The notes beneath the pieces were generated by a model, which saw nothing but the letters and a program-made list of their open reading frames with translations, ran no database searches and had not been told where the DNA came from. This document shows positions 1-64,000 of a stretch of DNA of 64,000 nt, piece by piece; position 1 is the stretch's first letter; the number at the start of each line of letters is the position of its first letter. Origin of the DNA: Xestospongia muta (lineage: Eukaryota; Porifera; Demospongiae; Haplosclerida; Petrosiidae); the NCBI GenBank assembly GCA_963693285.1, contig OY848924.1, positions 315,001 through 379,000 of the forward strand. The letters are read 5' to 3'. A program made the translations under genes and the position numbers.

Positions 1-202
1 CAAAGACAAGATTATAGGCTGGCTCACATAACATCACAAAGGTTTGTGTCATGTCACGTTGTGTATGTATATCAATTTTTATGAACACAGTCCATGCATG
101 ACATACAACGTGACATGTCGCAACACAAGGATAGAATTGATTTCTATCTTGACATTCCAAGTAATACGTTCAGCCAATCAAATTTCAATAACTACATGTT
201 TG

Positions 203-352
203 ATGGCAGACGAGAAACTTTTCGAGGCTGTTCGTTGTTTCCCTTGCTTGTAGCAAGTATCAAGCAAAAGCTATAAGGATGTAAGAACAAGAGAAAACAC
301 ATGGAAGGAAGTTGCTAGCCAAATAACTAAAGAAACAGTGAACAGAAATAAT
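203..352 (+). pseudogene. MADF-like domain fragment, nonsense-mutated
   Basis: About 50 codons read MADEKLFEAVRCFPCL, then an in-frame TAG at 251-253, then QVSSKSYKDVRTRENTW. The spacing (hydrophobic-x-x-V, P-x-L-W, S-Y-K-D, R-x-x-A-W) is that of a MADF/Myb-SANT-like DNA-binding domain, found in Adf1-type regulators and in the accessory protein of Harbinger transposons. The stop replaces the Trp that the second copy at 35505 retains. It lies on the plus strand, opposite the ankyrin genes. The Trp-to-stop change is seen directly; the family call is by motif only. Confidence 0.5.
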
Positions 353-1018
353 ATACTTTTGTCATGTTATTTTGAATTGTCTTATCATGACTTGTTGGAG
401 CCGTTGAGTAAATATAGGATGTACCTACAGTTTTCTTTGTTTTTATTGCCTTCTTCGTCATCTGTCAAGTAAAGCAAGCAGCAACACTTCAGTCTCCATG
501 ATGAGGGCAGAGTTTAGTTCACATACATCCTGTTGTTTATATGAACAGCATTGACACTGCACTGTGTAACTCAACACCAAGAATGTGATGTGACACATAT
601 ACAACTTTAGTTTTGTGAACCCACCTTATATCAATAAATACAAATCCACTAGTTTACAAATATAATAATAGTCTTTTGATAAACTTGAATTTGGCAAAAA
701 GTTATACTAATAGTACAAGGTTAGTAGGAAGTGTGGCAAAATGTCAAAATAGTCATATTAATTAAAGGTGTGGGTTAAAATATTCCTTCTTCATTAACAT
801 TGTATGACAATGTCAATAAAGTAAATGATAGAGAAATCTTATGGAAATAGGAAAAGAGAGATTAAACCGCTTTCTAGATGAACAATGTCTACAAGAGTGG
901 GTGGGGCTAAATCTCTTAAATGCCTGTAATTGATCTCCTTTGTTATAGAATATATTACTTTAAAAAGTAAACACTAACAAATAACAGTAATTTATTACTA
1001 TTTAATCAGTGTACTAAC

Positions 1019-4000
1019 CATATAACGACCATCATGATGAACATTGATATTAGCACCTGATGTAAGTGCTAGAGTTACATTTTCTATATCACCATTTTCA
1101 GCTGAAGTCAAAAGTAAGTCATCCTGTTAAAATAAATAATATATTATAACTGTGACATGTACTCACATATAATTAGGTCATGTTTATAATATATCATAAC
1201 ATATAAGATCACTATGTCCATCTCATCATATACAGTAAATATATTATTACATTTATCACTTACATTTCTAACTTGATCCATATCTCTTGCTCCAAAAGAA
1301 CATAAAAGCTCAACAATGTTATTACGATGATACCAGTATGCTAGATGAAGTGGACTCTGTCCCAACTATAAAATGAAATAAATTGTTTAATAATAATAAT
1401 AATAGATTAAACTTGTTAAAGTGGACATATACAGAAATATACATACACACATGGTCCAAAACAATCTTAGGACTGATCAGGTTTATTTCATGTAAGAACA
1501 CATTAATGTTTTATATATTGTTTTACATATTAGGTTTATTATATTTTCCAGTCATATTAGTAATTGTTATATATCAAACAACAAATGAGAGCTACTTTGT
1601 ACCACCCACACAAATTACATTGAAAATTAATCTCATGGCATGAAAAGGTTAACTTAATTGTATTCATTACATTGACTTTGATCTATATCCTGTCCTACTA
1701 GACAGGTAGTACTACATATATGTACATGTAGTAGAGATAATAAATGAAATATAAACTATATACAATACACACTGACCTTGTTATAAATGTTAGGATTTGC
1801 ATTTGACTGTAGCAGCAACTGGACTACCTCAGTGTGACCATTATGTGAGGCTAAATGCAAAGCTGTATCGTCATTCTAATAATAAAAAAACAAAGAATGT
1901 GAATGAAAATATGACTACTACAATATTTAAAATACTACAGTAAGAGAATATAACTAAGTCTGGTAATCAGTTATAGTATAGTGAAGATATCACAGCAATG
2001 TTGAACATCATACTATAGAGTTAGTAACAGTTTAAAAATATATGTGTACACAGATGAAGTATTGACTTTGTTGATGACGGAATTAGTCTAATTCTTTGTC
2101 TATTACAGCAATACAACAATAAAAAATGAAAGGCACTAAAGTGCTGAACCTCGCTGCAGTTTCTAAGTTATTTATAAATCCTATGCCAGCTTAGGCCCAG
2201 CTATGATGTTGTTATTGCAAAAAAATTAATTAACATTCCAGAAGGTGTGGTTATAAAATGGTAAGCTTTGTCATTCTGTACATGCTGCTTGATTGTTGCT
2301 TGATTTCTAGCTGTGCCATGTTTGTGAAGCAGTAACTGAGTAAGTGATAGTATCATTCAATTGCCAAGCAAGATTAAGTGCTAATTTCGTGATGAAAAGT
2401 TTCTCCGAGTCTTTACATGACCCTTTAAAACGTATCAATATTTCATATTCAAAATTTATTGTAACTTGAAGATGAAATGTTCTTTGGTAACGTCCTGTAG
2501 TACAAATATAAATCGATATATTATCTAATTGTAGCAGTCGTTTCAGTGCTTGGACACGTTTGCTGAATGCGTTACTTCGTTCCAAGTCCACAAAACATTT
2601 TTCAGAACTTTTCTAACGATTACTTCAACCAACAGCCTTCTGTCTTTCTGATCCATATTCCTCTGAGATTGTTTACAACATAAAAAAAATCTCCACGTTA
2701 AGTTTTTTACTTTTTGAGAAACGGCACTTGACCTCTGCAGCCTGAAAATTCTTTTGCGAGTTTTAAGCTTTGTTTTTCTTGATGTTCTTGATACTACTCT
2801 TGTAAAGTCCACATGTTTTCTAGTCGCTGCTAAACATTGGTAGCTGCTAACGCTTTGGTTGCCAAGTTATAGCAGTTCAAAAAAAACAACCCCGGTACAG
2901 ACACACACAAACAGACTACAGTACCCTCGCTATGCACCCACGCACAGTGAGGTTAAATATAAACTATATACAATACACACTGACCTTGTTATTAATGTTA
3001 AGATTTGCATTTGACTGTAGCAGCAACTGGACTACCTCAGTGTAACCTTTACATGAGGCTAAATGCAAAGCTGTATCGTCATTCTAATAATAATAAAACA
3101 AAGAATGTGAATGAAAATATGACTACTACAATATTTAAAATACTACAGTAAGAGAATATAACTAAGTCTGGTAATCAGTTATAGTATAGTGAAGATATCA
3201 CAGCAATGTTGAACATCATACTATAGAGTTAGTAACAGTTTAAAAATATATGTGTACACAGATGAAGTATTGACTTTGTTGATGACAGAATTAGTCTAAT
3301 TCTTTGTCTATTACAGCAATACAACAATGAAAAATGAAAGGCACTAAAGTACCGAACCTCGCTGCAGTTTCTAAATTATTTATAAATCCTATGCCAGCTT
3401 AGGCCCAGCTATGATGTTGTTATTGCAAAAAAATTAGTGTATTCATGTTGTCTATTCATTGCTAAACGTTAGTAGCTGAAAAGTTGCAAAAAGTTATACT
3501 AATAGTACAAGGTTAGTAGGAAGTTTCCCAAAATGTCAAAATAGTCATATTAATTAAAGTTGTGGGTTAAAAAAATTCCTTCTTCATTAACATTGTATGA
3601 CAATGTCAATAAAGTAAATGATAAAGAAGTGTTATGGAAATAAGAAAAGAGAGATTCTACAAGAGTGGGTGGGGCTAAATCTCTTAAATGCTTGTAATTG
3701 ATCTCGTTTGTTATAGAATACCGTTATTAGTTTTCATTTTGTTCTCAAAATATTCATTTCAAAAAATTTCGTGTTGCTAAATTTTCGTCTGACTCTAATT
3801 AAACAAAAATTTTGCTAAAGTGAAATTTTTACATAAAGGTGAGACCACATGTTGTAATGGCTCGAGTAATGGAGAAACATGTGCCCTAATGCACAAGGGG
3901 TTACCATGTCTATAAGGCCATATGGATAGCGGCTATCGGTGAGCAGCTAACTTGCGTGAAACAACCAACAAATCCTTTTGATAGGTATGCTGTAGCAGTT

Positions 4001-7000
4001 ATTAGAAACAGACATTAAATAGAAATTTTCAATTAGCAAAAATTTCGTTTATCAAGGGTGAAACAAAAATATTTCACAACGAAAAAAAAGCTAATTACGG
4101 TATATTACTTTAAAAAGTATATAGTCATAAGAAAAAAGACTAAATATTTCAAAAGAAAGTCTTGTACATTATACAATGACAAGGAAGACTGACATGACAA
4201 TTCCAAAGACAAAAATTATGTACATATGTTAGAGATCATATCAAAGACTATGTCTTTAACTAGTTAATAAAGATTACCAATATTAGTCTGACATTGCCAA
4301 CCCTTCCCTAAGAGATGAAGGGTCTGGGGACAAGTACATATAGGACTCATACAACAGGAATGAGGATGTAGGTAAAGTATACATAGATGTGAGCATGTGT
4401 TAAGAGAGTGAAAATGCAAAATGGCTGTTATGGTATGTATTGGATGTAGTGATGATTTTCACATAGAAGCACAGACTGTCTTTTACTAACTTATGCTGCC
4501 TTGTATCACTCACTATGTGTCCATTAGATCATGTGAATATTTGTTTTACATACAAATGAACAAAATGGCTTGTCCACATGTAATGTACTTCCACCTCAAA
4601 TTGATGATTTATTTAGAATATATAAAGTTCCTAAGAATGCTATTACCCAATTATAGGAAAATCAACATAAAGTGTATTATAACAGAGGATAAAAAACTAT
4701 TGAAGCCACAAACAGACAGGTAAATCACAAGAGTATGTGTATATATGTGGGAGGGCTAATAAAGGGAGTGGTTCTTGGTGTAACTAGAATATGATCACAT
4801 CATCACAACATGACACATAATGATGTCATCATTATAGTACAAGTTACAAGTTACCAAGAAGCACCCTAAAGCCTTAACCTTCTAAACTCAAAAAAACTAA
4901 ACCATACATTCATACTACCATTATCAACACATGACATATAGTGATGTCATCATTATGGTACAAGTTACATCAAGAAGCACACAATAAAAGTCACATAGAG
5001 CATGCTAAATTTTGTGTATTAATTATTCATGACTATTAATTAATTGATTATTAATAAATATTGTCATTGATTGATATAATGACAACAGGTTATGTTTGAC
5101 ACATTGCAGGCAAATATCAAAATTTTATTTTTGATTATTGTTCTTGGAATGTCTTTTGCTAAAAACATGTTATCAAAATATTGGACAGTCTGGATATGAG
5201 TGAGGTTGATATCAATATTGAAGACAATATTAAGTGTCATACTTCAAAGGAATAGCTCATAAGTAACTATAATATGACTTACATAATCTGTAGCATTTAT
5301 GTCAGCTTGTCCCTCTTCAATTAATAACTTTAGAACATCAACATCACCCTTCTGTGCTGCATAATGTGCTGCTGTTTGTCCTTCCTAGAAAACAAAAGAG
5401 GAAAAATTATTCAATTACAAAAAGTACATGAACTATCATACAATAAACTATATAGTCAATATAACAGTTATCAATACAGATAATCATAGCTATTGTATTA
5501 TCATGTCAAACCTGACCAATGACAGGGACATAAAAAGGCATAGAAATTATCTAAGATATTAAATGAGTGTTAGTTTACTATAAACATTGTCATCAAAAAT
5601 AAACTAGGTCATTTAGGTCACAAACGTATCATAATTACCACACTTATAATGATTATTATTACTTGAATATGATTACATCATCATGAGATGACATATAGTG
5701 ATGTCATCATTATGGTACAAGTTACACCAAGAAGCACACAATAAAGGTCACATAGAACACTCTAAATTTTATGTGTGACTTATTAATAACTATTAATTAA
5801 TTGATTATTAATAAATATTGTCATTGATTGATATAATGACAACAGGTTATGTTTGACACATTGCAGGCAAATATCAAAATTTTATTTTTGATTATTGTTC
5901 TTGGAACATTATTTGCAAAAAACATGTTATCAAAATATTGGACAGTCTGGATATGAGTGAGGTTGATATCAATATTGAAGACAATATTAAGTGTCATACT
6001 TCAAAGGAATAGCTCATAAGTAACTATAATATGACTTACATAATCTGTAGCATTTATGTCAGTTTGTCCCTCTTCAATTAATACCTTTAGAAGATCAACA
6101 TGACCCTCCCATGCTGTATAATGTGCTGGTGTTTGTCCATACTAGAAAACAAAAGAGGAAAAGTTATTCAATTACAAAAAGTACATGAACTATCATACAA
6201 TAAACTATATAGTCAATATAACAGTCATCAATACAGATAATCATAGCTATTGTATTATCATGTCAAACCTGACCAATGACAGGGACATAAAAAGACATAG
6301 AAACTATTACTTCATTATTTTATAAACCACACCCACTGATATGCAATATAGTGCTAGTCCTTCTATGAGAAGAGAGATTATTCTTCAATAATCTTAAGCT
6401 GTTGGCAACCAATTGCGATATATCTCAGTATGCCATCAATGTTAAGGTTTAACTTTTTAAGGGGAGGGGTCTAGTTATATTAGTAACCATAGGTAATTTA
6501 GATGTGTTAAGGACAGCTCCAGATAAGATACTAATGGCTATACAATCATTTAACCACACCTCTAGGAAACAGATAACTTCAAGTTTGGACCTGATTTATA
6601 CGTCTAGTGAATGGTACATCTCCTATCTCAAAATTAAAATTAAAAAGGCTCACTACTGGATGTTTTTCCTATGCTCAAGGATTTGGTATTCAAGCTTTGG
6701 CTACAAGTCTAGTAACAGTATAAACGTACAGTATAATGTTAATGATACAATGTCTACAATCATCAGAACAGTTTGATACAAATGGTATAACATACTAGTG
6801 GGACCTCTGTGAATACCAAGATGTCTCCAACTATATGTACTACTATTATAACAGACCACACCTACTGATACCTGACACTGACTATCTTTGTTAATCCTTT
6901 ACTAACAAAAATTTGAACAACAGGTCAATGTAGAAATTACTAACAGCCACACCCATAACATTCTATATCTATTAAATACTGATTTAAATCTAGTAACATG

Positions 7001-10000
7001 TAGTAATCTCTACAAACAATATACACTGACTATGTCACAAATGTTGGGATCTGCACTTGACTTTAACAATAGTTGTACGATATCATAGTAACCTCCTTTT
7101 GATGCATAATGTAGAGCTGTTTGATGATCCTAAAGGAAGTACACAAGTATTAATTTTATTGTTGACATGCTCAGGTTGAATTACTGATAAAAAGAGTAAA
7201 TTAAATTCATTTGTTGCTAACTACATTGGCAGTTGTTACATGTAGTTAAATTTAAAAAAAAAAGTTATACTAATAGTACAAGGTTAGTAGGAAGTGTGAC
7301 AAAATGTCAAAATAGTCTATTAATTAAAGTTGTGTGTTAAATAATTCCTTCTTCATTAACATTATATGACAATGTCAATAAATTAAATGATGGAGAAGTC
7401 TTGTGGAAATAGGAAAAGAGAGATTAAACCACTTTCTAGATGAACAATGTCTATAAGAGTGGGTGAGGTTAAATCTCTTAAATGCTTGTAATTGATCTCC
7501 TTTGTTATAGAATATACCGTATATTGGGATTTATTGGCAACCGATAAAATTTGGCAAATTGGCAATTTTCAAAAAATTGCCAAATAAATAACTGTCAAAT
7601 TTTTTTACGCAGTTGCCACACCCACATTTTTTATTTGTACACATAAAATATCGTGGCTGAATGGCTAAAGTGGGTGTGGTAACAAAACATGTGCTAAATT
7701 TGTCAAATTTAATTTTGCCAATTATAAGTTTTACAATTCCACCAAATTTTATCGTCGCTAATAAATCCTGGTATACGGTATTACTTTAAACAGTAAATAC
7801 TAACAAACAACAGTAATTTATTACTATTTAATCAGTGTACTAACCTTATTATAACCATGATGAACATTGACATTAGCACCTGATGTAAGTGCTAGAGTTA
7901 CATTTTCTATATCACCATTTTTAGCTGAAGTCAAAAGTAAGTCATCCTGTTAAAATAAATAATATATTATAACTGTGACATGTACCCACATATAATTAGG
8001 TCATGTTTATAATATATCATAACATATAAGATCACTATGTCCATGTCATCATATACAGTAAATATATTATTACATTTATCACTTACATTTCTAACTTGAT
8101 CCATATCTCTTGCTCCAAAAGAACATAAAAGCTCAACAATGTTATCATAACCATTCCAGTATGCTAGACGAAGTGGACTATGTCCAAACTAAAAAATGAA
8201 ATAAATAGTTTAATAATAATAATAGATTAAACTTGTTAAAGTGGACATATATAGAAATATACATACACACATGGTCCAAAACAATCTTAGGACTGATCAG
8301 GTTTATTTCATGTAAGAACACATTAATATTTACATATTAGGTTTATTATATTTTCCAGTCATATTAGTAATTGTTATATATCAAACAACAAATGAGATCT
8401 ACTTTGTCCCACCCACACAAATTACATTGAAAATTAATTACATAGCATGAAAAGGTTAACTTAATTGTATTCATTTATTATAATAAGATATAACTTACAT
8501 AATTTTGGTGTTTAGCATTCACATTAGCATTCTTCTTTAAAGCTTCTTTCACTATATCTACTAGTCCTTCTGCAGCAGCTAATAACAATATTTCATCCTA
8601 AGAAATCACAATAAGTAAATACAGATAATGTACATTATAATAAATACAACAGTATATACTAGGAATACAAATGTACATAAATGTCACATGACCCAGATTT
8701 CATCAACCAGAAGCTCCATTATTAACTATGTATAAAGTACATGACCATGTGCAGTGTTATATAACTATATCCAACATATAAAAGTACACTTTATTTATCT
8801 AAAATAATTTCAAGACATTAATACTAACATTCACTAATAGATAGATAAAGATCTACTTTATGATGGAAGATTTGCAGTGCTACCATAGGATTAATATGGA
8901 TAGCTAGTCAAAGACAATTTAGTCATTGTTTATACTCTGTCTGAGTTGAGTTGGGCCCTTCATTAAAAAAAGGTGTTGTATGCATGGAATGTAAGGTGAG
9001 GTATTTTCTCACCTAATCAAGTGCAATTAGCGCTGAGTACATTTTAATATTATTCATTGTTTGTTCACGTGAATGTCATGTGAACAAACCACGTTTTCTC
9101 TCGTGGTGTGAAAATACAGAGTAAAAAAGACTGAATCACAAACAAAGGAGGTTGTTGCGAATGTCTATGGCTATTTCAAGGAAGTCAGCAGGGGTCAACA
9201 GACTCAAGGACCTCTTAAACAAACCTCTGATGTCACAGGAGTTTCATGTACCAGCATCAAGAGGCTACTGATAGTTCTGATGACAAATAGTTCTAGATAT
9301 TCTTAGAACCACAGTGGCTTTATAGCTGCCTAAAATCGCAAAAGACAATACTTGATTATTATTTTAATAATAATAAATGTTATAATAGAACATTTGTTCA
9401 TATAATTAGAACTGTAATTTTGAATTGCCACGTGACAAACGACTGACTTCTAAAGGTGAAAAGCGATTTTTGTTATATCCTCGAAGGTGTATAATTTGAA
9501 GTATGCCGAAGGTATGCCATTGAAAATGTATGCAATTTTTTAGTTTGCTACTTTCTCGTAGCACTAGACAGCCAAATTTTATATGTAAAATGCGTGTTTA
9601 TGAGCTGAATTGATTGGTGCAAGTTCCATGAGGATAGCACGTTCCATGAGGATAGACTAAATAGAAGCCTGGTAAATATGAAATACTAAAATCAACTCAC
9701 TAAACCATTTTACAACCTCTTCAAGTGGGCGTTAACCTTTACATAAGGTCTATTGAATTTTATTAGTTATGAATAAACATTCCTGTGGTTACATGTTCTG
9801 AAACCAATTAATTACATACCTAAACATGACAGATATACAAACATTTACCTAGTGCTAAGACACTCAGTAATATATCTTGACTTTAATTAATGTAATTGTA
9901 AATGTTATATGAAGTCAATTGGTAACACTGTTGTATCTTAGTGTTATATGATATGTTTTAAACTAATGATTTAATGATAGTTACTAGCTATAGAAACTAA

Positions 10001-11748
10001 TATTAAAAGAAAGGTAGTGTGGAGATAAACAGAACATAGGTACACAACAATTATATCAGTAAAGGTCATAATAATTATCCATTAAATGTATTGTTATGTG
10101 TATAAGGACTTGGGCATTAAATAGGAGACATTCTAATGTAAGTATGTACATGTACATAATATCAATGTAACAATCAAACACTTGAGTTATACTAAATATT
10201 GACCTCAACTACATACATGTATACACTTACATAATCAGGAGTAGCACCTGCATTTTCTAAGAACTGGACTATTGTGTTATGACCATCGATGTAAGCTATA
10301 GTATGAGGAGTTATACCCTATAAAATTAAAAAAGACATTTTAATCCATGAAATAAATCTAATCCATATCTGTGTATACACAATACAAGCTATTACTTTAC
10401 ATTGACATGTATCATTAATTAAGACATTACTATCACACAATATAATCGTTTTTATTCAATTAAATTATAAGACAATATTAAAAATACTACATGTAAAGAT
10501 CATGTATGCTATTAATTGTGGATACTAATTCAGTAACTTTAACAAATAGAATAATAATTAATAAATTGTGTAAATGTTGAAGTTTTTAATTAATATTTAG
10601 GTGTGGCTAAAATGTATTAATACTCATTAAATCTACATAATTTGAATTAATTACTTAAGTTAGTAGACACAAATAATAACAGTAGGTTAAAGGGAAATTA
10701 ATAGGATCTTACCCAATTATGACATTTCAAGTTTGCTCCTTTCTGAAGGGCTTGTTTGACTCTCTCTAAATGTCCATCTTCAGCAGACAACAAAAGTTCT
10801 TTGTCCTATATGATAATAAAACAAGTCATTACATTTAAAACTAGTAAATCATACACAACTACATGTATTATATGAGACTAATAAAACTATAGGACAGCTC
10901 AAATACACAATACACAAAGTGACACTATTTATATAAAATAAACATGATGTAATTAGTATTATGTATATAACTAACAGAGACAATTAGACTATACTACAAA
11001 TACAAGACTATACTAACTAATAATAAACTGTTCAATGATCTTCTTTCCATTCTTTTGTTGCTAATATTTATTTGATATGTGATATGATCAAGTAATAGTA
11101 ATAACTGGACATTATTCAAGTATTAAAGTGAGTACTATGAACACATAGAGACAGGTCCATAGAATGATAGTAGATACAACCATTGTTTACATAACTAATA
11201 GTATTTATCATGTGATAATGAACATGATCAGTTGTAAATTAATAAAATTTAATATTAATAGTGTCAATTATTATCACAGATAATCAGATATAATGTCACT
11301 CAACTAAAGTCTATAGCTTGTAATAAACTATCACTTAATGAACAATTTGAGTTATGAAGAAGCTGTGTAGTCTATTTCCAAGTAATCTTTTCTATTTATG
11401 TAAAAAGGAGTACAAGAATTAAGAGAAATAATTTGACTGTTTAGCTAGTTCCCAGTTCTCCACTTTATTAGTAATACTTTATAACATTATCAAAGAACTT
11501 ATTACCTGTAAAATATTCAATAATGGCAAGTGATGCTGAAATAAATTTATGAGGGAACATTAACAATATACTGTAATAGATTGAGTGTGACAGCCATTTT
11601 GTCATGTCTTTCTCTACATATAAACCATACCATACTTAATAATAATATGTAATGTATTGATTGTACACTAACACATGTAGTATACTGGATTAGTTAATAA
11701 TATACTTACAATCCACTGTTGCTCTCTCTTTGAAAGTTGAGCTGCCAT
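1019..11748 (-). CDS. Gene A: ankyrin-repeat 5' part of a ROCO-like gene (3' end off window)
   Basis: Fourteen minus-strand exons join in one frame for 420 codons: 11710-11748 (start ATG at 11748), 11506-11535, 10713-10805, 10231-10317, 8499-8597, 8087-8188, 7845-7946, 7031-7129, 6040-6141, 5283-5384, 2985-3083, 1777-1875, 1264-1365 and 1019-1123. Every exon is a multiple of three and begins at codon position one. The protein opens MAAQLSKREQQWIHHLPLLN. Most exons encode a single ankyrin repeat, for example GQTAAHYAAQKGDVDVLKLL. The frame stays open to the last exon, and by comparison with gene B the next exon lies beyond the left edge. Paralogy predicts Roc-COR and death domains downstream, which are not visible here. 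Ankyrin repeats bind proteins; the ligand is unknown. Confidence 0.8.
2147..2954. repeat. Interspersed element R1 in a gene A intron
   Basis: An 808-bp block starts AACCTCGCTGCAG and ends GCACAGTGAGGTT, giving short imperfect inverted ends. Further copies lie at 37410-37870 and 38271-38888 in gene B, and a 5' fragment lies near 3350-3435. Each sits beside an ankyrin exon of the NDDTALHLAS type and has travelled with it during exon duplication. The minus strand has two overlapping open frames (2307-2591 and 2543-2812) that match no family I know. It may be a non-autonomous transposon; the class is unresolved. Confidence 0.55.
3721..4100. mobile_element. MITE with TA target duplication (family M1)
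   Basis: The element begins CCGTTATTAGTTTTC and ends AAGCTAATTACGG, imperfect inverted repeats flanked by TA on both sides. The empty site (TTATAGAATATATTACTTT) is preserved in paralogous introns at about 947 and 36215, which shows insertion directly. The interior has no credible coding frame. TA target duplication suggests Tc1/mariner-like mobilisation, but the class is inferred. Confidence 0.75.
4108..5270. other. Gene A intron, duplicated in gene C
   Basis: This gene-free intron matches 61148-62890 in gene C, apart from a 581-bp insertion there. It contains an AT-rich repeat unit (ATTGTCATTGATTGATATAA and flanks) that recurs near 5815, 32740 and 62690 upstream of the same ankyrin exon type. 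I see no coding signal or RNA gene. Confidence 0.6.
7262..8460. repeat. Intragenic duplication of a two-exon ankyrin module in gene A
   Basis: This block, with exons 8087-8188 and 7845-7946, closely matches 700-1650, with exons 1264-1365 and 1019-1123. Both exons and introns agree, and both begin near the same intronic motif (AAGTTATACTAATAGTACAA). Gene B has only one such module (36285-36634). A third partial match at 3485-3720 stops before the exons. Confidence 0.75.
7517..7778. mobile_element. MITE with TA target duplication (family M2)
   Basis: A 262-bp element begins CCGTATATTGGGATTTATTG and ends CAATAAATCCTGG-like sequence followed by TATACGG. The ends form an inverted repeat of roughly 25 bp with mismatches. 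It is flanked by TA and sits two bases from the position occupied by M1 in the paralogous intron. The interior carries a palindrome-rich GGCAATTTT / AAAATTGCC segment and no coding frame. Confidence 0.75.
8935..9650. mobile_element. Right-truncated copy of element M3
   Basis: The left end reads CTCTGTCTGAGTTGAGTTGG, matching the left terminal repeat of the full copy at 40082-40875. The right terminal repeat is missing here because of a deletion. From about 9132 the plus strand reads EVVANVYGYFKEVSRGQ, then SDVTGVSCTSIKRLL. This resembles the N-terminal helix-turn-helix segment of IS630/Tc1-type transposases, but the frame soon ends. Confidence 0.55.
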
Positions 11749-12400
11749 TACCAGGAGGAGCTGGCAGCCCTTGACTGGTACTGTTAAGTTGATCTAGTTC
11801 TATAATAGAACATTAGATATCAATGTACATATATCAGTTATACTATAATGTATTATATATATCACTTTATATAACAAAAACAATAAACTATTTGATCTTC
11901 ATTTATTGTCATTGTACAATCATATACAACATGATCATGTCAACATCATCTCAAGTACAATATCTTAAACATTGAAACAAATAAAGAGACTTTTTTCAAT
12001 CATAGAGAGTTAAAAAGTTGAAACTCCAAAAACAAATGAACATAGCTTGTGTTTACACAGCCTTAATTCTTCTATGTTTGTAATTGTCTGAAATACTCTC
12101 TTGTTACCAGAACTAGCTAGAAATACACTAAGTCATAGAAAAGAATGTACTTCCTCTTCAATCAAATCTCATAAGAAGTAACATATCTCGTGTATGTAGT
12201 CAACAAGTAAACACTGTAGTACTGCAAGTGTTAACATGACCCATGACTCATATTATCTACATACAATACTACTAATTAACTTCTACTTTATATTACTTAC
12301 CAACTTAGTCACTCGTATATACAACAACTTCTCTTTCTTTGCTGGGAAAGAGCGCCATCACGTGACGTTTGAAGACGTCATTCGGTGATTTGGGTGGGGC
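11749..12400 (-). promoter_or_regulatory. Gene A 5' untranslated exons and putative promoter
   Basis: Upstream of the start codon the first coding exon extends to an acceptor at 11799. A further non-coding exon is indicated by the donor at 12295-12300. Beyond it lie a CACGTG E-box (about 12358-12363) and a CRE/ATF-like GACGTCATT (12374-12382). The arrangement recurs above gene B (43617-43700), where GACGTCATT is kept and CACGTG has become CACATG. Transcription start sites are not known. Confidence 0.4.
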
Positions 12401-12637
12401 TCAATCCTTTCTAACTACAGGGGCTACCCTCAGGCTCCTTATGCAGACGTAAATGTACTTAATTATAATTACTTCAACAAGTAGACTTTAAATCTGCTTT
12501 GGATCTGGTTCAACTCTGCAATTGAAAACAGTATCATTGGTTATTTATTTTAAGAGGAATGGTTATTATGAGTCCCTCTCTCTAAATCTGATAATACTAG
12601 TCTGATATCTATACTAGACTTGACTACTAATGATTTT

Positions 12638-12733
12638 CGCAGTGGCTAGAGGTCCGGCAGCTGGATTGAGTTTTCCGGCACTACAGGTCCGGCAGTGTCA
12701 TATCCGGACGTAGACGGACACAATGCACATGGC
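12638..12733. repeat. MULE left terminal inverted repeat
   Basis: It pairs with 16012-16106. Conserved blocks include CACTACAGGTCCGGCAGTGT and TCATATCCGGAC. Differences such as GTAGACGGACAC versus ATAGACAGACGC show moderate divergence since insertion. Confidence 0.85.
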
Positions 12734-13139
12734 TGTGACTTTGGATTTCAAATATCAAACTTGACCACAGGTATTTATTATTATGACAAGATCTACATAA
12801 CCAAAGTTTAGACTTCGGTAGATTATGCAAGTTGATACATTTAAAATGGTACCAAATCAAGCAACTATCACATTGTATGGATGACTCAGTTTCATCATTG
12901 ATAGGACTTGTACATCTGCCACAATACCACAGAGGGCTTCCTTTTATGATAGCAATTATGTCTTCTACTGCTAACCAGGCTTTTCTTGTGAAGTACTTGT
13001 TGCATATTTCTAGGCACACTTGTGGATCCAAACAAGAAGCAGTCACTTTCTCAGACCTTATCTCCACCTGATATTCTTTAATCAAAGCTTTACGGGAAAT
13101 GGCAGCCTCAGCAATAATGGGGTCGACAAACCAGAGCAA
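12681..13139 (-). pseudogene. MULE C-terminal exon with PHD finger
   Basis: The frame reads a basic helical segment, then WYCGRCTSPIND, then SIQCDSCLIWYHFKCI and LWLCRSCHNNK. This is the C4-H-C3 pattern of a PHD finger (C-x2-C, C-x2-C, H-x2-C, C-x2-C), a fold that commonly reads histone H3 tails. It is the 3' part of the transposase gene and may target insertion to particular chromatin; that role is inferred. The segment is intact here, but the gene is broken upstream. Confidence 0.75.
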
Positions 13140-13184
13140 AATTACTATAAAATATTAATTAATTGTTAAGAATGCAGTTAGAGG

Positions 13185-13391
13185 TCACATACCCTTCTCT
13201 CTGTCAACAGGAGGTTTCTTTAAGAAGGTAATGATCTTGTTTAGCTTTTGTTTCTTATTAGGCAGACCTATAACTGTTTTCTCTGCTCCCTTAGGCCTTC
13301 CCCTTTTCCTCATCTTAGGTGGTAGTTTAACACTATCTAGACCTGAAATAATGTTACCTACATATAACAACTGTAAACATATACTGTACAT
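13185..13391 (-). pseudogene. MULE exon with AT-hook and basic tract
   Basis: The frame includes KMRKRGRPKGAEK, a classical AT-hook core (R-G-R-P), followed by the lysine-rich LPNKKQKLNK, which could act as a nuclear localisation signal. It lies between the SWIM-containing part and the PHD exon. The AT-hook would help bind the AT-rich minor groove. Confidence 0.6.
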
Positions 13392-13695
13392 ATACTCACC
13401 ATTGTTCTCCTTATCTGAGTCACATTGTGTATCTCCAATACTAGATCTACCTACTATGTTCTCATTATTATCTGAAAGTAATCAATAGATGTTCGAAATT
13501 AATGGCAGTAAACAAACCTTCACTCTGGATGTCAACACTGGTACTATCTAGATCATTGATACATCCAACATCTTCATTTAAGCAGTGTATTAGACAATCC
13601 AAGTTATCTAAAAAGTACACCTAATAAACATTCATGTAATGTGTCTGCACCTTCATTGTCTTTGTAATTATCATCTGTATTTGTGAAAATTAAAA

Positions 13696-15240
13696 TCAGG
13701 TATAACTAATACTATATTTACACTTACCAATCATTTCAAAGCACTGATGACTAGAAGCTACTTCCTCAGTGACAACAGCCAGTCCACCTCTTTCCCATAT
13801 ACTATGCAATTGCTCCAATACATCTATTCGCTCCTTGAACTCATCCATTTCAACTTCTGAAGCAAGAGAAGGTAATTGCTCAATTATTGCCTTGGCTCTC
13901 CTGAATTTGTCATGTTGAGACAGCACTGTTTCCTTTTGTTCTGTGGACATACACTTAAGAGACAACTATATAATTAACTGACATAATATAACTTACTGGA
14001 GTTACTTGATAAGTCTCATCATTTGCTGCTGCTTCATGATTCTAAACACCTGCTGAAGGTAAGACATCTTCCAACAGTCAGGAATATCCCTTGCTGACAA
14101 AAGAGAAACACCTTCTTTTTCATGTACTGCAAACATGTGCCTGCAAGGCAGTTTCACTGTACTCAAAAACTTGCACTGACATGCATCATTGCTCACACTC
14201 AGAGTACCTAATTCAAAACACCACAATAATTTTAGTAGTTATAAGCCATAATGTATAATAATTATGTACCTTCACTAGAAGAAGCAGTGTACAGACCATC
14301 CTTGTCTGTCGCTATAAGGGCAATGTTTTTTCGAAATGCAAGTTGCTTAGAGACATAGTGACAAGCATATGGGGTCAGCAAACCAATATCAGTTGAATTG
14401 GAAATATCTGCTGGAAGAATGGGCTTTTTGACTGAAGCCATAATGGTGTGATGGTTCCGTTCGTTACGAAGAACAGCTAACACAGCAAAAAATTGATCAA
14501 AGAAACATGATAAGCTTCCAAATCGAGAACAAACACTTTTTATCTTGCTGTTAATACTCTCAATGTGGTTGTTTTTTTTCACTCTCCTAAGGTAAAACTG
14601 ACTGACTTGTAAGCTTCCACCCACTCATGATGAATACAATGCCAATTGGCATTGTAATAGGCTATAACAGACTGCAAGTTAGTACTCAATAATGATGCAT
14701 AGTGCTCATGATACTCCTCCTCAGATCTTGCATATGCAAGTTTTGTTATTAGTTCCAGGATATGGTCTCGTTCCCCAGATCTTAGTCCCAACTTATCACA
14801 AGTTATTTCACGTCAAAAACTTCTGAGTACATGGAAAAGACAGATATGCATAGAAACACGCAGAAACTCCTCAGTGAAAACAGCATGCTCAGTGAAATCT
14901 TTGTCAGAAATAACTACACCAGTCCTGTTCCATGAAGAATTGGCAGCCTTAAAAGCCTTCACCATTTTCGAGATACCTTCTCTTGTCTCCAGTGATGTAA
15001 GAAATATTGAAATTATTTCACTTTGCCCATTGCTGTTGATCACCAACATCAAGTAAAGTGGAAGTCACAATTCATTCAATTTGTATGTTGCATCGACCAT
15101 TAGCACCTCAGGATAGCACTGGAAATAGTATTTCATCAGCTTGTCTTGAAAAAAGAGACCAGTGAAAATCTTCTTCCCATCACATTCATTTATAAAAACT
15201 TCTACAGTTGATCCTACACATGATGACAATAATATCATCT
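13696..15240 (-). pseudogene. MULE transposase core with SWIM zinc finger (disrupted)
   Basis: Reading minus strand, the core includes PEVLMVDATYKLNEL, VVISDKDFTEHAVF, HICLFHVLRSF and NNHIESINSKIKS, the usual landmarks of a MULE DDE domain (catalytic Asp in MVDATYK, Asp near VISDKD, downstream E/N-rich helix). It is followed by ACQCKFLSTVKLPCRHMFAV, a SWIM finger (C-x-C...C-x-H). Breaks seen are an in-frame TGA after KLNEL (about 15068), a TGA after HVLRSF (about 14815), and a frameshift near 14590-14610 where a GTCA unit is repeated. The closest known relatives are ZSWIM-type domesticated proteins and animal MuDR elements. Confidence 0.8.
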
Positions 15241-15244
15241 GGCT

Positions 15245-15981
15245 TTAATCACTTATGTTACCTTCAATTTCTCTTAAGCGACTAACTACATCATCTAGGT
15301 TATTTCTATCACCTTTTGCTGCATTAACTTGAGTCTGCATGTTACTAATATCCTTCAGTATGACAACTCTACCAGTAGAAGTTAAGTGTTGTTGTACCAG
15401 CTTCTTATTCACTTTCATTTTAAGCAAGGATTGTGCTTCCATTTTTTGTCTATCGTCAAGCTTTCTTTGTTTTGGTAAGTGACTGAATACTTCCTACAAA
15501 CACATTCAGTACATGTACTATAACATCATTTTATGGTCCATATAAATTTTAATTACCTTAGATATAGCATGGTTATGTTCCATCTGAACATCTCTAACAA
15601 TGAGCTTCTGACAATCCTCTGTAAGACGAAGTTTGACACCTGCAGGACATCCTTGCTTGAATGTACTAAAGAACATATCAGTGGATGAATGAGTACATTG
15701 AGCAAAAGATGGTACATGAAACAAACCTACCTTTTATGGTGTCTTAAACCAGACCCTTTCTCTTGATACCCTTTTCCACCACAAAGACAAGTTAAGTCAA
15801 TACTGAAGTATACCAAGTTTTGATTTGCTTTCTCCACTCTCTTTGGAACCTGCTTCTTCACTGCAGTGAGGGTTCTTGAATCCTTGTGTGTCAATTGGAC
15901 GTTGCTGGCTACTTCAAATTCCTTTATTCTGCTTTGTAACTCGTCGAATGAATCGAACATATCCCCTATAGTAAAGGACAT
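15245..15981 (-). pseudogene. MULE transposase N-terminal exons
   Basis: The first exon starts MSFTIGDMFDSFDELQSRIK and ends near RHHKR with C-x-C-G-G spacing. The next includes QLIVRDVQMEHNHAIS-type sequence, giving the C-C-H-H arrangement of the FAR1/FLYWCH-like DNA-binding module that precedes MULE transposases. A third exon (15245-15480) carries the coiled segment HLPKQRKLDDRQKMEAQ seen in ZSWIM3-like proteins. Start chosen at 15981 because it lies just inside the right inverted repeat and gives the full module. Confidence 0.65.
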
Positions 15982-16011
15982 AGTACCACCTGCTTCATAG
16001 TTTGTGCACTG

Positions 16012-16106
16012 CCACGTGCATTGCGTCTGTCTATGTCCGGATATGACACTGCCGGACCTGTAGTGCCGGAAAATTCGATCCGGTTGCCGGACCTTTAGCC
16101 ACTGCG
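16012..16106. repeat. MULE right terminal inverted repeat
   Basis: Reverse complement of the left repeat, ending GCCACTGCG at 16106 and followed directly by the 9-bp target duplication AATGATTTT. The putative transposase start at 15981 lies about 30 bp inside it. Confidence 0.85.
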
Positions 16107-16115
16107 AATGATTTT

Positions 16116-17392
16116 ATGTCAAATTTTATATCACAGTCTTTGTTACATACACAAGATGACTAGCTGGTCTTTGATTTCTTTGTCAAACTAGTACATCTGA
16201 CAGAGTTTTGATTAGTAACTTAACAAATCAAGTGACCTTTGTCCTAACTCCTCCTCTAATTGAGTCTATAAGAAGTCAGTAGAAATATATATCTGATTAT
16301 CATATATATGTAATGTACACTGAAGATGGACACATGTAATAAATAAATACATGTATAGTTCAAATTTTAAGTCAGTTATATTTATTTTTCCAGTTGTCAT
16401 GGAAACTACATACAAAAGTTTAGTCAAGAGGATGATATGTTTATTGGTAATTAAATTTTAAGTGAATTCCATCTGTATCTTTAATTAGATCATTACTTGA
16501 ATCCTTCTTGATAGCAAAGACAAATAAGAATTAAGAAAAATCTACAGAGATAGAGTTCAGTTCATGAGGTCACATCATCACTATCATTAGTTTAAACTCT
16601 ATTAAGTTTCTAGAGATTGTCATTATACCTCCATAGGATGGTACTGAGTGTAAGAGATAGTGTCTATATTCACTTATACATTGTATTTCTTAATGTATGA
16701 CACAAGTGACAGAACAGTTACCAGTTACATATGTCCATCCACACCAGATCACTCATTTGGTTTTTACTACATATACAATAAGGAGTCCACCACTAGTCCA
16801 GTACATACACGGCTATTTTATTCTATACTGTGGAATATAATGAGAACACTAATCTCTATTATGTCAGATATAGTCTGAAATGTAGCTTTACAGTAAATGT
16901 TTACCTCAGTATCACATATAGATTAGTGACAAAAGCACACTGTAAAAACTGATTATAGATTAACTGATATATGGTTATGGTTGCATTGTGTAAACTGAAA
17001 GTAAACATATTATAGTTTTGATAACTGTTGTACTATGGAATTGATTGTTTATTAAATGAAAATGCTTTATTTCTTTAACGAAAATAACATTTTGAAAAAG
17101 TTTCCTTCATGCATAACAATACATTGGTTAACCAATCAGTTTTTACAGTGACTTATAATGGTGTATTGTATGTTTGAATGTTAATATGTTAGTTTGTAAT
17201 ATGAATTATGAATGTTTGTAAATTAAAAAGTATAAATGATGTTTATAGTAAATACAAATGATTTTACCAGTGTTAATAACATAATAACTATTAATATCCT
17301 AAAAGTTATGTTTGATTTTGATATGTAAATAGATATACATATACTTTTGATAATGTGACTTACTTTACTATAATTTATATATTATAGGTAAT
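16116..17392. other. Spacer between MULE and kinase-like pseudogene
   Basis: AT-rich spacer with no ankyrin, kinase or transposase similarity. One open frame of 72 codons on the plus strand (16660-16878) has no recognisable domain and no splice context. The segment has no counterpart in the second duplicated unit, so it is single copy within the window. Confidence 0.5.
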
Positions 17393-17606
17393 ATTACAAT
17401 ACAAGGGACTAAACTAGGTAATTTGACAACAACAGTTAGTAACTTTACTTACTTTCATTTCATGTAGATATCACTCATCTTGACAATGTCACTGAGAGAA
17501 TAAATCAATCTGATAAGTTTGCATTTGAGAGGTGGGGCTCATAAAGATAATTAATAGGTGGAGCTCATTGTTTTTAGTAGGCGTGGTAGTGTGATCCACG
17601 TGGAAT

Positions 17607-21014
<3,408 letters not shown>

Positions 21015-21272
21015 GTAAGTAACAAAGTATAAATTGACAACTTGATGGATGGATACATATTTGAAGATGTGTAGTAATCACTTACACACACACACACATT
21101 GACCAATGTTAACTTAATTACTGATGTTACTAGGTGGATTACCACAGACACCTAACCTTAGTTACTGAGATACAATATATTTCCTGAACTTCAATAGAAC
21201 TCTAAAATACTGTTATGTGTACTATTGATATAAGAGGTCTATAGCCTTAAAGTATTTCATGATGATGGACTA

Positions 21273-21658
21273 CTGCAAAGGTACAAATTTTTGTAGGGGA
21301 TTTAATTTCTCTGTATTTGTGGGTTGTTGTTTTAAGATAAAATTTAACTTTTATTCCACCCACGCATAATCGTGTGATAACGGCTACTGCAAAGGGATCA
21401 TGTTGGTTACTTCTTTCTCTTTTACACTGAAGTACTTCTCTGTCAACTGGCTTCCAGATCTTGTATATATGGTTCCTCTCACCATGGATTCATAGTAATA
21501 GCTAGCTATACTTCACGAAAATCACGCTTGTGTTCACAACATGTGTCTGATACCACACCCATTAATTAATACCTTACACCCACTAAACACGAAATTTAAA
21601 TAATAAAGCAACATTTAAAAATATGAACAAATAACCTCGAAAATTATTACCCTTATGG
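21273..21658. mobile_element. MITE family M4, copy 1
   Basis: Left end CTGCAAAGGTACAAATTTTTG and right end AATTATTACCCTTATGG form an imperfect inverted repeat flanked by TA. The duplicate at 53296-53696 keeps a better left end, CCGTAAGGGTACAAATTTTT. It sits in an intron of the kinase-like locus and predates the segmental duplication. No transposase frame. Confidence 0.7.
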
Positions 21659-21920
21659 TATGTTCCATCATCCTTTGAAAGACTATATGTAGTAGGAAAC
21701 ACTTTGTGGATGACTGGAATGTTTAATTGTATTCATGACATAGTTAATTGTATTCACATGTACACAAACTTCCAAATATGGTCATGAGCTGGGCAATAGT
21801 TCCTTCTTTCTTAGTTATAAATTATTGTCTATGTAAACTGTGTTCAGTTATGTCCATGTAGGATGTTTGATAATATAACATTGTTAGTTTATATATTACA
21901 TGATCTCTTATTTACTATAG

Positions 21921-22213
21921 ATTAGTGAGTCAGAGACAACTGCTGACAAATTTGCTATCTCATGTCAGAAATATCGTGATCCTATTCCTTTCTTTCATTT
22001 CAATCCTCAACTTATAGAGGGTGTGTCTCCTGGAGAGATTGATGACTGGAAAATAGTGGAACTAATACTACAAACAAAACAATACTTAGCTAGTCAAGTT
22101 AGTACTATTTTATATATTCTAGTTATATGTCACTATTGTAGGATGTACAAGATAAACTTGACCAACTAGTTCAACTCTTTAAACGTCTTGTTGATCAATC
22201 TACTCATCAATAA
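21921..22213 (+). CDS. Two conserved terminal exons of unknown family, copy 1
   Basis: Exon 21921-22097 (59 codons, open throughout) includes CQKYRDPIPFFHFNPQLIEG and DDWKIVELILQTKQYLASQ. Exon 22142-22213 adds DVQDKLDQLVQLFKRLVDQ and ends in TAA. The helical, amphipathic C-terminus suggests a short coiled coil. I do not recognise the family. It does not follow the CDK4/6 C-lobe, and joining it to the kinase exon ending at 21014 shifts the frame into a stop. It may be the 3' end of another gene or of an ancient fusion. Both copies keep the frame intact. Confidence 0.5.
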
Positions 22214-22668
22214 AGACACTACATTAGATAACTACTCACTGCTGTTAGTAAATGTGTTATAGATAATTATTAGACAATTACTGAATAATGTTGTATATTG
22301 TTTTAATGAAATATTGTAGTTATGTGATTGTGGATTACTTCACATTTTATGTTATTGATATAATAATAGAGAATTAATTTGTCATGTAATTAACAATAAA
22401 AAGATTAACAAAAACAGCAGCAACCATAACATAACAAACTAAGTGTCTAGACTCTCTAAGTTTTAAGTATATTCATTAACAAGCTATATTAAGGAAATAT
22501 ATGTAGGGGCAAATATATCAAAGTAAAAAATGTAGGGGACTGGAGACTAAGTAGGTGGAGTTAAGCCTGCAGTACATAGAAAGTAAAGACATTTGTCATA
22601 TACAGTAGATTACTCAATTATAACATCATTAAAGACTCAGTTATACAAATTTTAATTATCTAATATAA

Positions 22669-22836
22669 TTATAGTGTTGTATGATAAAATGTCTCACTTT
22701 CTAGTTGACTTTTCATTCTTGTACCAATGTCCTTTAACTCCTGGTTCTGCTTTAGAAGGAAATCACAAAGAGCTTTTAAAAACTCAATTCCTTGTTCATA
22801 AACCTGTTGTTGTAGTTCATTAACTACTTTATTAGC
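22669..22836 (-). pseudogene. Truncated CARD exon downstream of gene B
   Basis: The minus strand reads NKVVNELQQQVYEQGIEF, then LKALCDFLLKQNQELKDIG and a TAA at 22669. It is almost identical to the 3' half of gene C's CARD exon (56122-56290). The first half of the exon is absent: similarity stops at 22836 and unrelated sequence follows, without an acceptor in frame. The flanking 3' DNA (22260-22669) also matches 55720-56120. It is the relic of a CARD-type ending that gene B no longer appears to use. Confidence 0.75.
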
Positions 22837-23030
22837 TCATCTCAATCATTTCTTGTCATAAAGTTTTATTCATCATTGAGATTGTGCTCTATTACAACCA
22901 GTTTATGATAGTCAGAGGAGAACAGGTGTTTCTCCTTATAAGGAGGTGGTTTAGACAACAAATTTGAGCATGCTTTTAAATGGTTTTGTAATAGTTATTA
23001 TTTGAAGCAGAAAGCAACTGTATAGTGTAA

Positions 23031-23288
23031 TAACAGAGGCAGAGACACCACTCAAAAAGTGGGGGGACTCAATCAAAAAAAACTTATATGTAGAATTAAT
23101 TAATTAGTGTAAATTGAAATTGCAGCTGCTAGAGAGTTCACACAATGCAACATTTTTTACACTATACAGACTATCACCCACCCACGTATATAATTGCCTT
23201 CATTGCAAAGTGGGGGGGCCATGCCCCTCCAATTTGAAAAGTGGGGGGGCTCAAACCCCCCTGCCCCCCCAGTATCTCCGCCAGTGAA
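23031..23288. mobile_element. C/G-rich repeat insertion near gene B 3' end
   Basis: A compositionally odd block in AT-rich DNA, bounded by GGCAGAGACACCACTC and, in reverse, GGCGGAGATACTGGGGG. Its interior repeats GTGGGGGGGC / CCCCCC runs. The similar outward-facing ends suggest a short non-autonomous DNA element. The overlapping minus-strand open frame 23174-23491 is a by-product and shows no domain. Confidence 0.4.
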
Positions 23289-23472
23289 TAAGATACTACA
23301 AACAATTTAACAATGATTCTTGTGACAATGTTTTTGTATAATATTAATGATATCATTAAAAGTAATAACAAAATTACAGTTTTGTAAAAAAAATGGAAAA
23401 TTAGCATTATTGTGAAATGAGATACAAAAGCTAGTGGCATGAATACACCTTTAGGATGTTTTTTATTCAATT

Positions 23473-23570
23473 TTAGTGAAGTAGCAAGCAACCTACAACA
23501 ACAGCAATCAAAGCTACCATTATGAATACAAGATAAAGGAAATTTCTTGAACTGATCATGATACGATTGC
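23473..23570 (-). CDS. Gene B last exon: C-terminal transmembrane helix
   Basis: Continuing in phase from the second death domain, the exon reads SNRIMISSRN, then the uncharged stretch FLYLVFIMVALIAVVVG, then CLLH and TAA at 23473. Basic residues precede the helix and only a few residues follow, as in tail-anchored proteins. This would place the domains in the cytosol on a membrane surface. A GT within the exon (23491-23492) could instead act as a donor, but reading through gives the clean ending and parallels the TM exon at 54836. Confidence 0.6.
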
Positions 23571-26500
23571 CTAGAATGATGGACACATAATTATGCATAA
23601 AATCATTTACAAAATTAAATCAAAGCCTATATTATCAATACAACATTGCTTTTGTTTAACATTTATCATTTCAAAATAGCATGAATGTAATAGGTATATT
23701 ATTATACTAACATATCTGTAAGATTATTCCATAAATTGTATACTCACTTTGTCTTTTAGCTCTTCTGTACTTAATTCGAATTTCCATCAAAGATTCTTTA
23801 ATAGTCATGACCACATCTTGCCTCTCTATGACAGGGCCTCCAACAACATTAATGATGTTCTCCCAAGTAACAGGGGTAGGTTTCATTTCAATCCACTTCT
23901 GTAGAACGTCTCTTAATTTAGTTTTGTCGGATTCGGTAGATTTCTCCAAACATTCAATAAAATTAGCTTCTACCTCAAGTTGGTCACCAAGTAATTTCCA
24001 TCTAGCACTAATATGAGTTAACAGATTCATAAGTTGAGACAGTTCAGGTCTTTTACCTTTCAATGACAAAATGAAAGTATCATTTTAATAATAATGTAAA
24101 TCACAACATACCTGGATTGCTCTTCAAAGATGTAATCCATGACATACATGGAGAGCCTTTAATCCATGACATACATGGAGAGCCTTTAGTCTCATTGACA
24201 CAACCACCATTAGGCAAATTACAGTGAAGCTCTCTGTAATGCTGGTTTAAAATAGCAAGATGGCGAGGCTGTTCACCACACGGACAAAAGAAAGCAATGT
24301 CTAATTTCATTCCTTTACCAATGTTTCGCCTCTTTTTGGTCTCCTTGATAGCATTTTCAATGGCTTCCTTGACTTCAGCCTGATCTTCACGACGCTCGCA
24401 GTGAATCTCAAACCAATCTGAAGATTCTACCAAACCAACTCTTCCCAGTAAATCATCGTTACGCAATATAATAGCATTGGAGTGCATCTCGGGAGTAGAC
24501 TTAGTGTCAAGTGACCACGAAAAGTCATTATAGAGCCCACTGTTGTCATTATCATCAGTGATATAATCTTCACTTGAGAGGAGTTTAACAACCATAGCAC
24601 AGAAAAAGCCAACTGGAACACCATTTTTAAAGTGAAACAGCAATGGAGTGCTACCAGAGCTTGAAAATGGAACTGCCTCTGAAGGATCAATTAAGGGCAA
24701 CAATGCAGGCATAAAATATCGTTCATTAGATGGCTTGTTGCCTGGCAACTTCTTTGCTAGTAGAAGATATGTGAAGATATCTAATAAATCATTTTTAAAA
24801 CCATGAAACTTGGCAGATATATCTGCAAACATTTTAAAATCTTTGTGTGAAAAAACTTCGCTAGTAATGATGCCAAACTTAGCCATTTCTGGCAAAGCAC
24901 ATGTTCCTAGGCCAACATTAATTTTACTGCGTATTTTACAAATAACAACCATCAGCTCATTGACTACTTGAATAAGGCTATAAGGATCAATGAAAACTAG
25001 CTTAGACACATTTTCTGGATAGTACAAAATTGAGTTAAGGAGATATAAAAATTTTAAAGCACTATTGATTTCTCCTTTATCTAAACCTAACTCAACACCA
25101 GAAGATATGCACTCTTCCAATGGCAGTATACCACAACTGTCACGAGCTTTGTGACGCAGTAGAATTTCATATGCATACCACCTTAATGGAATATTCACTT
25201 TAAAAGATTGATTTCTTAATTCATCACGAATTTCTTCCATCATTTTCTTAAGGTTATCATCATGCATTTCTTCAGAATATTGTGCTTTACTGCCATCGAT
25301 TTCAGATAGAATTTTTCCAGAAACTGGGTTTTCGTATAACAAATTATCCTTCACAGCTTGAAAAATGTGTTTAAGTTGACCCTCTTTCTGTGCAATGGTT
25401 TCTCTAATATTTCCATTCTTTTCGAGCTCATCATATTTATCTCGATGAGTAGCAATGGTAATGACTTTCAATTTGTCTGGTGGCTTGATTGCAGCAGCAA
25501 GACATTCATCACTACTGGTCATATCCTCTTGATGATTGCTGAAATTGACCATACTTATAAGACGTTTTAAGAGAGTCTCGATGGATAATGAGTGCTTACT
25601 TACTTTGTACTTCTTCCCATTTTCACATTGTAATTCAGTAGAGGACTGGCTAGAGAGGCTATCTGCTAGACTAATAACTAGCATGAGGGCTGATGCACAA
25701 GGTATAAATGCTTGTAAAATCTGCTGAAATTGGATTTGACCCCCAGAATCAATAAAGTAGAGCCAGTCCTTGTACAATGTTAATTTGCCAGTCTGGGAAG
25801 AAGCATTACTGAGAATGTCTGATAACCGCTTCACTGCAGTATTACTTTCATCAGCTAGTGAAGATGTCTGAGCCATGCTAGAAGTTTCGCTAAGAGCATG
25901 TAATGCTACCACATCATTGCCACTTTCTTCTATTGGTTGTAAACCAGGTTCTTCCTTGGGATCTGGATCAGTAGTTGAAGAAGTGATGTTAGGTGTAGTG
26001 GGAACAGGTAACTCAACACTCTTATCCTGAGCCACCTCTGCATTTCTATTACTTTCCTCATATTGATTGTCACTATCTAGCTGTGTTTCATCAAGATTAT
26101 ATTGACTGTGATCCCCTGTTTCTTTGCTACCGCTAGGGTGAGTGCCATCTTGTGCTTCATTGTTGTGTTCTACTTCTTTGTTTTGTTGTGTCTTCATAGC
26201 ATCATCTTTTTCTATAAGAGACTTAATATCATTTGCAAACATTTCAATAAAGTCATCATCTGTGACCAGTTTCCATTTCTTTTTTTCATCTTGACAAAAC
26301 TGTTGTGCCGAAAAATCTCCAACTGCTACTTGTGGGCGCTCCGCAATACCAGTACTGGCTATACTATCGTAAAGCTTAGAAAGAATAAGACATTTCACTG
26401 AGGTCTTGCCAACTCGAGCAGGACCTTGCACAAGAACTTTAGAAACATTGGCTTCAACTTTTCCACTACTCTGGATGGCTTTATGAAGATATTGAAAATC

Positions 26501-29500
26501 TATTTAAGCAGAAAACAATCATTTAGCTTATTAAATTCTATTACTTAAAGACAAACATGGATAGGTTATTCAGCATTAAACATTGTTACATTACTTGAAT
26601 TGTGACATGATACCATAGAAGTTGAAAGTGCTGATAAGATCCTTAGACTTATGAAGTGATATACAGAACTATATCCAGATATTGTGCTGACATCACTTTG
26701 AACTTCTATGATATCAAGCCACAAATGTGTTATTGCCCAACCTCTCTTTATTTGTTAATAGAGGGTGTGACATGACATTTAATTTCTCAATGTAAAGCAT
26801 TATTCCCAGACAAGCTAGATCCTTCATATTCTGGAAATTATTGCAAGAATGAAGGTTTGCATAAATTTTGAAGTCAACATAAGGTCTATGTATAGGTTAT
26901 TGCCCAACCATTCTTTTTGCTATATACAAACAGTACAAAAGTCATAACAGTAACTAACCTATTTTCTGAGCTTCAGTAACTTTAACAAGATCTTCTTGAC
27001 CATCTACAAGAAATGATTTAAAATGAACATAAAATTTGTCAATGTATGTAATAGACCAAAATCCAATGCAAAGTATTATATTATATTATAATCATAAACC
27101 AAACTATAACAAGGATATGATTTTTGTTAGTCATTTTTCTGCTAGTCCACCCATTTCCCTGATGCAAAATATATATAGTGCTATACCATATATCGGGAAA
27201 TATCTGCGTTGCTAAATTTTTGCGAATTTCACAAATTTAACTCCATCGTAAAAATATCCCTCGTCAATTTCTCACAATTATGGGTGTGGCAAATGGTTAC
27301 GCAAAAAATTCGATTATGGGTGTGGCAAATAGTTAGTAAAACTAATAGTAACCACATGGCTCTCTTTAGATATTTCAAGAAGGAAGAACGTTTTCCTGAT
27401 CTTTTAGAACCACTATCAACTAAAGTTCTGTCTTCTACATTGGACGTCCATACCTCTTTATAAACATGGTATCAGGAGTCTATCTCGAACATCTCCATTG
27501 TCGAGTGCAGGTGTGACAAAACATGTTTAGGGTGTGGTCAAACGGTAATAATTGCAAGTGGATGAAAACATGGTGTAAATTCGGAAAATTTATATTCGTG
27601 AAAAACCACAATTTCACCAATTCGCAAAAATATCCCAACGTGAAAGTTTTCCGATATATTGTATATAGTCTGTATGTCATGTGACAAGTACATGACATAA
27701 TATGTGAGTCAGCCATGAATAATTTACTAAGAATTAAAGAGTGACATCTAAGACTATTTTAACCCACTCTCAAGTGAGATGAGGGTTTATTTATACTTCT
27801 TGTCAGGTGTACCAATATAAATTTGGGACGTATTTGAAAATATAATTGAACAATCACTATTAAATTTACAAGTTATCATAACATAACCCTTAAGAGCATT
27901 TGTCTGCTAATTTAATCACTCATATCTTTTTCTAATTCTCTGATCGAAACTATTTGTACGGCCATGTAAGAACTATAAGAATAGTTGCTGCTTTTTACTA
28001 CTCACACAAATGCCATAAGTGTTAGCAACAAGCAAGTGCTCATGAATTTAGAAGTTACTTTTTCAGTGCTAATGTATGGTCAATTTACTCTATTACAAAC
28101 ACATGATTAACAATTTCATTACATTGCAAATTTTAAAGCTCACCAGTAGTCTGGAGATTAGTACTTTTAGTCAAATCTGTGCTTCCTTCCATTTTTTGAG
28201 TTTCTATGAGGACAAGATGATACAAATAATTAAATTTTAAATGACATGAATTTACAAATCTCATGGAAAGTTCAATATTAAACCTTATTTTCAAATAATG
28301 GACTATGACAGTTGCTAAAATCTACCAGAAAAACACTTGATTTTGATCTTTTCCAGTGAAGCATTGCTTCCCAACATGGTAATACAAATACCTTAAAATA
28401 GTTTCTCCTTCAACAGCTAATGTAATACAAACAGACAAGACTAAATGTTGTAGCAAACATTTGTGTCATATATAATTATACTTTGAATTTGGCAGCTGGA
28501 AAGTCAAGTGACTTTAACTACATTACTGTTCTAAAAATAGGAGGTGATTATTGACCACCAATAAAGGTGTTGAGCAACACTTTAAAGCCAATTAAATATG
28601 CTATAAACAGTTATACATATCACTGTGTATATTTTTTATTAGTTATCAAATGTTACACCTGCAACACTCAAATCCAAGTAGTATATACTTCTACCTTGGT
28701 GTATATGTTAAGTAACATTAATTTAAGAACATACTATGTAACTCGAGCCTTTTTTTAAGCTAAATACAGTAAGTATGTTTGTTTTAAGTAAATAATATGG
28801 TTTACTTTCTCTATTGTATACATTATGTATTTAGACAAACATAATGACATTAACTTACCAGTAATAGTCTTACTATTGTCAATGATAGTTTTATCAACAC
28901 TTTCATCTTCTGCTGTAAGTGAAGAACATAAAGTAGCTAGTAATTTAGGAACTATTGAAATAATGTCTAAAGTTTTAATGTTATGAATAAAACTATCTAG
29001 TCAATTCGGGTGTGGCTCAGAAAATTGCTAACTTACTAATAGTCACTATATTATAATCAAATATGTACAAACTTGATAGAATTAATAATGTACATCATCT
29101 TACCACTAATTATAGTCATGATGAACTTACCACTAACAGTGTTACTGTCCTCAGTAATAGACTCACTAACTCTTTCATCCACATCTATATTGCGAAGGAT
29201 ATAAAGTAATTTAATTAGTCATTTAATAATCATTATGTAATCATGTACAGGTTAAGTAATATGAGCTTACCATCACTTTGTTTGTCAGTTGTGTTTTTGT
29301 CTGTTTGTGTTACATCTTCTATAAAATTATAACATAAAATAAACATAGAATATATTAGTATATATATGTACCATTATTATGTTGACACTAGAGTGGATTA
29401 GAAATTACTAAACTTAATACACTATATCTAATAAATAAATATAAACTTAAAGTGTTGTAGATAATTATTATAGTAATAAAGAATATATTGTTTTGTTAAT

Positions 29501-32500
29501 AAACCAATTACTAGATACAGTATATATTTGAGGTACATGCATTTATCAGATAAACACATTTTAACAATATCTTACCAGTAGTGGTCAATAACTCCAAGAT
29601 ATCATCGTCACAAATGTCACTAGTTTCCTTTGTCATGGCTACATAAATAATATCATAAAATAACTATGATGATTACTAGCTTACAAAGACAATGATAAGT
29701 AAAGTATCATTATTTTTAAGAAATCTAATAAAGGCATAATTGGGACACTTACATTTAAAAAAAATTTCCATCTCTGTCATAACTGATTTATTTTCAATAG
29801 GTGGACTTTCTATTGTCTGCAAAATTGTATTCCAAGTGACAACAGGTTTAGGCATTGTATCCATCCAAAGTTGTAGTACTTCGGAAAGTTTTTCAATGTC
29901 ACTTGAAGTCCTGCTTTGTAAAGAGGCCAGGTATTTGTTTTTAATTTCAAGACGTTCACCAATAATTTTCCATTGGAAAGCAATATCTGACATTAGTTTT
30001 AGGAGATCACATTTCTTTGGAGGTTTTGCTATCAAATGGGAAAGACCAGAGTCATCAGTGACAACAATGTATATGTATAGACACTATAAATATAACAACG
30101 TTTTCACTGTATACACACCAATTACATGTACCTATCACTATCCAAATGTTGTCCTTAGGTACATATAATACACATTGAAACGTAAATCATACCTTTTAGA
30201 AACGAAATATTTGTAGATTGAAGGCGATCTTTAGAGACTTTCATTATCTCATCATGTGTCAAAGGTTGACTTGAAAGAACCTTAAATTCAATAGAATACA
30301 TCTCTTGAAATAATGGGTCACAGGTAATCATAATGTATTAATAAAGTATAATTAACTGTGTTCACATATAAAGATGTATAGGCTCATATATCATATAATA
30401 ATGAAGACACATATTAGGTTTAATATACTACTGTAACTTACCAAAGGATTTTGTCCATGGAAAAAACTGTAGTCATTGAGATGACTTGTGACAGCAGAAT
30501 AGGTGCTACCTTTGGATGTATTATAAGATGACATTATACTGGGAGCAAATTCTTGTATGTGTTGAAGAAATCTCTCTGGAATAACTTGATTGGTTTTACT
30601 AGTGGAGAATAAGGCATGGATGACTGCTGGTGCAAGGGAGATGTATGGCTCATGTGGACAAACATGTTTAACATTGACTGGACTGTCTTGAACTTCATTA
30701 TGGTCAAATATTTCCTCATTAACTAGCATTCCTCGAGCTACATTATTTACTCTGTAGAGTATTCGTTCAGAAATGGCCTTACCACGGATGTCAGCTAATG
30801 ATCCAGGAGGGATGATGTACTCTTCAATTTTACATGCACAAAACTGCTTTTGAAGAGACAGAACCAGTTTTATAACAGAGCAACATATTTTTTGACTTTC
30901 AACTCCTTTGTCATTGGAAACAAATACAGTAACACATCTGTTATTATCTGTCACTTCCACTACTACATCATTACTATGTTTCCAATATATACCATTCTTC
31001 CAAACTGTACAACGACGATTCAACTGCTGAATAGAATTTTTGTCTAATTTACCAACTTTACGGTGACGAGGAAGGGAATATAGATATGCTAATCGAAGCA
31101 AAAGAACGTGAAGAAAGCGAACAGAGAGAAATTGAAATCGATTAGGACAATACAAGCACCAACCAAATCCACTTTTGAAATGCTCATTTAAATCTGAAGG
31201 AGGCTCAGTGGTGATGAGAGCTGGAAAAAAAAGAACGTCAACATTAGAAACATCATCTGATGAAGACAGGTTGGTAGTAATAGCATTCAGTGTGTCTGAA
31301 TCAATAGCATGACAAAATTCCATGCTTATTAAAAAATCAATAAGCATATTTGTATCATATGTTGGAAAGAGCTCTTGTAAAACAGAAACATGGACAATAC
31401 CAGTGTTGCTAGAGGTTGGTATAGGAAGACGCTTGATGTTCTGATTAAAAAGAACACCATTAACTTCAGCAAGGAGGCTTGATTTATTGATTACAATCCA
31501 ACTATTAGACACTATTTTATTTCTCAGAAACAGAACAAGACCTTTGTTACTGAGAATTGACAAGTAGTCAAACAAAACTGTTTCATCTGAAGGGAGGGAT
31601 GGATCACCAAGAGCTTTTAGGCTTTCAATAAGCTCATTAATGCTAATAGCTACTTTCTGTAGCTTTTGGAGGTAGGCATAATGCACATGGCAATAATAAC
31701 TAATGCTATCAGATGTATCATGAACAGCCTTACAACTTTCACGAAGGTGAACAATAAATTCAGGGAAACCTTTCCCACCTGGGCGATGACACTCCATGGC
31801 AACAAAACCTCTATACTCTTGTTTACGGATGGCATCTTTAACAACATAATTGACATGCAACTTGAATTCATCGTAATTACCAGTAAATTGATCAGCATAG
31901 CTTCCAACGACAATTACTTGAGAAGGTTTAGTTAAAATAGCGCAAACATTTTCAATAAAGTTAAACCAGTAATACAACTGATTCTCAAAGTAGTCAAAAC
32001 CTTTGGTTGAATCTATCACTACTGTAAAAACTGCAGGAGTTCTCAACATAAGATTCTCCAGCACAGCTGCATGACTACTGTAATATTCTTGATGACCAGC
32101 GAAATCATAAAGAATAATATTGCCAACTTCATGACTACGAACATTATGATAGTTAATACCGGCAGTTTCCAATTGCACACCTTCAACACATTGAGAAGGG
32201 TTGTAGTGATAATCAGAAGGTTTATCAGCTCGATATATAATGCATTGGGCTAATGAACTCTTTCCAGCTGTCATGTTTCCACAAAAAAATACTTTTCTAT
32301 ATGAATCAACTGGAAAGTCTTGACGACTTTTCTCAAATGGTTCAAACATCTTCAATATTTCTAATCTGCTTGGATCATATAGTCGGACTTCTTCTAGTGG
32401 TGTATTGTGACGATTGTTATGAGCAAGTGGATTGACTTTTCCAGTGTGAAGAAGATATGAAATCACATCTACTTTACTGTTTGCACAAGCAAGATGTAAT

Positions 32501-35500
32501 AGAGAGTCCCCATTCTGTAAAGAATGAAGAAATACAATTATATTTATTATTAATGCAATCTAGATTATACATGTATCATAGATAAATAATGTTATATAAT
32601 CTCCTAATAGAGCAACAATGAAATTTCTTCAAATAGTTTTGTTATTTTAAAGTTAATTTCATAATACAAGTTACAAGTTATACCAAGAAGCACCCTAAAC
32701 CCTAAACCCTAATAAATTGATTCATAAATAAATATTGTCATTGATTGATATAACGACAACAGGTTATGTTTGACACATTGTAGGCAAATATCAAAATTTT
32801 ATTTTTGATTATTGTTCTTGGAACATCTTTTGCCAAAAATATGTTATCAAAATATTGGACAGTCTGGATAAGAGTGAGGTTGATATCAATATTGAAGACA
32901 ATATTAAATGTCATACTTCAAAGGAATAGCTCATAAGTAACTATAATATGACTTACATAATCTGTAGCATTTATGTCAGCTTGTCCCTCTTCAATTAATA
33001 AATTTAGAACATCAACATGACCCTTCTGTGCTGCATAATGTGCTGCTGTTCTACGATCCTAGAAAACAAAAGAGGAAAAGTTATTCAATTACAAAAAGTA
33101 CAGGAACTATCATACAATAAACTATATAGTCAATATAACAGTCATCAATACAGATAATCATAGCTATTGTATTATCATGTCAAACCTGACCAATGACAGG
33201 GACATAAAAAGACATAGAAACTATCTAAGATATTAAATGAGTGTCAGTTTACTATAAACATTGTCATCAATAATAAACTAGGTCATTTAGGTCACAAACG
33301 TATCATAACTACCACACTTATAATGATTATCAATTCTATTAACATGATGTAAATATTTAAACTTGACTTTATAACTAACATTTAAAAGGTATAGGGTTTC
33401 TAAGTATTATAACCTATGAGAAGATGTTCTATGGAGATTTCATTGTAATATATTATGAAAGTTAAATGTTTGTTATTGCTAATATAAAATAAAGTGACCT
33501 TTTTAAATGTAATCATAAAGTCATTTTGTATAATAACTAACAAATAGTTTCCTGTCCTGATTGATTATTGTAATATTACTTTATTATTTTATAAACCACA
33601 CCCACTGATATGCAATATAGTGCTAGTCTTTCTATGAGAAGAGAGATTATTCTTCAATAATCTTAAGCTGTTGGCAACCAATTGCGATATATCTCAAGTA
33701 TGCCATCAATGTTAAGGTTTAATTTTTAAGGGGAGGGGTCTAGTTATATTAGTAACCATAGGTAATTTAGATGTGTTAAGGATAGCTCCAGATAAGACAT
33801 ATTGTTCCATGACATTACTCTTTGTCCATCAGAATTAAGGGGTAACTGTGTATTCTCAATGTAACCACTAGTTTATTATAATAGCAATGTCTATTACATG
33901 TTAATATATTCAGGATATAGGGAGCTTAACATCTAGTGAGTAACATATATCCATGGATGACATAAGCTTATTCAACATCCATAATGTATGCTCCATTCTT
34001 CTTATTGTCACTATGAAGTACATGTAATGAAAATAACAAACTACAACTACCACAGATATATTAATTAATTTATAAAAGTTTAATCATAAGAAACAACTGG
34101 GACTATAGTACTGATGGGTGATTAACTGGTTTAGTGATTAAGCTTTGACTGCAAGTCTAGTAACAGTATAAAACTATAGTATAATGTTAATGATATAATG
34201 TCTACAATCATCAGAGCAGTTTGACACAAATGGCAGAACATACTAGTGGCACCTCTGTGAATACCAAGATCATTGCCAACTATATGTACTACTATTATAA
34301 CAGACCACACCTACTAATACCTGACACTGACTGTCTTTGTTAATCCTTTACTAACAAGAATTTGAACAACAGGTCAATGTAGAAATTACTAACAGCCACA
34401 CCCATAACATTCTATATCTATTAAATACTGATTTAAATCTAGTAACATGTAATAATCTCTACAAACAATATACACTGACCTTGCCATAAATGTTGGGATC
34501 GGCATTAGCGTTTAACAATAGTTGTACAATATCACAGTAACCTCCTTCTGATGCGAAATGTAGAGCTGTTTGCTGACCCTAGGGGAAGTACGCAAATATT
34601 TATTGTTAATTATAATAGCATTAAATTTTATAGAATATTATAATATATACCAATAATAAAATGGACCTCTTATTAAAATTTAAACAGGATTAAAATTATA
34701 AAAATTGTCCTAAAATGCTTAAGGATGTATTGGTATTGCATATATTTATTAGTTTATAAACATTTAGTGATAAGAAACAACTGACAGTATTATATTAATA
34801 CAAGTATTAGCCCTGGTGGATCTAGGGGGGTGCCTGTGTACTCCAGGTACCTCCTTTTTATTCTCTAATAATATTCATAGTCAATCATCAAGTTGCATCC
34901 TGTGATAAAAATTATTACTTTAACAATATTCATAGCAAATTCTTGCAACCACAACTTACAAAGCTATACCTGATGTTTTATTGACATTACTGTCTTGTGA
35001 TTAAAAAGGTGTGTCTATGAATAATGAATAAATTAATTTTTATTAGGCTTGAAATTTTTGCACCATGCTTCCCACATGGTCTGTGCACCCTCTATATCTA
35101 CACTGTGGATCCACTGATGATTAGTATAACAATTGTAACACCTGCTCTGAAAGATATGAGTAATAATTTATTTTTGGATCATGGCTACCATTATTATTAA
35201 CTACATGATATGTAGGGCTTGTTTGTTTATTATTATGTAATGTATTTTAAAACATAACTCATAAGATATAAATTTGGTCATGTAATTTCTACAAACTTTC
35301 TTGTTTAGATTTGTATACAATACATCATTACACAGGACATGAAAACACAGTCATATACTAGATATAATAACAAATGTGACTTTGATATCTATCTTTACTA
35401 TATTATTTCTAACATAATTTCTATATACTTAGGTTCTATTAATTTCTATCTTGACATTCCAAGTAATACGTTCAGCCAATCAAATTTCAATAACTACATG

Positions 35501-38500
35501 TTTGATGGCAGATAAGAAACTTATCAAGGCTGTTCGTTGTTTTCCTTACTTGTGGCAAGTATCAGGCAAAAGCTATAAGGATGTAAGAACAAGAGAAAAT
35601 GCATGGAAGAAAGATGCTAGCCAAATAATTAAAGAAACAGTGAACAGAAATAATATACTTTTGTTATGCTATTTTGAATTGTCTTATCATGACTTGTTGG
35701 AGCCGTTGAGTAAATACAGGATGTACCTACAGTTTTCTTTGTTTCTGTTGTCTTCTTTGTCATCTGTAAAGTAAAGCAAGCAGCAACACTTCAGTCTCCA
35801 TGACGAGGGTGGAGTTTAGTTCACATACATCCTGTTGTTTATATGAACAGCATTGACACTGCACTATGTAACTCAACACCAAGAATGTGATGTGACACAT
35901 ATACAAGTTTAGTTTTGTGAACCCACCTTATATCAATAAATACAAATCTACTAGTTTACAAATAAAATAATAGTCTTTTGATAAACTTGAATTTGGCAAA
36001 AAGTTGTACTAATAGTACAAGGTTAGTAGGAAGTGTGACAAAATGTCAAAATAGTCTATTAATTAAAGTTGTGGGTTAAAAAGTCCTTGTTCATTAACAT
36101 TGTATGATAATGTCAATAAAGTAAATGATAGAGAAGTCTTATGGAAATAGGAAAAGAGAGATTAAACCACTTTCTAGATGAAACAATGTCTGTAATTGAT
36201 CTCCTTTGTTATAGAATATATTACTTTAAAAAGTAAACACTAACAAACAACAGTAATTTATTACTATTTAATCAGTGTACTAACCTCCTCCTCATTACTA
36301 CTCAGCTGAACATTGACATTAGCACCTGATGTAAGGGCTAGAGTTACATTTTCTATATCACCATTATAAGCTGAAATCAAAAGTAAGTGATCCTGTTAAA
36401 ATAAATAATATATTATAACTGTGACATGTACCCACATATAATTAGGTCATGTTTATAATATATCATAACATATAAGATCACTATGTCCATGTCATCATAT
36501 ACAGTAAATATATTATTACATTTATCACTTACATTTCTAACTTGGTCCATATCTCTTGCTCCAAAAGAACATAAGAGCTTAACAATGTTATCATGACCAT
36601 ACCAGTATGCTAGATGAAGTGGACTATGTCCCAACTAAAAAATGAAATAAATTGTTTAATAATAATAATAGATTAAACTTGTTAAAGTGGACATATATAG
36701 AAATATACATACACACATGGTCCAAAACAATCTTAGGACTGATCAGGTTTATTTCATGTAAGAACACATTAATGTTTTATATATTGTTTTACATATTAGG
36801 TTTATTATATTTTCCAGTCATATTAGTAATTGTTATATATCAAACAACAAATGAGAGCTACTTTGTCCCACCCACACAAATACATTGAAAATTAATTACA
36901 TGGCATGAAAAGGTTAACTTAATTGTATTCATTACATTGACTTTGATCTATATCCTGTCCTACTAGACAGGTAGTACTACATATATGTACATGTAGTAGA
37001 GATAATAAATGAAATATAAACTATATACAATACACACTGACCTTGTTATAAATGTTAGGATTTGCATTTGACTGTAGCAGCAACTGGACTATCTCAGTGT
37101 AACCACTATCTGAGGCTAAATGCAAAGCTGTATCGTCATTCTAATAATAAAACAACAAAGAATGTGAATGAAAATATGACTACTACAATATTTAAAATAC
37201 TACAGTAAGAGAATATAACTAAGTCTGGTAATCAGTTATAGTATAGTGAAGATATCACAGCAATGTTGAACATCATACTATAGAGTTAGTAACAGTTTAA
37301 AAATATGTGTACACAGATGAAGTATTGAGTTTGTTGATGACAGAATTAGTCTAATTCTTTGTCTATTAAAGCAAAACAACAATGAAAAATGAAAGGCACT
37401 AAAGTGCCGAACCTCGCTGCAGTTTCTAAGTTATTTATTAATCCTATGCCAGCTTAGGCCCAGCTATGATGTTGTTATTCCAAGAAAATTAATTAACATT
37501 CCAGAAGGTGTGGTTATAAAATGGTAAGCTTTGTCATTCTGTATATGCTCATTATTGTTGCTTGATTTCTAGCTGTGCCATGTTTGTGAAGCAGTAACTG
37601 AGTAAGTGATAGTATCATTCAATTGCCAAGCAAGATTAAGTGCTAATTTCATGATGAAAAGTTTCTACGAGTCTGTTTTTCTTGATGTTCTTGATACAAC
37701 TGTTGTAAAGTCCACATGTTGTTCTAGTTGTTGCTAAACGTTGGTAGCTGCTAACGCTTTGGTTGCCAAGTTATAGCAGTTCAAAAAAAACAACCCCGGT
37801 ACAGACACACACACACACACACACAAACAGACTACAGTACCCTCGCTATGCGGCCATGCACAGTGAGGTTAAATATAAACTATATATAATACACACTGAC
37901 CTTGTTATTAATGTTAGGATCTGCATTTGACTGTAGCAGCAACTGGACTACCTCAGTGTGACCATTACGTAAGGCTATATGCAAAGCTGTATTATCATCC
38001 TAATAATAAAACAACAAAGAATGTGAATGAAAATATGACTACTACAATATTTAAAAGACTACAGTAAGAGAATATAAGTAAGTCTGGTAATCAGTTATAG
38101 TATAGTGAAGATATCACAGCAATGTTGAACATCATACTATAGAGTTAGTAACAGTTTAAAAATATAAGTGTACACAGATGAAGTATTGACTTTGTTGATG
38201 ACAGAATTAGTTTAATTCCTTGTCTATTACAACAATACAACAATGAAAAATGAAAGACAATAAAGTGCTGAACCTCGCTGCAGTTTCTAAGTTATTTATA
38301 AATCCTATGCCAGCTTAGGCCCAGCTATGATGTTGTTATTGCAAGAAAATTAATTAACATGCAAGAAGGTGTGGTTATAAAATGGTAAGCTTTGTCATTC
38401 TGTATATGCTCATTATTGTTGCTTGATTTCTAGCTGTGCCATATTTGTGAAGCAGTAACTGAGTTTTCAGTGCTTGGAGACGTTTTCTGAATGCGTTACT

Positions 38501-41500
38501 TCGCTCCAAGTCCACAAAACATTTTTCAGAACTTTTCTAACAATTGGTTCGACCAACAGCCTTCTGTCTTTCTGATCCGCATTCCTCTGAGATTGTTAAC
38601 AACATACTAAAAAATCTCCACGTTAAGTTTTTTTACTTTTCGAGAAACGGCACTTGACCTCTGCAGCCTGAAAATTCTTTTGCGAGTTTTAAGCTTCTGT
38701 TTTTCTTGATGTTCTTGATACTACTGTTGTAAAGTCCACATGTTTTTCTATTCATTGCTAAACGTTGGTAGCTGCTAATGCTTTGGTTGCCAAGTTATAG
38801 CAGTTCAAAAAAAACAACCCCGGTACAGACACACACACACACAAACAGACTACAGTACCCTCGCTATGCGGCCACGCACAGTGAGGTTAAATATAAACTA
38901 TATACAATACACACTGACCTTGTTATTAATGTTAGGATTTGCATTTGACTGTAGCAGCAACTGGACTACCTCAATGCAACCATTATGTGAGGCTATATGC
39001 AAAGCTGTATTATCATTCTAATAATAAAACAACAAAGAATGTGAATGAAAATATGACTACTACAATATTTAAAAGACTACAGTAAGAGAATATAACTAAG
39101 TCTGGTAATCAGTTATAGTATAGTGAAGATATCACAGCAATGTTGAACATCATACTATAGAGTTAGTAACAGTTTAAAAATATATGTGTACACAGATGAA
39201 GTATTGACTTTGTTGATGACAGAATTAGTCTAATTCCTTGTCTATTACAACAATACAACAACATTGTTTATTGTGGTATCTAGATATAGTAAGTTCATAA
39301 CATAGAAGTCAAATTATACATTGAGCTGTGGATTCTTATTATGTACTGTGGCTTTGAGTATCATACTTTGGTTTTCAATTGTTGGTATCTACACACAAAC
39401 TATTACAATGTCCTAGTGTTTTCATCATCATATTGATTCCTATATTACAATGTTATGACATATACAGTATAGCTCATTAGGTTTTGAATATTTTATGATA
39501 AAAAATATTATTCAAACATTAAATCTTGTATATCTGACGTCTCATAAAAATATTATATTGTTTTTTAAATAAACATATAATTGTGAAATTAATGAGCTAT
39601 CATTTACTAGAAAAGAGTCATATATTATAATAAGATATAACTTACTCTATCTTTCTCTTTAGCATTCACATTAGCATTCTTCTTTAAAGCTTCTTTCACT
39701 ATATCTACTAGTCCACACATAGCAGCTGCTAACAATATTTCATCCTAAGAAATCACAATAAGTAAATACAGATAATGTACATTATAATAAATACAACAGT
39801 ATATACTAGGAATACACATGTACATAAATGTCACATGACCCAGATTTCATCAACCAGAAGCTCCATTATTAACTATGTATAAAGTACATGACCATGTACA
39901 GTGTTATATAACTATATCCAACATATTAAAGTACACTTTATTTATCTGAAATGATTTCAAGACATTAATACTAACATTCACTAATAGATAGATAAAGATC
40001 TACTTTATAACGAAAGATTTACAGTGCTACCATAGGGTTAATATGGATAGCTAGTCAAAGACAATTTAGTCATTGTTTATACTCTGTCCGAGTTGAGTTG
40101 GGCCCTTCATTAAAAAAAAGCTATTGTATGCATGGAATATAAGGTGAGATATTTTCTCACCTAATCAAGTGCAATTAGCGCTGAATACATTTTAATATTA
40201 TTCATTGTTTGTTCACGTGAATGTCATGCACACAAACCACGTTTTCTCTCGTGGTCGTGAAAATGCAGAGTAAAAAAGACTGAATCACAAACAAAGGAGG
40301 TTGTTGTGAATGTCTATGGCTATTTCGAGGAAGTCAGCAGGCGTCAACAGACTCAAGGACCTCTTAAAGAAATATCTGATGCCACAGGAGTTTCATGTAC
40401 CAGCATCAAGAGGCTACTGATAGTTCTGATGACAAATAGTTGTAGATATTCTTAGTCTTTCTTCTTTGTTAAAAGGGTTTTTTGAGAACCACAGTGGCTT
40501 TATAGCTGCCTAAAATCGCAAAAGATAATACTTGATTATTATTTTAATAATAATAATTGTTATAATAGAACATTTGTTCATATAATTAGAACTGTAATTT
40601 TGAATTGCCATGTGACAAACGACTGACTTCTAAAGGTGAAAAGCGATTTTTGTTATATCCTCGAAGGTGTGTAATTTGAAGTATGCTGAAGGTATGCCAT
40701 TGAAAATGTATGGAATTTTTTAGTTTGCTATTTTCTCGTAGCACTAGACAGCCAAAGTTTATATATAAAATGCATGTTTGTGAGCTCAATTGATTGGTAC
40801 AAGTTCCATGTAGATAGCACGTAAAACAGCAAAGTTATTTACATGTCTGGGTGGCTCAACTCAACTCGGACAGAGTATAGAAAATTAGAAATATATTCAG
40901 TCCAGTTCATCTTCTTCTCAAAAAAGCCTTAACAAATTGATACCCAAACTAAGGATAAATAAAAGCCTGGTAAATATGAAATACTAAAATAAACTCACTA
41001 AACCATTTTACAACCTCTTCAAGTGGGCATTAACCTTTACATAAGGTCTATTGAATTTTATTAGTTATAAATAAACATTCCTGTGGTTACATGTTCTGAA
41101 ACCAATTAATTACATACCTAAACATGACAGATATACAAACATTTACCTAGTGCTAAGACACTCAGTAATATATCTTGACTTTAATTAATGTAATTGTAAA
41201 TGTTATATGAAGTCAATTGGTAACACTGTTGTATCTTAGTGTTATATGATATGTTTTAAACTAATGATTTAATGATAGTTACTAGCTATAGAAACTAATA
41301 TTAAAAGAAAGGTAGTGTGGAGATAAACAGAACATAGGTACACAAAAATTATATTAGTAAAGGTCATAATAATTATCCATTAAATGTATTGTTATGTGTA
41401 TAAGGACTTGGGCATTAAATAGGAGACATTTTAATGTAAGTATGTACATGTACATAATATCAATGTAACAATCAAACACTTGAGTTATACTAAATATTGA

Positions 41501-43066
41501 CCTCAACTACATACATGTATACACTTACATAATCAGGAGTAGCACCTGCATTTTCTAAGAACTGGACTATTGTATTATGACCATAGATGTAAGCTACAGT
41601 ATGAGGTGTTGCTGGTGTATAATAATCAAGATAACCAACCTATATAATAAACAAAGACATTTTAATAGATGAAATAAAATCCAATTCCATATCTGTGTAT
41701 ACACAATACAAGCTATTACTTTACATTGACATGTATCATTAATTAAGACATTACTATCACACAATATAATGGATTTCATTCGATTAAATTATAAGACAAT
41801 ATTAAAAATACTACATGTAAAGATCATGTATGTTATTAATTGTGGATACTAATTCAGTAACTTTAACAAATAGAATAATAATTAATAAATTGTGTAAATG
41901 TTGAAGTTTTTAATTAATATTTAGGTATGGCTAAAATGAATTAATACTCATTAAATCTACATAATTTAAATTAATTACTTAAGTTAGTAGACACAAATAA
42001 TAACAGTAGGTTAAAGGGAAATTAATAGGATCTTACTTCAATGTGACATTTCAAGTTTGCTCCATTCTGAAGGGCTTGCTTGACTCTCTCTAAATGTCCA
42101 CCATAAGCAGAGTTGGAAAGTTCAAAGTCCTATATAATAATAAAACAAGTCATTACATTTAAAACTAGTAAATCATACACAACTACATGTATTATATGAG
42201 ACTAATAAAACTATAGGACAGCTCAAATACACAATACACAAACTGACACTATTTATATAAAAAGAACATGATGTAATTAGTATTATGTATATAACTAACA
42301 GAGACAATTAGACTATACTACAAATACAAGACTACACTAACTAATAATAAACAGTTCAATCATCTTCTTTCCATTCTTTTGTTGCTAATATTTATTTGAT
42401 ATGTGATATGATCAAGTAATAGTAATAACTGGACATTATTCAAGTATTAAAGTGAGTGCTATGAACACATAGAGACAGGTCCATAGAATGATAGTAGATA
42501 CAACCATTGTTTACATAACTAATAGTATTTATCATGTGATAATGAACATGATCAGTTGTAAATTAATAAATATTAATAGTGTGAATAATTATCACAGATA
42601 ATCAGATATAATGTCACTCAACTAAAGTCTATAGCTTGTAATAAACTATCACTTAATGAACAATTTGAGTTATGAAGAAGCTGTGTAGTCTATTTCCAAG
42701 TAATCTTTTCTATTTATGTAAAAAGAAGTACAAGAATTAAGAGAAACAATTTGACTGTTTAGCTAGTTCCCAGTTCTCCACTTTATTAGTAACACTTTAT
42801 AACATTATCAAAGAACTTATTACCTGTAAAATATTCAATAATGGCAAGTGATGCTGAAATAAATTTATGAGGGAACATTAACAATATACTGTAATAGATT
42901 GAGTGTGACAGCCATTTTGTCATGTCTTTCTCTACATATAAACCATACCATACTTAATAATAATATGTAATGTATTGATTGTACACTAACACATGTAGTA
43001 TACTGGATTAGTTACTAATATACTTACAATTCTCCATTGCTCTCTCTCTGATAGTTGACATGCCAT
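23473..43066 (-). CDS. Gene B: ankyrin-Roc-COR-death-GTPase-COR-death-membrane protein
   Basis: Twenty-four minus-strand coding exons join into an open frame of 2218 codons plus stop: 43028-43066 (ATG at 43066), 42824-42853, 42037-42129, 41529-41639, 39646-39744, 38919-39017, 37901-37999, 37042-37140, 36533-36634, 36285-36392, 34480-34578, 32957-33058, 30442-32514, 30193-30301, 29753-30028, 29576-29638, 29271-29318, 29131-29184, 28859-28912, 28144-28203, 26959-27003, 24112-26499, 23748-24056 and 23473-23570. Ankyrin exons are all phase 0-0, linkers all phase 1-1, and total length is divisible by three. The architecture resembles DAPK1 without its kinase domain plus a second GTPase module. The likely role is a membrane-tethered death-fold scaffold or sensor (inference). 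Joining of the two halves rests on phase continuity, not on transcripts. Confidence 0.7.
23748..24056 (-). CDS. Gene B second death domain exon
   Basis: The 103-codon exon starts GKRPELSQLMNLLTHISARW, continues KLLGDQLEVEANFIECLEKS, and ends LRDVLQKWIEMKPTPVTWEN followed by a basic tail. The W-x2-LG-x2-L, L-x2-VL-x-W and VTW positions are those of the six-helix death domain. It directly follows the second GTPase-COR exon in phase 1, the same order used by the first module. It likely makes homotypic contacts with other death domains. Confidence 0.8.
24112..26499 (-). CDS. Gene B second GTPase (Roc-like) plus COR-like region
   Basis: A single 796-codon exon. It opens DFQYLHKAIQSSGKVEAN, then the P-loop GPARVGKTSVK (G1), a Glu/Asp/Asn/Ser-rich insert of roughly 150 residues, DSGGQ (G3) within LYFIDSGGQIQF, and VITIATHRDKYDEL, the T-H-x-D form of G4. 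A winged-helix COR-like half follows (WYAYEILLRHKARDS, LVFIDPYSLIQVVNEL). The insert between G1 and G3 replaces the switch-I area and is far longer than in LRRK2 or DAPK1. The C-terminal part contains IAFFCPCGEQPRHLAIL, a Cys-rich loop I cannot assign. It is clearly divergent from the first Roc module. Confidence 0.75.
26610..26713. repeat. Short inverted repeat (fold-back) in gene B intron
   Basis: ACCATAGAAGTTGAAAGTG at 26612-26630 pairs with CACTTTGAACTTCTATG at 26694-26710 with few mismatches, leaving a loop of about 60 nt. It may be a small MITE core or an RNA hairpin in the intron. A related GTTATTGCCCAACC motif occurs on its right side and again at 26897. Confidence 0.4.
26959..29638 (-). 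CDS. Gene B linker: six phase-1 microexons
   Basis: Exons 29576-29638, 29271-29318, 29131-29184, 28859-28912, 28144-28203 and 26959-27003 each add 15 to 21 codons in phase 1-1. They encode Asp/Glu/Ser/Thr-rich segments such as DVTQTDKNTTDKQSD, VDERVSESITEDSNTVS and EDESVDKTIIDNSKTIT. No structured domain is visible. The second and third are near-homologous to gene C linkers (57773-57820 and 57633-57686), so they are a conserved cassette family. Equal phases mean any could be skipped without shifting frame. They connect the first death domain to the second GTPase. Confidence 0.7.
27186..27661. mobile_element. MITE-like element (family M5) in gene B intron
   Basis: Left end CCATATATCGGGAAATATC and right end (reversed) CAATATATCGGAAAACTTTC form imperfect inverted repeats flanked by TA. 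Interior segments GCGAATTTCACAAATT and AATTCGCAAAAATATCCC also mirror each other. Open frames on both strands inside it (27209-27463, 27480-27716) show no family features. Confidence 0.5.
29753..30028 (-). CDS. Gene B first death domain exon
   Basis: The 92-codon exon starts AKPPKKCDLLKLMSDIAF and continues QWKIIGERLEIKNKYLASLQ, EKLSEVLQLWMDTMPK and VVTWNTILQTIES. The Trp, LG-like and L-x-W anchor positions fit a death domain. It follows the COR domain, separated by a 36-codon hinge exon (30193-30301), as in DAPK1 where a death domain closes the ROCO module. Similarity to the second death domain is clear in the VTW helix but low overall. Confidence 0.8.
30193..30301 (-). CDS. Gene B hinge exon between COR and death domain
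   Basis: Thirty-six codons beginning MYSIEFKVLSSQPLTHDEIM and ending near NISFLK, entering in phase 0 and leaving in phase 1. A second acceptor eight codons inside (before GTTCTT) also keeps frame, so the exact start is uncertain. No domain recognised. Confidence 0.55.
30442..32514 (-). CDS. Gene B ROCO core: last ankyrin repeat, Roc GTPase and COR
   Basis: One 691-codon exon. It opens with an ankyrin repeat (NGDSLLHLACANSKVDVISY), then linker and Roc: FFCGNMTAGKSSL (G1, about protein residue 440), ILYDFAGHQEYYSSHAAVLE (G3) and QVIVVGSYADQF (G4, a variant of T-H-x-D). COR follows with VSILQELF-type winged-helix segments, FFPALITTEPPSD and RFQFLSVRFLHVLLLRLAY, and it ends FFHGQNPL at the donor. 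DAPK1, LRRK2 and MFHAS1 share this tandem. No kinase or leucine-rich repeat is attached. Roc-COR proteins typically dimerise through COR and cycle GTP slowly. Gene C carries a close paralogue. Confidence 0.88.
32957..42129 (-). CDS. Gene B ankyrin-repeat exon array
   Basis: Ten phase-0 exons of 93 to 111 bp. In transcript order they read DFELSNSAYGGHLERVKQAL, a 37-codon repeat ending GATPDY, DEILLAAAMCGLVDIV, then NDNTALHIASHNGCIEVV, DDNTALHIALRNGHTEVV and NDDTALHLASDSGYTEIV (37042-39017, mutually near-identical), LGHSPLHLAYWYGHDNIV, DHLLLISAYNGDIENV, GQQTALHFASEGGYCDIV and DRRTAAHYAAQKGHVDVL. Each carries the hydrophobic ankyrin core. The three central exons are separated by R1 elements and arose by local exon duplication. 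Introns between them are shared with gene A. Confidence 0.8.
33060..34470. other. Gene B intron, repeated in genes A and C
   Basis: Gene-free intron whose left part matches about 63010-63940 and parts of 5390-7020. It includes TGAAAATTT-type AT-rich DNA and the conserved block AACCACACCCACTGATATGC. No coding or RNA feature seen. Confidence 0.5.
35505..35774 (+). CDS. MADF-like open frame, copy 2
   Basis: Starts MADKKLIKAVRCFPYLWQVS and continues KSYKDVRTRENAW, keeping the Trp that is a stop codon in the copy at 203-352. The MADF-like part is about 50 codons, after which the frame runs into a hydrophobic tail (LLEPLSKYRMYLQFS) and stops at 35774. A complete MADF domain is about 85 residues, so this is either a first exon or a fragment. 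It lies in an intron of gene B on the opposite strand. Harbinger-type transposon origin is possible, but no transposase is nearby. Confidence 0.45.
   Translation: MADKKLIKAVRCFPYLWQVSGKSYKDVRTRENAWKKDASQIIKETVNRNNILLLCYFELSYHDLLEPLSKYRMYLQFSLFLLSSLSSVK
37410..38888. repeat. Two R1 elements interleaved with duplicated ankyrin exons
   Basis: R1 copies at 37410-37870 and 38271-38888 alternate with ankyrin exons 37042-37140, 37901-37999 and 38919-39017. The copies differ by internal deletions: the first lacks the middle present at 2307-2760, the second lacks a different part. Each unit (exon, intron, element) is about 0.86 to 1.02 kb. Confidence 0.65.
40082..40875. mobile_element. Complete copy of element M3 with perfect 19-bp inverted ends
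   Basis: Left CTCTGTCCGAGTTGAGTTG and right CAACTCAACTCGGACAGAG are exact reverse complements, flanked by TA on each side. The plus strand inside encodes EVVVNVYGYFEEVSRRQ followed by SDATGVSCTSIKRLL (about 40290-40420), resembling the first helix-turn-helix of an IS630/Tc1-family transposase, but no catalytic domain is present. It is therefore a deletion derivative. The paralogous copy at 8935-9650 has lost its right end. Confidence 0.75.
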
Positions 43067-43700
43067 TGCCAGGAGACCTGGCAGCCCTTGACTGGTACTG
43101 TTAAGTTGATCTAGTTCTATAATAGAACATTAGATATCAATGTACATATATCAGTTATACTATAATGTCTTATATATATCACTTTATATAACAAAGATAA
43201 TAAACTGTATCATCTTCATTTATTGTCATTGTACAATCATATACAACATGATCATGTCAACATCATCTCAAGTACAATATCTTAAACATTGAAACAAATA
43301 AAGAGACATTTTTCAATCATAGAAAGGTTAAAAAGTTGGAACTCCAAAAACAAATGAACATAGCTTATGTTTACACAGTCTTAACTCTTCTATTTTTGTA
43401 ATTGTCTGAAATACTCTCTTGTTACCAGTACTAGCTAGAAATACACTAAGTCATAGAAAAGAATGTACTTCCTCTTCAATCAAATGTCATAAGAAGTAAC
43501 ATATCTCGTGTATGTAGTCAACAAGTAAACACTGTAGTACAGCAAGTGTTAACATGATCCATGACTCATATTATCTAGATACAATACTACTAATTAACTT
43601 CTACTTTATATTACTTACCAACTTAGTCACTCGTATATACAACAACTTCTCTTTCTTTGCTGGGAAAGAGCGCCATCACATGACGTTGAGACGTCATTAG
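43067..43700 (-). promoter_or_regulatory. Gene B 5' untranslated exons and putative promoter
   Basis: The first coding exon extends upstream to an acceptor after 43116, and a further non-coding exon is implied by the donor at about 43613-43618. The region just beyond it carries TGACGT and GACGTCATT (43690-43698), conserved with gene A. The adjacent E-box of gene A is changed by one base. Confidence 0.4.
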
Positions 43701-43954
43701 ACGATTTGGGTGGGGCTCAATTCTTTCTAACTACAGGGGCTACCCTCAGACTCCTTATGCAGACATAAATGTATTTAATTATAATTACTTCGACAAGTAT
43801 ACTTTAATTCTGCTTTGGATCGGGTTCAACTCTGCAATTGAAAACAGTAACATTGCTTTATTTATTTTAAGAGGAATGGTTATTATGAGTCTTCCTCTCT
43901 AAATCTGATAATACTAGTCTGATATCTATACTAGACTTGACTACTAATGATTTT

Positions 43955-45691
43955 CGCAGTGGCTAGAGGTCCGGCAGCTGGAGAGAATTTTCCGGCACAG
44001 TCGGCACTACAGATCCAGCAGTGTCATATCCGGACGTAGACGGACGCAATGCACATGGCTGTGACTTTGGATTTCAAATATCAAACTTGACCACAGGTAT
44101 TTATTATTATGACAAGATCTACAAAACCAAAGTTTAGACTTCGGTAGATTATGCAAGTTGATACATTTAAAATGGTACCAAATCAAGCAACTATCACATT
44201 GTATGGATGACTCAGTTTCATCATTGATAGGACTTCTACATCTGCCACAATACAACAGAGGGCTTCCTTTTATGATAGCAATTACGTCTTCTACTGCTAA
44301 CCAGGCTTTTCTTGTGAAGTACTTCTTTCATATTTCTAGGCACACTTGTGGATCCAAACAAGAAGCAGTCACTTTCTCAGACCTTATCTCCACCTGATAT
44401 TCTTTAATCAAAACTTTATAGGAAATGGCAGCCTCAGCAATAATGGGGTCAACAAACCAGAGCAAAATTACTATAAAATATTAATTAATTGTTAAGAATG
44501 CAGTTAGAGGTCACATACCCTTCTCTCTGTCAACAGGAGGTTTCTTTAAGAAGGTAATGGGCTTGTTTAGCTTTTGTTTCTTATTAGGCAGACCTATAAC
44601 TGTTTTCTCTGCTCCCTTAGACCTTCCCCTTTTCCTCATCTTAGGTGGTAGTTTAACACTATCTAGACCTGAAATAATGTTACCTACATATAACAACTGT
44701 AAACATATACTGTACATATACTCACCATTGTTCTCCTTATCTGAGTCACATTGTGTATCTCCAATACTAGATCTATCTACTATGTTCTCATTATTATCTG
44801 AAAGTAATCAACAGATGTTTGAAATTAATGGAAGTAAACAAACCTTCACTCTGGATGTCAACACTGGTACTATCTAGATCATTGACATATCCAACATCTT
44901 CATTTAAGCAGTGTATTAGACAATCCAGATTATCTAAAAAGTACACCTAATAAACATTCATGTAATGTGTCTGTACCTTCATTCTTTTTGTAATTATCAT
45001 CTGTATTTGTGAAAATTAAAATCAGGTATAACTAATACTATATTTACACTTACCAATCATTTCAAAGCACTGATGACTAGAAGCTACTTCCTCAGTGACA
45101 ACAGCCTGTCCACCTCTTTCCCATATACTATGCAATTGCTCTAATACATCTATTCACTCCTTGAACTCATCCATTTCAACTTCTGAAGCAAGAGAAGGTA
45201 ATTGCTCAATCATTGCCTTGGCTCTCCTGAATTTGTCATGTTGAGACAGCACTGTTTCCTTTTGTTCTGTGGACATACACTTAAGAGACAACTATATAAT
45301 TAACTGACATAATATAACTTACTGGAGTTACTTGATAAGTCTCATCATTTGCTGCTGCTTCATGATTCTAAACACCTGCTGAAGGTAAGACATCTTCCAA
45401 TGGTCAGGAATATCCCTTGCTGACAAAAGAGAAACACCTTCTTTTTCATGTACTGCAAACATGTGCCTGCAAGGCAGTTTCATTGTACTCAAAAACTTGC
45501 ACTGACATGCATCATTGCTCACACTCAGAGTACCTAATTCAAGACACCACAATAATTTTAGTAGTTATAAGCCATAATATATAATAATTATGTACCTTCA
45601 CTAGAAGAAGCAGTGTACAGACCATCCTTGTCTGTCGCTATAAGGGCAACGTTTTTTCAAAATGCAAGTTGCTTAGAGACATAGTGACAAG
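43955..45691 (-). mobile_element. Truncated MULE copy
   Basis: Matches 12638-14371 of the full element, including the left inverted repeat and the same AATGATTTT left flank, then ends abruptly at 45691 in unrelated DNA. The PHD exon (44007-44255), AT-hook exon (44511-44717, here RGRSKG instead of RGRPKG) and SWIM exon (45328-45552) are recognisable. Extra stops are present, including a Cys-to-TGA change near 44330 and an Arg-to-TGA change near 45156. It is not an independent insertion: the left flank shows it was copied with the surrounding gene. Confidence 0.9.
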
Positions 45692-45851
45692 ATTTAAATT
45701 CACAATTAATAATACAACAAACATTGCTAGTTTGAGATGTCATTAATTATTTTTATGTCACTTTTCCGTAATAAGTACATGTATTAAGTATTCTTGCTAA
45801 TTTTATTGAATGACATTTATACCAGAAACAAAATTATTATTTAAAACTAAC

Positions 45852-46349
45852 TTCATCTCCATAATTTACATCTGCTCCATTCTTAAGAGCTGACATCAAT
45901 CTCTCTAGGTCTCCATCTTTAGCAGCATTGAAAAGTGGTAAATCATAGCTCTGAAATAGTAAGATATAGATTTATAAGATATAGATAATTTTCAATCGAG
46001 GTTGTCTCTTCAATGGTTAAAACAAGATCCAATAAGGTATTAATAGTAATAACTATTTCCTGTCTCCATTTCTTAGGAATTATTCTACATTCACTTACTT
46101 TGTTTTTTTGCCATCTCTACTCTAATATACTAATAATATGCAGTGGACAATTGTCTACCATTAGACTATTGGACCCTATACATTGTTATATACTATAAGT
46201 AACCTTATTAATGTACATATTCTACAAAAGATAACTTTGTGTCCATTGATAACAATAATATAAAATGTTTGGACTACACTATATAGTACATATACTAAAT
46301 ACAAACTCACATGATTCCTTTTATCAGAAGAGATTTGTATATTAGCCAT
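45852..46349 (-). pseudogene. Gene D: isolated 5' end of a fourth ankyrin gene
   Basis: Exon 46311-46349 begins at an ATG (46349) and encodes MANIQISSDKRNH, ending in phase 0. Exon 45852-45950 adds SYDLPLFNAAKDGDLERLMS, then ALKNGADVNYGDE, a standard ankyrin repeat, with a good donor GTTAGT. The exon sizes (39 and 99 bp) mirror the starts of genes A and B, but the sequence is different. No further exon follows, because the truncated MULE and then gene B's promoter lie downstream. It appears to be a gene cut by the duplication. Confidence 0.6.
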
Positions 46350-46359
46350 ATTTCAAGAC

Positions 46360-49300
46360 TTGATATAAAGTTTTGATATGTGTTCCTACAGAATAACTTC
46401 TCCAAATAAAAGTCTGAAGGTTAAAAGTGTCTTAGTTCTAAACTATTATAAAGTATATTTTCCTTCAGCAATAAAACAATTGAATGATGTACTTTGTACT
46501 TTCTCTTTACTGATATAATTCACTGTAAACAGTATCACAAGACAATAAACATGTCTTAAGAAGAGATTCTCTTAATTATTAGTAATGGTATTGAAAACCC
46601 AGCTAGTAATGGCTTGTATTTGCTTTTTCCTTCTTTCTCACAAATCTTTGTTACCAGCAGCCTCAAAATTAAAATGTATGAACATTTACTTTGTGCATTT
46701 TTACTATGACAGACTCATTACTTTTGTGAAAATGAACCTCTCTGTATATTGAAAATGTGATGATTATTAACACACAAAATAAATTAAACCCAATCTATAT
46801 CATCATCATCCCTCCTCAAATACCTTCGCTGCCAGAGAAAAAATCTGAAGACATACATGTAAAATCTTTGGAAACTACAATAAACATAACACACTGTCCC
46901 GATAGATTTCCTATCATAGCTACTATGAGTGAAATTATGATAACAAATAAAGCAAAGTTGTGATAAATGTGCTTTCCCTCAAGTACATTATAAAAACAAA
47001 TGATGTATTAAGTCTCAGATAGAGTATATAAAAATACACACAACTTATTAGATGTAAACATCACACACTCTTATCTTTGAGGGGATGTACATCAATCATA
47101 CTGTTCATAGTGTTGGTTTGTTTCTTATGATAATTTTACTCATTGAAGCTGTGATAATTATAATAGCCATCAGTGAAAGGTCAATACATATTTAATGTAA
47201 TATTTCAAGTACTTCTTAGCTGGTATACATGAATGTTCTTTTTCACATCTATTTCTATTAATTCTTGCCCATCACCACAAAGTGCTATAATGTTTATTAT
47301 TGTACTGTCTAATTACTACATTATATGTACTTAGGTCTGATATATTTGGTAACTATGTAATGTGTTCATCGTATGACACTTACAACATCTCTAAGTTGAA
47401 TGTATTGGAAATACACTTAGCAATATCAACAATCCCTAGGGCTATGCCCTCATAATTATTGATTCTGTTTTGTGAATGTCCAATTATACTAAGAATACAT
47501 GCATACGGAGGGTTTGTTTCATGTAGTGTTAGACTAAATTTAATGATAAATATGGCTTTGATCTCTAGTCCGTCCAGGATAATTGTAAATTTTAGTATTT
47601 ATAACATAACTTCTATATACCTAGCTTCTAACTTAGTCATTGATCTTATTTATCTTCATACTGCTCTAGATATTACAATTTGTAGCAGCTATTCAGCTCA
47701 AACAAGCATCTTTTGAATACCAGTGGATACAGCACTTACCACTGAGAGTTATCACCTTCAATCTGTAAAGTTTGACTGTGTAAGACTATATAAGCTATCA
47801 CTTCATGCATATTATGTAATATCACATGATGGCAGTTCAGTAACTAATTCTACAAGTATATTACTTACCAATTTCTTTTGATTACAAATGTACCACAAAT
47901 TCAACAAGATCCAAAGTCTGCACAAAGATCAATCAGTGTTTCTTATTAAGTCTGAAGTGACATCAGTCATGGTAGACAACCTGACTATATACAAACAAAT
48001 TTTATCTGAAAGTTACGCTATATATAATTATAGATATGTGGGTGATGTTACTTACAGCCAACTAGATGCTTGAAAGTGTTCACCTGACAGAATCTCTATT
48101 GAGTACACTCCTACAATTTAATAATAATTAAAATAGCTACAGCTTACACTGTAGTAATACTATACATACTTTTTATACCACATGTTAGTGAGTGTAAGTC
48201 ACACACTGAAAAGCTATAGTAGTTCAACTGATTTGCTTAAAGGAAATTACAACAAAATAGTTTATGGCCGTATTTGCTATAATTTATTAGGTATAAAATT
48301 AATGATTATATTAGGAGGTTAGTGTCCTGATCAAAAAGTAAAGACTTCTTATCAAATTTCTAAAGATATATATACCAATATATAATAATATTATATAATA
48401 AATAATATTAATTATATTACATGACATATGGATATTAATAATAGATATTAAATAGAGAAGGGACAAAATAATATACAACTGAACTAACAAGATATAGTTA
48501 GTATTTAAGACTGTATGATGTCATTATGTCATAATGACTGTAACTATTTATAGTAACTACTTGTCTATTTTTAGTAACTTGGTTCAGTTAATATTGTGGT
48601 GTACTGCTGTCTCGGGTTTAACAAAAGTATCACAGTTCAATATACATATAATAAGGATGATGTGGTCAATGTATTTGATAGAGACAGAAAATGTTTACAG
48701 TTGTAGCATGTTATGCCTTAATTGACCAATCAGATTGCTCTATTTTTCAGTACAATAAATAACTTATACAACTCCCTATACGTTTTATACAGTTTTTTCT
48801 GATACTATGATTTCTAAGGCTATAGTAATCAATTTGATGAATGCTAAGTTGGCCGATAGTGAATTTCAGTGGTTGTCTCACAAGGTTAGCAGAAGGGTTT
48901 GGTCTTGCAAAACTAGGTAGAAAGTTCCCTTTAAAAGAGTCTAATAAGTAATTATTTTCCATGAACTTAAGCACCATTGCTGATTTTGGAGTAGAACCCT
49001 CTGTTTAGAATGTTATGCAATTAACAACAGATATTTATGAAAAATTGACATCCATGTTGGAATATACATTCTAAACTTCTATGTTATAGAAGCAGTAGAT
49101 TTGAATTTGAATATAGCCAGGCACTACCTCTTTTCAGCTGACGTAAGACTTCAGTGACAGTGACTATAGTTTGGTTGTTTCATGTGTTCATTTCACTTGT
49201 AAAATCAACAGCTGTTTCATGTAGTCCTCTCTAGTTGATCAACCTCAGTAATTGATAACACTTCAGTAATATCAACTAGAGGAGGACTGTTGTATGAGTG

Positions 49301-50200
49301 ACACTGCATTTTTTTCCATTGGTATGAAGATACCTCAGTAGCTCTTTTAAGGACAGTATACTTCATTATCTCTCTATAATACCATATAATGTAAAGGCTG
49401 AAATATTGTCAGTAAATGATGCAATTTTCTTTATAGTAGGTCCTTCTAGAACTGATTAACTACTACTATGGAAGATTCATTCCAATGTTAGCAAACAGCT
49501 AATTCTCTCACCAGCTGTATTTGTAAGGGACAATCATCCTTCTGCAACTCAATTGAATTATACTGGTAACTAACATACTTCAACAAGAAATACTGAGATA
49601 TATGGTAACAATGACAGTTATGGTATCATAACAGCTAATGAAATGTTAAAGATGTTTATAAATGTACAACTACACTAATATACATGTAAATATTTCCTTA
49701 ATTAACTAATATAATTTATTATTATATAATAATATTGAACTCACTAAACTCTTGAACTGCCACTGAAACTCATATGGCTGAGCTTTTGATATCTGTGAGT
49801 TGATTATCTACATAATGTGATGACCCACACTGAACCTAGTGCAGTTTACAATGATAACTTCAAACTAAGTTAGCCATCGGCTAAGTGCTTTCAATAATAA
49901 TATAGCAACTACTTGTATTATCCATTAATTCTGTGCATTCCCTCAGACAATGTGTACAATATATAGAACTAAAAAAGTTTTGAATTGAGGAGAACTCACA
50001 CAAATTTCACAAAAAAACATTCAAAACTATTCAAACAATTGAGGTAAATAAAGAATTATAGATGGTAAAGTAAATAACTATGTCAAAAAGGGTGAACTAT
50101 TATCTGGTGATATAAAAACTTCAGCTTAAAAACTGTTGCAGTCTCTAATACACTTGTTAATATAAAATATTGTAATTATAAAAACATAACATGGTACAAA
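46360..50200. other. Single-copy region without recognisable genes
   Basis: About 3.8 kb with no counterpart elsewhere in the window. Several open frames of 60 to 85 codons exist on both strands but lack domains or splice continuity. A possible 23-nt minus-strand microexon lies near 47745 (bounded by CTTTACAG and GTAAGTG). A sequence GACCAATCAGATTGC near 48724 recurs at about 18679 and, inverted, at 55306, suggesting a tiny repeat family. I cannot support a gene here. Confidence 0.45.
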
Positions 50201-50215
50201 TTATATAAAATCAAT

Positions 50216-50400
50216 TCAAGGTGGTGTAGCTTCAGATAAACTTTTGACCCAGCTTATTAGGCCAGTTAGTTGAGCATGATCTTCAGGAGGTACTGTTATT
50301 ATAGCACTCTCAGTAACATTGAGTACTTCAGTCACTGCAGACATTAGGTTCTTAGCATTGACTATCAACAGTTGAGTGGCTTCTTGATCTGCTTTTGTGT
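50216..50400 (-). pseudogene. Orphan vinculin-like C-terminal exon
   Basis: The exon enters in phase 1 after an acceptor at 50401-50402 and encodes 60 residues to a TGA at 50216. It reads ADQEATQLLIVNAKNLMSAV, then TEVLNVTESAIITVPPEDHA, and a tail with LISWVKSLSEATPP. This aligns by eye with the last helix of the vinculin tail (the [20 protein letters not shown] region of vertebrate vinculin). Nothing upstream on the minus strand continues it, because the duplicated kinase-like block starts at about 50413. It is probably the severed 3' end of a vinculin/catenin-family gene. Confidence 0.6.
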
Positions 50401-50412
50401 CTATGTAAAAAT

Positions 50413-50480
50413 GAATTATAGGTAATATTACAATACAAGGGACTAAATATATTATAGGTAATATTACAATACAAGGGGCT
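50413..50480. repeat. Short tandem duplication at segmental-duplication edge
   Basis: TTATAGGTAATATTACAATA followed by CAAGGGACTAAA occurs twice in tandem here but only once in the other copy (about 17391). It sits exactly where homology with the kinase-like block begins, so it probably marks the junction. Confidence 0.7.
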
Positions 50481-50674
50481 AAACTAGGTAATTTGACAAC
50501 AACAGTTAGTAACTTTACTTACTTTCATTTCATGTAGATATCACTCATCTTGACAATGTCACTGAGAGAATAAATCAATCTGATAAGTTTGCATTTGAGA
50601 GGTGGGGCTCATAAAGATAATTAAAAGGCGGAGCTCATTATTTTTAGTAGGCGTGGTAGTGGTCCACATGGAAT

Positions 50675-52175
50675 ATGGTTGTTGGTCAAGTAAAGAAAGC
50701 AGACGACTATGAACGAATATGTTTATTAGTATAATTCTTTGTTATGTGTCATTGTGTGTTGTTAATAGATATTACGAGAACCATATGATTATATATGTCA
50801 AGTTAAAGGCAAGGAAGTTAGAGTGAAATTGATTGAGGTAATTGAACTATGTTAACACAGCTATATAACTTAGGTGATGTCATATTTTACTGTCTATAGT
50901 TAATATTAAGAGTGTATGTGGTGTGGATCAGTTTAATACACAAAGAATAGGACTGGTAGTTTTTGGGTTTAAATCAAATATAAGTGAATCTTACCTACCA
51001 AATCTATTTTTGTTCTAATGTTTAAAGATTAGGGTCTAAGGTATGTAGTATTAATTTCCCATTAAAGTACATTATCTGTTACTGACACTCTAGACATGAC
51101 CTTTAATGATACAATAAACTTGATATGGTAGCAGCTTATCTTGTGTACATGTCTTGTTCTCCCTCACTATGATTGCTCTAGTTTTAAGTTTAATAATGTA
51201 GGATTATGTTTAGTTGTCTTCCATGTGGTTTCTGTTTAACCACACCCCTATTTTAATTAGTACTAATTACATTCCTCAATCAGCTAATTAGATTAAGTGC
51301 GAATTGAAATTACTTACTATAACAAGTGTTACAATGTATTGTGATATTAATATGTGACATAAACCCTGGAGTCTATGATTTCTTGTTAATAACAATTTCT
51401 ATATTTTATTACAAGTTTACAATAATCTCTACAAGTGATAACAAGCAGGTCTTTAAAGTAAGTGATGATTTGTGTTTGACTGTTAAAGTTACATACATCA
51501 TGTCCTTTGATTGATTTCATCAATGTATACAATATTGGTATAGAACATTCTAGGTAGTACATACACATACTGTTATACTATCATGTTCACATATTCTAGT
51601 AGTATATGTATAGATTATACACTGAGGTTGAGGTAGATATGTGATTTATATACTGATAACTGTAGACCAGAGGTGTACATAGCTAATGAGACCAAGGTGT
51701 ATAATTGACTTGTATCATGTTGACCAATCAGATTGCTTCATTTCACTTCTTATATTAGATACACTGTGTCTGCTGCTCATAGTACATTTAGTATTTGAAT
51801 ATATGGATCAAGACTTAGATAGCTGTATTAGACACTCATTACCTAGAGGACTAGATGAACAAACAATTAAAGTAAGTAATGACAGGGGCAAAGGGAAAGA
51901 GGGTGAAAGAAATGTGTCTGTAATCACTTCAACTATTATTACAATTGTTGTCATCTAAGTTTCCTTTATACTAACCTGTAACCATTTTATATTTATCATT
52001 ATTTTATTCTCTCTTTAGAACTATTTACATCAGATACTTGTTGGAGTTAAATGGATACATTCTAATGACATTATCCATCATGACTTGAGCCACAAAATAT
52101 TCTTGTCAGTAGAGGTGTTGTCAAAATTGCTGACTTGGTCTCTCTAGAGGAATTGATGACAACTTTCAACACAGG
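50675..52175 (+). pseudogene. CDK4/6-like kinase pseudogene, copy 2 (further deleted)
   Basis: Same exons as copy 1 through the catalytic loop: MVVGQVKKADDYERI, LYDYICQVKGKEVRVKL, then LVFEYMDQDLDSCIRH with the Phe that copy 1 has changed to Ser, and NYLHQILVGVKWIHSND. It shares both single-base frameshifts of copy 1. The exons for the activation segment, APE-like motif and helix F region, and for PLFGSKRSGE, are missing because about 1.03 kb was lost; the junction is near 53030. It cannot encode a kinase. Confidence 0.8.
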
Positions 52176-53295
52176 TTAGCTATCATATGTACACCCTGTG
52201 TGCGTGTATGTGTGTGTGTGTGTGTGTGTGTTAAATTATTGTCCATGTTGTATATAACTATTAATAACTTATGTCTAACAGTATCCAACAATGTCTAACT
52301 AGTATTGACAAAACCTTCCAGTATTATTACACAGACACACATGTACATATCTCATGGATAGCAATATTAAGATAGTTCACTTTATTATGAAGTACTGTAA
52401 CACTGCAGTCTTTACAACTGATATATATGAAGAAAATGTCCTTTGCATACAATGAGATCTAGACGCTTCAAGCCTTTGTAAATTGTCCTAGTATAGAGGT
52501 GTCCTTAATATATAATGATGTGGTAATAATATACTTAAATATTGAACAAGTGTTCTATTGTTAGTCCTTATAAACCCAATATCTATAGATCTAGATTTTG
52601 TAGTAAGTTATTTTTAGTTGTTGTGATGAGCTTCTATCAATCTATCTTTTCCTTAACTGTTGTCAGTGTACTAGTTGACCTGTTAAAACTGTCAGCCACA
52701 GATCTATCTCAAACAGGACTAATGAGTTTTGTGTCTAGGTAGCAACTGTCAGTTTGAATAAGTACTAATAGTTAGAGGAAGAAGACCTTAGAAAGGGAGG
52801 TAGTAATTATTAGTCTGGTTACCTAGCTAGCCACATAAAGGAGATATAGGTTGGACTGTCATGATATTATCATAACTAATATTAGACTCAATATGGCTAT
52901 GAGAGTGAAATACATTGTATATAGTTGATATTGCTTGACAGGTTGCTCTATTAAACTACAACAGTTGTGAAACCTACATGTATTAGATGTAAATTGTATT
53001 TAGTCTTGTGGTTAATGATTGTTAACAGCTATTTCAGTAAGTAACAAAGTATAAATTGACAACTTGATGGATAGATAGATATTTGAAGATGTGTAGTAAT
53101 CACTTACAAACACACACACATTGACCAATGTTAACTTGATGTACTGATGTTACTAGGTGGATTACCACAGACACCTCACCTTAGTCACTGATGTATAATA
53201 TATTTCCTGAACTTCAATAGAACTCTAAAATACTGTTATGTGTACTATTGATATAAGAAGTCCATAGTCTCAAAGTATTTCATGATGATGTACTA

Positions 53296-53696
53296 CCGTA
53301 AGGGTACAAATTTTTGTAGGAGATTTAATTTCGCTGTATTCGTGGGTTGTTGTTTTAAGATGAAATTTAACTTTTATCCCACCCACACATAATCACATGA
53401 TAACGGCTACTGCAAAGGGATCATGTTGGTTACTTCTTTCTCTTTTACACTGAAGTACTTCTCTGTCAACTGGCTCCCAGATTTTCTTGTATATAATAAA
53501 TTTTATGGTACCCTCTCACCATGGATTCATAGTAATAGCTAGCTATGTTTTGCGAAAATCACGTTTATGTTCACAACATGTGTCTGATACCACACCCATT
53601 AATTAATACCTTACACCCAGTAAAAGGGAAATTTGAATAATAAAGCAACATTTAAAAATACAAACAAATAACCCTCGAAAATTAGTACCCTTATGG
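53296..53696. mobile_element. MITE family M4, copy 2
   Basis: Left end CCGTAAGGGTACAAATTTTT and right end AATTAGTACCCTTATGG, flanked by TA. Differences from copy 1 are scattered, as expected after duplication. Confidence 0.7.
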
Positions 53697-53958
53697 TATG
53701 TTCCATCATCCTTTGAAAGACTATATGTAGTAGGAAACACTTTGTGGATGACTCGAATGTTTAATTGTATTCATGACATAGTTAATTGTATTCACATGTA
53801 CACAAACTTCCAAATATGGTCATGAGCTGGGCAATAGTTTCTTCTTCCATAGTTATAAATTATTGTCTATGTAAACTGTGTTCAGTTATGTCCATGTAGG
53901 ATGTTTGATAATATAACATTGTTAGTTTATATATTACATGATCTCTTATTTACTATAG

Positions 53959-54251
53959 ATTAGTGAGTCAGAGACAACTGCTGACAAATTTGCTATCTCA
54001 TGTCAGAAATATCGTGATCCTATTCCTTTCTTTCATTTCAATCCTCAACTAATAGAGGGTGTGTCTCCTGGAGAGATTGATGACTGGAAAATAGTGGAAC
54101 TAATACTACAAACAAAACAATACTTAGCTAGTCAAGTTAGTACTATTTTATATATTCTAGTTATATGTCACTATTGTAGGATGTACAAGATAAACTTGAC
54201 CAACTAGTTCAATTCTTTAAACGTCTTGTTGATCAATCTACTCATCAATAA
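53959..54251 (+). CDS. Two conserved terminal exons of unknown family, copy 2
   Basis: Exons 53959-54135 and 54180-54251 repeat those at 21921-22213 with the frame intact. The last exon differs by one Leu-to-Phe change (QFFKRLVDQ). Sequence conservation is as high as, or higher than, in the surrounding introns, but by eye I cannot show selection. In this copy the preceding kinase exons are deleted, so if it is expressed it must be from another start. Confidence 0.45.
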
Positions 54252-54835
54252 AGACACTACATTAGATAACTACTCACTGCTATTAGTAAATGTGTTATAG
54301 ATAATTAATTATTGTGTGATATGAAATTAATTGGTCATTATGAAATGTTCACTTTTAAATTGTCTTATTGACTGTATGTGATCATACTTTTTGAGGATTG
54401 TAAAAGTTTCTTAATATATTATATCAAAAATAACAAGTATGAAATGCAAATACCTATACAATGTACTAGGTAAAGTGTTAATTAGATAGCAAAAAATGTA
54501 ATAAAGTGGAGAATTGAGGACTACATTCAAAGAACATTATTAACGTTGTTAATAGTCTTGTATTGTGTGTGTAACAGAAAAGGATTTGATATATAATGGA
54601 CACTAACAATTTTCAAAGTGGATTATTCTTGAAGTAGATGTACCTACGAAAATTATAACAGATTAATTGACTCATTATTCTGATGACTAATACATCAAAC
54701 TACAGTTTATAATACACAAACTATATCTATTGTATATCAAGAGAATACAACAGTCATTACAGGAGTCATGTACATAACTACTATAGACACAAAGTATTAC
54801 TTTATATGAAGTACTATAACAGTCATCTTTATAAC

Positions 54836-55610
54836 TTACCATATTATTATAGCAAAAATGGCTACAATGACTGACACTGCACACAAACCACCACAATAAT
54901 AATTATAAACTATATTAAAAAGAATAACATTATGTTATCAAATTATGAAACATACTTGTTTGTTCAACTTTTGCTTGATCATGAACATCAATATGTTGGT
55001 TTACATCAGGTACAGTACTGTTGTTTGACTCTATAGAGATAGAAAGCAAATAAATTAATTTTTAGATAATTTAAGTAGTCATTGATTACCAAGTACATGT
55101 ACAGTGAAAATAATTATTTATAATTTGATCAAATGGACATTGGAGGTATTGCTTCTATATATAGCAAATTATTATATCTTTGTTATTTCTATATTTGTTA
55201 ATAAAGTAATTTTTGTATAGTGCTTGAATGTCCATTCTTTAAAATGAGGTTTAATACTAAATTTCACAAGGATATTTGCTAAATACTTTATTCATCTCAT
55301 TTTAAGCAATCTGATTGGTCAATTATACACAACAATGGTAGATTAAATTATATATCACTGTTCCATCAGTTATTATAATAATAAACTTACCACTAACAGT
55401 GCTTTCGTCATCTTTGATGGACTTACCAACATTTTTACCAACATCTAAAGAATATAAATTACTATTATCAACACCTATGTTATCAAAGACATAAGCAATT
55501 AGTCATATAGTAATCATTGTATAATCATGTACAGGTTAAATGATATGGATAATGTAACTTACCATTAGTTTGATCATTACTCATGTCTTTGTCTCTTTGT
55601 ACCACACCTT
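54836..55610 (-). CDS. Alternative or relic membrane-anchored 3' end of gene C
   Basis: Four exons in consistent phase: 55563-55610 (EGVVQRDKDMSNDQTN), 55391-55444 (VGKNVGKSIKDDESTVS), 54956-55030 (SNNSTVPDVNQHIDVHDQAK) and 54836-54876, which reads MSVIVAIFAIIIW and stops. The first two are homologues of the linker microexons, the last a short hydrophobic C-terminus like that of gene B. They lie just after gene C's CARD stop at 56122. The phase-1 end of exon 56712-56781 could splice directly to 55610. Either this is an alternative ending or the remains of another paralogue. Confidence 0.5.
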
Positions 55611-56121
55611 CTATAAAATTGTAATATAACAATGATCATAGTATATACTAGTGTATATATAGTAAATATGAAATATTTGTTTGTGCAATTTTCATGTTAA
55701 ATATTTATATATTTAAAATTATTAGACAATTACTGAATTATGTTGTATATTGTTTTAATGACATATTGTAGTTATGTAATTGTGAATAACTTCACATTTT
55801 ATGTTATTGATATAATAATACAGGATTAATTTGTCATGTATTTTAACAATAAAAAGATTAACAAAAAACAGCAGCAACCATAACATAACAAACTAAGTGT
55901 CTAGACTCTCTGAGTTTTAAGTATATTCATTAACCAGCTATATTAAGGAAATATATGTAGGGACAAATATAAAAAGTAAAAAATGTAGGGGACTGGAGAC
56001 TAAGTAGGTGGAGTTAAGTCTGCAGTACATAGAAAGTAAAGACATTTGTCATATACAGTAGATTACTCAATTATAACATCATTAAAGACTCAGTTATACA
56101 AATATTAATTATCTAATATAA

Positions 56122-56453
56122 TTATAGTGTTGTATGATAAAATGTCTCACTTTCTAGTTGACTTTTCATTCTTGTACCAATGTCCTTTAACTCCTGGTTC
56201 TGCTTTAGAAGGAAATCACAAAGAGCTTTTAAAAACTCAATTCCTTTTTCTTGAACCTGTCGTCGTAGTTCAGTAACTACTTTGTCTGCTTTCTCATAAT
56301 CATAACCACTCATACTTTCTACATCTTCTTTAAAATTGTATGATATCAATCTAGTAGTAATGAGTCGATTAACAATGGGAAGGGGTTTAACTTCAATGGC
56401 ATCACAAATATCAGCAAAGTAATCCAGAAATATTTCAGATGGATCAATAGTGT
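56122..56453 (-). CDS. Gene C terminal CARD-like domain
   Basis: The last exon encodes TIDPSEIFLDYFADICDAIE, VKPLPIVNRLITTRLISYNF, KEDVESMSGYDYEKADKVV and GIEFLKALCDFLLKQNQELK, then stop. The pattern L-I-x3-LI-s, E-x-V, DYEKA-x-x-V, F-L-x-ALCDFL matches helices 2 to 6 of CARD domains, which recruit caspases or RIP-type partners. Length (about 109 residues) is right for one CARD. I cannot exclude another death-fold subtype. Confidence 0.65.
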
Positions 56454-59400
56454 CTATAAAATGTAACAATAAAAGGAAATATAACTGAATTAAAGAACAG
56501 TTAGTAAACAATGTAGAAGAGAAGTAGTTAATTGATATATCTTAATTTCTCATGATCTCAGTAATCAAATACAACTCTAAGTAGTCTATTTATCAACATA
56601 TATAAACTACTTATGTCAACTATAACAATCTAGACTATAAAATAACTCTATACAAACACAATCATCACATACATTATATGTAGTGTTTATTATTTAGGTG
56701 TCTTATATTACCTTGTTGTGTAGTATCACTAGGGAGAGTATCTGCTTTGTGTTCACTTGATAGTTCATTAGTAGAATGTTGCTATTGGATACAGGATATA
56801 AGTGATAATATATGAGGTGTAAAGTATTGTAGTATTACAATACACAAGATTGATGATGTAACTATTGTTTATATTATTGATAAGACTGGAGGTGAGGAAT
56901 TACAATGTAATTGTTAGTAGTAATTATTGTCACATAGTTAAACTATCAATCTATCTATGTCAAACTTAGGAATGCTTCTAAGAACCCACAACCACAAAGA
57001 TTGCTTCATGGGTGTGGCTACATATAGTGATATAACTGCTCAGTAGACTTAGTCACAGGACCAGACACCCTCTTGCTTAATGTGATAACTACTTTTTACA
57101 TCATGTTAAGCAATCACTGAGATCTGGTATCTTACCTATGAATATGTTAGATACCCTTTCTCACATTAAGCTATTGAGTATCTCGGCACTAATCTACTGA
57201 AAGAAGCTATTATGTTAATAGCTACTTACTGGCAAGAGGAATAACCCTTAATATTTTAACAAATTAAATTTGTTAATGATTATAATTAATACAATCTACT
57301 ATTAAGAGAATAGATAAATCATACCTGATGTTCTATTGATAAGTCCTCAGAAATAGAACCTTCAGTTGAGTCAGAAACACTTGATTTCTTAGGACATTCT
57401 ATAGAATATTGAGTAGAACAAAGTGACAATTATATGTTAATAGTTACATTGCTTTTCAATATAATAGTTATATAACATGTACATTAAAGCATATATAATA
57501 TGTGAACAGTTAGAGAAATAAGAAAAAATATAATATATTCAATATTTATTAGGAGGTATCTGTACTTTAAAACTGTATGTATACAATGATGTAATGAACC
57601 ATTTTTACCAATTATAGTAATTATAAACTTACCATTAACTCTGTGACTGTCCTCAGTAATAGACTCACTGACACTTTTATTAACACCTATATTATGAAGG
57701 ACATGAACAATTACCATTAGGAGTCACTGTATAATCATGTACAGGTTAAATGATATGGATAAAGTAACTTACCATCAGTTTGATTATCAAATGTGTTCTT
57801 GTCAGTTTGTGCCACACCTCCTATAAAATTGTAGTTACAACAATGAACATAGTATATACTAGTGTATATATGTACCATTGTTATCATGAGCTCTAGAGGA
57901 CTCTTCTCCAACATGTTCACTGTTACTACCTATAATAAAATATATGTACATAATTATAGCTTTATTATTTAAAATCTGTTCATTCTGATTTGTTTTGGTT
58001 TACCACAGATAAACATTCCAATTATCTCATAGTCAACATTTTATTGTCATATTCCATAACAATTAAAGATACTTGTAAAGCTATGACATCATGTCTCATA
58101 AAGTGATCTCCAATAGAATTGCCATGTGTGTACATTAACTACTCTTTAGTGATCATGGAATTATTACGTAACTAGTCTATATAATTATAGCAACTAAAGT
58201 TTGTATTGTCCACTTACTTTCAGTAATCTGTTGTACAGAATTTTCTTGTTTCAAGTACTCATATATTGTCATAGCTTGAGTTATGTTCTGAACAAGTGGT
58301 CCCTTTACGACATCTAAAATGGTCATCCAAGTGACAGGAGCACCTTCACCTTGACCATTCATGTCCAGCCACTTTTGAATAACGTGACCAAGTCTTGTTT
58401 TATTTTCCATGTTTTCATTAGCCAAACCTTGAAGGACATTATCACTCACTCCAAGACCATCTCCAATACTACGCCATGAAGCATCAACCTCAGCTAGTTG
58501 AATTAAAACTTCACGTCTTGTAGGTCTTTCCACTATAAGTACAATAAGATAAAGAACTGTTATATAAGATTGTCTAACATACATAATTTAGGGAAATGAC
58601 TGAATTCATCAGTTAAACTATCCTTTGTTAACATTGTCTCCTGACTACTACCTGTAATATAACAATATATAACAATTAATGAAAGTAATCAGATATAAAT
58701 GTAGTAGATATAAAAACATGAAAATTAAATAATAAATAAACTAAATTATTGAAAATATGATTTTTTCTTGACATGTAGACATACCTCCAACATTGTATGT
58801 AATAGATGATGACATCTTTTTGTCAGGTTTGGTAACAGGGTTAATAAAATCTGTAATAATAACTAAGTCATCTTTTATTGGTGGAGAAGGTAGACTCTAT
58901 GTAGAGAAGATAAAACAATTTCATAGACACACTGTTAAGATAAAGTCAATATAAACTTACCAAAGGATTACGTCCAGCAAAAATACTATATTTGTTGAGA
59001 TGTTCTCTTACAGAGAGGTGTGTAAAATCTGATGATGGATAGACGGTCATAATGTCCTTACATACTTCTTTTATACGTTGGACATAGTGATCTGGTAGTG
59101 GTAGATCTTTGTTGGTGTCAGTAAAGAGAGCTTTGGTCACAAGAGGGGCAATACAGAGGTATGGTTCCTTTTCACCGACGACTAAATGGACAGGAACACA
59201 TTCGTCTGTCGAAGAAGTAATGGTTTCTCTCGTTAGTACTCCTTTAGCAACATTTCTCAGAGCATAGAGTATACGATTTTTCTGTTTCTTTTCCATGACA
59301 TCCTTAACATCACCAGGTGGAATAATAAATTGTTTTGAAGTACATGGACATAATTCTTTTTTAAGTTTAAGTACTTCTTTGATGAGTGATGTACGGAGTT

Positions 59401-62400
59401 GATAACTTTTTATTAAACTGCTGTGAGACACTAAAACTGTAACACATCGGTTGTCTTCAGTAACCTCAACCATTACTTCAACGTTATTCTCATCTTTCCA
59501 ATAAATACCATTTTTCCACATAGTACAGACTCGATGTAATTCTTGGAACACTGCATTATCAGTAATATCATCAGTTCCCTCAGGAGGACATGAACAACAA
59601 GTATAAGCTAAGTGAAGAAGAAGAGTATGGAGAAAACGCATGGAGAGAAATTGATGTGATTCAGGACACCATAGGCACCAACCAAATCCATCTGTTGTTT
59701 CAAAGATTGAAGTGGGCTTATCTTGTGTAATAAGTGCAGGAAAAAATAAAAATTTCTCATCTTTACTAATAGTGAAGTCATCAGATGGTACATTGTTAGT
59801 GATACTAGAAACAGCATACGAGTCTATTTGATGACAAAATTGTAGACTTGTTAAGAAGCGAACCAGCATATCTGTGTTGTGTTTAGGAAAAAGGTTAGCT
59901 AGAGTAGAGACAGCCATTATACCAGTATTAGTGGCAACTGGTTTACACACACGAACAATGCTTTTATTAAATAAGACACCATTTACCTCAGTTAAGAGAG
60001 CCTTTTTGTCAATAATCACCCATGTGTTAGCCAGAAACAAAATGAGACCCTTACTTCCAAGAATGGTCAAAAATTCTAACACAATAGATCGATTGGTCAA
60101 AAGACATGGCTCATTTAGTTCCATTAACTTGGAACATAGCTCATCTAGGCTAATAGCAACCTCCTCCAGCTGTTGAAGGTAAGAATTTAGACAGTGGCAG
60201 TGGTAGCTCATCTTGTCATTTTCGTCCACAACAGTTTCACAGCTCTGTTTTAATTTCTCCATAAACATTTCTACACCTTTTCCTCCTGGTCGATGACAAT
60301 CTATTGGGAAAAATCCTTTGTAATTCTGAAACCGAACAGCCAGATTAGCTACATCATTTACAAAAGGTTGGAAGTCTTTTTCACTGGACAGTTCATCAAT
60401 GTGACTTCCAAGGACAAGTACTTGACTTGAGCTAATTAACTTCATGCTTACATTTTCAACAAAGTTAAACCAGAAAAGCAGGTCTTTCTTAATCGTCTCC
60501 TCATCGTCGGTAAGGTTGCTTAAAATTGCAAAGACAGCTGGTGACCTCAACAAGAGAGTTTCCAGTACTGCAGCATGGCTACTGTAATATTCTGCATGTC
60601 CGGCAAAATCGTAAATTACAACTTTTCCTATTTCCCGACTACGAACACTGTGGTACTCAATTCCAGTGGTTTGTAATACAACACCTTCAATACATTTTTC
60701 TGGACCAATATAATTATTGTTAGCACGATAAGAGATAACAGCAGCCAATGAACTTTTACCAGCTTCTGTCTTTCCACAGAGAAACAATTTAGAATATGAT
60801 TCTGTGAGGTAGTCTCTGTGACATTGTTTGAATGGTTGAAACAACTTCAGTAATCGAAATCTATTACTGCTAGATACATCTGGTGGAATACAATCCAATG
60901 GCATTTGTTGACGATTGTTTAGAGCTACTAGATGATCTGGATCTAGCTGGACATTATGTAAAAGGTAGTGTATGGTTTCTTCACTGCCACTTTGACAGGC
61001 TAAATGTAGTAGATTATCGCCAAACTAAAATTAAAAAAGTGAAAATATAAATAACAACTGTATTATTATAAGTAATATAATATATATTTCATGTGTAATA
61101 TGATGACAAATAAACAGATTAACTTGGTTATAATAATTTTGAAGAATACTTTGATATATAGTCATAAGAAAAAAGACTAAATATTTCAAAAGAAAGTCTT
61201 GTACATTATACAATGACAAGGAAGACTGACATAACAACTCCAAAGACAAAAAGTATGTACATATGTTAGAGATCATATCAAAGACTACCTCTTTAACTAG
61301 TTAATAAAGATTACCAATATTAGTCTGACATTGCCAACCCTTCCCTAAGAGATGAAGGGTCTGGGGACAAGTACATATAGGACTCATACAACAGGAATGA
61401 GGATGTAGGTAAAATATACATAGATGTGAGCATGTGTTAAGAGAGTGAAAATGCAAAATGGCTGTTATGGTATGTATTGGACGTAGTGATGATCTTTCAT
61501 ATAGAAGTACAGACTGTCTTTTACTAACTTATGCTACCTTGTATCACTCACTATGTGTCCATTAGATCATGTGAATATTTGTTTTATATAAAAATTAACA
61601 AAATGGCTTGTCCACATGTCAATGTACTTCCACCTCAAATTGTAGCCTCGTACCCAAGCGTTCTAGTAAAGAGTAGAACGCCTGGTTACTACTGCTTGCG
61701 CATGCGCGTAATTCGTAATTATGAAAACATTGACATCATAATTACTACTTTTTCAATTAAATGACGAATCGATGGGCTGGGTTTATAATGATGACGTTTT
61801 ATTCACTACATGAGTTTAAGCATGGCTAGTTGAGTTTGTTGGTTATGCAGTGATTTAGTGCAAAACAACTGGGTTTCTTGAATAAATTCTTTGATTGATG
61901 TTATCGTTTCGAGAGATCACGGTGTCTCTTTATACATTGTATTAAGTGCAAACATCAAATTGTGTCTTTAGAGAAATCTCTTGCAGTCTTAGAGGCATTC
62001 AAACAGCTGGTTCCTAGCTTCTTTAGAGCATACAGTAGACCAGCAGAAAAGTTTTATCAGTACTACAAGTATCCATCACAATTAATCTAACATTGAGGTA
62101 AAAGGAAGTTTGACGTCATAGTTGACGGAGGATTCCTAGAGTATACTATTTTCCAAGAAATCTCTGGAAATTAAACGCATGTGCAAACAGTAGTTACCAG
62201 GTGTTTAGCCTGGGTACAAGGATACCTCAAATTGGTGATCTATTTAGAATATATAAAGTTCCTAAGAATGCTATTACCCAATTATAGCAAAATCAACATA
62301 AAGTGTATTATAACAGAGGATCAAAAACTATTGAAGCCACAAACAGACAGGTAAATCACAAGAGTATGTGTATATATGTGGGAGGGCTAATAAAGGGAGT

Positions 62401-63013
62401 GGTTCTTGGTGTAACTTGAATATGATGACATCATCACAACATGACACATATTGATGTCATCATTATAGTACAAGTTACAAGTTACCAAGAAACACCCTAA
62501 AGCCTTAACCTTCTAAACTCAAAAATACTTAGCCATACATTCATATTACCATTATCAACACCGACATATAATGATGTCATCATTAATGTACAAGTTACAC
62601 CAAGAAACACACAATAAAGGTCACATAGAGCATGCTAAATTTTGTGTATTAATTATTCATGACTATTGATTAATTGATTATTAATAAATATTGTCATTGA
62701 TTGATATAATGACAACAGGTTATGTTTGACACATTGTAGACAAATATCAAAATTTTATTTTTGATTATTGTTCTTGGAACATCTTTTGCTAAAAGCATGT
62801 TATCAAAATATTGGACAGTCTGAATATGAGTGAGGTTGATATCAATATTGAAGACAATATTAATGTCATACTTCAAAGGAATAGCTCATAAATAACTATA
62901 ATATGACTTACATTATCTGTAGCATTTACGTCAGCTTGTCCCTCTTCAATTAATAACTTTAGAACATCAACATCACCCTCCCATGCTGCATAATGTGCTG
63001 CTGTTCTACCAAG
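56122..63013 (-). CDS. Gene C: ankyrin-Roc-COR-death-CARD protein (5' end off window)
   Basis: Visible exons are 62912-63013, 58961-61024, 58785-58896, 58583-58651, 58218-58532, 57876-57929, 57773-57820, 57633-57686, 57325-57398, 56712-56781 and 56122-56453. They total 1097 codons plus stop, all in one frame. Order: an ankyrin repeat, a ROCO core with another ankyrin repeat, two hinge exons, a death domain, linker microexons and a CARD-like domain. Further ankyrin exons and the start should lie beyond 64000. It resembles gene B up to the linker, then diverges, replacing the second GTPase-death-membrane part with a CARD. The role is probably as an adaptor-coupled GTPase in death-fold signalling; that is inference. 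Confidence 0.75.
56712..57929 (-). CDS. Gene C linker microexons
   Basis: Exons 57876-57929 (SNSEHVGEESSRAHDNN), 57773-57820 (GVAQTDKNTFDNQTD), 57633-57686 (VNKSVSESITEDSHRVN), 57325-57398 (ECPKKSSVSDSTEGSIS) and 56712-56781 (QHSTNELSSEHKADTLPS). They are polar, acidic and probably disordered. The second and third have direct homologues in gene B and in the tail at 55391-55610. The 57325 exon changes phase from 1 to 0 and 56712 restores phase 1. Confidence 0.65.
58218..58532 (-). CDS. Gene C death domain exon
   Basis: A 105-codon exon: ERPTRREVLIQLAEVDASWR, SIGDGLGVSDNVLQGLANEN, RLGHVIQKWLDMNGQGEGA and PVTWMTILDVVKGPLVQ. The W-x-x-IGDGLG and V-I-x-KW anchors and the VTW of the final helix define a death domain more canonical than either in gene B. 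It is entered and left in phase 1. Confidence 0.85.
58583..58896 (-). CDS. Gene C hinge exons between COR and death domain
   Basis: Exon 58785-58896 encodes SLPSPPIKDDLVIITDFINP and more. Exon 58583-58651 encodes SSQETMLTKDSLTDEFSHFP. Both are polar and without a recognisable fold. Gene B has a single, unrelated exon at this position. Confidence 0.6.
58961..61024 (-). CDS. Gene C ROCO core: ankyrin repeat, Roc GTPase and COR
   Basis: A single 688-codon exon that opens FGDNLLHLACQSGSEETIHY (ankyrin), then linker, then Roc: LFLCGKTEAGKSSLAAV (G1), VVIYDFAGHAEYYSSHAAVL (G3) and SQVLVLGSHIDEL (G4). COR follows with FFPALITQDKP and HQFLSMRFLHTLLLHLAY, ending FAGRNPL at the donor, the same last residues as in gene B. 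The single-exon structure and end points are identical to gene B's 30442-32514. The protein is well conserved around the P-loop and the DFAGH switch, so GTP binding is likely preserved. Confidence 0.88.
61643..62223. mobile_element. MITE-like element (family M6) with 11-bp target duplication
   Basis: Inserted in a gene C intron between two copies of ACCTCAAATTG (61632-61642 and 62224-62234). The ends are inverted repeats with CTCGTACCCAAGC at the left and CTTGTACCCAGGC reading inward from the right, then shared GGTTACTACTG...GCATGCG-type motifs. The paralogous gene A intron (about 4590) has the single, empty site. An 11-bp duplication fits Mutator-like mobilisation, although the ends differ from the MULE above. 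Confidence 0.75.
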
Positions 63014-64000
63014 CTAGAAAACAAAAGAGGAAAAGTTATTCAATTACAAAAAGTACAGGAGCTATCATACAATAAACTATATAGTCAATATAACAGTCGT
63101 CAATACAGATAATCATAGCTATTGTATTATCATGTCAAACCTGACCAATGACAGGGACATAAAAAGACATAGAAACTATCTAAGATATTAAATGAGTGTC
63201 AGTTTACTATAAACATTGTCATCAATAATAAACTAGGTCATTTAGGTCACAAACGTATCATAACTACCACACTTATAATGATTATCAATTCTATTAACAT
63301 GATATAAATATTTAAACTCGACTTTATAACTACATTTAAAAGGTATAAGGTTTCTAAGTATTATAACCAATGAGAAGATGTTCTATGGAGATTTCATTGT
63401 AATATGTTATGAAAGTTATATGTTTGTTATTGCTAATATAAAATAAAGTGACCTTTTTAAATGTAATCATAAAGTCATTTTGTATAATAACTAACAAATA
63501 GTTTCCTGTCCTGATTGATTATTGTAATATTACTTTATTATTTATAAACCACACCCACTGATATGCAATATAGTGCTAGTCCTTCTATGAGAAGAGAGAT
63601 TATTCTTCAATAATCTTAAGCTGTTGGCAACCAATTGCGATATATCTCAAGTATGCCATCAATGTTAAGGAATAATATTTTAAGGGGAGGGGTCTAGTTA
63701 TATTAGTAACCATAGGTAATTTAGATGTGTTAAGGACAGCTCCAGATAAGACACATTGTTCCATGACATTACTCTTTGTATATCAGAATTAAGGGGTAAC
63801 TGTGTATTCTCAATGTAACCACAAGTTTATTATAATAGCAATGTCTATTACATGTTAATATATTCAGAATATAGGGAGTTTAATGTCTAGTGAGTGATTA
63901 ACTGGTTTAGTGATTTAACCACAATATGTAACCTCCATGATTAATTAATTTTTAACCACACCTCTTGGTAACATCCAGATAACATCCTTGTACCTGATTT
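63014..64000. other. Gene C intron at window edge
   Basis: Repeats the gene B intron 33060-34150 almost completely. No exon appears before the right edge, consistent with the next ankyrin exon lying about where gene B has 34480-34578. Confidence 0.55.

What the first reader, a model, noticed from the sequence alone, without database searches (positions are those of the whole stretch)
23473..43066. A giant two-GTPase death-fold protein: ANK-Roc-COR-DD-linker-GTPase-COR-DD-membrane anchor
The exons join in one open frame of 2218 codons with phases that match at every junction (0-0 through the ankyrin part, 1-1 through the linkers and into the second GTPase). Known ROCO proteins (LRRK1/2, DAPK1, MFHAS1) carry one Roc-COR tandem. 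Two different GTPase-COR-death modules in one chain, ending in a membrane helix, would be a new architecture and could act as a built-in heterodimer. The reading frames and motifs are seen; the single-transcript claim is inferred from phase.
Basis: partly seen in the sequence, partly recalled or inferred. Interest (0 to 1): 0.88.

Follow-up and report, generated by a model that had tools for sequence, protein, structure and literature searches.

The report
Sponge gene fusing two Roco GTPases
A barrel-sponge gene appears to join two different LRRK2-like GTPase modules, each with a death domain, into one tail-anchored protein made by fusion of two gene families inside introns; if transcribed as predicted it is a new build of a known signalling-protein family.

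Summary
Order: ankyrin repeats, Roc-COR 1, death domain, short-exon linker, Roc-COR 2, death domain, C-terminal membrane tail. Predicted folds of both GTPase exons match Roco/LRRK proteins first. Comparison with paralogues supports one chain. The 5' half is a tandem gene whose four neighbouring copies carry no second GTPase. The 3' half belongs to a second family of about 55 loci. They meet inside an intron at window 28235/28232. The 5' half lost its own end (a broken piece of the ancestral last exon survives at 22860-22696), and the nearest relative found of the 3' half has further linker exons and a death-domain exon where ours is cut. Module 1 lies upstream of module 2, same strand, within 12 kb at 9 of 55 loci (random placement: mean 1.1, at most 6); both other gaps that I read can be spliced in frame. 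No transcript was seen; the joint message, GTPase activity and heterodimer idea remain inferred. Single Roc-COR-death proteins are known; two Roc-COR units in one chain were not found in the searches made.

The parts
43028..43066 (-). exon 1, proposed start ATG (may be internal; upstream residues conserved)
   Evidence: doubt
32957..42129 (-). exons 2-11, ankyrin repeats, about one per phase-0 exon
30442..32514 (-). exon 12, last ankyrin repeat and Roc-COR module 1 (ROC1); GNMTAGKSS, DFAGH
30193..30301 (-). exon 13, joins module 1 (phase 0 in, phase 1 out)
29753..30028 (-). exon 14, death domain 1 (below Pfam cut-off; 36% identical to death domain 2)
28859..29638 (-). exons 15-18, linker exons of the ROC1 gene family, all phase 1
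28232..28235 (.). fusion junction: ROC1-gene intron homology ends at 28235, GT2-gene intron homology starts at 28232
28144..28203 (-). exon 19, linker exon of the second family; its ATG is Val in 4 of 4 other loci where the exon was found
27184..27665 (.). dispersed repeat of about 480 bp inserted in intron 19, absent from the nearest relative found
26959..27003 (-). exon 20, linker exon of the second family
24112..26499 (-). exon 21, Roc-COR module 2 (GT2); GPARVGKTS, DSGGQ, THRD
23748..24056 (-). exon 22, death domain 2
23473..23570 (-). exon 23, C-terminal membrane tail and stop
22696..22860 (-). broken remnant of the ancestral last exon of the ROC1 gene (2 stops in 55 codons)

Best explanation
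One fusion gene for a tail-anchored, cytosol-facing double Roco protein. Shown by sequence: the 5' half of a tandemly repeated ankyrin-Roc-COR-death gene was joined, inside phase-1 introns, to the 3' half of a second-family gene (Roc-COR-death-membrane tail). The ROC1 half has lost its own last exons. The GT2 half starts inside an intron, at a point where its nearest relative found has further upstream linker exons and a death-domain exon. Shown by prediction: both GTPase units have the Roc-COR fold, with conserved nucleotide-binding motifs. Inferred, most likely working: the ankyrin repeats receive a ligand or partner; the two Roc-COR units pair within the chain or between chains through their COR parts, as Roco dimers do; nucleotide state opens or closes the pair and so exposes or brings together the two death domains, which recruit death-fold adaptors at the membrane that holds the tail. 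By family context (inference) it is an intracellular immune or cell-death sensor.
For: Consistent phases over 22 junctions; conserved splice sites on both sides; junction resolved to 28235/28232, with no more than an 11-nt chance match between the two partners around it; four tandem neighbours carry linker exons pA and pB (4 of 4) and the ancestral last exon (3 of 4) but no GT2; remnant of that last exon downstream of our TM exon; in the nearest GT2 relative found, exon 19 is internal, behind more linker exons (54, by eye) and a death-domain exon (Pfam Death, 34.7 bits); ROC1 upstream of GT2, same strand, at 9 of 55 GT2 loci, 1 downstream, 0 opposite, random mean 1.12, max 6 in 2000; in the two other gaps read, exons joining ROC1 to GT2 are in frame: C5:4104629/4100518 with a death domain between, C1:7242739/7238585 without one; no stops, dN/dS below 0.5; Roc-COR folds.
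Against: No RNA evidence. Exon 19 has an ATG that its relatives lack, so GT2 could have gained its own start. Eight AATAAA/ATTAAA sites lie in introns between 29750 and 26500. At C1:7242739/7238585 a phase-0 exon ending in a stop lies between the modules, so module 1 may end there in some transcripts. 46 of 55 GT2 loci have no ROC1 found within 12 kb upstream (the ROC1 list is a lower bound). dN/dS measures divergence from paralogues, mostly before the fusion. No database protein found covers both modules.
Confidence: 0.7

Rival explanations
1. Two adjacent genes: an ankyrin-Roc-COR-death gene ending after exon 14-18 and a separate GT2-death-membrane gene that starts at the new ATG in exon 19.
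For: Exon 19 carries an in-frame ATG. Read-through of the exon 14 donor gives a stop at 29676-29678 (1). Several AATAAA-like sites lie between the modules. At C1 a possible terminal exon lies between the modules.
Against: The ATG is Val in 4 of 4 other loci where exon 19 was found. The DNA between exon 18 and 28235 matches DNA that in the ROC1 paralogue L049 lies between exon 18 and its further exons. pA, pB and an intact last exon of the ROC1 family were not found in our locus.
Confidence: 0.14
2. A fusion relic: the joint was made by DNA rearrangement but the gene is silent or mis-spliced, its intact frames left over from its recent origin.
For: The halves are little diverged from their nearest relatives tested (dS 0.05 for module 1, 0.09 for module 2), so decay may not yet show; a broken ancestral exon sits downstream; a repeat has inserted in an intron.
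Against: Exons 1-23 carry no internal stop or frameshift, and the module order recurs at other loci.
Confidence: 0.12
3. Assembly error joining two loci of large similar families.
For: Both families are large and tandem, which invites misjoins; the assembly paper reports 84 corrected misjoins or missing joins.
Against: No N in the window; the junction partners share no more than 11 nt around the joint; the remnant last exon on the far side belongs to the same tandem array; similar pairs elsewhere.
Confidence: 0.04

Closest known systems
Amphimedon queenslandica LOC100641765 (P0241)
   Same: Ankyrin repeats, Roc (just under the Pfam cut-off), COR region, death domain, low-complexity linker; module 1 is 40% identical over 641 residues.
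   Different: One Roc-COR only; ends in a second death domain, no GT2, 1591 aa.
DAPK1
   Same: Ankyrin repeats, Roc-COR, death domain in that order (PMC6320773 and PMC6337361, passages).
   Different: N-terminal kinase, one Roc-COR, no second module; absence of a membrane tail is recalled.
LRRK1 / LRRK2
   Different: LRR, kinase and WD40 parts (PMC6337361, passages); no death domain (recalled); one Roc-COR per chain.
Placozoan and brown-algal ROCO families
   Same: Large ROCO families; at least 17 in Trichoplax, with CARD and death domains around Roc-COR; exon shuffling in brown algae (PMC4104024 and PMC11378527, passages).
   Different: The passages seen describe no protein with two Roc-COR units; brown-algal shuffling concerns LRR exons.

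Membership tests
Roco (Roc-COR) proteins | Roc GTPase directly followed by COR, module 1 | tested here: met
Roco (Roc-COR) proteins | Roc directly followed by COR, module 2 | tested here: met
Roco (Roc-COR) proteins | conserved GTPase motifs in both modules | tested here: met
   Module 1: G84 K85 S86, D137, G140 invariant in 33 rows. Module 2: D250 G252 G253 Q254, T350, D353 invariant and K35 in at least 90% of 49 rows
Roco (Roc-COR) proteins | GTP binding and hydrolysis | not testable with these tools
   needs protein
DAPK group of Roco proteins | death domain after Roc-COR | tested here: met
   exon 22 at or above the Death cut-off, exon 14 below it but similar to exon 22
DAPK group of Roco proteins | N-terminal protein kinase | tested here: not met
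   no kinase match in the 424 N-terminal residues nor in exons 12, 14, 21, 22 (4); a longer N-terminus was not tested
LRRK group | LRR before and kinase after Roc-COR | tested here: not met
   no such Pfam match in the exons scanned; exons 13 and 15-20 were not scanned
NLR receptors | NACHT and LRR domains | tested here: not met
   no such Pfam match in the exons scanned; exons 13 and 15-20 were not scanned
single-transcript double Roco | one message spanning both modules | not testable with these tools
   no RNA data held

The most novel reading that the evidence does not exclude
The barrel sponge keeps two large, separately evolving libraries of Roc-COR-death gene halves (at least 220 and 55 loci) and repeatedly joins them through phase-1 introns into tail-anchored double-GTPase sensors, each chain holding its own heterodimer: a combinatorial intracellular receptor repertoire built on Roco GTPases rather than NLRs.
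Probability: 0.35. Interest if true: 0.82.

Novelty: new variant of a known kind. Interest (0 to 1): 0.62.

Why it matters
Roco GTPases (LRRK2, DAPK1) are thought to work through pairing of two Roc-COR units, usually in two chains. A natural chain with two different Roc-COR units would let the pairing question be tested with fixed stoichiometry. It would also show that gene halves meeting inside same-phase introns can make new death-fold signalling proteins in an early-branching animal, and point to a very large, little-described Roco repertoire in a sponge.

Tried and rejected
Rejected: the species is Amphimedon queenslandica (first guess); the named Amphimedon protein is at best 43-44% identical to anything found here, and chromosome lengths fit Xestospongia muta. 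Rejected: the homology break at 28784 seen against the nearest tandem copy as the fusion point; a second ROC1 gene (L049) extends the homology to 28235. Rejected: the DNA between the modules as an intergenic region with its own terminal exon; it matches intron DNA on both sides plus a repeat (48, 83, 98). Rejected label: I called the ancestral last exon CARD-like in notes; Pfam finds no such match (one match, E 0.12, below cut-off), so its fold is unknown. Given no weight: an AATAAA just after the stop, lacking in a relative (L061). Led nowhere: Rfam (no match); literature searches showed no two-Roc-COR chain in the listings and passages seen; the one paper with the phrase 'two Roc-COR' (PMC8201809) was seen as a listing only and is about LRRK2; PDB sequence search with the module 2 profile gave five matches at E 1.2-2.2, three of them LRRK1.

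Limits of the adjacency test: query P0183 was picked because its source contig size equals that of some GT2 proteins, and P0241 was picked to test the species, so the choice of queries is not neutral; the ROC1 list (220) and the GT2 list are lower bounds, since each search scores only its best candidates. A first run with fewer ROC1 loci gave 7 of 55 against a mean of 1.1 and a maximum of 5. The null places GT2 loci at random in the span of the hits on each contig and keeps strands; it does not model tandem duplication, and the three C5 pairs at 2.39-2.54 Mb are close relatives, not independent. Six of the nine gaps were not read.
Full report
The observation. Joints up to exon 13 are in phase 0 and joints from exon 13 to exon 23 in phase 1, with AG/GT borders throughout. 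Ankyrin repeats are clear. Exon 12 matches Pfam Roc above its cut-off and COR-B weakly; exon 22 matches Death at or just above its cut-off, exon 14 below it; the two death domains are 36% identical to each other. The last exon carries a 19-residue window of mean hydropathy 3.06 at the C-terminus. An AATAAA follows the stop closely (sequence), but a relative (L061) lacks it, so I give it no weight. The start is uncertain: residues just upstream of the ATG recur in three other tandem copies.

One gene or two. The first test used the tandem array around the locus. Four other module 1 genes lie in the 144 kb read (C8:281, 308, 373 and 409 kb). No other module 2 was found in that stretch. After the death domain and linker exons the four carry exons pA and pB (4 of 4) and a last exon with a stop (3 of 4; not found for the copy at 280 kb). 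In our locus pA and pB were not found, and a broken piece of that last exon (55 codons, 2 stops) lies at 22860-22696, beyond the membrane exon; the DNA of 22500-22830 is 96-97% identical to three of the copies. So the second-family segment sits inside what was a module 1 gene.

The second test located the junction. A DNA search of 28780-26600 split cleanly: 28780-28235 matches other module 1 genes in the DNA after exon 18 (C8:817766, 97%); 28232-27662 and 27185-26600 match the DNA in front of module 2 in second-family genes (C8:2769281-2770434, 96 and 94%; C5 loci 84-92%); 27665-27184 is a dispersed repeat missing from the nearest relative found, where its two flanks adjoin. The pairwise alignment places the joint between 28235 and 28232; around it the two partner sequences share no more than an 11-nt match. 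In that nearest relative (L048) exon 19 is internal: upstream lie more short exons (by eye) and a death-domain exon (Pfam Death, 34.7 bits against a cut-off of 22.6); our Met codon is Val there and in three C5 loci (4 of 4 loci in which exon 19 was found). Thus our module 2 half begins in an intron and our module 1 half ends in one. The membrane tail and its 3' flank match sites on C5, several of them a few kb downstream of module 2 genes, and one of these encodes the tail NHINNGISFIIVVFAIVVLIAVIVGCLLQ (L060); in a second (L061) only the last residues of the tail are in the piece read. Splice sites are kept on both sides: exons 12-18 against L009, 13-18 against L049 (one acceptor outside the piece), exons 19-22 against four second-family loci, the exon 23 acceptor against L060.

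The third test asked whether the order recurs. Searches of the whole genome found 55 module 2 loci and 220 module 1 loci, both lower bounds (merged). At 9 of 55 module 2 loci a module 1 exon lies within 12 kb upstream on the same strand; 1 lies downstream; 0 on the opposite strand. Random placement gave a mean of 1.12 and at most 6 in 2000 runs. Within 2.6 kb there are 4, against a mean of 0.26 and at most 3. At the other 46 loci no module 1 was found that near. I read the gap at two loci besides ours. At C5:4104629/4100518 the chain module 1 - exon 13 - death domain - exon 15 - exon 20 - module 2 is in frame over 2.5 kb. At C1:7242739/7238585 three short exons join module 1 to module 2 in frame, without a death domain between, but a phase-0 exon ending in a stop also lies between (7242073-7241771), so module 1 may end there. 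Identities are discordant: the C5:4100518 locus has module 1 83% like ours but module 2 48-56%; C5:2406104 has module 2 86% but module 1 50%. This suggests that the halves were paired more than once, or re-paired; no tree was built.

Selection and age. Module 2 against 8 paralogues gives dN/dS 0.33-0.45 without stops, module 1 0.34 and 0.40 against 2. These values cover mostly time before the fusion and do not prove that the fused gene is used.

Organism. The genome has 158.0 Mb; contig lengths of 35.35, 22.15, 13.57, 10.60, 8.75, 8.28, 6.49 and 5.30 Mb (C1, C2, C3, C4, C5, C8, C10, C15) lie within about 0.01 Mb of the table for Xestospongia muta odXesMuta1.1 (PMC12398682, abstract and passages seen). 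Two chromosomes there are 8.28 Mb long, so which one holds the window is open. It is not Amphimedon.

How it most likely works. Shown: order of domains, predicted fold class, motif conservation, membrane tail. Inferred: ankyrin repeats as sensor or docking part; Roc-COR units pairing through COR, as reviewed for Roco proteins (PMC6337361, passages); nucleotide-dependent exposure or clustering of the two death domains at the membrane. A role in immunity or cell death rests on the company these domains keep: in Amphimedon 357 TRADD-N proteins are reported, most with death-like domains and commonly with ankyrin repeats (PMC8195603, passages).

Novelty. Ankyrin-Roc-COR-death proteins are known (DAPK1; Amphimedon LOC100641765). 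A search with the joined protein found 32 proteins, none covering both modules (best coverage 43%); 31 of the 32 carry no name and come from the source 'ena', and the hits look like unspliced ORFs, so this absence is weak. Paper searches showed no two-Roc-COR protein in the listings and passages seen; most subscription papers are not held. I rate it a new variant of a known kind.

Noticed in passing
window 1037-10805 and 58237-63007, minus strand: Parts of two further tandem copies of the ankyrin-Roc-COR-death gene; the first continues below the window (C8:307-314 kb), the second above it.
   Followed up: partly
window 23025-23290: A dispersed repeat of about 265 bp with copies on many contigs sits in the 3' flank of the gene.
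   Followed up: no
L018, L023, L024, L026, L028 and other second-family loci: A second death-domain-like exon follows the first after module 2 in many relatives (tblastn); our locus goes straight from one death domain to the membrane exon.
   Followed up: no
L027+L059, C1:7242073-7241771: A phase-0 open exon ending in a stop between module 1 and module 2, a possible alternative end for the first module.
   Followed up: partly
C8:1428749-1429571 (L024 4539-5361): A partial extra copy of module 2 (77% identical DNA) just upstream of the full one.
   Followed up: no
window 44007-44327, minus strand: An open frame with a Cys/His pattern that looks like a PHD-type zinc finger by eye; possibly part of a mobile element.
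   Followed up: no
C1:12.0-13.0, 20-22 and 29-35 Mb; C8:0.2-4.7 Mb; C3:6.6-7.5 Mb: Dense arrays of module 1 genes; 220 loci found as a lower bound.
   Followed up: partly
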